A DNA stretch of 39,593 nucleotides from Clostridia bacterium (GTDB lineage Bacteria; Bacillota; Clostridia; Oscillospirales; Acutalibacteraceae). The translations under genes and the position numbers were made by a program. The notes beneath the pieces are model-generated. The model was not told where the DNA came from. It was given only the letters and a program-made list of their open reading frames with translations, and made no database searches. The stretch spans positions 1-39,593 of the forward strand of contig JAFYKZ010000011.1 in assembly GCA_017537365.1 (NCBI GenBank), read 5' to 3'. Positions 1 to 39,593 of the stretch are shown in pieces; within the stretch, counting starts at the first letter, position 1, and each line of letters starts with the position of its first letter.

Positions 1-12
1 ATGCTCATACAT

Positions 13-198
13 AACGGCTTTGAATTAATTCAAAAGACCATACTGTTTGTGTCGACTCAACTCCACCTTAAACAGTACAAAAAATTCACGGTGGCGAATC
101 ACGGCTTTTTCAAAAGAGATCACCGGCGGTATAGCGGACTGGTGCCTAACTATACCTCTACGAGGACATCATATTCAGTTGTAGTCCCTCTAAGAGGA
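13..198 (-). ncRNA. candidate structured RNA, possibly HEARO/omega-type
   Basis: Read on the minus strand, this stretch has a consensus-like promoter just upstream and ends directly at an ATG (bases 12-10) of an ORF that leaves the window. It is richer in G and C than its surroundings and holds clear stems: 128-134 with 150-156 (7 bp, perfect), 41-48 with 70-77 (8 bp, perfect, 21-nt loop containing GTTGAGTCG on the minus strand), 89-93 with 121-125 (5 bp), and a CCTCT/AGAGG hairpin at 187-197. A roughly 190-nt structured RNA placed just 5' of an ORF fits the HEARO/omega RNAs that precede iscB-type genes. That family call comes from layout and partial recall of the loop motif, not from an alignment. 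A cis-regulatory leader of the off-window gene is the main alternative. Confidence 0.42.
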
Positions 199-204
199 TA
201 TTTC

Positions 205-234
205 AGTATACACGATAGAACATTCGTTTGTCAA
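205..234 (-). promoter_or_regulatory. sigma-A promoter of the structured RNA
   Basis: On the minus strand TTGACA (234-229) is followed after 18 bases by TATACT (210-205). The expected start point lies near base 198, at the first hairpin of the candidate RNA. Both hexamers are close to consensus, which supports real transcription leftwards. Confidence 0.6.
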
Positions 235-295
235 GTGCTTTTTGAACTTGATGCTATATTTTTATAATTTTGCTTTGGTAAAACCTCAAACCATA

Positions 296-353
296 TTGAC
301 AATTGTATTAGTATGTGTTAGTATGTTAGTATGTAAACTAACATACTGATATG
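296..353 (+). promoter_or_regulatory. promoter with repeat operator for the restriction-modification operon
   Basis: TTGACA (296-301), a 17-base spacer and TAGTAT (319-324) form a good promoter. The octamer TTAGTATG occurs three times in direct order (308-315, 318-325, 326-333), two of them overlapping or abutting the -10. An inverted copy CATACTGA follows at 342-349. Bases 318-329 and 338-349 form a 12-bp inverted repeat with one mismatch. Repeats over the -10 just upstream of a small HTH gene are what an autorepressor site looks like. I infer that the HTH protein encoded at 371 binds here and limits expression of the type I system. Confidence 0.65.
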
Positions 354-370
354 TAAAAGGTGGTGATTAC

Positions 371-724
371 TTGACTGTTGATGATTCTATAAAATTCTGC
401 GATTTACTTGCGCGGATGATAAAAGAAGCAAATTTATCAAATGTCAAGTTTTATACCGCACTTGGCATAAAAAAACCTTATTTCTATGATATTTTAAGCG
501 GAAAAGTCAACCCCCCTCCCCCTGAGCGTCAATTTGCAATGTTAAAATTGTTGAATCCAACAGAAGAGCAACGAGAATTATTCTTTGACTTAGCTGCACA
601 AGAACGAAATGAAGTGCCTGCTGATATTGCGGAAACATTGAAAGATAAAAAATTGCGCAGAAAATTAAGAAAAGGTATAGATTACGAAATTTTATTAAAG
701 AACGGAGAATGTAAAGATGAGTGA
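371..724 (+). CDS. small HTH regulator of the type I RM operon
   Basis: A 117-residue, charged protein with a helix-turn-helix-like segment around residues 20-60 (motifs [12 protein letters not shown] and [13 protein letters not shown] resemble the turn and recognition helix of XRE-type repressors). The C-terminal third is lysine and glutamate rich. It starts with TTG at 371, supported by AAAGGTGGTG about six bases upstream. Its 3' end overlaps hsdM by 8 bp, so the two are translationally coupled. Its place directly behind a repeat-rich promoter suggests that it controls the restriction-modification operon, as controller proteins do in many RM loci. The family assignment is by pattern only; the operon position is solid. 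Confidence 0.7.
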
Positions 725-2360
725 TAATAAAAGAGAGCAAGAAAGAAGCGAACTTTATCGCACAATATGGGCGCTCGCTAATGAACTTAGAGGCAGCGTT
801 GATGGCTGGGATTTTAAACAATATGTTTTAGGTATGTTGTTCTATAGATACATTTCTGAAAACATTGCGGATTACATAAATGAAGGGGAGTGGGAGTCTG
901 GAAACAAAGACTTTGATTATGCTAAAATTGATGATGCTATAGCAATAAGTATCAAAAATGATATTGTGCAGGAAAAAGGATTTTTTATTCTACCAAGTGA
1001 ATTATTTGGTAATTTATTAAACAGAATCAAAAAAGCAGATAAAGATGCTAGAGAGAAATCAGAAAAAGACGGAAAAGAAGTAGAAGTCGCTGAATTAGAC
1101 GAAAACCTAAATGAAATATTACAGACTAACTTTAAAAACATTGAAGCGTCAGCTATTGGCACTCCAAGCGAAGATAATTTCAAAGGACTGTTTGACGACA
1201 TAGATGTAAACAGCAATAAGCTTGGGCCTACTGTTATTAAGAGAAACAAACGACTTAAAAGGTTGATTACAGTTATTGGTGATATGGATCTTGGTAATTA
1301 TCAAGATAATTCTATCGATGCTTTTGGCGATACATATGAGTATTTGATGGGTATGTATGCTTCCAACGCTGGAAAAAGTGGCGGCGAATTTTTCACTCCG
1401 CAAGAGGTATCTGAGCTGCTTACTAAAATTTCCCTTCTTGATAACAAGGGAAATATGAAAACAGAAGTCAATAAAGTGTATGATCCGGCTGTGGGCAGTG
1501 GTTCATTACTTTTGAAGTTTGCAAAAATTCTTGGCAAGGATAATGTTCGCAACGGTTTTTTCGGTCAGGAAATCAACATCACAACTTACAACCTTTGCCG
1601 TATCAATATGTTCCTGCATGACATTGGTTACGATAAATTTAGTATTGAACACGGAGATACTTTGATCGATCCCAAACATTGGGATGAAGAACCATTTGAA
1701 GCCATTGTTTCAAATCCCCCATACTCTATTAAATGGGAAGGCTCTGACAACGGAACACTCATCAATGATCCGCGTTTTTCTCCTGCCGGTGTATTGGCTC
1801 CTAAATCAAAAGCAGACTTTGCTTTTATAATGCATTGTCTCAGTTGGCTTGCAACTAATGGAACGGCTGCTATTGTTTGCTTTCCGGGTATTATGTATCG
1901 TGGTGGAGCAGAACAAAAAATCAGAAAATATCTGATTGATAATAACTACATTGAATGTATCATTCAGCTACCTGAAAATCTTTTTTACGGAACAAGTATT
2001 GCAACCTGTATTATGGTACTCAAAAAATCTAAAATAGATAACAACACTTTGTTTATTGACGCTTCAAAAGAGTTTGCCAAAGCTACAAATAGCAACAAAT
2101 TAGCTCCGCAAAATATTGAAAACATTTTAAACGCTTATAAAAACAGAAAATCAAAAGATTATTTTACCGCACTTGTTAAACAGGAAGATATTGAAAAAAC
2201 AAATTATAATCTTTCGGTATCAACCTACGTGGAAAACGAGGATATAAGAGAATTTATTGATATAGCTATTTTTAATGAGCAAATAGCTCAAATTGTTAAG
2301 CATGAAAATGCTTTGCGTGCCGAGATTGATGCAATTATTGCCGAAATTGAGGAGGCGTAA
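717..2360 (+). CDS. hsdM: type I restriction-modification methyltransferase subunit HsdM
   Basis: A 547-residue adenine-N6 DNA methyltransferase that supplies the modification activity of the HsdM2S enzyme and is also needed in the HsdR2M2S restriction complex. The N-terminal HsdM_N helical domain covers roughly residues 8-165. The AdoMet-binding motif I is [13 protein letters not shown] near residue 255. The catalytic motif IV is SNPPY near residue 332, the NPPY signature of gamma-class N6-adenine enzymes. GEFFTPQEV, usual in HsdM before motif I, is present. Length and motif order are normal and I see no break. It overlaps the HTH gene and is followed by the DUF4145-type gene after 3 bases, so the set is one operon. 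Confidence 0.97.
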
Positions 2361-2363
2361 TAA

Positions 2364-3167
2364 ATGAGATTATCAGATGTGTTATCGAAACCGATAACAA
2401 CAGATTATGTACAAGTAGAAGGCTTTTTAAGCAGTAGAAAGCTTAAAACCGGAAACTCTAAAAAAATTTCAGTCGGTAAAGTTGCATTAAACTTTTATTG
2501 CAACAATTGCAGTGATCAGCGAACATTTTATTCGGGTGAAGATTTATTTTGTATTGGAGTTAATGAAAAAATAGTCAGCATTGATTGTGTTCTTGAATGT
2601 CCTCGTTGCGGGGCTTCGGTACAAATGTGGTTTTTACTGGAATGTAGAGACGAAGATAATATACATAGTCAATATCCGTATGTTCGTATTTTAAAAAGAA
2701 GTGAAAAATTTTCCGAATCAGTTTCACTGATCACTGAAACATATGGCGATTTTACAGACGCTTTAGAAAAAGCTAAAAAGGCGGCTAGAGAAGGGCTTGG
2801 AGCAGGATCTATCGTTTATTTGAGAAAAGTTTTCGAAAGAATTATTACTCAAACTGCAGAGGCTGCTGTTCCTCCAATTGAAACAAGGAAAGCAAATGGT
2901 AATCTTAAACCATTCATTCAAATTCTTATACCAGTAAAAGATCAATGTAATATCATCCCTACGGAATTTGCTGAAGACGGCTACAAACTTTTTGGTGAAC
3001 TTAGTGATGTAGTTCACGGAGACTATGATGAAGACGAGGCTTTACAAAAATTCGATGCCTTTTATCGATTAGTTACCGGTGTGCTGGAAAAAATAAAAAC
3101 TAACCGAGAATTGATGGATGCGATAGGCACATTAGGCTGGCATACTGGAGGTGAAGAAAATGAGTAA
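2364..3167 (+). CDS. zinc-ribbon and DUF4145-type protein inside the RM operon
   Basis: A 267-residue protein lying between hsdM and hsdS. Four cysteines in two CxxC pairs (residues 46/49 and 79/82) suggest a zinc ribbon in the N-terminal half. The C-terminal half (about 135-250) reads like DUF4145: an AAREGLGAGSIVYLRKVFE stretch, then LSDVVHGDYDEDEAL, then a helical end. DUF4145 domains are often seen in or next to restriction and other defence genes, but their biochemical role is not settled. The start has a strong GAGGAGG 8 bases upstream. The 3' end overlaps the ribosome site and first codons of hsdS. Its function here is unknown; a structural or regulatory accessory of the type I enzyme is a guess. 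Confidence 0.8.
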   Translation: MRLSDVLSKPITTDYVQVEGFLSSRKLKTGNSKKISVGKVALNFYCNNCSDQRTFYSGEDLFCIGVNEKIVSIDCVLECPRCGASVQMWFLLECRDEDNIHSQYPYVRILKRSEKFSESVSLITETYGDFTDALEKAKKAAREGLGAGSIVYLRKVFERIITQTAEAAVPPIETRKANGNLKPFIQILIPVKDQCNIIPTEFAEDGYKLFGELSDVVHGDYDEDEALQKFDAFYRLVTGVLEKIKTNRELMDAIGTLGWHTGGEENE

Positions 3168-4413
3168 ATTAGAGCAACTTTTAAATAGCCTTTGTCCAGA
3201 CGGTGTAGAATATGATTTTTTATACACAGTGATGGATTATGAGCAGCCTAACAAGTATATTGTAAAAGATACCAAATATGATAACGATTTTAAAACACCT
3301 GTATTGACGGCGGGGCAATCTTTCATTTTGGGTTATACTAATGAGACTACGGGTATATTCGAGGCATCAAAAGAAAATCCAGTTATTATTTTTGATGATT
3401 TTACTACTTCTTTTCATTGGGTCGATTTTAATTTCAAAGTTAAATCTTCTGCGATGAAGATGTTAAGGTTAAAAAAGGACAGATCTCACGATGCGTATTT
3501 CAGATATTTATATCATGTAATGAAAAATATTCATTATACTCCAGCAGACCATACTCGTCAGTGGATTGAGAAATATTCAAAATTCAAAATTCCTCTTCCA
3601 CCTCTACCGGTACAAGCGGAGATTGTCCGTATATTAGATAAATTCACAGAACTAAATGCGGAACTAACTGCGGAACTAACCGCGGAACTAACTGCGAGAA
3701 AACAGCAGTATGAGTATTATAGAGATAGTGTTTTGAATTCGATTAAACATAGCAAATTTCATCCGATAAAAGAGGGTTGTGATACAATAACTAATTTTGC
3801 TGCAGCAGGTTCTTTTGCAGAAGTTGCTAAAAATGTCCCTTATTTATCAAAACCAGATTACGCACAACTAATTAGAACGGTTGACATAAAGTGTAATTAT
3901 ACACATGAATCTCCTATCTATATATCAAAGCATTCTTATAATTATTTATGGAGAGTTCAATTAAATGAACCTTGTATTGTTTTGCCGAGTGTAGGAAATT
4001 GCGGAGAAGTATATTATATTGATCCTAAAAAGCTACCCTATAAATTTAATGCTCTTGCTAAAAATGCTTTGTTAATTCGTAGCAGCAAGGTCAATTTGTT
4101 ATATTTGAAATATATATTCGAGTCTTCTGATTTTCAAAAAAAATTAAAGAAGGTTACTTCAAATATGGGGCAAAGTAAATTTAACAAAACTGATTTTGAG
4201 AAATTAACAATTCCCATTCCATATCCAGAAGATAATGATAAATCTCTTGCGGAGCAGCAGCGCATTGTTGATATTCTTGACCGTTTCAATAAGCTTTACA
4301 ACAAAATCAGTGAGGGATTGCCTGCCGAAATTGAAGCAAGACAAAAACAATATGAATATTACCGAGATAAGCTCTTAACTTTTAAGAAAAAGGAGGCGGC
4401 GGAAAATGAATAG
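3160..4413 (+). CDS. hsdS: type I RM specificity subunit HsdS
   Basis: A 417-residue specificity subunit with the usual duplicated plan. Target-recognition domain 1 covers about residues 10-140 and is followed by a conserved helix (PLPPLPVQAEIVRILDKF). Target-recognition domain 2 covers about 200-350 and is followed by a matching helix (LAEQQRIVDILDRF). Both halves end in the same ARKQQYEYYRD / ARQKQYEYYRD element, the internal repeat of S subunits. The spacer between the halves carries tandem TAEL units (residues 166-178), known from EcoR124-type enzymes to set the distance between the two half-sites. ATG at 3160 is preferred over GTG at 3151 because GGAGG (3147-3151) sits 8 bases before it. 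It overlaps hsdR by 8 bp. Confidence 0.95.
   Translation: MSKLEQLLNSLCPDGVEYDFLYTVMDYEQPNKYIVKDTKYDNDFKTPVLTAGQSFILGYTNETTGIFEASKENPVIIFDDFTTSFHWVDFNFKVKSSAMKMLRLKKDRSHDAYFRYLYHVMKNIHYTPADHTRQWIEKYSKFKIPLPPLPVQAEIVRILDKFTELNAELTAELTAELTARKQQYEYYRDSVLNSIKHSKFHPIKEGCDTITNFAAAGSFAEVAKNVPYLSKPDYAQLIRTVDIKCNYTHESPIYISKHSYNYLWRVQLNEPCIVLPSVGNCGEVYYIDPKKLPYKFNALAKNALLIRSSKVNLLYLKYIFESSDFQKKLKKVTSNMGQSKFNKTDFEKLTIPIPYPEDNDKSLAEQQRIVDILDRFNKLYNKISEGLPAEIEARQKQYEYYRDKLLTFKKKEAAENE
3658..3693 (+). repeat. 12-bp tandem repeats in the HsdS spacer
   Basis: Three in-frame copies of GCGGAACTAACT (the middle copy ends in C) occupy 3658-3669, 3670-3681 and 3682-3693. A degenerate unit lies just upstream (AGAACTAAAT) and a partial GCGA follows. 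Each unit encodes A-E-L-T. Copy-number change by slippage would keep the frame and lengthen or shorten the central helix by four residues per unit. Confidence 0.93.
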
Positions 4414-7400
4414 CTTTGAAATTGTGGCAAGTTCTACGGAAAGTACGGTTGTGGCTGAGTACACTCCCGAAAAAAGAAAAAGCACCGACTATCAAAGCGA
4501 AACTGAGCTTGAACAGGATTTTATAAATCGTCTTGTGAGTCAGGGTTATGAATACATTACAATAAAAAGCGAACAGGATTTGATTGATAATCTCCGTACC
4601 CAGCTTGAAAGACTAAATAATTACACCTTTTTTGATAAAGAGTGGAACGACTTTTACAGCAGTGTTGTTTCAAACGGAAATGATGGAATTGTCGAAAAAA
4701 CTCGCAAAATACAGGAAGATTATCTGCAAAACCTTACACTTGATAACGGTTATGTTAAAAACATTAAGCTGATAGACAAAACCAACATCCACAACAACCA
4801 TTTGCAGGTGATAAATCAGTATGAAGAAGACGGTGGAAAACATGATACCCGTTACGATGTGACTATTTTGGTAAACGGATTGCCTTTAGTGCATGTTGAG
4901 CTTAAAAAGCGTGGTAATGCAATTCGTGAAGCTTTCAACCAAATCAATCGCTATCAGCGTGACAGCTTTTGGGCAGGCAGCGGATTGTATCAGTATGTAC
5001 AGCTGTTTGTAATTTCCAACGGTACGCATACAAAGTATTATTCTAATACGACAAGATTTCAGCATATCAAAGACAATGCAGAGAAAAACACCGCAAAAAA
5101 GAAAAAAACTTCTAACAGCTTTGAATTTACAAGCTATTGGGCAGATGGAAAAAATCGTATAATTGCCGATCTTGTGGACTTTACAAAAACATTTTTTGCA
5201 AAGCATACGCTATTAAATATCTTAACCCGTTACTGTGTATTTACATCAGAGGAGTTATTACTGGTAATGCGTCCATATCAAATTGCCGCAACTGAAAAAA
5301 TCCTAAACCGTATTACTGTTTCTACCAATCTAAAAAAGACCGGCAAAAAAGAGGCGGGCGGTTACATTTGGCATACCACAGGTAGCGGTAAAACTTTAAC
5401 TAGCTTTAAAACAGCACAACTTGCTCAAGGATTGAATTTCATCGACAAAGTATTATTTGTAGTGGACAGAAAAGATCTTGACTATCAAACGATGAAAGAA
5501 TATGACAGATTTGAAAAAGGTGCTGCTAACAGTAACACCTCTACAAAGATTCTGCAAAAACAAATGGAAGATGATAATGCAAAAACCATTATCACAACAA
5601 TTCAGAAATTGGATAAATTTATATCCAAAAATAAAGAGCACGAAGTTTATAAAAAGCATGTTGTTATGATTTTTGATGAGTGCCACCGTTCGCAATTTGG
5701 GGATATGCATAAATCCATTACGAAACACTTCAAAAATTATCATATTTTCGGTTTTACTGGGACACCCATTTTTGCTTCGAACTCTAACAGTTCAAATGAT
5801 CCGACCATGCGTACTACGGCACAAGTGTTTGGCGGAGAACCGGATGAACATGGAAACAAAGTAAAGCCTCTGCATGCTTATACTATTGTAGACGCAATTC
5901 ACGATGGTAATGTATTGCCTTTTAGGATTGATTATATCAACACTATAAAAAACCCTGAGTTACTGTATGATAAACAAGTAAAAGCGATTGACCGTGAAAA
6001 AGCTTTGCTTGATTCTAAAAGAGTCTCTGAGATTGTGCAATATATTCTTGAGCATTTCGATCAAAAAACTTATCGTAATCAAAATCGTTCTTATTATGAT
6101 CATAGAGTGATTACGAATGTTGAAAAAATGGCAAAATCCAAGAATAATACTGTGGAAGAGCAAAAAACAACCGCAAAAGTGAATGGCTTTAATTCTATTT
6201 TTGCAGTTGCTTCTATCCCTGCGGCGATCGCCTATTATAATGAATTTAAAAAGATAATGGCGGAATCAGCTTACAAATTAAATATTGCTACGATATTCAG
6301 CTTCAGTCCAAACGAGGAAGATCCGGATGATATATTACAGGATGAAAATTTCGACACAAGCGGTCTTGACCAAACTTCACGGGATTTCCTTGACAGTGCT
6401 ATTGATGATTATAATAAGATGTTTAATGTTAGTTATGATACATCTGCTGATAAATTTCCCAACTATTATAAAGATGTTTCATTACGAATGAAAAATCGTG
6501 AGATTGATTTGCTCATCGTGGTTAATATGTTCTTGACAGGATTTGATGCAACCACTCTAAATACACTATGGGTAGATAAAAATTTAAAAGATCACGGTTT
6601 GATACAAGCATTCTCGAGGACTAATCGTATTTTAAATTCTGTAAAAACATTTGGAAATATTGTTTGTTTTAGAAATCTCGAAACCGCTACGAATAATGCG
6701 TTAGCTCTTTTTGGGGATAAAAATGCACGTGGTATGGTCATTTTAAAAACCTACAATGAATATATCAATGGCTACGACGATGAAAACGGAAAACATGTTG
6801 ATGGCTATAACGAGCTTGTTGCCAGACTTGTAAATGAATTTCCGATAAGTAGTGAAATTATTGGTGAGGATAATGAAAAGGAGTTTATTAAACTATTTGG
6901 CCGTATTTTGAAATTAAGAAACATTTTAAGATGTTTTGACGATTTTGAAAATGACAATTCTGTATCTATCAGAGATTTACAAGATTACCAAAGCGTTTAT
7001 ATTGATCTTTATCAAGACTACTCTAAGAAAAGCGACATTGAAAAAGAGCGAATCAATGATGATATTGTCTTTGAAATTGAACTTATTAAGCAAGTTGAGG
7101 TCAATATAGATTACATCTTAATGCTTGTAGCCAAATATCACGAATCTAATTGTGAGGATAAAACCATTCTTGCCAATATTAACAAATCCATCGATGCAAG
7201 TGTTGAGTTGCGAAGCAAAAAAGCTCTTATTGAGGGATTTGTCGCCCAAATGACAGTAAAGACAGATGTTGACAAGGACTGGAAAGAGTTCGTAAAGAGC
7301 CAAAAAGAACAGGACTTAAAAACAATTATAAGTGATGAAAACTTAAAACAAGATGAGGCTAAAAAGTATATCGAGAACTCATTCAGAGACGGTGAGATCA

Positions 7401-7537
7401 AAACCACCGGAACAGATCTTGACAAAATACTGCCTCCAATTTCAAGATTTTCAGGTGGTTCAAACAGAGCGTTAAAAAAACAGATTGTTATAGATAAGTT
7501 AAAAGATTTTTTTGAAAAATATTTCGGCTTGATATAA
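4406..7537 (+). CDS. hsdR: type I restriction enzyme motor and nuclease subunit HsdR
   Basis: A 1043-residue ATP-dependent translocase and endonuclease that cuts unmethylated DNA as part of HsdR2M2S. The N-terminal PD-(D/E)xK nuclease is visible as a run ending in VHVELKKRGN near residue 163, followed by QINRYQR. The SF2 helicase motor has Walker A TTGSGKT near 325, the DECH box near 424 and motif III FTGTP near 450. Further motor motifs follow (LIVVNMFLTGFDA near 708, then a motif VI-like QAFSRTNR). The last 300 residues are the helical part that docks to HsdM/S. Length is typical and no frameshift is visible. It overlaps hsdS by 8 bp and is the last gene of the operon. Confidence 0.97.
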   Translation: MNSFEIVASSTESTVVAEYTPEKRKSTDYQSETELEQDFINRLVSQGYEYITIKSEQDLIDNLRTQLERLNNYTFFDKEWNDFYSSVVSNGNDGIVEKTRKIQEDYLQNLTLDNGYVKNIKLIDKTNIHNNHLQVINQYEEDGGKHDTRYDVTILVNGLPLVHVELKKRGNAIREAFNQINRYQRDSFWAGSGLYQYVQLFVISNGTHTKYYSNTTRFQHIKDNAEKNTAKKKKTSNSFEFTSYWADGKNRIIADLVDFTKTFFAKHTLLNILTRYCVFTSEELLLVMRPYQIAATEKILNRITVSTNLKKTGKKEAGGYIWHTTGSGKTLTSFKTAQLAQGLNFIDKVLFVVDRKDLDYQTMKEYDRFEKGAANSNTSTKILQKQMEDDNAKTIITTIQKLDKFISKNKEHEVYKKHVVMIFDECHRSQFGDMHKSITKHFKNYHIFGFTGTPIFASNSNSSNDPTMRTTAQVFGGEPDEHGNKVKPLHAYTIVDAIHDGNVLPFRIDYINTIKNPELLYDKQVKAIDREKALLDSKRVSEIVQYILEHFDQKTYRNQNRSYYDHRVITNVEKMAKSKNNTVEEQKTTAKVNGFNSIFAVASIPAAIAYYNEFKKIMAESAYKLNIATIFSFSPNEEDPDDILQDENFDTSGLDQTSRDFLDSAIDDYNKMFNVSYDTSADKFPNYYKDVSLRMKNREIDLLIVVNMFLTGFDATTLNTLWVDKNLKDHGLIQAFSRTNRILNSVKTFGNIVCFRNLETATNNALALFGDKNARGMVILKTYNEYINGYDDENGKHVDGYNELVARLVNEFPISSEIIGEDNEKEFIKLFGRILKLRNILRCFDDFENDNSVSIRDLQDYQSVYIDLYQDYSKKSDIEKERINDDIVFEIELIKQVEVNIDYILMLVAKYHESNCEDKTILANINKSIDASVELRSKKALIEGFVAQMTVKTDVDKDWKEFVKSQKEQDLKTIISDENLKQDEAKKYIENSFRDGEIKTTGTDLDKILPPISRFSGGSNRALKKQIVIDKLKDFFEKYFGLI

Positions 7538-7542
7538 GTTGA

Positions 7543-7576
7543 AACCGCTATCGGCTTTTAACCGTTAGCGGTTTTA
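7543..7576 (+). terminator. terminator after hsdR
   Basis: AACCGCTA (7543-7550) pairs with TAGCGGTT (7566-7573) over 8 bp, followed by a short T stretch. It sits 6 bases after the hsdR stop. The tail is weak, so termination may be partial. Confidence 0.55.
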
Positions 7577-7654
7577 ACTACATAAAAATTAATTCTACTT
7601 TTATAATTTCTCTTGCTCTATTTTGAGATGTTCCGTAACCTTTTCGTTTTTCGT

Positions 7655-8932
7655 TTAAATTATGTTTTGGAAGTATTCATCTACTAAATCATCGTGTTTA
7701 AAATAGCATTTAAGCACAAATATTAAGAATGGTACCTTTTCTTCGACCATATCTTCTTTAGAATTGTTATTTAATACATTAACCTTGCGCACAACGACAT
7801 AATCTAAAGGTATCATTGAATTATCAATTTTAAAAGACTTTAACCTTGTGTATTTTGTCCCTTTAATGTCTGAATTAGTTTTTCTATTATTATACTCGTT
7901 TTTATCATAAAAAACGAACTCATGATCAATATGTGTTATAATGATCGAAGCATTTTCTTCTCGAAACTGCAGGTGTATAACTTGAGTTACTATACTATTG
8001 TTCGTTTCTACATCTGATTTACAAAGTTCTTCAAATGTAATATCTGTTTCCGTTATTTTAATCCATAATGTATCAGCATATTCCTTTGAATAAAGTTTAG
8101 TAACGGGTATTGAAGCAAGATTCCTTATCGAAAAGAGTTGACCGTACTCTTTTGCTTCCATCAATGTTTGTCGTTCGTATCTTCCATTATAAATTTTAGC
8201 TTTTGAGTTTGATACTCGGATAGAAAGATCGCTCAATAAATTTGAGCTCTTTAAATCGCCAAAAACTGTTAGAAGTTCTTTTGGAACATTAGATACCAAA
8301 AATGTTTTATCAATTCTTTTATCATATACTCGTGTAGGATCAATGGCCATTATTTCACAATCACTCACAATATCTACTAAATTGTATTTGTGCAAGGAAG
8401 AATCTTTGGAATAATATTTCTCATATAGGTGCTTTAAATGATTATAATCTGTATTATAAATAGAATTGATTTTTTGGCAATAATTTAAATATCCGTAATA
8501 CACAACACAAAGTCCAATAATGGTGTCTGCATCAACGGTTAGCCCTATACTTTTCATAGTTGATTCAAAATATTCGGATAGCCATTGTTGGGGGTTATGT
8601 CCAATTAATAGTGTGTGTTGATTGAGATAAGATTCGTACTTCATTTCGTCCATAATATTAAGCGAATCTTGACTCTCATATTTCTGTATCTGACTATCAA
8701 TTTCAGGCAACACAGTATCAACCATATCTTGAACAGAATAATCGCAAGCAATAATCTTTAACAGTTCAGTATCCTTTTCTCTATATTTCCCAACAACAGG
8801 TCCCAATTGATACATACAATATCTTTTTATACTCCAATATGAATTGTGATCGGGATTGGCTCGACTCCAATCAATATAGATGGAAAATAATTTTTCATAG
8901 AATTGCTCTAAATCGTTTTGACTTATTCTCAT
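7655..8932 (-). CDS. 425-aa protein of unknown family next to the RM operon
   Basis: I do not recognise this protein. It is 425 residues, soluble by composition (no signal peptide or membrane segment) and rich in Asp, Asn, Tyr and Lys. The N-terminal half (1-190) looks mainly helical. The C-terminal half has more beta-like stretches, such as SIVTQVIHLQFREENASIII. There is no Walker, HNH, PD-(D/E)xK or protease motif that I can point to. ATG at 8932 has GGAG 8 bases upstream and an extended -10 promoter behind it (8974-9002), so it is a complete, separately transcribed gene. It is convergent to hsdR with about 120 bases between. A defence or accessory role is suggested only by location. Confidence 0.85.
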   Translation of the reverse strand: MRISQNDLEQFYEKLFSIYIDWSRANPDHNSYWSIKRYCMYQLGPVVGKYREKDTELLKIIACDYSVQDMVDTVLPEIDSQIQKYESQDSLNIMDEMKYESYLNQHTLLIGHNPQQWLSEYFESTMKSIGLTVDADTIIGLCVVYYGYLNYCQKINSIYNTDYNHLKHLYEKYYSKDSSLHKYNLVDIVSDCEIMAIDPTRVYDKRIDKTFLVSNVPKELLTVFGDLKSSNLLSDLSIRVSNSKAKIYNGRYERQTLMEAKEYGQLFSIRNLASIPVTKLYSKEYADTLWIKITETDITFEELCKSDVETNNSIVTQVIHLQFREENASIIITHIDHEFVFYDKNEYNNRKTNSDIKGTKYTRLKSFKIDNSMIPLDYVVVRKVNVLNNNSKEDMVEEKVPFLIFVLKCYFKHDDLVDEYFQNII

Positions 8933-8973
8933 TATAATACTCCAAACATTTCAAGCAGTGTTTTATTGTAAAT

Positions 8974-9002
8974 ATTATAGCACAAACACCTTAACATAAC
9001 AA
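8974..9002 (-). promoter_or_regulatory. extended -10 promoter of the 425-aa gene
   Basis: On the minus strand TTGTTA (9002-8997), 17 bases, then TATAAT (8979-8974) preceded by TGC, an extended -10. The start codon follows about 40 bases later. Confidence 0.6.
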
Positions 9003-9006
9003 CAAA

Positions 9007-9032
9007 GCGGCAGGAATTTTTCTCCCTGCCGC
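9007..9032 (-). terminator. terminator after the left tnpV
   Basis: GCGGCAGG (9007-9014) pairs with CCTGCCGC (9025-9032). Read on the minus strand it follows the tnpV stop within 10 bases and is followed by TTTGTTGTT. The right tnpV copy has a similar GGCAGGGAG hairpin in the same place, so this terminator belongs to the tnpV module. Confidence 0.72.
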
Positions 9033-9040
9033 CGTTGTCA

Positions 9041-9418
9041 TTAGATATAAATTAAATATGTGTTTACGATTTCTGTGACTATGTTTCGAATGTTATTCAT
9101 CCGAACAACCCATTCTATTTGATTCCCAGCTTTGAGTTGTTCGGTCACGCCCTCACGCTCTGCCATTTGTTTGACGAGCCGAAAAAACATATCCTCAGCC
9201 TGCTTGTCAAGGTCAGCAAGATATCCGTTCAACTTTCCGTTTGTCAGTAGGTTTGTATAGAGGATTTTTCTATGCTGCTTTATGTATCTAAGATGTCGCT
9301 GTCCCCACAAACCGATTGGTTTATTTTCTTGTTCGGGGAACGAAAGATCAGGCAAATAATAATCGCCTTGCAGAGTGTAGCAAATACCCGTTTGTTCATT
9401 GTAAATACGCTTTTCCAT
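9041..9418 (-). CDS. tnpV: TnpV-family transposon-associated protein (left copy)
   Basis: A 125-residue protein with the TnpV layout: LQGDYYLPDLSFPEQ near residue 17, GLWGQRHLRYIKQHRKILYT near 36-55, EGVTEQLKAGNQIEWV and MNNIRN near the C terminus. TnpV is named from genes carried on clostridial Tn4451-type elements; its biochemical role is not established and it is not the recombinase. No transposase or serine recombinase lies near, so this is a relic or a stand-alone accessory gene. AAGGAGG supports the ATG at 9418. It is the last gene of a three-gene minus-strand unit. The copy at 38093-38470 has the same length and clearly related sequence. Confidence 0.88.
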   Translation of the reverse strand: MEKRIYNEQTGICYTLQGDYYLPDLSFPEQENKPIGLWGQRHLRYIKQHRKILYTNLLTNGKLNGYLADLDKQAEDMFFRLVKQMAEREGVTEQLKAGNQIEWVVRMNNIRNIVTEIVNTYLIYI

Positions 9419-9420
9419 AA

Positions 9421-9603
9421 TTAAGCCTCCTTGTAAACCACTTTAAATTTCTTTTGTTTTGCATTAAGAATTTTGAGTAACACTTCATCAACAGCATCGG
9501 TGTATTTCCCGTCTGCAATAAGTTTGTTGCGCTTTTCATTAAGGCAGTTGATAATCGTTCCTCTCTCATAATCGTCAAGTGCTATGTAATACTTCTTTGA
9601 CAT
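9421..9603 (-). CDS. small protein of unknown function between DUF6809-type gene and tnpV
   Basis: A 60-residue, lysine-rich protein (MSKKYYIALDDYERGTII, then LNEKRNKLIADGKYTDAVDE) that looks helical. I know no function for it. ATG at 9603 is preferred: GGAG lies 9 bases before it, while the in-frame GTG at 9612 overlaps that ribosome site. It starts 5 bases after the DUF6809-type stop and ends 2 bases before tnpV. It is absent from the otherwise parallel right-hand pair, where tnpV follows directly. Confidence 0.75.
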   Translation of the reverse strand: MSKKYYIALDDYERGTIINCLNEKRNKLIADGKYTDAVDEVLLKILNAKQKKFKVVYKEA

Positions 9604-9608
9604 ATCTT

Positions 9609-9908
9609 TCACTCCTTCAGTAAATCCTTAAACGGCGCTTCGGTTGATACAAAAGTATCGTATGCAAAGTTAGCTCCCAATCGAAATCCCATAATAAAAC
9701 TGTCGAGATTCGATTCTCCGTTGACGATACTCCAAGCATTGACAAAATCAAGAAATTTCTTTTTGTTTTCACCCGTGAGTGCTTCAGTTAGAAATTCCTC
9801 GTTGAGCATTAGGACTTCCATCTGCTTTTGAACTGTTTTGTTCTGCTTAGTGCTTCGTGCTTGGGGATCAATGTTACCATAATAGAATTCTTCAATAAAT
9901 TTTGACAT
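9609..9908 (-). CDS. DUF6809-type protein (left copy)
   Basis: A 99-residue conserved protein with FIEEFYYGNIDPQARS at the N terminus and FIMGFRLGANFAYD near the end, a pattern I associate with DUF6809-like proteins of Firmicutes accessory regions. No function is known. A longer frame runs upstream to 10007, but the family match begins at the ATG at 9908, and GAGG lies about 10 bases before it. The right copy at 37788 also begins there. The two copies share most residues and are visibly related at the DNA level, with many silent differences, so this is an old duplication or two separate acquisitions. Confidence 0.85.
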   Translation of the reverse strand: MSKFIEEFYYGNIDPQARSTKQNKTVQKQMEVLMLNEEFLTEALTGENKKKFLDFVNAWSIVNGESNLDSFIMGFRLGANFAYDTFVSTEAPFKDLLKE

Positions 9909-10053
9909 AATCTTGTTTCCTCGTTTCTGTATTTTTATTTTACGAAGAAACCTTGAAATACACAAATGTGTGGATGAAAAATATGTGTGTTTCTGCCGGT
10001 TATTCAATACTTTTTAATCAAGTCCGTTATGAACACCCGCACCAAACACGAAT

Positions 10054-10097
10054 AATCCGAACCTCCGTCTAATAGGCGGAGGTTCGGATTTTCTCTT
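10054..10097 (+). terminator. strong hairpin with T-rich tail
   Basis: Bases 10054-10067 and 10077-10090 form a perfect 14-bp stem with a 9-base loop, followed on the plus strand by TTCTCTTT. No plus-strand gene precedes it, so it looks like a leader attenuator of a lost plus-strand gene. An AACGGAGG ribosome site and a 7-codon ORF (10146-10169) follow. It could also stop minus-strand transcripts from the methyltransferase gene, although that side lacks a T run. Confidence 0.55.
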
Positions 10098-10158
10098 TGG
10101 GTAGACTATCCGAATTTTAACTCAAAAACAAACGGAGGCTAGTTTATGAAAGACTTTA

Positions 10159-10830
10159 TTACCAAATAAACGGTATCAGGCGGTACTTGACTTTTTGTTT
10201 ATACTCATGATAACCGTCAAGTTCTTTTTCGAGGAATTTTTCTTCGTCGCAAATCCTTTTTGCTATGATAAAGGGATATGCGAGAAAAATCAAGAATGAG
10301 TATATCGAGCCAAGTACTAACGGCATTGATAAAAATAAAAGCAATGTTACGCTATACATTGGATGTCTGACGATACTGTACAGTCCCGTATCTATGACTT
10401 TTTGGTTTTCCTGCACTTCGATAGTGCGGCTTAGATATGTATTTTCTCTAAGCACTTCTGCATAGAGAATGTATGCTACCAAAAAAACCACCGCAGCACC
10501 GATAGAAACACCTTTTGGCAAGGTATATAAGTTAAATCGAAAGCTAAGCCCCGCAACGATAAAACCCACTAGAAACATAAGACCGCTCAATTTTACAACA
10601 AGACTTTGTTCTTTTCTGTTTTCTTTTGCGTTCAGTCTGCTTTTTAGTAGGTAAGGGTTTTTGAACATCATTATAATTCCCGCAAAGAGCATCGGAATAA
10701 ACAAAATTCCCATTAGCAACCAACCGCTCCAAAAAGATAAACTGCCTGCGGGCAAGAAAATGAGCAGACCGACTAAGCCTATGCCTAATATAAATTTCGT
10801 TATTGCTGAGATAAACAGTTTTAAGGTCAT
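10159..10830 (-). CDS. ICMT/PEMT-like integral membrane methyltransferase
   Basis: A 223-residue membrane protein of the isoprenylcysteine carboxyl methyltransferase / phospholipid methyltransferase superfamily. Hydrophobic segments lie at about 8-27, 32-53, 80-97, 107-126 and 158-190. The C-terminal signature is clear: DTGLYSIVRHPMYSVTLL near 147-165, then EEKFLEKELDGYHEYKQKV near 196-214, the AdoMet-site region of the family. Bacterial members methylate small or lipid-like acceptors that are mostly unknown, so the substrate cannot be called. The 24 bases upstream end a decayed TipAS-type regulator gene in the same direction. The pair probably once formed a regulator-enzyme operon. Confidence 0.88.
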   Translation of the reverse strand: MTLKLFISAITKFILGIGLVGLLIFLPAGSLSFWSGWLLMGILFIPMLFAGIIMMFKNPYLLKSRLNAKENRKEQSLVVKLSGLMFLVGFIVAGLSFRFNLYTLPKGVSIGAAVVFLVAYILYAEVLRENTYLSRTIEVQENQKVIDTGLYSIVRHPMYSVTLLLFLSMPLVLGSIYSFLIFLAYPFIIAKRICDEEKFLEKELDGYHEYKQKVKYRLIPFIW

Positions 10831-10854
10831 AGCATTTCTCCGTAAAAATAAATT

Positions 10855-11117
10855 TTATTTACTGCAATAAATTTTTGTTGCCTTGCTAATGAATACTGCT
10901 GTGCCGTCGACGTTCTTATTGATATTGTTTTTAAATCGTTCATCGGCAATATACATTTGACCGAGAACCGAGGGAATTTCCTTTGTGCAGGTGTGGTAAT
11001 TCTCGGTGAAATAGTCTGGAAGTTTCTTTACGAGTGTCTGGACTTCGTTAGAACTTGCGGTGTGTCCGTCTTTTATACACTAAGCAAATTTTGCGAGCAC
11101 CGACATTAGACCGTTAT
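10855..11117 (-). pseudogene. decayed TipAS-domain regulator fragment
   Basis: Translating the minus strand gives NGLMSVLAKFA, a TAG stop, CIKDGHTASSNEVQTLVKKL, then VLGQMYIADERFKNN and a natural stop at 10857-10855. This is the C-terminal end of a TipAS-type ligand-binding domain, usually attached to a MerR-type HTH. The in-frame stop, the missing N-terminal two thirds and the run into the trxB end show a broken remnant. The loss of its DNA-binding part may leave the downstream methyltransferase unregulated or silent (inference). Confidence 0.75.
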
Positions 11118-12047
11118 TTACATTCTGTCATTTATCTTTGATATATACTCTTCTGCATAATGAACTGCTACTGCACCGTCGGATACGGCTGTAACAACCT
11201 GTCTGAGAGCTTTTGTTCTAACATCGCCTGCGGCATATACACCTTCTATATTTGTTTTTGTGGATTCGTCTGCTATTATATATCCGTTTTCATCAATATT
11301 AACTGAATTTTTCAAAAACGAGGTTGCGGGTTTTCTTCCGATGCTTATAAAAATGCCATCACAGGAAAACTCGGTTATGATTTCGTCGGTTACATTTTTT
11401 ATTTTCACACCGTTTATTCGGTTATCTGATATAAACTGTATTACTTCACTATTCCATAAAAATTCTATGTTTTTTGATTTAAAAAGAGCTTCTTGATAGG
11501 TTTTGGTTGCTCTGAGCTTATCTCGGCGATGCACAAGATATACTTTTTTCGCAAGCTTAGAAAGATAGAGTGCGTCTTCTGCGGCCGAATTTCCACCGCC
11601 CACAACTACAACAGTCTTATCTTTGTAAAATCTACCGTCGCAATGGGCACAATAATGAATACCCTTGCCTATGAGCTTTTCTTCGCCCTCAATTCCAAGC
11701 TCGCGGGGATTAGCTCCGCTTGCGATAACAACCGTTTTACCGTATAAATCACCGTTAGATGTTATGACCTTTTTTAAAGATTTGGAAAAATCTACATCAA
11801 GCACTTCGCAATATTCGGTTTTTGAGCCAAAGCGTTCGGCAGACTGTTGCATTTTCATACCAAGGGTAAAGCCGTCTACACCTTCGTCGAATCCGGGATA
11901 ATTATCTATGTCTCCTGTAAGCGTCATTTGACCGCCGGCAGCCAGTTTTTCTAATAAAACAGTGTCAAAACCTGCGCGTGAAGCATATAACGCGGCGGTA
12001 TAACCTGCAGGACCGCCGCCGATAATAATCATATCGTAAATATGCAT
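11118..12047 (-). CDS. trxB: thioredoxin-disulfide reductase TrxB
   Basis: A 309-residue low-molecular-weight flavoprotein that passes electrons from NADPH through FAD to thioredoxin. The FAD-binding GGGPAGYTAALYA is at residues 10-22, the redox pair CAHC is at 133-136, and the second dinucleotide fold VVGGGNSAAEDA is near 147-158. The FAD C-terminal motif GVYAAGDVR is near 268. Length is standard. It starts 5 bases after trxA, with AGAGGA upstream, and the two form an operon on the minus strand. Confidence 0.96.
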   Translation of the reverse strand: MHIYDMIIIGGGPAGYTAALYASRAGFDTVLLEKLAAGGQMTLTGDIDNYPGFDEGVDGFTLGMKMQQSAERFGSKTEYCEVLDVDFSKSLKKVITSNGDLYGKTVVIASGANPRELGIEGEEKLIGKGIHYCAHCDGRFYKDKTVVVVGGGNSAAEDALYLSKLAKKVYLVHRRDKLRATKTYQEALFKSKNIEFLWNSEVIQFISDNRINGVKIKNVTDEIITEFSCDGIFISIGRKPATSFLKNSVNIDENGYIIADESTKTNIEGVYAAGDVRTKALRQVVTAVSDGAVAVHYAEEYISKINDRM

Positions 12048-12052
12048 TTTGT

Positions 12053-12361
12053 TTAATCCTCTATCATATCCAGAATTTGTTGTTTTGTTTTAGCGCCTAC
12101 GGATTGATTTGTTATTTTTCCGTCCTTAATAACTACTAAAAGCGGAATGCTCGAAACTTCAAAGCTCTGTGCCAATTCAGGCTCGTTATCTACATTGATT
12201 TTTCCGATTATATAATTGGGGTTTTCGTCTGCAATTTGTTCGATAGTAGGCGCAATTACGCGGCAATGACCGCACCAATCAGCATAAAAATCGAGTAAAA
12301 TTGTTTTATTGCTGTTTTTAATTTCGTTAAAATTTTCGTAACTTACATTAATTACTGACAT
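12053..12361 (-). CDS. trxA: thioredoxin with WCGHC active site
   Basis: A 102-residue cytosolic thioredoxin. The active site reads WCGHC at residues 29-33 (cysteines 30 and 33) instead of the standard WCGPC. The cis-proline region SSIPLLVVIKDG and the usual strand-helix order are intact. A histidine between the cysteines is the protein-disulfide-isomerase pattern and generally raises the redox potential; some anaerobe thioredoxins carry it. It lies directly upstream of trxB, so it is most likely the physiological partner of that reductase. GAGAGG lies about 9 bases before the ATG. Confidence 0.95.
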   Translation of the reverse strand: MSVINVSYENFNEIKNSNKTILLDFYADWCGHCRVIAPTIEQIADENPNYIIGKINVDNEPELAQSFEVSSIPLLVVIKDGKITNQSVGAKTKQQILDMIED

Positions 12362-12400
12362 AATTTTAGCCTCTCTTTGATTTGATTATCTATTTAAAAT

Positions 12401-12429
12401 ATTATAACCTTACTATATATTTTTATTAA
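12401..12429 (-). promoter_or_regulatory. promoter of trxA-trxB
   Basis: On the minus strand TTAATA (12429-12424), a 17-base spacer and TATAAT (12406-12401), about 40 bases before the trxA start. The -10 is perfect and the -35 is moderate. Confidence 0.5.
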
Positions 12430-12451
12430 CATATATAATTTTATAAAGACT

Positions 12452-13615
12452 TTATAGTTTTTTCGAAACAATTTCTGCATATTGGGATTTCTCATGAAAA
12501 TCCTCTAAAAGTTTCTTATAAAAACGTTTAACATCATTATCTTTTAATATACAGGCAACCTGACTGTTTTCACAAGCTATTTTGAATAAAGCTTCTTTAT
12601 TTTTATCAGACCAATTATTATATTGTTGTAAATCTTTAATAAGCATATGAGTTGTGGCAAAAGAATTGCTGTTTTCAAGAGCCATAATTAAATCTAATGT
12701 CTTCTTTTCGTCCTCACTGCTGAGTTTATCTGCTTCACAGGTTTCGTTTTTGCATTTAGTATAAATTTTTTCCAAAACTTCATTTGTAGCAGTTTTATCT
12801 ATAATTGCCTTTAATAAAATATCGAGCTCGGTACCGTCGCGATAGTCAGCAGGCATATAATATCTGATTCTATTTTCACGCATCATTTTATGAATTCGTG
12901 TTTTATCGTTGGTTTCAGCATTATAAACTCCTATGGAATGACCTCCGTAAGAATTTACAAGCTTCATACAAGGTACATCGGTATCACTATCTCCGATATA
13001 AACCATATTTCTAAACGGGACTCTGATTTCTTCAGAACTGAAAGAATCGTTAACACCTTGGTCGTTAACATTCAAAATACCTTTACTTATTCTAAATAAA
13101 AATTGAGTTTTATTGGTATAATTTATAACCTGAGCAGGCCAAAGGGCAACACCGTCTTTATCATAGTAAAATGAACTTGCATAGATTTTTTCAAAAGCAC
13201 CGCTTTTAGCCACAGAAGTTCCGTCTATCATTTCTTTAAGACCGCAGGAAATAATATAGTGTTCTACAATCACACCGTGTTCTTTACCGTATTTTCTGAT
13301 TCTCTCAAACCATTCTTCAACGCCTGGAAAAAGTTTTACGCGAGAGCCGTATTCTTCTAATGCGGATTTATTGAAAACAAATTTTCCGCGAGCCTTCTCG
13401 ACCATTTTATACATATAGGCGAGATTTTGGTCCATATCGTTATTTTGGGATAATTTATTGGTTTCTTTCCAAAAATCATCTACATTATACCCAACCTCTT
13501 GTATGTAGCCCTGAGCCTGCATATCGTTAGGGGAGAGGGTTCTATCGAAATCATAGCATATTGCAAGCACCGGCATATTTTCTTTTTGCTTTCTTTCGTA
13601 CATATTATTTTCCAT
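12452..13615 (-). CDS. HAD-superfamily phosphatase-like protein
   Basis: A 387-residue haloacid dehalogenase-type hydrolase. Motif I CYDFDRTLSP supplies the nucleophile and acid aspartates (residues 22 and 24 from the chosen start). YIISCG fits motif II. Motif IV YIGDSDTDVPCMK fits the magnesium-binding acidic pair. The last 110 residues are an extra helical region, outside the core. The ATG at 13615 is preferred to the one at 13630 because GAGGA lies 8 bases before it. It follows the DMT transporter closely on the same strand and may share its transcript. Phosphomonoesterase activity is likely; the substrate is unknown. Confidence 0.85.
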   Translation of the reverse strand: MENNMYERKQKENMPVLAICYDFDRTLSPNDMQAQGYIQEVGYNVDDFWKETNKLSQNNDMDQNLAYMYKMVEKARGKFVFNKSALEEYGSRVKLFPGVEEWFERIRKYGKEHGVIVEHYIISCGLKEMIDGTSVAKSGAFEKIYASSFYYDKDGVALWPAQVINYTNKTQFLFRISKGILNVNDQGVNDSFSSEEIRVPFRNMVYIGDSDTDVPCMKLVNSYGGHSIGVYNAETNDKTRIHKMMRENRIRYYMPADYRDGTELDILLKAIIDKTATNEVLEKIYTKCKNETCEADKLSSEDEKKTLDLIMALENSNSFATTHMLIKDLQQYNNWSDKNKEALFKIACENSQVACILKDNDVKRFYKKLLEDFHEKSQYAEIVSKKL

Positions 13616-13651
13616 AAACTGATTCCTCATATTAAAAATTGTAGCCTAATA

Positions 13652-14521
13652 TTATTTAAAAAATGCCATAAGCAGAGTTCCTGACACCATTAACAAAAGA
13701 CCTAAAAAAGCTTTTTTAGAAAGCGTTTCGCGGAATGCTATGTATGAAAATGCAACAGCCACAATAATGCTTAGCTTATCAATAGGAACAACAACGCTTA
13801 CAATTCCATGCGCTATTGAATAATAGTAGCAAAGCCATGAGGCTCCTGTTGCAATACCCGAAAGGGAAATAAAAAGTAGTTCCTTTTTATCAATAGTTTT
13901 AAGTCCTTTTTGTTTGCCTTTTGCAAAAACAATAATCCATGCCATTAAAAGAACAACAGCGGTTCGAATAGCGGTTGCAAGGTTTGATTCAACATCTTTA
14001 ATACCGATTTTCGCAAGAATAGAGGTTAAGGCGGCGAATATGGCAGAAAACGCAGCATAAACAAACCAACCCCTACCATTAGATTTCTGCTCTGTCTTTT
14101 TCTTTTCCACCATTAAAAAGATTCCAAAACCCAAAATAAAGGTTGCAATTAGCTTTATGGTAAGATTTGAGGTTTCGCCGAAACAGATTATTGCGAGAAG
14201 AACGGTAAGTATAGTGCTTGATTTATCAATAGGAACAACCTTATTAACGTCGCCTATGGAAAGCGCTTTGAAATAGCATATCCAAGAAGCACCTGTTGCT
14301 AATCCTGATAGAAAGAGAAATAGAAGGGGGAGAGGTTTAATATCTGTTATAGTGTTTTGTGAATTCACGATAAACACCATAATCCATGAAAATATAAGCA
14401 CAACAAAGGTTCTGAGCGCGGTTGCCAAATCAGAATCGGTCTTTTTTATACCGCATTTCGCAAGTATTGATGTTAGACCTGCAAAGAACGCAGAAAGTAT
14501 TGCCGCTATTAACCAAAGCAT
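13652..14521 (-). CDS. EamA-type DMT family transporter
   Basis: A 289-residue inner-membrane transporter with about ten membrane segments made of two EamA repeats. The internal duplication is plain: FFAGLTSILAKCGIKKTDSD near residue 12 matches FAALTSILAKIGIKDVESN near 162, and GLATGASWICYFKALSIGDV near 73 matches GIATGASWLCYYYSIAHGIV near 222. Members move small metabolites or amino acids; nothing here tells which. GGGAGG lies just before the ATG and a promoter lies about 40 bases further up. Confidence 0.92.
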   Translation of the reverse strand: MLWLIAAILSAFFAGLTSILAKCGIKKTDSDLATALRTFVVLIFSWIMVFIVNSQNTITDIKPLPLLFLFLSGLATGASWICYFKALSIGDVNKVVPIDKSSTILTVLLAIICFGETSNLTIKLIATFILGFGIFLMVEKKKTEQKSNGRGWFVYAAFSAIFAALTSILAKIGIKDVESNLATAIRTAVVLLMAWIIVFAKGKQKGLKTIDKKELLFISLSGIATGASWLCYYYSIAHGIVSVVVPIDKLSIIVAVAFSYIAFRETLSKKAFLGLLLMVSGTLLMAFFK

Positions 14522-14561
14522 AATTTAACCTCCCTCGATAAAATTAAATCTCATTTTACAT

Positions 14562-14590
14562 ATTCTACCATATTTCTAAATATATGACAA
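14562..14590 (-). promoter_or_regulatory. promoter of the DMT transporter gene
   Basis: On the minus strand TTGTCA (14590-14585), 17 bases and TAGAAT (14567-14562). It is well placed for the transporter and probably the HAD gene behind it. Confidence 0.55.
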
Positions 14591-14626
14591 TAAAAATCTC
14601 TATTTGATTTTAAAACAGGAAGGGCT

Positions 14627-14758
14627 TTATTCTTCCTCTTCTTCCGTTTTTTCTCCGCTTTCAATGAAATTCATAAAAGCACTGAATTCAGCAGCTTGCT
14701 CTAATGCGTCTAATTCTCCGTCGCTATTGAAATCAAATATATCTCCAAAAATCCCCAT
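14627..14758 (-). CDS. EF-hand-like microprotein (43 aa)
   Basis: A 43-residue acidic protein with the loop DFNSDGELDALE (residues 9-20). It has acidic or oxygen ligands at positions 1, 3 and 5, glycine at 6 and glutamate at 12, as in a canonical EF-hand calcium loop. The tail is five glutamates. AAAGGAG lies about 10 bases before the ATG. Short single-EF-hand proteins of this style seem common in Ruminococcaceae-like genomes, but I know no role. It is a separate minus-strand gene between the divergent transporter and fumC promoters; the rest of the 14522-14947 gap holds only those promoters. Confidence 0.7.
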   Translation of the reverse strand: MGIFGDIFDFNSDGELDALEQAAEFSAFMNFIESGEKTEEEEE

Positions 14759-14848
14759 ATAAAATATTCTCCTTTTATTTGTTATGCTTTGATTTTAATA
14801 TTTTCGCTGTCCAAAAAACAGGACTTTATAAAAAAATCAGTTATTTTG

Positions 14849-14877
14849 TTGAATTTATCGGTAAATTGTTATACAAT
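14849..14877 (+). promoter_or_regulatory. promoter of fumC
   Basis: TTGAAT (14849-14854), a 17-base spacer and TACAAT (14872-14877), about 70 bases before the fumC start. Confidence 0.5.
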
Positions 14878-14947
14878 ATATTAGTTATATTATTTCTTTT
14901 TTAATATGATGGCTTTGTAGTTAAAACAAATGCTTTTGGAGGAAAAA

Positions 14948-16324
14948 ATGGATTTCAGAATAGAACATGACTCTATGGGTGAGGTTAAGGTGCCTGCCGA
15001 AAAATACTGGGCTGCTCAGACACAGCGTAGCTTTGAGAATTTTAAAATAGGCGTTGATAACGAAACAATGCCCAGAGAAATCACTCATGCTTTTGGTATT
15101 TTAAAAAAGGCGTCAGCTGTTGCAAATAATAAGCTCAAACCCGAAAAAATGACCGAGGAAAAGCTAATTGCTATTTCAAAGGCTTGCGATGAGGTTATAA
15201 GCGGTAGACTAAATGAGCATTTTCCGCTTGTTGTTTGGCAGACAGGTAGCGGAACTCAGTCTAATATGAATGTTAACGAGGTTGTTGCAAACCGTGGTAA
15301 CGAAATTGCAGGCAAAAAGCTTCTTCACCCGAACGACGATATTAATATGAGCCAATCTTCTAACGATACATTTCCAACTGCAATGCATATTGCCGCAGTG
15401 CTCGGATTAGAGGATAATTTATTGCCGGCTCTCGAACTTTTGATTTCAACCTTTAAGAGATTGGAGATAGAAAACGAAGGAATTGTTAAGAGTGGCAGAA
15501 CCCATCTTCAAGATGCAACACCGATTGCTTTTAGTCAGGAGATAAGCGGTTGGAGAGCCTCTCTTGAAAAAGATAAACAGCTTATTGAGCTTTCATTAGC
15601 TCCTTTAAAGGAATTAGCATTGGGAGGCACTGCTGTTGGTACAGGGCTTAATGCTCCTTTGGACTTTGATGTTGAGGTTGCAAATGCGGTGTCGGAAATT
15701 ACCGGTAAAACATTTGTTACTGCTCAAAACAAATTCCACGCGCTTACTTCTAAAGACGAGTTGGTATTTGCTCACGGTGCATTAAAAGCACTTGCAGGAG
15801 ACCTTATGAAAATTGCAAATGATATAAGATGGTTAGCTAGCGGACCGAGAGACGGTCTTGGAGAGATATTTATTCCTGAAAACGAGCCCGGTTCTTCAAT
15901 TATGCCCGGCAAGGTTAACCCGACTCAATGCGAGGCGGTAACTATGGTTGCAGTTCAGGTTATGGGCAACGATGTTGCTGTTGGTATGGCGGCTTCTCAG
16001 GGTAACTTTGAGCTTAATGTATTTATGCCTGTTTGCATTTATAATTTTATTCAGTCGGTTAGACTTTTAAGCGACGCTATGATTTCATTTAACAATAACT
16101 GTGTTGTTGGAATCAAGGCTAATAAGGAAAAAATGTATCATAATCTGCATAACTCTTTAATGCTTGTTACCGCGCTTAATCCCTATATTGGCTATGAAAA
16201 TGCCGCAAAAACCGCTAAGAAAGCATATAAAGAAAATATTTCGCTTAAAGAAGCCTGCGTTGAGCTTGGTTTTTTAACGGCAGAAAAGTTTGATGAAGTT
16301 TTCCATCCTGAACAGATGATTTAA
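14948..16324 (+). CDS. fumC: class II fumarate hydratase
   Basis: A 458-residue iron-independent fumarase that interconverts fumarate and L-malate in the cytosol. The superfamily signature GSSIMPGKVNP is near residue 315, with its catalytic serine. TGSGTQSNMN near 97 and SGRTHLQDATPI near 180 are the other conserved blocks. GTAVGTGLNAP confirms the fumarase branch over aspartase as best I can judge. ATG at 14948 is chosen because GGAGG (14938-14942) sits 5 bases upstream; an in-frame ATG at 14930 would place the ribosome site inside the gene. The GNAT gene follows after 19 bases. Confidence 0.95.
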   Translation: MDFRIEHDSMGEVKVPAEKYWAAQTQRSFENFKIGVDNETMPREITHAFGILKKASAVANNKLKPEKMTEEKLIAISKACDEVISGRLNEHFPLVVWQTGSGTQSNMNVNEVVANRGNEIAGKKLLHPNDDINMSQSSNDTFPTAMHIAAVLGLEDNLLPALELLISTFKRLEIENEGIVKSGRTHLQDATPIAFSQEISGWRASLEKDKQLIELSLAPLKELALGGTAVGTGLNAPLDFDVEVANAVSEITGKTFVTAQNKFHALTSKDELVFAHGALKALAGDLMKIANDIRWLASGPRDGLGEIFIPENEPGSSIMPGKVNPTQCEAVTMVAVQVMGNDVAVGMAASQGNFELNVFMPVCIYNFIQSVRLLSDAMISFNNNCVVGIKANKEKMYHNLHNSLMLVTALNPYIGYENAAKTAKKAYKENISLKEACVELGFLTAEKFDEVFHPEQMI

Positions 16325-16343
16325 AAGGATAGTTGGTATAAAA

Positions 16344-16817
16344 ATGAAAATAAGAAGAGCAGAAGAAAAAGATTTAAAAAGAATAAATGATTTGTTGTTT
16401 CAGGTAGCAAAAATACATGCTAACGGTAGACCTGATATATTTAAAAAAGCTACAAAAAAGTATACGGATGAAGAATTGCTTGAAATAATAGCAAATGATA
16501 AAACTCCGATTTTTGTTGCAACTGATGAAGCTGACTATGTTTTAGGGTATGCATTTTGTGTTTTCCAAATTGTTAAGGATAGTATTTTATTGCAAGATAA
16601 AAAGACTCTTTATATAGACGATATTTGCGTTGACGAAAAGGCAAGGGGAGAACATATCGGCAAAAGCCTTTATGAATTTGTTGTAAAATTTGCAGAAGAA
16701 AACGGCTTTGATAATATAACTTTAAATGTTTGGGCGTTAAATGACGGCGCATATAAATTCTATGAAAAATGCGGTATGAAACCTCTTAAAATCACTATGG
16801 AAAAAACTTTGAAATAA
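16344..16817 (+). CDS. GNAT-family N-acetyltransferase
   Basis: A 157-residue single-domain GNAT protein. The acetyl-CoA pyrophosphate loop appears as VDEKARGEHIGKSLYEF near residues 95-112, with LYIDDICV as the preceding strand. The C-terminal ALNDGAYKFYEKCGM is typical of motif B. The acceptor is unknown; protein alpha-amine or small amines are both common in the family. It closes the fumC transcript, just before a terminator. Confidence 0.9.
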   Translation: MKIRRAEEKDLKRINDLLFQVAKIHANGRPDIFKKATKKYTDEELLEIIANDKTPIFVATDEADYVLGYAFCVFQIVKDSILLQDKKTLYIDDICVDEKARGEHIGKSLYEFVVKFAEENGFDNITLNVWALNDGAYKFYEKCGMKPLKITMEKTLK

Positions 16818-16829
16818 TTTGATATAAAA

Positions 16830-16861
16830 AACATCGCCTGGATTTTCTCGGCGATGTTTTT
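16830..16861 (+). terminator. terminator of the fumC-GNAT unit
   Basis: AACATCGCC (16830-16838) pairs perfectly with GGCGATGTT (16850-16858) and runs into a T tail; it starts 13 bases after the GNAT stop. Confidence 0.85.
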
Positions 16862-16905
16862 GCATAAAGGGGTTTAAAGCAGGCAAAATTAAATTAGGTG
16901 ATAGT

Positions 16906-17880
16906 ATGTGCACAGCGCTTAATTTTATAACAAATGACCATTATTTTGGCAGAAACCTAGACCTTGATTTTTCTTATGGCGAAGAAGTTTGCATTATGCC
17001 GAGAAATTTTCCTTTATATTATAGAAAAATGAAACCGCAAATGAATCATTATGCTATTATCGGTATGGCAGTTATGGTGGGAAACGAGCCGCTTTTTTAT
17101 GACGCCGCAAACGAATACGGTCTTGCTATGGCAGGGCTTGATTTTCCCGAAAACGCTCATTATGAAAAGGAAAAAGAGGGGAAAGATAATGTTTGCCAAT
17201 TTGAGTTCATACCATATATTTTAGGTAACTGCAAGAGTATAAATGAGGCTTTAAAACTGCTCGAAAATATTAATTTAATAGATATGCCTTATAGCGATGA
17301 GTTTCCTGTTTCACCTTTGCATTTTATAATTTCTGATAAAAATGATTCTATTGTTATAGAACCGATGAAAAACGGACTAAATATCTATAAAAATCCCGTG
17401 GGGGTTTTAACGAATAATCCGCCGTTTGATTATCAATTTTTTAATCTTAATAATTATAGAAATTTGAAAATCACTAATGGTGAAAATACATTTTTGGAAG
17501 ATTTAGAGCTTAATGAATACTGTCAGGGGCTGGGAAGTCTAGGTTTGCCTGGTGATGTTAGTTCAATGTCGCGATTTATAAGAGCGGTATTCAATAAAGA
17601 AAAATCGGTTTGTGAAAAGGGTGAAAAGTCGTCAGTTTCGCAATTTTTTCATATCTTAAACTCGGTTGGGGTCATAAAAGGTGTTTGTAAAAAGCATTCG
17701 GGCAGATTTGGTATAACGGTTTATTCCTCTTGCATAAATACCGATAAAGGTCGTTATTATTACACAACCTATAATAACCAACAAATTTCTTGTGTTGATA
17801 TGCATAAAACCAACCTGGAAAGCAACAAAATAACCCATTATCCGTTAGAACTTGAATTGAATATAAATTATCAGAATTAA
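16906..17880 (+). CDS. choloylglycine hydrolase family (bile salt hydrolase / penicillin V acylase type)
   Basis: A 324-residue Ntn-type amidase related to bile salt hydrolase, which splits glycine or taurine from conjugated bile acids. The nucleophile Cys2 follows the initiator Met directly. R16 and D19 match Arg18 and Asp21 of the Clostridium perfringens enzyme. The later asparagine is in GVLTNNPPFDY and the arginine in LPGDVSSMSRFIRAVF. The residue matching Asn82 is aspartate here (GLDFP, D79). That site is asparagine in classic bile salt hydrolases and tyrosine in penicillin V acylase, so substrate choice is open. There is no signal peptide, so it acts in the cytosol. TAGGTGAT lies before the ATG. 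Confidence 0.9.
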   Translation: MCTALNFITNDHYFGRNLDLDFSYGEEVCIMPRNFPLYYRKMKPQMNHYAIIGMAVMVGNEPLFYDAANEYGLAMAGLDFPENAHYEKEKEGKDNVCQFEFIPYILGNCKSINEALKLLENINLIDMPYSDEFPVSPLHFIISDKNDSIVIEPMKNGLNIYKNPVGVLTNNPPFDYQFFNLNNYRNLKITNGENTFLEDLELNEYCQGLGSLGLPGDVSSMSRFIRAVFNKEKSVCEKGEKSSVSQFFHILNSVGVIKGVCKKHSGRFGITVYSSCINTDKGRYYYTTYNNQQISCVDMHKTNLESNKITHYPLELELNINYQN

Positions 17881-17922
17881 AATAGAATTCATATAATAAG
17901 CATTTTGCATAAAAAATTAAAA

Positions 17923-17970
17923 TCTCTCATACAATTAACTAAGTATTTTGGGAGTTGATTGTATGAGGGA
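17923..17970 (+). other. 18-bp hairpin over the ribosome site and start of the spoIIID fragment
   Basis: Bases 17923-17940 pair with 17953-17970 along all 18 positions (two G-T pairs in RNA), around a 12-base loop. The right arm contains part of the GGGAG ribosome site and the whole start codon of the short spoIIID-like ORF. The structure could block translation or end the upstream transcript. It is too regular to be chance. Confidence 0.8.
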
Positions 17971-18094
17971 AAGTTTGCCGGACAGAGCGGTGTTACTGGG
18001 AGAATACATATTAGATACAGGAGCCACTGTCAGAGCCGCGGCTAAGGTGTTTAAAATAAGCAAGAGTACCGTACATACAGCAGTAACAATATAG
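17963..18094 (+). pseudogene. spoIIID: truncated spoIIID-like gene
   Basis: The 43-residue product matches the first half of SpoIIID, the mother-cell sporulation regulator: LLGEYILDTGATVRAAAKVF followed by the recognition helix KISKSTVH. Normal SpoIIID continues with a DVTERL-like stretch to about 80-90 residues. Here the frame goes VTI then stops, and no frame downstream restores it. The ribosome site and start are intact but locked in a hairpin. It is probably a broken duplicate, with the working spoIIID elsewhere. Confidence 0.75.
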
Positions 18095-18148
18095 AATTGT
18101 TTGTGTTGCTTGTGGGGTATAAATATAAAAGTTGTTATTTCATAACAG

Positions 18149-18184
18149 TAAAACTCTCGCGTAAAAGTGAGGGTTTTATTTTTG
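18149..18184 (+). terminator. terminator before the polysaccharide cluster
   Basis: AAAACTCTC pairs with GAGGGTTTT around GCGTAAAAGT, followed by ATTTTTGG. It insulates the polysaccharide promoter from upstream reading. Confidence 0.75.
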
Positions 18185-18237
18185 GTTAAAATTTATAACA
18201 AATACAAGTTTTCCACAATTTTCGGCATTTTTTCTCG

Positions 18238-18266
18238 TTGACAAAGGGGAATGAAAATAGTATAAT
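18238..18266 (+). promoter_or_regulatory. consensus sigma-A promoter of the polysaccharide cluster
   Basis: TTGACA (18238-18243), exactly 17 bases, TATAAT (18261-18266): both hexamers are perfect. Transcription should start near 18273, leaving a leader of about 140 to 350 bases before the first well-supported gene. Confidence 0.85.
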
Positions 18267-18353
18267 TATTTTGATATAGTATATTCTTATATATCTATTT
18301 TTCAATACATATCGAAAGTGTAAAAATACGATTTTAAAAATGAATTTTCTTTC

Positions 18354-18408
18354 AACTGCAATTGTCTATAAAGAAAAAATGCAGTTTATCAAATAGGCTT
18401 TTGATAAA
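18354..18408 (+). promoter_or_regulatory. tandem-hairpin leader of the polysaccharide cluster
   Basis: AACTGCA (18354-18360) pairs with TGCAGTT (18380-18386), and TTTATCAAA (18385-18393) pairs with TTTGATAAA (18400-18408) around TAGGCT. The two stems share bases 18385-18386, so they compete at the base. There is no T run after them, so this is not a plain terminator. A role in antitermination or translation control of the long operon is inferred. Confidence 0.5.
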
Positions 18409-18414
18409 CACGGG

Positions 18415-18639
18415 ATGGCTATAGTGTTTAATTGTTATATTTTTGAAAATGAAGCTGATAAGTATCTCGTGCATGATACGAATGGTACATATTATTACTT
18501 TGTCTTGTCGTCTGGTACTGCTGCATTTCGCCTTTTATATTTGTTAATCAATATGAAAATGATCGAAGAACGGGATATTATAATCGAAATAATCAAAGTA
18601 TGTTTTAAGGGGTTACATAAATGTACGCAAAATACATAA
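18415..18639 (+). CDS. 74-aa protein, possibly PqqD-like
   Basis: A 74-residue ORF at the head of the cluster. The pattern of an acidic strand pair (FENEADKYLVHDTNGTYYYF), then LSSGTAAFRLLYLLINM and a helical end is faintly like the small PqqD-type peptide-binding fold, but I could not confirm this by eye. There is no good ribosome site before the ATG at 18415, and the start could differ. It overlaps the sugar transferase by 19 bases, which supports coupling if it is real. Confidence 0.45.
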   Translation: MAIVFNCYIFENEADKYLVHDTNGTYYYFVLSSGTAAFRLLYLLINMKMIEERDIIIEIIKVCFKGLHKCTQNT

Positions 18640-19250
18640 AGCGTCCGATGGACTTTTTTCTGTCGTTGTGCGCAATAATCGTGCTATTGCCAATATTTTT
18701 TGTTTTAATAATTTTAGGTGCAATAATGATGAAAGGGAATCCTTTTTTTACTCAATTGCGCCCTGGTAAGGATGAAAAGATTTTCAAACTTATAAAGTTC
18801 CGCACAATGACTTGTGAAACAGATGAAAATGGCGAACCATTACCGGATGAAATTCGTCTGACAAAATACGGCAAATTTTTACGTTCAACATCACTCGACG
18901 AACTTCCAGAACTGTTCAACATTTTAAAGGGAGATATGGCGGTAGTTGGACCGAGGCCACTATCGGTAAAATATTTAGGATTTTATACAGAAACCGAAAG
19001 CCATAGGCATGATGTTAGACCGGGACTTACCGGATTGGCTCAGGCAAAAGGCCGCAATTCGCTTTCTTGGGAAGCAAAATTTGAGTTGGATTTAGAATAC
19101 ATAGAAAATATAAGTTTTATTAATGACGTTAAAATTATTTTTTTAACAGTGGTTTGCGTATTAAAACATTCCGATATAGGGCAAGGGGAACAGGCTCCTA
19201 TAAGCCTCCATATTTTAAGGGCTCAAAAACAGGAAACTGAGGTGTTGTAA
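18621..19250 (+). CDS. PglC/WcaJ-type initiating phosphoglycosyl transferase
   Basis: A 209-residue monotopic sugar-phosphate transferase that would start the repeat unit by moving a sugar phosphate from a UDP-sugar to undecaprenyl phosphate at the inner membrane face. One hydrophobic, probably re-entrant segment lies at 11-35. The family signature continues with FRTMTCETDENG, TSLDELPELFNILKGDM and VGPRPL, with the catalytic Asp-Glu pair in LDEL. Its length equals small PglC-type enzymes without the extra WbaP membrane domain. AAGGGG lies 9 bases before the ATG. It touches the next gene end to start. The sugar is not predictable from the sequence. Confidence 0.94.
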   Translation: MYAKYIKRPMDFFLSLCAIIVLLPIFFVLIILGAIMMKGNPFFTQLRPGKDEKIFKLIKFRTMTCETDENGEPLPDEIRLTKYGKFLRSTSLDELPELFNILKGDMAVVGPRPLSVKYLGFYTETESHRHDVRPGLTGLAQAKGRNSLSWEAKFELDLEYIENISFINDVKIIFLTVVCVLKHSDIGQGEQAPISLHILRAQKQETEVL

Positions 19251-19778
19251 ATGATAATTAAGTATGAGGATATAATTTTAAGAGCAATAGAGTTTGAGGA
19301 CCTTGGATTAATACGAGAAATGATTAATGATCCCGAAATTGAGCATATGACGGGTGGCGGTGGATTGCCAGTATCAAAATATCAACAAGAAATTTGGTTC
19401 AAATCTCTTGAGGGTAGAAATAACGAAGTAAGACTAATGATAGAGACCGAGGATTGCGGTACTATCGGTATGGTAATGCTTACCGATATAGATTATAGAA
19501 ATTCAACCGCGCAATTTCATTCTAAAATTGCTACAAGCAAAAATATTCGTGGCAAAGGATATGGAACAAAAGCTACCGATGCTCTTATTAAATATGCATT
19601 TGATCAATTGAATTTGAATTGTATTTACAGTCATATTATTGAGTATAATATTGCGTCCCAACGTGTCAAAGAAAAATGTGGTTTTAAGAAAGATGGCGTG
19701 CTTCGTAAACGTGTTTATAAGGATGGCAAATATCACGACGTAGTGGTTTGGTCTATATTAAGAGACGAAGAAAATTAA
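19251..19778 (+). CDS. GNAT acetyltransferase (RimJ/PseH-like)
   Basis: A 175-residue GNAT protein of the RimJ/RimL-like group. The acetyl-CoA loop is NIRGKGYGTKATDALIKYA near residues 99-117, followed by NIASQRVKEKCGFKKDG and the family end RVYKDGKYHDVVVWS. In a polysaccharide locus such proteins commonly N-acetylate an amino sugar nucleotide, as PseH does; ribosomal-protein acetylation is the other family role. It begins on the base after the sugar transferase stop, so co-translation is likely. It starts the unusual four-gene cassette discussed in the findings. Confidence 0.88.
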   Translation: MIIKYEDIILRAIEFEDLGLIREMINDPEIEHMTGGGGLPVSKYQQEIWFKSLEGRNNEVRLMIETEDCGTIGMVMLTDIDYRNSTAQFHSKIATSKNIRGKGYGTKATDALIKYAFDQLNLNCIYSHIIEYNIASQRVKEKCGFKKDGVLRKRVYKDGKYHDVVVWSILRDEEN

Positions 19779-19809
19779 TCAAAAAATATGTAGAAGGAAG
19801 AATATACCG

Positions 19810-21357
19810 ATGTGGGATAAACAGTATGAGGATCGCCTTATAGAACGAGAAACTAAAATGCTGTTGGGTGGCGGTGCAAAACGTATAGAAAAGCAACATG
19901 CCGCTTCAAAGCTTACAGCGCGTGAACGTATTGAAATATTATTTGATAAAGGTACGTTTATTGAGGTTAATGGTTTTGTTGAGTCGCGTATAGATGATTT
20001 TAATATGGATGAAAAACGAGTTCCCGGTGATGGTGTTGTAACGGGCTATGGTAAAATTAATGGTAGGCTTGCATTTGCATCATCAGAGGATTTTACTGTT
20101 ATAGGCGGAACCTTGGGTGAATATCATTCGGTTAAAATTTGCGAAATTATGGATATGGCACTTAAAATGCGTGCACCATACATTTCGATAAATGATAGCG
20201 GTGGTGCAAGAATAGAAGAGGGCGTAAGCTCTTTAAGTGGATATAGCGGAATATTTTTACGCAATACATTAGCTTCAGGTGTTATACCGCAAATCTCGGT
20301 TATTTTAGGACCTTGTGCCGGTGGTGCGTGTTATTCGCCTGCTATTTGTGATTTTGTGTTTATGACAAGAAAAACCTCAAAAATGTTCATAACAGGACCT
20401 AATGTGGTTAAATCTGTTATAGGTACAGATATATCTGCTGAAGAACTCGGTGGTGCTGATGTACATTCTTCGGTAAGCGGCGTTTCACACTTTACATATG
20501 ATAATGAGAAGGAATGTCTCATAGGTGTGCGTGACTTACTTGGATATTTGCCCCAAAGTTGCGATAGTAAACCCCAAAAAATAGAAGGTACACCTATTGA
20601 TGAAAGTAAGCTTCTTACTGAAATAATACCTGATAATCAAAAGAAAGCTTATGATGTTAAAAAGGTTATTGATACTTTTGTTGATAAGGATAGCTTTTTT
20701 GAAGTGCAAAAGGATTTTGCTAAAAATATAGTTGTGGGTTTTTCAAGAATTGATGGAGAAACAGTTGGTATTGTGGCTAACCAACCAAATTATATGGGTG
20801 GAGCCATTGATATTAATTCCTCTGATAAAGCTGCAAGATTTGTTAGAACCTGTGATTGTTTTAATATTCCTATTGTAACCCTTGTTGATGTTACAGGCTT
20901 TTTGCCCGGTGTTAATCAAGAACACGCAGGAATAATTCGTCATGGTGCAAAGTTGCTTTTTGCTTATTCAGAGGCAACAGTGCCTAAGATAAGCTTGATT
21001 TTGCGTAAGGCATATGGTGGCGCATATATTGCTATGAATAGTAAAAATATGGGTGCTGATATGGTTTTTGCTTTACCAATAGCTCAAATAGCAGTTATGG
21101 GTGCTGAGGGTGCTGTAGAAATAATATATAGAAAAGATATAGAAAAATCTGATAACCCCGAACAGCAACGCAGTGATTTCATAAAGAAATATGAAGAAAA
21201 GTTTATGAATCCGTATTTAGCGGCAGAGCGAGGATACATAAATACAATAATACATCCCGAAACTGTTCGTGAAAATATAGCACAGTCTTTAAAAATGCTC
21301 AAAAACAAGTCGGTAGATAGAGCTAATAATAAGAAACATGGAAATATACCGTTATGA
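19810..21357 (+). CDS. acyl-CoA carboxyltransferase / decarboxylase alpha-type subunit
   Basis: A 515-residue protein of the PccB/MmdA carboxyltransferase family, which moves a carboxyl group between biotin and an acyl-CoA. The N-terminal crotonase-like domain carries KLTARERIEILFD, NDSGGARIEEGV and GPCAGGACYSPAICDF; the C-terminal one carries RKAYGGAYIAMNSK and VMGAEGAVEII. Length is right for propionyl-CoA/methylmalonyl-CoA class enzymes. A biotin carrier, a biotin carboxylase and a membrane decarboxylase subunit are all missing from the window, and the gene sits inside a polysaccharide operon with its stop overlapping the next start. It either borrows partners encoded elsewhere or does a different job. 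AGAAGGAAG supports the ATG. Confidence 0.93.
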   Translation: MWDKQYEDRLIERETKMLLGGGAKRIEKQHAASKLTARERIEILFDKGTFIEVNGFVESRIDDFNMDEKRVPGDGVVTGYGKINGRLAFASSEDFTVIGGTLGEYHSVKICEIMDMALKMRAPYISINDSGGARIEEGVSSLSGYSGIFLRNTLASGVIPQISVILGPCAGGACYSPAICDFVFMTRKTSKMFITGPNVVKSVIGTDISAEELGGADVHSSVSGVSHFTYDNEKECLIGVRDLLGYLPQSCDSKPQKIEGTPIDESKLLTEIIPDNQKKAYDVKKVIDTFVDKDSFFEVQKDFAKNIVVGFSRIDGETVGIVANQPNYMGGAIDINSSDKAARFVRTCDCFNIPIVTLVDVTGFLPGVNQEHAGIIRHGAKLLFAYSEATVPKISLILRKAYGGAYIAMNSKNMGADMVFALPIAQIAVMGAEGAVEIIYRKDIEKSDNPEQQRSDFIKKYEEKFMNPYLAAERGYINTIIHPETVRENIAQSLKMLKNKSVDRANNKKHGNIPL

Positions 21358-22370
21358 TGCGTGAAATTGGTAGCGAATTTTGGGAAGTTCCTGTTTGTGA
21401 TAGCACTAATGAAATTTTTCCGTATAATACCGAGTGGTATCTTTCGGGCAGAAGTGCATTAATTGCTATTATTAAGGATATAAAAAAAAGAATCTCATTT
21501 AATAGTGTTGCATTACCTTCTTGGTGTTGCGATTCGATGATTCAACCGTTTTTGAATGAATATATATCGGTTAAATTTTATTCGGTTGAGTTTAAAAATG
21601 GACAACCACGATATGATTTTTCAGGTATATACGATTGTGATGCAATGCTCATAATGGACTATTTTGGTTATATAAGAGCGATAGACCACAATTTTAAAGG
21701 ACTTATAATTAACGATATTACGCATAGTGTTTTTTTAAAGAAAATTCATAAATCTGATTATGTATTCGGCAGTTTGAGAAAATGGGCGGGATTTTTTACG
21801 GGCGGTTTTGCCTATAAAAATGATGGTGGAAAGCTCGAATGTTATCAAACCGCAAAAGATGATAGGTATATTAAAATTCGTAAGCTTGCGATGAGTAAAA
21901 AAGCAAAGTATATAAGCGGGAAAACCGATAAAAAAGATTTTTTAGAGGATTTTTCTTTAGCTGAGGATGTTTTGGATGAGTTTTTTTGCGGTAGTGCGGA
22001 TGATTTTGATATTGCCAGGGCTAAACAAATAGATGTTGAATTTATTAAGTCAAGGCGTAGAGAAAATGCATCGGTTATACTTGGACAATTTGCCGACCTT
22101 GCTGTTTTTTCTGAACTTAAAGAGGATGATTGTCCATTATTCGTTCCGCTTGTTATTAAAAATGGAAATCGCGATAGGTTGCGTAAGCATTTGATCGACA
22201 AAAAGATATATTGTCCTGTACATTGGCCCTTTACAAAACTACATGACCTAAACCAAGAACAACTTGAAATATATACGAATGAGATAAGTATTGTTTGTGA
22301 TCAACGGTATGTTGCTGAGGATATGGAAAGAATTTGTGAGGAAATAAAAGTTTTTTTAAATAGAGGTTGA
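21354..22370 (+). CDS. divergent DegT/DnrJ/EryC1/StrS-like PLP protein
   Basis: A 338-residue protein with the outline of a DegT/StrS sugar aminotransferase: NTEWYLSGRSALIAII near 21-37, LPSWCCDSMIQP, then FGSLRKWAGFFTGGFAYK near 138-156, where the lysine before the aromatic residue and the following GG fit the PLP-lysine segment. The end KIYCPVHWPF plus LPV-type tail agrees with the family. It is shorter and more divergent than typical members, so aminotransfer is likely but not certain. Start is ATG 21354 or 21357; both overlap the carboxyltransferase stop. The neighbouring FemAB-like gene starts 3 bases after its end. Confidence 0.72.
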   Translation: MMREIGSEFWEVPVCDSTNEIFPYNTEWYLSGRSALIAIIKDIKKRISFNSVALPSWCCDSMIQPFLNEYISVKFYSVEFKNGQPRYDFSGIYDCDAMLIMDYFGYIRAIDHNFKGLIINDITHSVFLKKIHKSDYVFGSLRKWAGFFTGGFAYKNDGGKLECYQTAKDDRYIKIRKLAMSKKAKYISGKTDKKDFLEDFSLAEDVLDEFFCGSADDFDIARAKQIDVEFIKSRRRENASVILGQFADLAVFSELKEDDCPLFVPLVIKNGNRDRLRKHLIDKKIYCPVHWPFTKLHDLNQEQLEIYTNEISIVCDQRYVAEDMERICEEIKVFLNRG

Positions 22371-22373
22371 GAA

Positions 22374-23414
22374 ATGTTAAAAATTTGCACTTTGGAAAAT
22401 AGAGAAGAATGGGATAATATTGTTTCATCCTTTGCAAATTATGACGTTTATTATTTAAGCGGATATATTGTGGCATTCAAACTTCACGGTGATGGCGAAC
22501 CGTTACTCTTATATTATGAGAGTGAGGGATTAAAAGGTATAAATGTCGTGATGAAGCGTGATATAGCCGATATACCCGAACTCAAGGACGAGTTGCCTAA
22601 AGGTACGCTTTTTGATTTTTCAACTCCATACGGATATGGTGGTTGGTTAATTGAGGGAGAAATGGAAAAAAGCGATTTGCTTTTTAAGGAATATCAAGAA
22701 TGGTGCGCTGAAAATCATATTGTGTGTGAATTTGTACGCTACCATCCGTTGCTTGAAAATTATAATTATGCTAATAGTGCTTATGATATTATAATGCTTG
22801 GAAATACCATCACATTGGATATTTCATCTCCTGAAGTTATTTGGCAAAATATTACGAGCAAAAATAGAAATGTTATCCGTAAGGCTGAAAAAAGCGGTGT
22901 TGAAATTAAAATGGGAAATTCACCTGAAATATACGAAAAGTTTATAGAGATTTATAATAAAACTATGGAACACGATAATGCTGACGGGTATTATTTTTTT
23001 GGTGAGGATTTCTATGAAAGTATTAGAAATGATTTACCACAAAATTCACTTGTTTTTTACGCTGAGAAGGATGGCGAGATAATTGCTGCATCTATTATGA
23101 TTTATGAGGATGGCAAGCTTAATTATCATTTGTCAGGATCACTTTTTGAATACAGAACCTTTGCTCCGAGTAATTTGTTGCTTTATAAAGCGGCTCTTTG
23201 GGGCTCGGATAATGGGTTTACTACATTCCATTTAGGCGGTGGAGTAGGCTCAAAAGAGGATAGTTTGTTTAAATTTAAAAAATCTTTTTATCGCCAAGAT
23301 GATTTAACGCGTTTTGCAATCGGTAAAAAGGTATTTTTGCAAGAGGAATATGACCGTTTGGTTAAAATAAAAGGCAATATTGACAGCAATTTCTTTCCTA
23401 AATACCGTGCCTAA
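22374..23414 (+). CDS. FemAB-like GNAT transferase
   Basis: A 346-residue two-lobed protein of the FemAB / Acetyltransf_6 type. The C-terminal GNAT lobe includes NVIRKAEKSGVEIKMG near 165-180, SLVFYAEKDGEIIAASIMIY near 222-241, the family core YHLSGSLFEYRTFAPSNLLL near 248-267 and FHLGGGVGSKEDSLFKFKKS near 282-301. FemAB proteins add amino acids from aminoacyl-tRNA to peptidoglycan precursors; relatives in polysaccharide loci are thought to attach acyl or aminoacyl groups to sugars. There is no helical tRNA-arm insert of classical FemX that I can see, which speaks for the second role (inference). Confidence 0.8.
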   Translation: MLKICTLENREEWDNIVSSFANYDVYYLSGYIVAFKLHGDGEPLLLYYESEGLKGINVVMKRDIADIPELKDELPKGTLFDFSTPYGYGGWLIEGEMEKSDLLFKEYQEWCAENHIVCEFVRYHPLLENYNYANSAYDIIMLGNTITLDISSPEVIWQNITSKNRNVIRKAEKSGVEIKMGNSPEIYEKFIEIYNKTMEHDNADGYYFFGEDFYESIRNDLPQNSLVFYAEKDGEIIAASIMIYEDGKLNYHLSGSLFEYRTFAPSNLLLYKAALWGSDNGFTTFHLGGGVGSKEDSLFKFKKSFYRQDDLTRFAIGKKVFLQEEYDRLVKIKGNIDSNFFPKYRA

Positions 23415-23441
23415 TGTTTAATATATAGATTGGTGATTATA

Positions 23442-24644
23442 TTGAAGATACTTTTTATTACAATTGGTGGTTTTGGAGATTCTAAAAGTCAGGGCATATA
23501 TGTTGATTTGATGCGAGAATTTGTTAACAACAATCACGATGTTTATGTAGCGTGTGCAAACCAAAATGCCGAGAATACGTCTGTTGATAATGATACACAA
23601 ATGAATATTTTAAGGGTGGCCACCGGAAAGCTTACAAAGACCAATATTATTAGAAAAGGAATTTCTACCCTTATGGTAGAAACTCAGTTTAAAAATGCAA
23701 TAAAAAAGTATTTTAAAGATGTTAAATTTGATTTGGTTATGTATTCTACCCCACCTATAACATTTGCAGATGTTATTGCTTATGTTAAAAAGCGTGACGG
23801 TGCAAAAAGCTATTTATTGCTTAAGGATATTTTTCCGCAAAATGCTGTGGATATTGGTATGATGGCCAAAAGGGGTCTAAAATCTATAATTTATAAGCTT
23901 TTCAAGAAAAAAGAAGAAAAACTTTATAGAATTTCTGATTATATTGGATGTATGTCAGAAGCAAATGTCAACTATATTTTAAAGGAAAACGCTTATATAA
24001 ATCCTGAAATGGTACATATCAATCCAAATAGTATTGGGGTTAATGAGTGCGAACTGAATGATAGTAAAAAGATAGAAATTTATAATAAATATGGTATACC
24101 CGAAAATGCCCGAACCTTTATTTACGGTGGGAATCTTGGCAAACCACAGGACATACCATTTGTTATAGAGTGTTTAAAGGCAAACGTTGATAAGGATGAC
24201 AGATTTTTTATAATTTGCGGTACAGGTACCGAATATCCGAAACTCAAAGCATTTGTTGATGAGTTTAAACCCCAGAATGTTTTACTTTTAAATGGTTTGG
24301 AAAAGGCGGAATATGAGGAATTTGTAAAAGCTTTTGATGTTGGTCTCATTTTCTTGGATCATCGTTTTACGATTCCAAATTTCCCATCTCGCTTACTTTC
24401 TTATATGCAAAGCAAAATGCCGGTGCTGGCTTGCACAGACCCTAATACTGATATTGGTAAGGTTATAACCGAAAATGATTTCGGTTGGTGGTGCGAAAGT
24501 AATAGTACGGAAGCGTTCACTAAAACTATTGATGAGGCTGTAAATGCTGATTTAAAGGTTTTGGGTGAAAATGGATTTGATTTTTTAAAGCAAAATTACA
24601 CAAGTGAAAAAAGCTATAATATTATTATTGAGAGGATTAAATAA
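23442..24644 (+). CDS. family 4-type glycosyltransferase
   Basis: A 400-residue GT-B fold glycosyltransferase. The N-terminal domain begins MKILFITIGGFGDSKSQG; the C-terminal GT4 domain shows FIYGGNLGKPQDIPF near 226, FFIICGTGTEYPKL and LSYMQSKMPVLACTDP near 318-334. The typical EX7E motif is not strict (end of domain reads differently). TTG at 23442 is preferred since it places the usual MKILF start, with GGTGAT just upstream. It is one of five transferases expected to build the repeat unit. The following acyltransferase starts on its stop codon. Confidence 0.88.
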   Translation: MKILFITIGGFGDSKSQGIYVDLMREFVNNNHDVYVACANQNAENTSVDNDTQMNILRVATGKLTKTNIIRKGISTLMVETQFKNAIKKYFKDVKFDLVMYSTPPITFADVIAYVKKRDGAKSYLLLKDIFPQNAVDIGMMAKRGLKSIIYKLFKKKEEKLYRISDYIGCMSEANVNYILKENAYINPEMVHINPNSIGVNECELNDSKKIEIYNKYGIPENARTFIYGGNLGKPQDIPFVIECLKANVDKDDRFFIICGTGTEYPKLKAFVDEFKPQNVLLLNGLEKAEYEEFVKAFDVGLIFLDHRFTIPNFPSRLLSYMQSKMPVLACTDPNTDIGKVITENDFGWWCESNSTEAFTKTIDEAVNADLKVLGENGFDFLKQNYTSEKSYNIIIERIK

Positions 24645-25336
24645 TGTCTGTATTTTCAGTAGGAAAACGATTATTAAATAAGTTTCCTTTTCTAACAAAA
24701 ATTGCGGCTTTGGGTTATAATTTGCTTGCGATGAATTCATTTAAAGGTATAAAAAACAACTCAATAAGCAGAGATTTTGCCTTTATGAAAAATTGTAAGA
24801 TACGAATAAATGGCACAGGAAATCAAATAATTATAGGTCAAAAATCTTTTCTTTCTAACTGTAACTTTGTTATTACCGGTAATAACAATAAAATAGTATT
24901 AGATGACATGATTTACGCTGACAAATGTTCTTTTTGTGTAGAAGATAGTAATAATTCTATTGAAATAGGTGAAGGCACCCATATATTTGGTGAGTGTGAA
25001 TTGGCGGCAATGGAAGGCACGCAGATTAAATTAGGTGAGGGTTGCTTGGTTTCATCTAAGACTGTTTTTAGAACAGGGGACAGTCATTCAATTCTTGATT
25101 TAGAGGGTAATAGGATTAACCCTTCAAAGAATATTATTCTCGGTGATAGAATATGGGTAGGACAAAGGGCGAGTATATTAAAGGGCTCGGTTATAAGAGA
25201 TGATAGTGTTGTTTCTTTTGGCGCAATCGTTACAAAGGCTTTTGATACACCAAATGCTATAATAGGCGGAGTGCCAGCTAAACTTTTGAAGGATGGTATA
25301 TCTTGGTGTTCACAAAGGGTGAAGATTAATGGATAA
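24644..25336 (+). CDS. left-handed beta-helix (hexapeptide) acyltransferase
   Basis: A 230-residue hexapeptide-repeat transferase. From about residue 60 the sequence shows imperfect six-residue turns (I-I-I-G-Q-K, then I-V-L-D-D-M), and the C-terminal part has the WcaF/maltose-acetyltransferase form: GDRIWVGQRASILKGSVIRD and GAIVTKAFDTPNAIIGGVPA. It probably O-acetylates a sugar using acetyl-CoA in the cytosol. The catalytic histidine usual in this family is probably the one in the TGDSHSI stretch, before the conserved turn. It overlaps both neighbours by a few bases. Confidence 0.88.
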   Translation: MSVFSVGKRLLNKFPFLTKIAALGYNLLAMNSFKGIKNNSISRDFAFMKNCKIRINGTGNQIIIGQKSFLSNCNFVITGNNNKIVLDDMIYADKCSFCVEDSNNSIEIGEGTHIFGECELAAMEGTQIKLGEGCLVSSKTVFRTGDSHSILDLEGNRINPSKNIILGDRIWVGQRASILKGSVIRDDSVVSFGAIVTKAFDTPNAIIGGVPAKLLKDGISWCSQRVKING

Positions 25337-26306
25337 ACGAATTAGCGACAATATTTACAAACTAAAATTTTTCGCAATTATATCTGTTATATGCGCTCAT
25401 TGTTGTACTGTTAGCGCAACGCATTCCGTGGCAGAAATTTTCACATCGACAGTTTTAAATTCGATAGGCGCTGTGGGTGTGGGTATCTTTATGTTTATAT
25501 CAGGATATCTATTTTATAATACTAAGCGTGATTTTAAAAACTTTTTTGCCTCAAAACTAAAGACTATAGTTATTCCTTGGGTGTTTTGCGGTAGTTTAGT
25601 TTATTTTTATGTAAAGCTTCGAAAAGGCGGTATAAGTGTTTTAGATTGGATTAAATGGATTTTAGGCGTTGATACATATCTTTACTATTTAACTGTTTTG
25701 TTTTTGCTTTATTTGATGTGTTATTTTATAAGAAAGAATGCGATAGCAAGGTATTTGGTTTTAGTTCTTTCGGTTATAAGTAACATTTTAACCGCTTTTG
25801 GTGTAATTGCATTTATTACGCCATATTTAAACCCTTTTAACTTTTCCTTCTTTTTTATTCTTGGTTTAATTTGTGCCGAAAATAATTTGCTTGATAAGGT
25901 TTTTGATTATTCTAGAAAAATATGCGTTTATACCACTGCGATGTTTATTGTTATAGTAATAATTTTGGCGTATTTTAAAATAAATCTTACTTATTTTAAG
26001 CTTTTTTATATTCCTGTTGAGTTATTAGCAATAGTAAGTGCACTTGGTATTGCTGATTTTAAAGGTTTGCGATTTGAAAATCTATTATGTGACATTGGAA
26101 AATTGTCATTTTCTATATATTTATTACATATGCCGATAGCAGGAATAGTAGCTAATATTTTTGGTAGAATAGACCTTTTTGTTTTAACTTTAATCAGACC
26201 CATAATTGTGTTAATAATCACATATATTGGAGTTAAAGTGTTATTAATGATTTTAAAGAAAACACCATTTAATAATATAATTAATATTTTGATAGGAACA
26301 AGATAG
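25329..26306 (+). CDS. acyltransferase family 3 membrane protein
   Basis: A 325-residue polytopic membrane acyltransferase (OafA/WecH-like) with about ten hydrophobic segments. The N-terminal signature KLKFFAIISVICAHCC near 13-28 has the expected histidine in the first membrane helix, and GIFMFISGYLFY near 50-61 follows. The end LSFSIYLLHMPIAGI near 258-272 is also typical. Such enzymes acetylate or otherwise acylate surface sugars across the membrane. It lies between the cytosolic acyltransferase and the next glycosyltransferase and starts inside the previous gene's end. Confidence 0.9.
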   Translation: MDKRISDNIYKLKFFAIISVICAHCCTVSATHSVAEIFTSTVLNSIGAVGVGIFMFISGYLFYNTKRDFKNFFASKLKTIVIPWVFCGSLVYFYVKLRKGGISVLDWIKWILGVDTYLYYLTVLFLLYLMCYFIRKNAIARYLVLVLSVISNILTAFGVIAFITPYLNPFNFSFFFILGLICAENNLLDKVFDYSRKICVYTTAMFIVIVIILAYFKINLTYFKLFYIPVELLAIVSALGIADFKGLRFENLLCDIGKLSFSIYLLHMPIAGIVANIFGRIDLFVLTLIRPIIVLIITYIGVKVLLMILKKTPFNNIINILIGTR

Positions 26307-27350
26307 ATGAGATTAGTTGTTAATAATATCGCTGCGAGTAGCGGCGGTGCAATGACAGTGCTTAAAGATTTTTATTATTCTGTTTGTGAAAATGATAAGC
26401 AAAATGAATGGATATTTTTATTAAGTGATAAATATTTTGAAGAAACGGAAAATGTGAAGATTATATCACTACCTGAAATAAAAAAATCCGTTTTCAAAAA
26501 GCTATGTTTTGATTTTTTTACGGGCAAAAGCTTTATTAAAAAGCTTAAACCCGATGTGGTTTTTTCGATGCAAAATATTATTACATTTGGACTTAATGTT
26601 CCTCAGGTTGTTTATGTTCATCAGCCTTTGCCTTTTCAAAACATTAAATCTTTTTCCATTTTTAAATCTTATGAAAGAAAAATGGCGATAAAACAGTTTC
26701 TTGTTGGCGGAATTATAAAGGCTTCTATAAAAAGAGCCAATAAAATAATTGTCCAAACCGATTGGATGAAAGAAGCTGTTTGTGAAATTTGTAATATTGA
26801 AAAGGATAGGGTAGTTAAAATTCTTCCAAATGTTAAAAATCTTTCACAGTATATAGATAAGGGTAGTTATGACAGCAAAAAATTCTTTTATCCTACAAGT
26901 GAAGTTATATATAAAAATAACAAACTTTTGTTAGAGACCGGTAAACTTTTAAATAAGGATAATGTTAAGTTTGAAGTCGATCTTACGATTGATAGCGGCG
27001 AGACGGTAGACGGTGTTAATTATATTGGCAGAATACCTTATGAAGAGGTTATTAATAAATACAATACTGCGACGCTTGTATTTCCGTCTTATATAGAAAC
27101 TTTTGGTTATCCTTTGGCAGAAGCGCGTCAAATGGGTGCAATAGTTTTAGCGGCTGATACAAAGTTTGCAAGAGAGTTGCTTGCAGGGTACGAGAATGCA
27201 TATTATTTTAATTATGATGATTCTAATGCTCTTGCTTTATTAATGAAGCAGGTTGTTTGTGAAGAAATTAAAAGAAAAACCGATAACATATCAACTTTTG
27301 ATGATAAAGATAGTTGGATTGATGTTATTAAGGAGGTAACCAAGCTTTGA
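26307..27350 (+). CDS. family 4-type glycosyltransferase
   Basis: A 347-residue GT-B transferase. VVNNIAASSGGAMTVLKDF near 4-22 is the nucleotide-domain start; YVHQPLPFQNI near 108 and VQTDWMKEAV near 149 match mannosyl/rhamnosyl-type GT4 enzymes. The C-terminal FPSYIETFGYPLAEARQMGA near 257-276 carries the donor-site E-x7-E pattern. It begins on the base after the acyltransferase stop and overlaps the next gene by 4 bases. Donor and acceptor sugars cannot be read from the sequence. Confidence 0.92.
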   Translation: MRLVVNNIAASSGGAMTVLKDFYYSVCENDKQNEWIFLLSDKYFEETENVKIISLPEIKKSVFKKLCFDFFTGKSFIKKLKPDVVFSMQNIITFGLNVPQVVYVHQPLPFQNIKSFSIFKSYERKMAIKQFLVGGIIKASIKRANKIIVQTDWMKEAVCEICNIEKDRVVKILPNVKNLSQYIDKGSYDSKKFFYPTSEVIYKNNKLLLETGKLLNKDNVKFEVDLTIDSGETVDGVNYIGRIPYEEVINKYNTATLVFPSYIETFGYPLAEARQMGAIVLAADTKFARELLAGYENAYYFNYDDSNALALLMKQVVCEEIKRKTDNISTFDDKDSWIDVIKEVTKL

Positions 27351-28444
27351 GGCTTCTTTTTATAACTAATGTGCCTTCACCGTATAGAGTTGAATTTTTT
27401 AAAGAACTTGGAAAATATTGTGATTTAACGGTACTTTTTGAAAAATCAACCTCGGATGAGCGTGATAATAGTTGGAAAAATTATAGCTTTGAAGGTTTTA
27501 ACGGTATTATATTAAAAAGCGTAAAGTCTTCGGTGGATAAAGCGTTTTGCCCCTCGGTTATAAAATATTTAAGCATAAAGAAATTTGACCGAATCATTGT
27601 TGCCGATGTGGCAAGCTCAACAGGTATGCTCGCTATTCAGTATATGAAACTATTTAATATACCTTATTATATTGAGGGTGATGGAGCTTTTGCTAAAAGC
27701 GGCAAAGGATTTAAGGAAAAGGTGAAACGCCATTTTATAAAGGGAGCAAAGGGTTATTTTTCAACCTCCCTGATGCATGATGAATATTATGTGACTTACG
27801 GTGCCGATAAAAATAAAATTCACCGTTATCCTTTTAGTTCCCTTAAAAAAGATGATATTTTAGAAAACATTCCTCAAACAGAGCAAAAGCTTAGTCTTCG
27901 TGAAGAACTGGGTATGCCCGAAAAACGCATTGTTTTAACAGTAGGTCAGTTTATTCATAGAAAGGGTTTTGATGTTTTATTAAATGCTGCTAAGAATTTT
28001 TCGGAAGATATAGGTGTTTATTTTGTTGGTGGCGAGCCTACTGAGGAATATCTTAAACTTGTAGAGGAAAATAATCTTAGTAACATACATTTTATAGGAT
28101 TTAAAAATAAGTCGGAATTAAAAAAATATTACATTGCTTCAGATATATTTGTATTACCTACAAGAGAGGATATTTGGGGACTTGTTATTAATGAGGCTAT
28201 GGCTTATGGTCTGCCTATTATCACAACCAATCGTTGTATTGCCGGATTAGAACTTGTGAAGAATGGCGAAAACGGATATATAATCCCTGTTGAGGATGCT
28301 ATTCTTTTGAATGAAAAGATAAATGATATAGTTTATAATAATGAATTATCCCAAGCGATGAATCATAGAAGTCTTGAAATAATTAAAGATTATACTGTAG
28401 AAAAAATGGCCGAAAGACATTTAGAAATACTTGATAAAAATTAA
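27347..28444 (+). CDS. family 4-type glycosyltransferase
   Basis: A 365-residue GT4 enzyme starting MRLLFITNVPSPYRVEFFKE, a common head of polysaccharide GT4 proteins. The C-terminal domain has TVGQFIHRKGFDVLL near 200 and FVLPTREDIWGLVINEAMAY near 266-285 with the E-x7-E donor motif. It starts with TTG at 27347, supported by AAGGAGG at 27330-27336. It shares four bases with the previous gene. No sign of damage. Confidence 0.94.
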   Translation: MRLLFITNVPSPYRVEFFKELGKYCDLTVLFEKSTSDERDNSWKNYSFEGFNGIILKSVKSSVDKAFCPSVIKYLSIKKFDRIIVADVASSTGMLAIQYMKLFNIPYYIEGDGAFAKSGKGFKEKVKRHFIKGAKGYFSTSLMHDEYYVTYGADKNKIHRYPFSSLKKDDILENIPQTEQKLSLREELGMPEKRIVLTVGQFIHRKGFDVLLNAAKNFSEDIGVYFVGGEPTEEYLKLVEENNLSNIHFIGFKNKSELKKYYIASDIFVLPTREDIWGLVINEAMAYGLPIITTNRCIAGLELVKNGENGYIIPVEDAILLNEKINDIVYNNELSQAMNHRSLEIIKDYTVEKMAERHLEILDKN

Positions 28445-28461
28445 AAAGAGATAGTGATTAA

Positions 28462-29634
28462 ATGAAGATTTTATTTTTAGGTTATGCTGTGAATCCGGAA
28501 TTGGCGTCAAAACTTTCGGGTGCTTCTGTAGCAGGTAACAAAATGCAGGTTAATGTGTTAAGCGGGCTAGCAAGTTTTGATGATGTTGAAATTAATAGTA
28601 TTACTGTATATCCTGTGGCGGCTTTTCCACGCGAAAAGACTTTATATTTTAAAAATGAAATAATAGATGTTATATCAGGCGTTAAATCAATAAGAGTCCC
28701 TTTTGTGAATCTTCCTGTTGTAAAACAACTTTGGCAAACGGCAGCCGTAAAGCAAGCTGCTAAAAAAATTGTTGATAAGGATACTATAGTTTTAACATTT
28801 AACCTTTTTCCGCAGGTAGGACTTCCTATGGCATGCCTTAAAAAGAAGTTTGGATGTGGAACATATTGCTTATTGGCGGATTTGCCGATTGATGATAATT
28901 CAAACAGCAAGAATCCAATAAGAAATTTTTTAAGAAAAATTTTTGAAAAGAAAACGATTGATGCCATAAAGGCTTGTGATAAATTTGTAACACTTAATAG
29001 CCGTGCTATGGAATTGTTTGCCCCTGATAAACCTTATATAGTTGTTGAGGGTGGCGTAGAAAATGAAAAACTTAAAAACATTCCAAAAGCTATGGCGAAA
29101 GAAAATAAAACCATCATTTATTCGGGCGCACTTACAGAATATAGCGGTGTATTAGAGCTTATTGAGGCAATGAAATACGTAAATGATAAAGATGCGGTTC
29201 TTGAAATTTACGGTGGTGGATATTTGGCTGATAAAATCGATGAAATAACCGATAAAACTTCTAATGTTAAGTATTGTGGCAGGGTGACAAATGAGGAGAT
29301 GCTTAAAATACAGCAAAATGCATTTTTGCTTGTGAATCCTCGTCCTGTAAACGATCCGATTTCTCAGGTTACGTTTCCGTCAAAAATATTTGAATATATG
29401 CTTAGTGGAACACCGGTGTTAACTACTAAACTTAGTGGTCTTAGTGACGATTACTTTAAATATATGTTTTCTGCTGATAAGGATAATGCAAAAGGTTTGG
29501 CTGATGGTATAAACAAAGCACTTTCTACTTCAGCAGAGGATTTAATTGAAATGGCTGACGGTGCTTCAAAATTTGTTGCAGAGGAAAAAAGTTGGCAAAA
29601 ACAATGCAATAGAATGTATGAATTTTTAAAATAA
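28462..29634 (+). CDS. glycosyltransferase (GT4-like)
   Basis: A 390-residue GT-B type protein. The N-terminal domain MKILFLGYAVNPELASKLSG is somewhat divergent. The C-terminal part is clear: IYSGALTEYSGVLELIEAM near 216-234, LEIYGGGYLADKI, YCGRVTNEEML and FPSKIFEYMLSGTPVLTTKL near 303-322. The last block is the EYM-SGTPV form seen in many capsule transferases. It follows the previous gene after 17 bases and carries its own AAAGAGATAG-type ribosome site, a rather weak one. Confidence 0.9.
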   Translation: MKILFLGYAVNPELASKLSGASVAGNKMQVNVLSGLASFDDVEINSITVYPVAAFPREKTLYFKNEIIDVISGVKSIRVPFVNLPVVKQLWQTAAVKQAAKKIVDKDTIVLTFNLFPQVGLPMACLKKKFGCGTYCLLADLPIDDNSNSKNPIRNFLRKIFEKKTIDAIKACDKFVTLNSRAMELFAPDKPYIVVEGGVENEKLKNIPKAMAKENKTIIYSGALTEYSGVLELIEAMKYVNDKDAVLEIYGGGYLADKIDEITDKTSNVKYCGRVTNEEMLKIQQNAFLLVNPRPVNDPISQVTFPSKIFEYMLSGTPVLTTKLSGLSDDYFKYMFSADKDNAKGLADGINKALSTSAEDLIEMADGASKFVAEEKSWQKQCNRMYEFLK

Positions 29635-29661
29635 AGCAAAAGGAGTACCGCGTTTTAGAAA

Positions 29662-30819
29662 ATGGATAAATTTAAAAATTTAGTTACATACGCCTGGTTG
29701 GTATTTGCGGTATATGCAACAGGTTCAATATTTTTCGTTTCATTTAATTATAAATTATATATAACTATGCTATTTGCCGTTTCTTTTGTTTTCTTTCTTA
29801 TAAGTAACGAGTTTAGAGTTTCAATGTTACGGCAAGATATCATAAGGGTATTGTTTTTATTTATATGTATTTTGTTTGTATTATTACTAAATGGTGTTAC
29901 TGCATATTCATCATATATAGCAATTTTTTTGCAGATAGTAGCGGCGTATTTTATAAGCAATTCTATAAGTCGAGCTGAGTTCGAGAAAAAATATATAAAT
30001 ATAATTAGTTTTTTTGCGGCAGTATCATTGGTTTGCCATTGTGTTTTTTTAATTAGTCCTTCTATTGCACTTAATTTTCCAATGACTATAGGGGATGGAA
30101 GTACAAATTATTATAACGCTTATATTCACGTTTTTCAAAGTGCTCAAGGCTATTCTTCGTATGTTCCTTTTAAACGAAATGCAGGCATATTCTGGGAACC
30201 GGGTGCATATCAAGCATTTTTGAATTTGGGATTATTTTTCATATTAGCCAAAGAAGAACAATTAACCAAAAAGGAAGTAGTTAAAATAATTCTTCTTATT
30301 ATGGCAATAATTACGACCTATTCAACTACCGGTTATATAATTATGGCTATTTTGCTTTTAAGATACGCCGGTTCTTTATGTAAATTTTTAGCAAAGCATA
30401 GTAATATAGCAATAGTTGTTGGCGTTGTTTTTTTAGTTTTTATGATAATTATCAGTAAATATGGTTTATCTTCTTTTATGTCGCAAAAACTGGAAAATGA
30501 GTTTTCGGATGGTGTTTTTTTAAACAGGCTTTTTCTCGACGATATAAATATTATTTTAGAGAAGCCATTGAATTTTTTAGGAATTTCTTTTGAGCGTTAT
30601 GCAAGAATATCCGGAGGTTCGGGTAACTCTATTATACATACAATGGTTAATTTGGGAATTCCTTTTACATTTACAATGCTTTTGATGTATTTTAAATATA
30701 GTACTCTTAAAAAGAACCCAATTTTATGTTTTGTGATATTAATGATGATATTTTCTACAGAAAGTCTTATGTGGAGACCAATTTTTCTTTGTCTTGCTTG
30801 GTATGGTAGTAAAACTTAA
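29662..30819 (+). CDS. wzy: Wzy-type polysaccharide polymerase
   Basis: A 385-residue membrane protein with about ten to eleven hydrophobic segments and one longer loop (about 140-180) holding NAGIFWEPGAYQAFLNLGLF. WEPG in that loop is typical of O-antigen polymerase/ligase-like proteins. It would join flipped repeat units on the outer membrane face of the inner membrane. Sequence conservation in Wzy is always low, so the call rests on topology, the loop motif and its place near Wzx. AAGGAG lies about 15 bases before the ATG, a long spacing; another nearby start is not evident. Confidence 0.85.
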   Translation: MDKFKNLVTYAWLVFAVYATGSIFFVSFNYKLYITMLFAVSFVFFLISNEFRVSMLRQDIIRVLFLFICILFVLLLNGVTAYSSYIAIFLQIVAAYFISNSISRAEFEKKYINIISFFAAVSLVCHCVFLISPSIALNFPMTIGDGSTNYYNAYIHVFQSAQGYSSYVPFKRNAGIFWEPGAYQAFLNLGLFFILAKEEQLTKKEVVKIILLIMAIITTYSTTGYIIMAILLLRYAGSLCKFLAKHSNIAIVVGVVFLVFMIIISKYGLSSFMSQKLENEFSDGVFLNRLFLDDINIILEKPLNFLGISFERYARISGGSGNSIIHTMVNLGIPFTFTMLLMYFKYSTLKKNPILCFVILMMIFSTESLMWRPIFLCLAWYGSKT

Positions 30820-31317
30820 AATATCTTTTCTTTAAAGAAATATATTTTTGGAGTGCAAAAATATAGTTCATAAATTTATACGGATTTTTTAATATGAAAA
30901 AAGTTAGATTTAAGTTAGTTGATAAATCTAGAATATACTTTTTGTTATATTTTACTTTAAGCCTTATAATGTTTGTTGCTGTGTTTAGGGTTTTGTCGCT
31001 GTGAAAATTCGAGCTATTTTATCTTTTGCAGGATGTGGAAGCTTTAATTTGAAATAGAAAAAATATAAGTTTTTCTATTTTGGATCATATATTGCCACTA
31101 AAAGTATAATTTATTATAAACATATAATTTGTGAGCCTATTGAATAGTTTGTAACTTTGCTTCAGTTTGGATTTTTCATTACAGTGTTAATAGTAATATT
31201 TCTGATTAAGGTTTTTATATTTTACAGTTTTAGGTTTTTAATTCTGTATCATATATGTTTATGGTTTTTCCACCATTATTTTTTGTTCTAATATTCATGT
31301 TTTGTATGGAGAAGAAA
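30820..31317 (+). other. AT-rich gap inside the polysaccharide cluster
   Basis: About 500 bases without a well-supported gene, unlike the tight packing before it. It holds a TTTCTTTAAAGAAA palindrome at about 30827-30840 next to a T run, a 36-codon ORF (30894-31004), and otherwise AT-rich sequence where I see no coding pattern, repeat or terminal inverted repeat. It may be the decayed remains of a gene. Confidence 0.6.
30894..31004 (+). CDS. 36-aa ORF with one membrane segment, possibly a gene remnant
   Basis: The ORF encodes a basic head (MKKVRFKLVDKSR) and one hydrophobic stretch (IYFLLYFTLSLIMFVAVF), then stops. There is no convincing ribosome site. It may be the first part of a decayed membrane protein gene or simply chance in AT-rich DNA. 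Confidence 0.22.
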   Translation: MKKVRFKLVDKSRIYFLLYFTLSLIMFVAVFRVLSL

Positions 31318-32538
31318 ATGAAAGTACTAACGGTTAATTGCGTTTATGACCAAGGAAGCACAGGTAAAATAATTAAGGATATAGAAAAGCATTTATCTGA
31401 CAAATGCGAATTTGTATTTTGCTATGAAAGCGGTCCAAAATCTAATGGTAATATGTATAGAATAGCGGATAAATATACACATAAATTTTATTATTTGCTT
31501 GCAAGACTAACAGGTCTTAAATATTCTACAGGTTATACGACAACCTTTAGGCTTATCCGTTTTATAAAAAAGCAAGTACCTGATATAGTGCATTTGCATT
31601 GTCCAAATATTTCTACGGTTAATATACCGTGGCTTATTAGCTTTTTAAAGCAAAATCAAATACCAACTGTTATAACTAATCACGCCGAGTTTTATTATAC
31701 GGGCAACTGTCCGCATGCCTTTGAATGTATGAAGTTTACTACGGGTTGTGGAAATTGTGATTATGTATTCGACCCTTATAGAAAGTTTTTATTTGATAGA
31801 ACTGCTTATGAATGGAAAAGAATGAAAAAAGCTTTTGACGGATTTAATAATGTGGTTTCGGTATCGGTTTCCCCATGGGTTATGTCAAGACAACAGATGT
31901 CGCCTGTTATGAAAGGTATTAAATCGGTAGTTGTTAAAAATGGTATAGATACTGATAATATTTTTCATCCAAGAAAAACCGATCTTAAATCACAACTTAA
32001 TATACCAGACGGACAAAAAGTTGTTTTGCATGTTACCGCCAGTTTTTCAGATAGAGAAGAAGACATAAAGGGTGGTCACTATATTATAAAGCTTGCAGCT
32101 AAAATGCCCGATATTGTTTTTTTGGTAGTGGGTTCTTCACTTTTAAATGACAATTCTAAAATTCCCACAAATGTTAAGATAATAGGCCGTGTTAGCGATC
32201 AAAGCTTACTTGCAGAGTATTATTCGATAGCTGATATTACGGTTTTAACCAGCCGACGCGAAACATATGGTATGTCGGTAGCAGAATCGCTTTGCTGTGG
32301 AACGCCGGTTGTCGCTTTTAAAGCGGGTGGCCCTGAAAGTATAGCGTTGGATGAATACAGCAGTTTTGTCGAATACGGCAATATTGATGCATTAGAACAG
32401 TCGGTTAACGAAATGTTGGATATGAAATCAAGACTAACATTTGAACTTTCAGAAAAAGCATGTCAACTATATTCAAGCCAAACTATGGCTAATGAATATT
32501 ATGAGGTTTATAAGGGGTTATATAAATTATTAAATTAA
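31318..32538 (+). CDS. glycosyltransferase (GT4-like) with cysteine cluster
   Basis: A 406-residue GT-B transferase with the head MKVLTVNCVYDQGSTGKI of a group of colanic-acid/capsule transferases. The N-terminal lobe contains NCPHAFECMKFTTGCGNCDY near 132-151, a cysteine-rich insert usual in this subgroup. The donor domain shows GIDTDNIFHP, VLHVTASFSDREEDIKGG and LTSRRETYGMSVAESLCCGT near 310-330. An in-frame ATG at 31255 would add 21 hydrophobic residues, but GGAGAAG directly before 31318 and the family head support the later start. It is the first gene after the 500-base gap, so it may need its own promoter, which I could not identify. Confidence 0.9.
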   Translation: MKVLTVNCVYDQGSTGKIIKDIEKHLSDKCEFVFCYESGPKSNGNMYRIADKYTHKFYYLLARLTGLKYSTGYTTTFRLIRFIKKQVPDIVHLHCPNISTVNIPWLISFLKQNQIPTVITNHAEFYYTGNCPHAFECMKFTTGCGNCDYVFDPYRKFLFDRTAYEWKRMKKAFDGFNNVVSVSVSPWVMSRQQMSPVMKGIKSVVVKNGIDTDNIFHPRKTDLKSQLNIPDGQKVVLHVTASFSDREEDIKGGHYIIKLAAKMPDIVFLVVGSSLLNDNSKIPTNVKIIGRVSDQSLLAEYYSIADITVLTSRRETYGMSVAESLCCGTPVVAFKAGGPESIALDEYSSFVEYGNIDALEQSVNEMLDMKSRLTFELSEKACQLYSSQTMANEYYEVYKGLYKLLN

Positions 32539-32657
32539 TTTAAAAAATATTCAAATTGATGAAATATTTAAAATAGGTGTTGTTACATTTTGTTGGAATA
32601 TAAATCCAAAAGATATTTTGTAAGCGTAATAAACACATATAACAAAGGAGATTAATT

Positions 32658-34076
32658 TTGAATAGATATGAAAAATTAGTAAAAAATTCGGGCATATTTT
32701 TCATTGCGAATTTTGGTAGTAAAATTGTAACCTTTTTGATGGTTAGATTTTATACAGAGATTTTAAGTGCTTCTGAATATGGTATAATTGATTTATTGTT
32801 TACAACAGTGAATTTAGTGGTTCCGATAATAACTTTATCTATCACAGAATCTGTTTTAAGATTTTCTATTGACGATTTTGAAAACCGCAAGAAAAGTTTG
32901 ACTTATGGATATACTGTGGCCATATTTGGTAATCTATTGTTTTCATTATCCGGATTTTTCTTGTATAAAATAGATGCTTTTAAAGGGAATTTAGTACTTT
33001 TTTTCCTCCTTTCGTTCACCAACTCTGTGCAAATGGTAACCTCACAATTTGCCCGAGGAGTAGGTAAATCGAAATTGTTCGCTTTTTCAGGTTTTTTACA
33101 TACGGTTTTGCAAGTAGGACTTAATATAATTTTCCTTTCGGTGTTTTCTTGGGGCATAAAAGGTTATTTGTTAGCTTCAATAATTTCTAATGCGTTTGTT
33201 ATTATTGTTACATTTGTTGTTGGAGAATTTAGGGATTATATTTGTTCGATAATAGATTTAGGATACTTAAAACAAATGATAGTATATTCTTGTCCGCTTA
33301 TCCCAAACTCTGTATTTTGGTGGTTGACACAGTCTTCAAGTAGGTACATTATTGCAATCATTCTTTCTGATACTGCTAATGGTTTATATGCGGCTGCAAA
33401 TAAAATTCCAACAATTATCTCAACAATTAGCGGCATTTTTTTCCAGGCGTGGCAATTATCTTCGGTAGATGAAGCTAATTCTAAGGATAAAAATAAATTT
33501 TATACGAAAGTTTTTAATGCTTTTTCTATGGTTTTGATATGTGGCACATCATTTTGCTTAGTGGTTTTGCAACCAATTTATAAGATTTTAGTAGAGAAAT
33601 CATATTATGAAAGTTGGAGATGTGCTCCGTTTTTGTTCATCGCAATGGTTTTTTCTAGTTATTCGAGTTTTATAGGGACAAATTATACTACGATGAAAAA
33701 AACAAAGGGTGTCTTTTTGACGACCGCTGTTGGCGGAGGTATTAATATTGTTTTAGGAATAATATTCACTTCTATTTTTGGAATTATTGGTTCTGCCTTT
33801 GCTTCGGCATTGTCGTTTATGGCAATATGGTTGATTAGAGCTTTTGATACTCGAAAATTCGCATGTATTAATTATTCTTTTATAAAATTTATAATTCCAC
33901 TTGTTTTGTTACTTGTACAATCAGTGCTGTTGACGGTAGGTGTGTCCTCGATAATTCTTCAGTTTGTGTTTTTTATAATTATTACAATATTATATCTAAA
34001 AGAGCTGTATTTATTTACCAAAAGAATTTTTTTGTTTATAAAACAAACGATTAATAAAAAGTTTGCCTATAAATAA
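32658..34076 (+). CDS. wzx: Wzx-type oligosaccharide flippase
   Basis: A 472-residue membrane protein of the MOP/PST flippase superfamily with about 14 membrane segments. The head KNSGIFFIANFGSKIVTFLM near 9-28 and LSASEYGIIDLLFT near 38-51 are the typical first-helix and following loop; a second-half match lies in the YAAANKIPTIISTISGIFFQ region near 237-256. It would move the lipid-linked repeat unit across the membrane. Start is TTG at 32658, supported by AAAGGAG 7 bases upstream. Base composition is very AT-rich, usual for wzx. Confidence 0.92.
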   Translation: MNRYEKLVKNSGIFFIANFGSKIVTFLMVRFYTEILSASEYGIIDLLFTTVNLVVPIITLSITESVLRFSIDDFENRKKSLTYGYTVAIFGNLLFSLSGFFLYKIDAFKGNLVLFFLLSFTNSVQMVTSQFARGVGKSKLFAFSGFLHTVLQVGLNIIFLSVFSWGIKGYLLASIISNAFVIIVTFVVGEFRDYICSIIDLGYLKQMIVYSCPLIPNSVFWWLTQSSSRYIIAIILSDTANGLYAAANKIPTIISTISGIFFQAWQLSSVDEANSKDKNKFYTKVFNAFSMVLICGTSFCLVVLQPIYKILVEKSYYESWRCAPFLFIAMVFSSYSSFIGTNYTTMKKTKGVFLTTAVGGGINIVLGIIFTSIFGIIGSAFASALSFMAIWLIRAFDTRKFACINYSFIKFIIPLVLLLVQSVLLTVGVSSIILQFVFFIIITILYLKELYLFTKRIFLFIKQTINKKFAYK

Positions 34077-34181
34077 AAAATTGTCTTGTGTTAATTTTTT
34101 AAAAAGATATTTAATGATAAGAGGTGTTAGATTATAAATACCAAAAAGATTGCAGTTATAAGTTTTTTTCGTTCATCTAAT

Positions 34182-35300
34182 ATGGGAGATTTATTATTAT
34201 CTCAAATGTTATCAGATTCATTGGCTGGATTTGAAATTATACGTATTGATTTCCCAACTTCAGATATAATAAGCGATGAAATATCTGTTGTTACGCCTGA
34301 TATCAAAGTTTTCAGCGCAAGAAAGCAACACACCAAATTGTATTCCGCATTATCCCTCCGATATAAATATTTATGTAGATTATTAAATAAAAGTGATTTT
34401 GAGGAAAAAATCAAAAAATTATTATATAATGTTGATGGTGTTGTTATCGGTGGCGGAAATATGGTAATGGATATAGATTGGTGTCCAACCTATACTTATT
34501 TGTTTTATGAATATACGAAGATTGCTAAAGAACTTAATATCCCGATTTATGCTACATCTATAGGCATTGGACCATTTCAAACCAAAATTCAAAAATGGTA
34601 TGCCAAAAAAGGTTTTAAGAATTGTCAAATGATAAGTGTAAGGGATGACAATTCCAAAAAAATATGCAATAATATGGGTGTTGATGTCACAGTTTGTGGA
34701 GATCCGGCATTTTTTTATAATCCAACATTAACAAAAACTCAAAAAGATGGTATTGCTATATGTCTCATAAAATATGAATGTGTTAATTCATTTATGAGTT
34801 ATAATCAATATGTTTCCTTTTGTCAAAGATTAATTGATGGATTGAAACAAAATTTCATTGATGAAAAAATCGCGATTTTTTCATCAGAAATAACGGATTA
34901 TAGCATAATAAATGCGATTTATGAAAAATATGTTTCTGATGAAAAGGTTACTGTTAATCAAATTTCTTCGTTTGATGAAATTTTTGATTTCTACTCTTCA
35001 CAAAAATTAATTATTTCTTTTCGGATGCATTCGGCTATTATGAGTATGCTTTCCGGTGTTCCAGTAATAGGTATTGGATGGCAGTCTAAGGTGAGATCAT
35101 TATTCAGTATGCTCGGTTTAGAAGAAAATATATTCAATATTGATGATATGATAGAAGATAAGATTGTTGAGCAAGCTAAAGCAATTCAAAGTGATGATGG
35201 ATTTTATCTTCAAAAACAGATGGATTTTGTTAATTTGCAAAAAAAAAGTTTTCAAAATTATATGAGTAAAGTTAATTTTGAATTGAATAATAAAATATGA
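34182..35300 (+). CDS. polysaccharide pyruvyl transferase family protein
   Basis: A protein of at least 372 residues of the PS_pyruv_trans family, which puts a pyruvate ketal from phosphoenolpyruvate onto a sugar. Visible blocks: VVIGGGNMVMDI near 85-96, YATSIGIGPFQTKIQKW near 122-138, ISVRDDNSKKICNNMGV near 151-167 and the late FRMHSAIMSMLSGVPVIGIG near 284-303. The usual N-terminal strand and loop are encoded upstream of this ATG without a stop: the frame reads NTKKIAVISFFRSSN directly into MGD. It begins at a GAGGTG ribosome site with only ATT/ATA at the right distance. The true protein is probably 16-17 residues longer with a rare start codon; the standard start is given here. Confidence 0.85.
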   Translation: MGDLLLSQMLSDSLAGFEIIRIDFPTSDIISDEISVVTPDIKVFSARKQHTKLYSALSLRYKYLCRLLNKSDFEEKIKKLLYNVDGVVIGGGNMVMDIDWCPTYTYLFYEYTKIAKELNIPIYATSIGIGPFQTKIQKWYAKKGFKNCQMISVRDDNSKKICNNMGVDVTVCGDPAFFYNPTLTKTQKDGIAICLIKYECVNSFMSYNQYVSFCQRLIDGLKQNFIDEKIAIFSSEITDYSIINAIYEKYVSDEKVTVNQISSFDEIFDFYSSQKLIISFRMHSAIMSMLSGVPVIGIGWQSKVRSLFSMLGLEENIFNIDDMIEDKIVEQAKAIQSDDGFYLQKQMDFVNLQKKSFQNYMSKVNFELNNKI

Positions 35301-35320
35301 AAATAAAGGTAGGATTTTTA

Positions 35321-36388
35321 ATGAAGAGCGATATAGGTACTTTTACTAACAAAACATTAATGATTACAGGTGGTACGGGTAGCTTTGGTAATGCGGTGCT
35401 TAACCGTTTCCTTGATACCGATATTGCCGAAATTCGCGTTTTCTCGCGTGATGAGAAAAAGCAGGACGATATGCGCCACGAATTTCAGGCTAAAATGCCT
35501 GAGGTTGCCGGCAAGATAAAGTTCTTTATCGGTGATGTTCGTGATTTGGCTTCGGTTAAAAATGCAATGCACGGTGTAGATTACATATTCCATGCGGCAG
35601 CCTTAAAGCAAGTGCCTTCTTGTGAATTTTTTCCTCTTGAAGCTGTTAAAACAAATGTTATAGGTACAGATAATGTGCTTACAGCCGCTATTGATGAGGG
35701 AGTAAAATCTGTTATTTGCCTTTCAACCGATAAGGCGGCTTATCCTGTAAATGCTATGGGAACAAGCAAGGCTATGATGGAAAAGGTTATAGTTGCAAAA
35801 TCGCGTACCGTAAGCCCTGAAAAAACAAAAATCTGCTGTACTAGATATGGCAATGTTATGTGCTCAAGAGGTAGCGTGATTCCGCTTTGGATTGAGCAAA
35901 TTAAGGCGGGCAACCCGATTACCATTACAGAGCCCTCTATGACACGTTTTATTATGAGCCTTGATGAAGCTGTTGACCTTGTTTTATTTGCTTTTGAAAA
36001 TGGAGTTTCGGGTGATATTTTAGTTCAAAAGGCACCTGCTTGTACCATCGGCGTTTTGGCAGAGGCTGTTAAAGAACTTTTTGATAGTAATGATGAAATT
36101 AAGGTTATCGGTATCCGCCATGGTGAGAAAATGTATGAAACTTTGCTTACCAACGAGGAGTGTAGCGGCGCTATAGATATGGGTAACTTTTACCGTGTGC
36201 CTTGTGATAAGCGAGATCTTAATTATGATAAGTATTTTAAAGAGGGCGATACTGAGCGTAATCCCCTTACCGAGTTTAATTCTAATAATACAGAATTGCT
36301 TACTGTTGAACAGGTAAAAGAAAAATTACTTACTTTACAGTACATTCGAGATGAAATTGTTGCTTGGAAGGAAAAAAAATCAAGATGA
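35321..36388 (+). CDS. CapE/FlaA1-type UDP-sugar 4,6-dehydratase (SDR)
   Basis: A 355-residue extended short-chain dehydrogenase of the polysaccharide-biosynthesis (CapE/PseB/FlaA1) type, which converts UDP-GlcNAc into a 4-keto-6-deoxy sugar, in some members with epimerisation. The NAD(P) motif TGGTGSFG is at about 14-21, FHAAALKQVP near 90, and STDKAAYPVNAMGTSK near 131-146 carries the Met-x3-Lys in place of Tyr-x3-Lys, characteristic of this subfamily. HGEKMYETLL near 265 also fits. ATG at 35321 is supported by AAAGGTAGGA; the ATG at 35297 lies before that ribosome site. Its codon use is visibly less AT-rich than wzx next door. The usual CapF and CapG partners are absent. Confidence 0.93.
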   Translation: MKSDIGTFTNKTLMITGGTGSFGNAVLNRFLDTDIAEIRVFSRDEKKQDDMRHEFQAKMPEVAGKIKFFIGDVRDLASVKNAMHGVDYIFHAAALKQVPSCEFFPLEAVKTNVIGTDNVLTAAIDEGVKSVICLSTDKAAYPVNAMGTSKAMMEKVIVAKSRTVSPEKTKICCTRYGNVMCSRGSVIPLWIEQIKAGNPITITEPSMTRFIMSLDEAVDLVLFAFENGVSGDILVQKAPACTIGVLAEAVKELFDSNDEIKVIGIRHGEKMYETLLTNEECSGAIDMGNFYRVPCDKRDLNYDKYFKEGDTERNPLTEFNSNNTELLTVEQVKEKLLTLQYIRDEIVAWKEKKSR

Positions 36389-37566
36389 AAAACCAACAAA
36401 TAGGTATAATTTTGCTTTTAAAAAGTGCCATTTTAGGCGAAAAGTATTCTTTGCCCAAAGATTTCGATTTAGAAACTGCTGTTAAAATAGCAAGAAACCA
36501 TCAAATTTCTGCTTTGTTTTATTATGGTGCATTAAATTGTGGCATTTCTCAAGATTTGCCTCTGATGCAAAAACTATTTACTGATACTTGCAGTCTTGTT
36601 ATGATTAGCGAGCAACAAATGTATTCCATAAATAATATATTTGCTAGTTTTGAAGAAAACAAAATTGATTATATGCCTCTTAAAGGTACACTTCTTAAAA
36701 AAATGTATCCAAAATCAGAAATGCGCATAATGGGTGATGCGGATATCCTAATACGTACTGAGCAATATGATAAAATTATTCCTATTATGCAAAATTTGGG
36801 CTACACTGAAAGAATTGAAAGCGATCATGAATTAATATGGAATAAGCGAACGATACATATCGAACTTCATAAGCGCTTAATTCCATCTTATAATAAAGAC
36901 TATTATGCTTATTTTGGTGATGGTTGGCAACTAGGAAAAATATGTTCTGATGGTAGTACTCGTTATGAGATGAGCCCAGAGGATGAAATGATTTATCTTT
37001 TTACCCATTATGCTAAACATTATAGAGATGCGGGAATAGGTATTAAGCATATTGTTGATTTATGGGTTTATCGTAATACCGTTAAAGATCTTAACAATGA
37101 ATATATTTTTGAAGAATTAAAAAAATTACAACTTGATGTCTTTTATAAAAATACTATGCGCACTCTTGACGTATGGTTTGAAGATGCAGAGCCGGATGAT
37201 ATTGCAGAGTTTATAACAGAATTTATTTTTAATAGCGGAGTTTACGGAACCCGTGAGTCACATATTCTTTCTGATGCTGTTAAGATATCAAAACAAACAG
37301 GAACAGCAAAAAAAGCTCGTGTGAAGAAAATTTTTAGAACTATATTTTTGCCGTATAAACCGATGTGCAAAAAATTTCCTATACTTGAAAAATTGGCAAT
37401 ACTTTTACCAATTATGTGGATAGTAAGATTTTTTGATGTTTTGTTTTTTAAACGCGAAAGAATTAAAAGGAATAATGATGATTTTAAAATAATGTCAGCA
37501 GAAAAAATAGATAATTATCAAAAGGCTTTGGATTTTGTAGGATTGGATTTCAATTTCAAGGAGTAA
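36385..37566 (+). CDS. nucleotidyltransferase-fold protein (NTP_transf_5-like)
   Basis: A 393-residue protein of the uncharacterised nucleotidyltransferase type. The core is YMPLKGTLLKKMYPKSEMRI followed by MGDADILIR near 107-119, with the G-x-D-x-D metal site, then IHIELHKRLIPSYN and a helical second half (YLFTHYAKHYRDAGIGIKHI near 207-226). A hydrophobic and basic end follows. Members sit in capsule, exopolysaccharide and some peptide clusters; what they nucleotidylate or modify is not known. ATG at 36385 is supported by AAGGA; it overlaps the SDR stop. Confidence 0.85.
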   Translation: MKNQQIGIILLLKSAILGEKYSLPKDFDLETAVKIARNHQISALFYYGALNCGISQDLPLMQKLFTDTCSLVMISEQQMYSINNIFASFEENKIDYMPLKGTLLKKMYPKSEMRIMGDADILIRTEQYDKIIPIMQNLGYTERIESDHELIWNKRTIHIELHKRLIPSYNKDYYAYFGDGWQLGKICSDGSTRYEMSPEDEMIYLFTHYAKHYRDAGIGIKHIVDLWVYRNTVKDLNNEYIFEELKKLQLDVFYKNTMRTLDVWFEDAEPDDIAEFITEFIFNSGVYGTRESHILSDAVKISKQTGTAKKARVKKIFRTIFLPYKPMCKKFPILEKLAILLPIMWIVRFFDVLFFKRERIKRNNDDFKIMSAEKIDNYQKALDFVGLDFNFKE

Positions 37567-37569
37567 TAA

Positions 37570-37593
37570 ATGAATAATTTAGTTACAGGTTAA
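37570..37593 (+). pseudogene. truncated gene start after the nucleotidyltransferase gene
   Basis: A strong AAGGAG lies 7 bases before an ATG, but the reading frame gives only MNNLVTG and then stops. LVTG after a short polar head is how many Rossmann-fold epimerases begin (ILVTGG). I read it as the stump of a last cluster gene cut at this point. Confidence 0.4.
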
Positions 37594-37674
37594 TCCGTGA
37601 TGGATGTTTTACATAGTGCATTTTAGAAAAGATTATTAGTTTTTAAATTTTTACTTAAGATTTATAGTATATAA

Positions 37675-37727
37675 AAGCGTCGCAGAAGGGAGACACTCCG
37701 TAAGGAAGTTGTCTCCCTTAGGCTTTT
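37675..37727 (+). terminator. long hairpin between cluster end and the DUF6809-type gene
   Basis: AAGGGAGACA (37686-37695) pairs perfectly with TGTCTCCCTT (37710-37719), and flanking AAAAGC and GCTTTT can extend it. A TTTTG tail follows. It probably ends the polysaccharide transcript, or marks the edge of the tnpV module. Confidence 0.6.
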
Positions 37728-37744
37728 GTAATCAGTCAGAATGA

Positions 37745-37766
37745 TTGAATTGTAAGGATAATTCAA
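37745..37766 (+). promoter_or_regulatory. possible operator palindrome before the right DUF6809-type gene
   Basis: TTGAATT (37745-37751) and AATTCAA (37760-37766) form a perfect inverted repeat with an 8-base centre, 22 bases before the gene. The left copy lacks an evident equivalent. A regulatory role is inferred only from symmetry and place. Confidence 0.35.
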
Positions 37767-37787
37767 ATCATATGGAGTATTACAAAA

Positions 37788-38090
37788 ATGACTAACTTTA
37801 TTGAAGAATTTTATTACGGTAATTTAGACCCACAAGCACGTAGCACCAAGCAAAACAAAACTGTTCAAAAGCAGATGGAAGTATTAATGCTCAACGAGGA
37901 CTTTCTGACCGAGAATCTTTCGGGTGAAAGTAAAAAGAAATTCCTTGAGTTTTGTAACGCTTGGAGTGTGGTTAATGGTGAATCAAACCTTGACAGTTTT
38001 ATAATGGGATTCAGACTTGGTGCTAAATTTACATACGATACTTTTGTAAATGAAACCGCTCCTTTTCAGGATTTGCTGAAGGAGGTTTGA
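37788..38090 (+). CDS. DUF6809-type protein (right copy)
   Basis: A 100-residue protein closely related to the one at 9609-9908: FIEEFYYGNLDPQARS at the head, ESNLDSFIMGFRLGAKFTYD near the end. There is no known function. GGAGTATTAC lies before the ATG. tnpV follows two bases after the stop, without the small gene present in the left copy. Confidence 0.85.
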   Translation: MTNFIEEFYYGNLDPQARSTKQNKTVQKQMEVLMLNEDFLTENLSGESKKKFLEFCNAWSVVNGESNLDSFIMGFRLGAKFTYDTFVNETAPFQDLLKEV

Positions 38091-38092
38091 TT

Positions 38093-38470
38093 ATGGAAAA
38101 GTATATTTTTGATGAAAATAATGGCTTGTGGTATGAGTTGCAGGGTGATTATTACATTCCGTGCTTAAAACTCCCTGATGAAGAACAAGTTGAAATTGGT
38201 ATATGGGGTATGCGACATTTGGAGTATATCAAACACCATCGCAAGGGTTTTTATACATCGTTACTTGTAGGTTGCGAACTTAATCGCTACCTTGCTGATG
38301 TTAATAGACAAGCAGACGAAATGTTTGATACTCTCATCTCGCAATACAAAACCGCTGAAGGCATTACCGAAAAACTCAAAGCAGACAATCAAATGGAGTG
38401 GGTTGCTCGGATGAATAACATCCGCAGCAGAGCCACAGAAATTGTAAATCACGATATAATTTATAACTAA
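38093..38470 (+). CDS. tnpV: TnpV-family transposon-associated protein (right copy)
   Basis: A 125-residue TnpV-type protein, the same length as the left copy. Blocks: LQGDYYIPCLKLPDEE near 17, GMRHLEYIKHHRKGFYTSLL near 40-59, and EGITEKLKADNQMEWVARMN near 96-115. ATG at 38093 has GGAGG (38081-38085) 7 bases upstream; an in-frame TTG two codons earlier is less likely. No recombinase gene is near. The spread of differences from the left copy, including silent ones, argues against a recent duplication. Confidence 0.88.
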   Translation: MEKYIFDENNGLWYELQGDYYIPCLKLPDEEQVEIGIWGMRHLEYIKHHRKGFYTSLLVGCELNRYLADVNRQADEMFDTLISQYKTAEGITEKLKADNQMEWVARMNNIRSRATEIVNHDIIYN

Positions 38471-38480
38471 CCGAAGCACA

Positions 38481-38517
38481 ACGGCAGGGAGATTAACGCT
38501 CTCTGCCGTCTTTTTTA
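38481..38517 (+). terminator. terminator after the right tnpV
   Basis: ACGGCAGGGAG (38481-38491) pairs with CTCTCTGCCGT (38499-38509) with one G-T pair, followed by CTTTTTTATTT. It is a textbook intrinsic terminator and resembles the one after the left tnpV in its GGCAGGGAG stem. Confidence 0.9.
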
Positions 38518-38624
38518 TTTGGTGTTTTATTGTCTTTTTGAATTTTTTCATTTTCAATCTTTCTTCAATGTAACTATGTATAATGATGTATCGTAGGATG
38601 AAATTCCGAGAAAGGAAAATGATT

Positions 38625-39593
38625 ATGTACATTATAAAAAATACTTTAAGATGTATTGGCAGATCAAAAGGGCGTAATGTTTTAATCAGCATTATCGCAC
38701 TTGTAATTGCTGTATCTGCTTGTCTTGGTTTGTCTATCCGACAAGCCGCTGAAAGTGCCAAAGAAAGCACACTTTCAGAACTGAGTATCACGGCAACAAT
38801 ATCGTATGACAGAAGTTCTATGATGAACGATATGATGGGCGGAGGAAAAGGCCAAGGCGGTGGCGGTTTTGACCGTGACCAATTTAAAGATATGATGGGT
38901 AGCGCTTCTGAGCTTACTCTCGAAGAATATCAAAAATACGCAGATGCTGAATCCGTTCAGGATTTTTATTATACGCTCACTGCCGCTTTTAACGGCAATG
39001 ATGATTTAGAACCTGTAACCGATGAAACCGAAGATGAGGAAAGTCAGTCGAACTCCGGCTTTGGTGGATTTGGCGGCTCAATGGGATTTCCCGGCGGTGA
39101 TCGTGGCGGCAAAGGAATGTTCAGCTCATCGGATTTCTCGGTTATCGGTTACAGCAGCGACAGTTCTATGACAGCCTTTATTGACGGAACGGCTTCCGTT
39201 TTGGAAGGCGGCACTATGTTCGAGGAAGGCACAACCGAGAAAGAATGTGTTATCTCTGAAGAACTTGCAATTTTCAATGAGTTGTCTGTAGGCGATACGA
39301 TTGTTCTTACCAACCCGTCTGTAGAGACCGAAACCTATGAACTCAAAATCGTAGGACTTTATACAAGTTCTTCGAACAACGACTTTTCAATGTCTATGTT
39401 TGGCAAGAGCCAAGATCCTGCCAACCAAATTTATATGAGTGCTGCCGCATTGCAGACCATCCTTGATGCTTCGGATGAGGTTTCTACAACCATTACCGAT
39501 GAGAACACAGGTAGAGAAAGTGATAGTGCTGTTACCGGTTCCATCTCGGCAACCTATGTCTTTGCAAATACCGAAAAATACTATGCTTTTGAG
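38625..39593 (+). CDS. FtsX/MacB-like ABC transporter permease, 5' part
   Basis: An open frame runs 323 codons to the right edge without a stop. One membrane segment lies near residues 16-34 (VLISIIALVIAVSACLGLSI), followed by a large extracytoplasmic region, the MacB periplasmic-core layout. That region contains ISEELAIFNELSVGDTIVLT near 215-234 and KIVGLYTSSS near 246, typical of FtsX-like permeases. Two glycine/methionine-rich inserts lie near 65-82 and 144-165. AAAGGA (38611-38616) sits 8 bases before the ATG at 38625; another in-frame ATG is at 38619. A TATAAT at 38579-38584 is a likely -10. The remaining transmembrane helices and the ATPase partner must lie beyond the window. Confidence 0.85.
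   Translation, partial: MYIIKNTLRCIGRSKGRNVLISIIALVIAVSACLGLSIRQAAESAKESTLSELSITATISYDRSSMMNDMMGGGKGQGGGGFDRDQFKDMMGSASELTLEEYQKYADAESVQDFYYTLTAAFNGNDDLEPVTDETEDEESQSNSGFGGFGGSMGFPGGDRGGKGMFSSSDFSVIGYSSDSSMTAFIDGTASVLEGGTMFEEGTTEKECVISEELAIFNELSVGDTIVLTNPSVETETYELKIVGLYTSSSNNDFSMSMFGKSQDPANQIYMSAAALQTILDASDEVSTTITDENTGRESDSAVTGSISATYVFANTEKYYAFE

Follow-up and report, generated by a model that had tools for sequence, protein, structure and literature searches.

The locus described here raises the question of why an MmdA/PccB-type carboxyltransferase (CT) should be encoded in the middle of a polysaccharide cluster, with no biotin partner beside it. The window, by which we mean the whole 39,593-nucleotide stretch analysed from a Clostridia bacterium (genome G000), was compared with genomes of the same genus, family and class. 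Our preferred reading, to which we give a probability of about one half, is that the CT is a 12S-like subunit which would use an OadA and a biotin carrier encoded on a different contig (contig 27) in making malonyl-CoA for the acylation of a surface sugar. Here we infer the partnership, the direction of the reaction, the substrate, the transferase and the acceptor; what was observed is the list of parts, the absences from the genome, the neighbours of related CTs and a comparable cluster in a second genome of the family (G774).

Gene content and layout

By Pfam match, the surroundings are those of a polysaccharide cluster, with group-1 glycosyltransferases, a Wzx-like flippase, a pyruvyltransferase and a CapE-like protein. 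ORFs together with Pfam and profile matches bear out the arrangement given in a preliminary description of this DNA, in which GNAT, CT, DegT-like PLP and FemAB-like genes lie behind an initiating transferase (Table 1). These genes had been described as packed with overlaps: the packing is indeed tight (PHPT and GNAT abut, GNAT and CT are separated by 31 bp, and PLP and FemAB by 3 bp), but there is a single overlap, of 4 bp (ATGA), between the CT and PLP ORFs. The region containing the promoter-like sequence had no more such sites than its shuffles, and an Rfam scan of the window at gathering scores gave 0 matches.

Table 1. Features of the locus, in window positions.
Feature	Position	Strand	Basis
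Perfect sigma-70-type consensus TTGACA-17-TATAAT, upstream of the PHPT gene	18238..18266	+	Consensus match only
PHPT phosphoglycosyl transferase (Bac_transf), initiating sugar transferase	18621..19250	+	Pfam PF02397, 197.2 bits
GNAT acyltransferase	19251..19778	+	Acetyltransf_3, 77.5 bits
MmdA/PccB-type carboxyltransferase (CT)	19810..21357	+	Carboxyl_trans, 616.7 bits
Diverged DegT/StrS-type PLP protein	21354..22370	+	Profile comparison
FemX/FemAB-like transferase	22374..23414	+	Pfam FemAB, 51.1 bits
WcaI-like group-1 glycosyltransferase	23430..24644	+	Pfam/NCBIfam matches; similar gene after FemAB in L083, L157 and L160
Wzy-like membrane protein	29662..30819		No Pfam match; named by eye

Gene order in other genomes

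Flanks were read at 29 other loci encoding the PLP protein, 19 of them with wider flanks (two shortened by contig ends) and 10 with ~1.5 kb. The flank examined contained a CT in 0/29, and the search found the exact four-gene order in no other sampled genome. A conserved four-gene cassette is therefore rejected among the genomes sampled; the preliminary description had named an order unique to this genome as a refuting outcome, and by that measure the strict four-gene claim fails within that sample. PHPT, PLP and FemAB genes do occur together, at 8/29 loci (L083, L084, L085 and L157–L161), which thus share the initiating transferase, DegT-like and FemAB-like genes with the window, whereas no CT was present in the flank examined and the slot between PHPT and PLP held a GNAT, an ATP-grasp-like gene, an epimerase or nothing. 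In L083, L157 and L160 the next glycosyltransferase is also held in common with the window (47–64% identity to the WcaI-like protein), while L159 differs from the window in having the order PHPT-FemAB-PLP. L160 reads PHPT-GNAT-PLP-FemAB-GT4; since the trio of GNAT, PLP and FemAB occurs there without a CT, these three need not act on the CT product.

That L160 keeps the order without a CT, and that the slot is elsewhere filled by ATP-grasp-like or epimerase genes, would fit an alternative in which the CT is incidental cargo: the product of GNAT, PLP and FemAB would be a sugar with an ordinary acetyl or aminoacyl group, and the CT would serve general metabolism (e.g. as a methylmalonyl-CoA:pyruvate transcarboxylase) or nothing. 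We consider this unlikely. The CT frame is intact, it overlaps the PLP gene, and a search for Carboxyl_trans in 18 same-genus genomes, some incomplete, found none (0/18), so that the CT does not belong to the core metabolism of the genus.

The carboxyltransferase and its family

The window CT is the sole Carboxyl_trans protein found in its own genome, which is 98% complete. It matched the 12S structure 1on3 at E 1.1e-166, and its closest NCBIfam model is mmdA (TIGR01117), against which it scored 746.8 bits, under the cut-off of 998.8; a carrier-linked CT in G774 likewise fell under that cut-off, at 778.1 bits. The motifs GPCAGGACYSP, INDSGGARIEEG and KAYGGAYIAM match those of relatives, and this retention of the main motifs is a further argument against incidental cargo. 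On the other side, and against the preferred reading too, the window CT differs at 15/176 near-invariant positions, where 37 reference CTs (the divergent L172 and L173 having been left out) mostly differ at 0–3 and at most at 11; its chemistry or constraint may differ on account of these changes. In trees the window CT grouped with three CTs lacking a carrier in the stretch examined (96/95 in one tree, 96/93 in another), two of which (L094 and L096) sit in KASIII-CT-SDR-AMP ligase clusters.

Among 397 family genomes besides its own, a CT was found in 3 (E≤1e-100) and the PLP protein in 13. Two of the three family CTs, L172 and L173, showed 49–51% identity; L173 is accompanied by an OadA homologue and an AMP-binding-like gene, and L172 by neither.

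Likely biotin partners elsewhere in the genome

The statement in the preliminary description that the CT has no biotin partner holds within the window and not genome-wide, the check for biotin-carrier genes elsewhere having found one, with likely partners on contig 27. The single Biotin_lipoyl match in the genome is a 121-aa carrier with the motif EAMKMEN, encoded on contig 27 together with OadG-, OadB- and OadA-like genes. The OadA-like protein (467 aa) scored 755.9 bits, over the oxaloacetate decarboxylase alpha cut-off of 718, and 583.1 bits against the subunit 5S model, under its cut-off of 827; it shares 74–79% identity with the OadA parts encoded next to the six closest class CTs (L115–L120). 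Genome-wide, matches to the biotin carrier, OAD_beta and PYC_OADA fell on contigs 27 and 21, with none on the window's contig 10. A 5S-type protein and a free 1.3S-type carrier are thus both present in G000, although the trio is unlinked and the carrier lies beside OadB, rather than in a linked trio free of OadB. Two observations count against the use of borrowed partners: OadA and the carrier are not adjacent to the CT in G000, and the OadB of contig 27 could drain carboxybiotin.

Biotin carboxylase (PF02785) was not found in the genome (best score 13.4 bits, below the cut-off of 32.4), which rules out an ATP-dependent acetyl- or propionyl-CoA carboxylase. Neither was Ketoacyl-synt_C, representing FabF-type synthases, found in this genome or in the 18 same-genus genomes, some incomplete, which rules out malonyl-CoA for ordinary fatty-acid synthesis. 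With both absent, the window CT is not an ATP-driven carboxylase for that pathway and, there being no FabF-type synthase, its product would most simply be used in the polysaccharide cluster.

A different assignment, in which the CT would serve as alpha subunit of a sodium-pumping decarboxylase of the methylmalonyl-CoA type and pair either with the carrier and OadB of contig 27 or with an orphan beta subunit on contig 21, draws on the OAD_beta matches on these two contigs. The window CT shares its fold and nearest subfamily model with the Na+-pumping methylmalonyl-CoA decarboxylase (MmdA), but it scores under the curated cut-off and has no beta or carrier gene nearby. Relatives of the contig-21 beta (80–85%) are, moreover, retained in congeners without a CT, which weakens the orphan as the CT's own partner. 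The neighbours of related CTs bear on the same point, and taken together with them we regard a decarboxylase as unlikely, more so than incidental cargo.

Neighbours of related carboxyltransferases

For the 29 best relatives that the window CT has in the class, a scoring of neighbours within 1.5 kb revealed a carrier at 29/29, OadA at 25/29 and OadB at 3/29; the latter three had OadB without OadA in the stretch examined, and one further locus, at a contig end, had neither. Twenty of the 25 loci already showing OadA were read over 7–10.5 kb and, having been chosen for OadA, are informative on OadB and other neighbours only: OadB was present in 0/20, and proteins homologous to those of the cassette or the acyl module were not found nearby, a result that favours incidental cargo. 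A CT with carrier and OadA and without OadB has, as judged by homology, the 12S/1.3S/5S make-up of a transcarboxylase, and OadA at 25/29 loci argues against a decarboxylase. The three class loci with OadB count against the preferred reading and, like seven more distant CT loci (L098–L104), where OadB was present in 6/7, speak for a decarboxylase.

A comparable cluster in the same family

In G774, a CT-carrier-OadA-SDR-AMP ligase-PPTase set, its trio without OadB, shares a contig and strand with a PHPT/FemAB/PLP set ~16 kb away; FabD, KASIII and SDR genes lie in the interval that separates this set from the CT-carrier-OadA trio. The co-occurrence of CT and PLP in this genome was spotted post hoc, and overlap alone would be weak evidence because CT occurs in 3/397 and PLP in 13/397 genomes; its weight lies in the linkage within ~16 kb. 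The presence of a CT in one stretch with PHPT, FemAB and PLP in another genome of the family argues against incidental cargo. The G774 FabD scored over the ACP S-malonyltransferase cut-off, and FabD/KASIII is the apparent user of malonyl-CoA there; no user of this type was seen within the window, which counts against the preferred reading. A crude ACP motif scan of the window, L159, L174, L094 and L096 found none, but so crude a scan may have missed one.

A putative transcarboxylase for surface-sugar acylation

The Propionibacterium transcarboxylase (methylmalonyl-CoA carboxytransferase) is composed of 12S, 5S and 1.3S parts and requires no biotin carboxylase; its classical substrate is methylmalonyl-CoA. 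Homologues of all three parts are encoded in the genome studied here, although the genes are unlinked, the CT being in a polysaccharide operon and OadA and the carrier accompanying OadB and OadG. By analogy, the window CT would be the acyl-CoA (12S-like) subunit, and OadA (5S-like) and the free carrier (1.3S-like) would come from the contig-27 oxaloacetate decarboxylase set. OadA would transfer CO2 from oxaloacetate onto carrier biotin, and the CT would pass it on to an acyl-CoA; with acetyl-CoA, the most likely substrate, the product would be malonyl-CoA (methylmalonyl-CoA being possible), and the step would need neither ATP nor biotin carboxylase. The acyl group might then be placed on a repeat-unit sugar by a transferase of the cluster, for which GNAT, FemAB-like, hexapeptide and Acyl_transf_3 proteins are candidates. 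Of the earlier proposal of an acyl group destined for a sugar, then, the conserved cassette has been lost, and a carboxyl-bearing acyl group is still the best reading, given that no ordinary fatty-acid synthesis was seen and given the G774 cluster.

A broader claim is held more tentatively: that, in an organism lacking both acetyl-CoA carboxylase and the usual fatty-acid synthase, the cluster CT with OadA and carrier may make malonyl-CoA solely for the surface glycan, and that the G774, L094 and L096 clusters may recruit the same enzyme type for KASIII/SDR acyl-making modules. If so, biotin carboxyl-transfer machinery would be modular, one apparently acquired subunit redirecting the CO2 carrier of oxaloacetate decarboxylase to surface-sugar chemistry; carrier-less carboxyltransferase genes in biosynthetic clusters would gain a role; and an unusual acidic acyl group, directly visible by mass spectrometry, would be predicted on the coat.

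Related gene sets have been described. According to the accessible part of PMC5414155, Clostridium thermocellum has no standard acetyl-CoA carboxylase, and a model recruits the putative transcarboxylase Clo1313_1523-1526 for malonyl-CoA; that of PMC7764203 reports clustered carboxyltransferase, OadA-like and biotin gamma-like genes in strain BL-4 (CLOSBL4_v1_1895-1897), also a putative transcarboxylase, in make-up like 25/29 class CT loci. As presented there, neither set is tied to polysaccharide genes; in contrast, the window CT stands alone among polysaccharide genes, and no FabF was found in its genome. The same transcarboxylase might instead yield methylmalonyl-CoA or, running in reverse, propionyl-CoA, so that the sugar would bear methylmalonyl or propionyl, an outcome we rate as at least as improbable as a decarboxylase. 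The classical precedent, a like proposal for strain BL-4 (accessible part of PMC7764203) and mmdA as the closest model favour it, but acetyl-CoA is the commoner substrate, and the G774 FabD of malonyltransferase type lies in the same stretch as a CT. Among the papers listed in the literature searches, no malonyl-bearing bacterial polysaccharide was found, which counts against the preferred reading, and no report of DegT, FemAB and carboxyltransferase together in capsule clusters was found either; the accessible text of PMC3210612 lists malyl, hydroxybutyryl, dihydroxyhexanoyl and hydroxyglutaryl groups, with 0 occurrences of ‘malon’.

The accompanying GNAT, PLP and FemAB-like proteins

For the GNAT, the nearest NCBIfam model was PseH (54.8 bits, under the cut-off of 93.1). 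The PLP protein matched no Pfam family at E≤0.001 and scored 12.4 bits against the DegT/DnrJ/EryC1/StrS model, under the gathering cut-off of 19.8; its family profile, however, retrieved ColD at E 9.7e-05 (hhalign probability 94.3), and in 10 aligned rows D121, S140 and K143 were invariant and H124 nearly so. Family-level similarity and the PLP lysine K143 thus mark it as a diverged member of the DegT family. The FemAB-like protein exceeded the FemAB cut-off of 24 bits, and its family profile retrieved FemX at E 2e-19.

The carboxyltransferase cassette and its surroundings

The four open reading frames lie exactly where the preliminary description had placed them, adjoining the gene for the initiating phosphoglycosyl transferase (PHPT) in ORF calls, and the tight packing that it reported was borne out, although the several overlaps reduced to a single one (spacings 0, 31, −4 and 3 bp). 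Identities of the GNAT, MmdA/PccB-type carboxyltransferase (CT) and FemAB-like proteins were backed by Pfam and NCBIfam. The PLP protein had no Pfam match at E≤0.001; a ten-sequence profile of its family retrieved structures of DegT type, ColD-type ones among them (best E 9.7e-05), and aligned to four canonical DegT proteins with an hhalign probability of 94.3, the invariant lysine of the family sitting in S-x-R-K. The FemAB-like family matched FemX, a family whose usual chemistry is aminoacylation. On the 3′ side of the cassette are group-1 glycosyltransferases, Acyl_transf_3, a Wzx-like flippase, a pyruvyltransferase and a CapE-like protein, together with a hexapeptide-type acyltransferase (NCBIfam matches below cut-offs) and a Wzy-like membrane protein named by eye, without Pfam match. 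The arrangement of a CT within a polysaccharide cluster is real, and it is unusual. The long leader before the PHPT gene had no Rfam match.

Coordinates of features in the window and in other loci
Feature	Position	Strand	Remark
PHPT	18621-19250		initiating transferase
GNAT	19251-19778	+	cassette
CT	19810-21357	+	cassette
PLP protein	21354-22370	+	cassette; diverged DegT-like
FemAB-like	22374-23414	+	cassette
Terminator-like hairpin, then perfect TTGACA-17-TATAAT	18147-18266		355 bp before PHPT gene
Choloylglycine hydrolase family protein	16906-17880		CBAH 340.9 bits; just 5′ of cluster
Small-protein gene pair	9041-9418, 9609-10007	−	closely similar to next pair (by eye, ORF lists); the two flank the region with the polysaccharide cluster, possible recombination borders
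Small-protein gene pair	37788-38090, 38087-38470	+	opposite orientation to previous pair
Type I restriction-modification set	717-7537		by eye; 267-aa gene interposed
Second OAD_beta	G000:C21:52840-53889 (L058 8820-9971)		own genome
Stretch with divergent family CT	L173 1498-4447		genome G526; about 50% identity; OadA homologue directly behind, AMP-binding-like gene before
PLP, FemAB and (by eye) GNAT genes	L088 7193-9818	−	see text
PLP, FemAB and (by eye) GNAT genes	L090 8935-11685	+	see text

A possible carboxyl donor elsewhere in the genome

The genome, 98% complete, comprises 1.72 Mb in 31 contigs, one of which is the window in full; a search of it recovered the CT as the single Carboxyl_trans protein. 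None was present in 18 same-genus genomes, and at E≤1e-100 the CT was matched in 4/398 family genomes, this one counted. Biotin carrier genes, which the preliminary description proposed to seek outside the window, do exist: the one Biotin_lipoyl match is a 121-aa carrier on contig 27, flanked by OadG-like and OadB genes, which OadA follows (PMC7145394 describes the Na+-pump layout). OAD_beta occurred in 16/18 and PYC_OADA in 15/18 congeners, indicating that the OAD set is common among congeners, the CT being an addition. A second OAD_beta, a membrane subunit of decarboxylase type, stands alone, with no carrier or carboxyltransferase beside it; it has relatives in four congeners (80–85% identity), and the loci read around these held no carrier homologue.

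Neither biotin carboxylase nor Ketoacyl-synt_C was found in this genome or the 18 congeners, some of them incomplete; among 14 known control genomes, the searches were positive in 13 and 10, respectively. Neither a FabF-type synthase nor a biotin carboxylase thus came to light in these genomes; the genus seems incapable of standard fatty-acid synthesis.

Relatives of the carboxyltransferase

A single contig scan with the window CT gave 11 loci. In four of these (L094–L097, 61–66% identity), the stretch read, which for L096 covers only about 3 kb downstream, was free of carrier, OadB and OadA genes; the other seven had a carrier in 7/7 and OadB in 6/7. Matches at E≤1e-100 were present in 184/391 genomes of the class, presumably Clostridia, and the best 29 class loci besides its own had, within 1.5 kb, a carrier in 29/29, OadA in 25/29 and OadB in 3/29 (one, L140, ends with its contig). 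When 20 of the 25 OadA-bearing loci were extended to about 7–10.5 kb, none contained OadB or homologues of cassette or acyl-module proteins. CT-carrier-OadA sets are common in the class, and are perhaps transcarboxylases named as decarboxylases.

A 41-row tree placed the window CT with those of L094, L096 and L095 (96/95), within a wider, unresolved group (100/99) that also takes in the L097 CT and one family's carrier-linked CTs; a 44-row tree again united the four (96/93). The five carrier-less CTs were not well supported as a single group (26% and 47% of bootstrap trees). Measured at 176 near-invariant columns defined on 37 reference CTs (the divergent L172 and L173 excluded), carrier-less CTs deviated at 7–15, the window CT at 15; reference CTs deviated mostly at 0–3 (L098 at 11, L117 at 8, three others at 4–6). 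Changes common to the window CT, L094 and L096 include Q93E, S101T, A107S, T204I and E426Q.

Carboxyltransferases beside acyl-making genes

L094 and L096 share the order KASIII-CT-SDR(s)-AMP ligase, L094 additionally carrying an acyltransferase-domain (FabD-like) protein, more AMP-binding and GNAT genes and a Glyphos_transf protein. The window's family includes G774, whose contig 22 carries on one strand DegT, PHPT, FemAB, PLP, two hexapeptide-like genes (by eye), FabD (291.2 bits, cut-off 260.9) and an intermingled set of three KASIII and three SDR genes; these are followed by Wzy_C, flippase, LicD and other genes, and then by CT, carrier, OadA, SDR, AMP ligase and phosphopantetheinyl transferase; neither G774 locus read (L159, L174) had an OadB homologue. 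The G774 KASIII proteins share 35–39% identity with that of L094, and three SDRs 38–42% with its first SDR; the pair that follows OadA, SDR and AMP ligase, shares 46–47% and 44% with the pair behind the CT of L094. KASIII and FabD use malonyl units, so the transcarboxylase-type set of G774 accompanies an acyl-making module in an apparent polysaccharide cluster. The G774 CT belongs to the carrier-linked group in the 44-row tree, which suggests two or more separate entries of CTs into such clusters.

On the best reading, the chemistry is that of a known enzyme type applied in a way for which the literature searched gave no description. OadA would charge the contig-27 carrier with CO2 from oxaloacetate, and the window CT would receive it and pass it to acetyl-CoA. 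That a transcarboxylase supplies an acyl group to the polysaccharide has a probability of about 0.5; malonyl as the group attached is a more tentative proposal. Clostridial transcarboxylases of this kind have already been proposed in print: C. thermocellum, which lacks a standard acetyl-CoA carboxylase, is modelled with a putative transcarboxylase recruited for malonyl-CoA (PMC5414155), and for strain BL-4 a trio of carboxyltransferase, OadA-like and biotin gamma-like genes is put forward as a possible methylmalonyl-CoA transcarboxylase (PMC7764203).

The PLP-FemAB pair in other genomes

The PLP protein was found in 16/391 class and 14/398 family genomes, this one counted in each. Among 29 other PLP loci (19 with wider flanks, of which two stopped short at the end of a contig; the other 10 with flanks of about 1.5 kb), a FemAB homologue lay near PLP in 12, PHPT, PLP and FemAB occurred together in eight, and a CT in none within the flank read. 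Of those eight, L083 has an epimerase (by eye) between PHPT and PLP, L160 has a GNAT there, and L157 and L158 have ATP-grasp-like genes (one in L157 checked, others by eye); in L084, L085 and L161 the space holds no gene, and L159 has the order PHPT-FemAB-PLP. The strict four-gene order, which the preliminary description suggested seeking in other genomes, was found in this genome only. L160 (PHPT-GNAT-PLP-FemAB-GT4) reproduces the window order without CT, and since it carries GNAT regardless, GNAT is not an obvious partner of CT.

The surroundings of PLP and FemAB in L088 and L090 resemble, by eye, legionaminic-type flagellin clusters. Clostridial flagellin carries amino-acid-substituted legionaminic acid, on which the PLP, FemAB and GNAT genes of these loci could bear.
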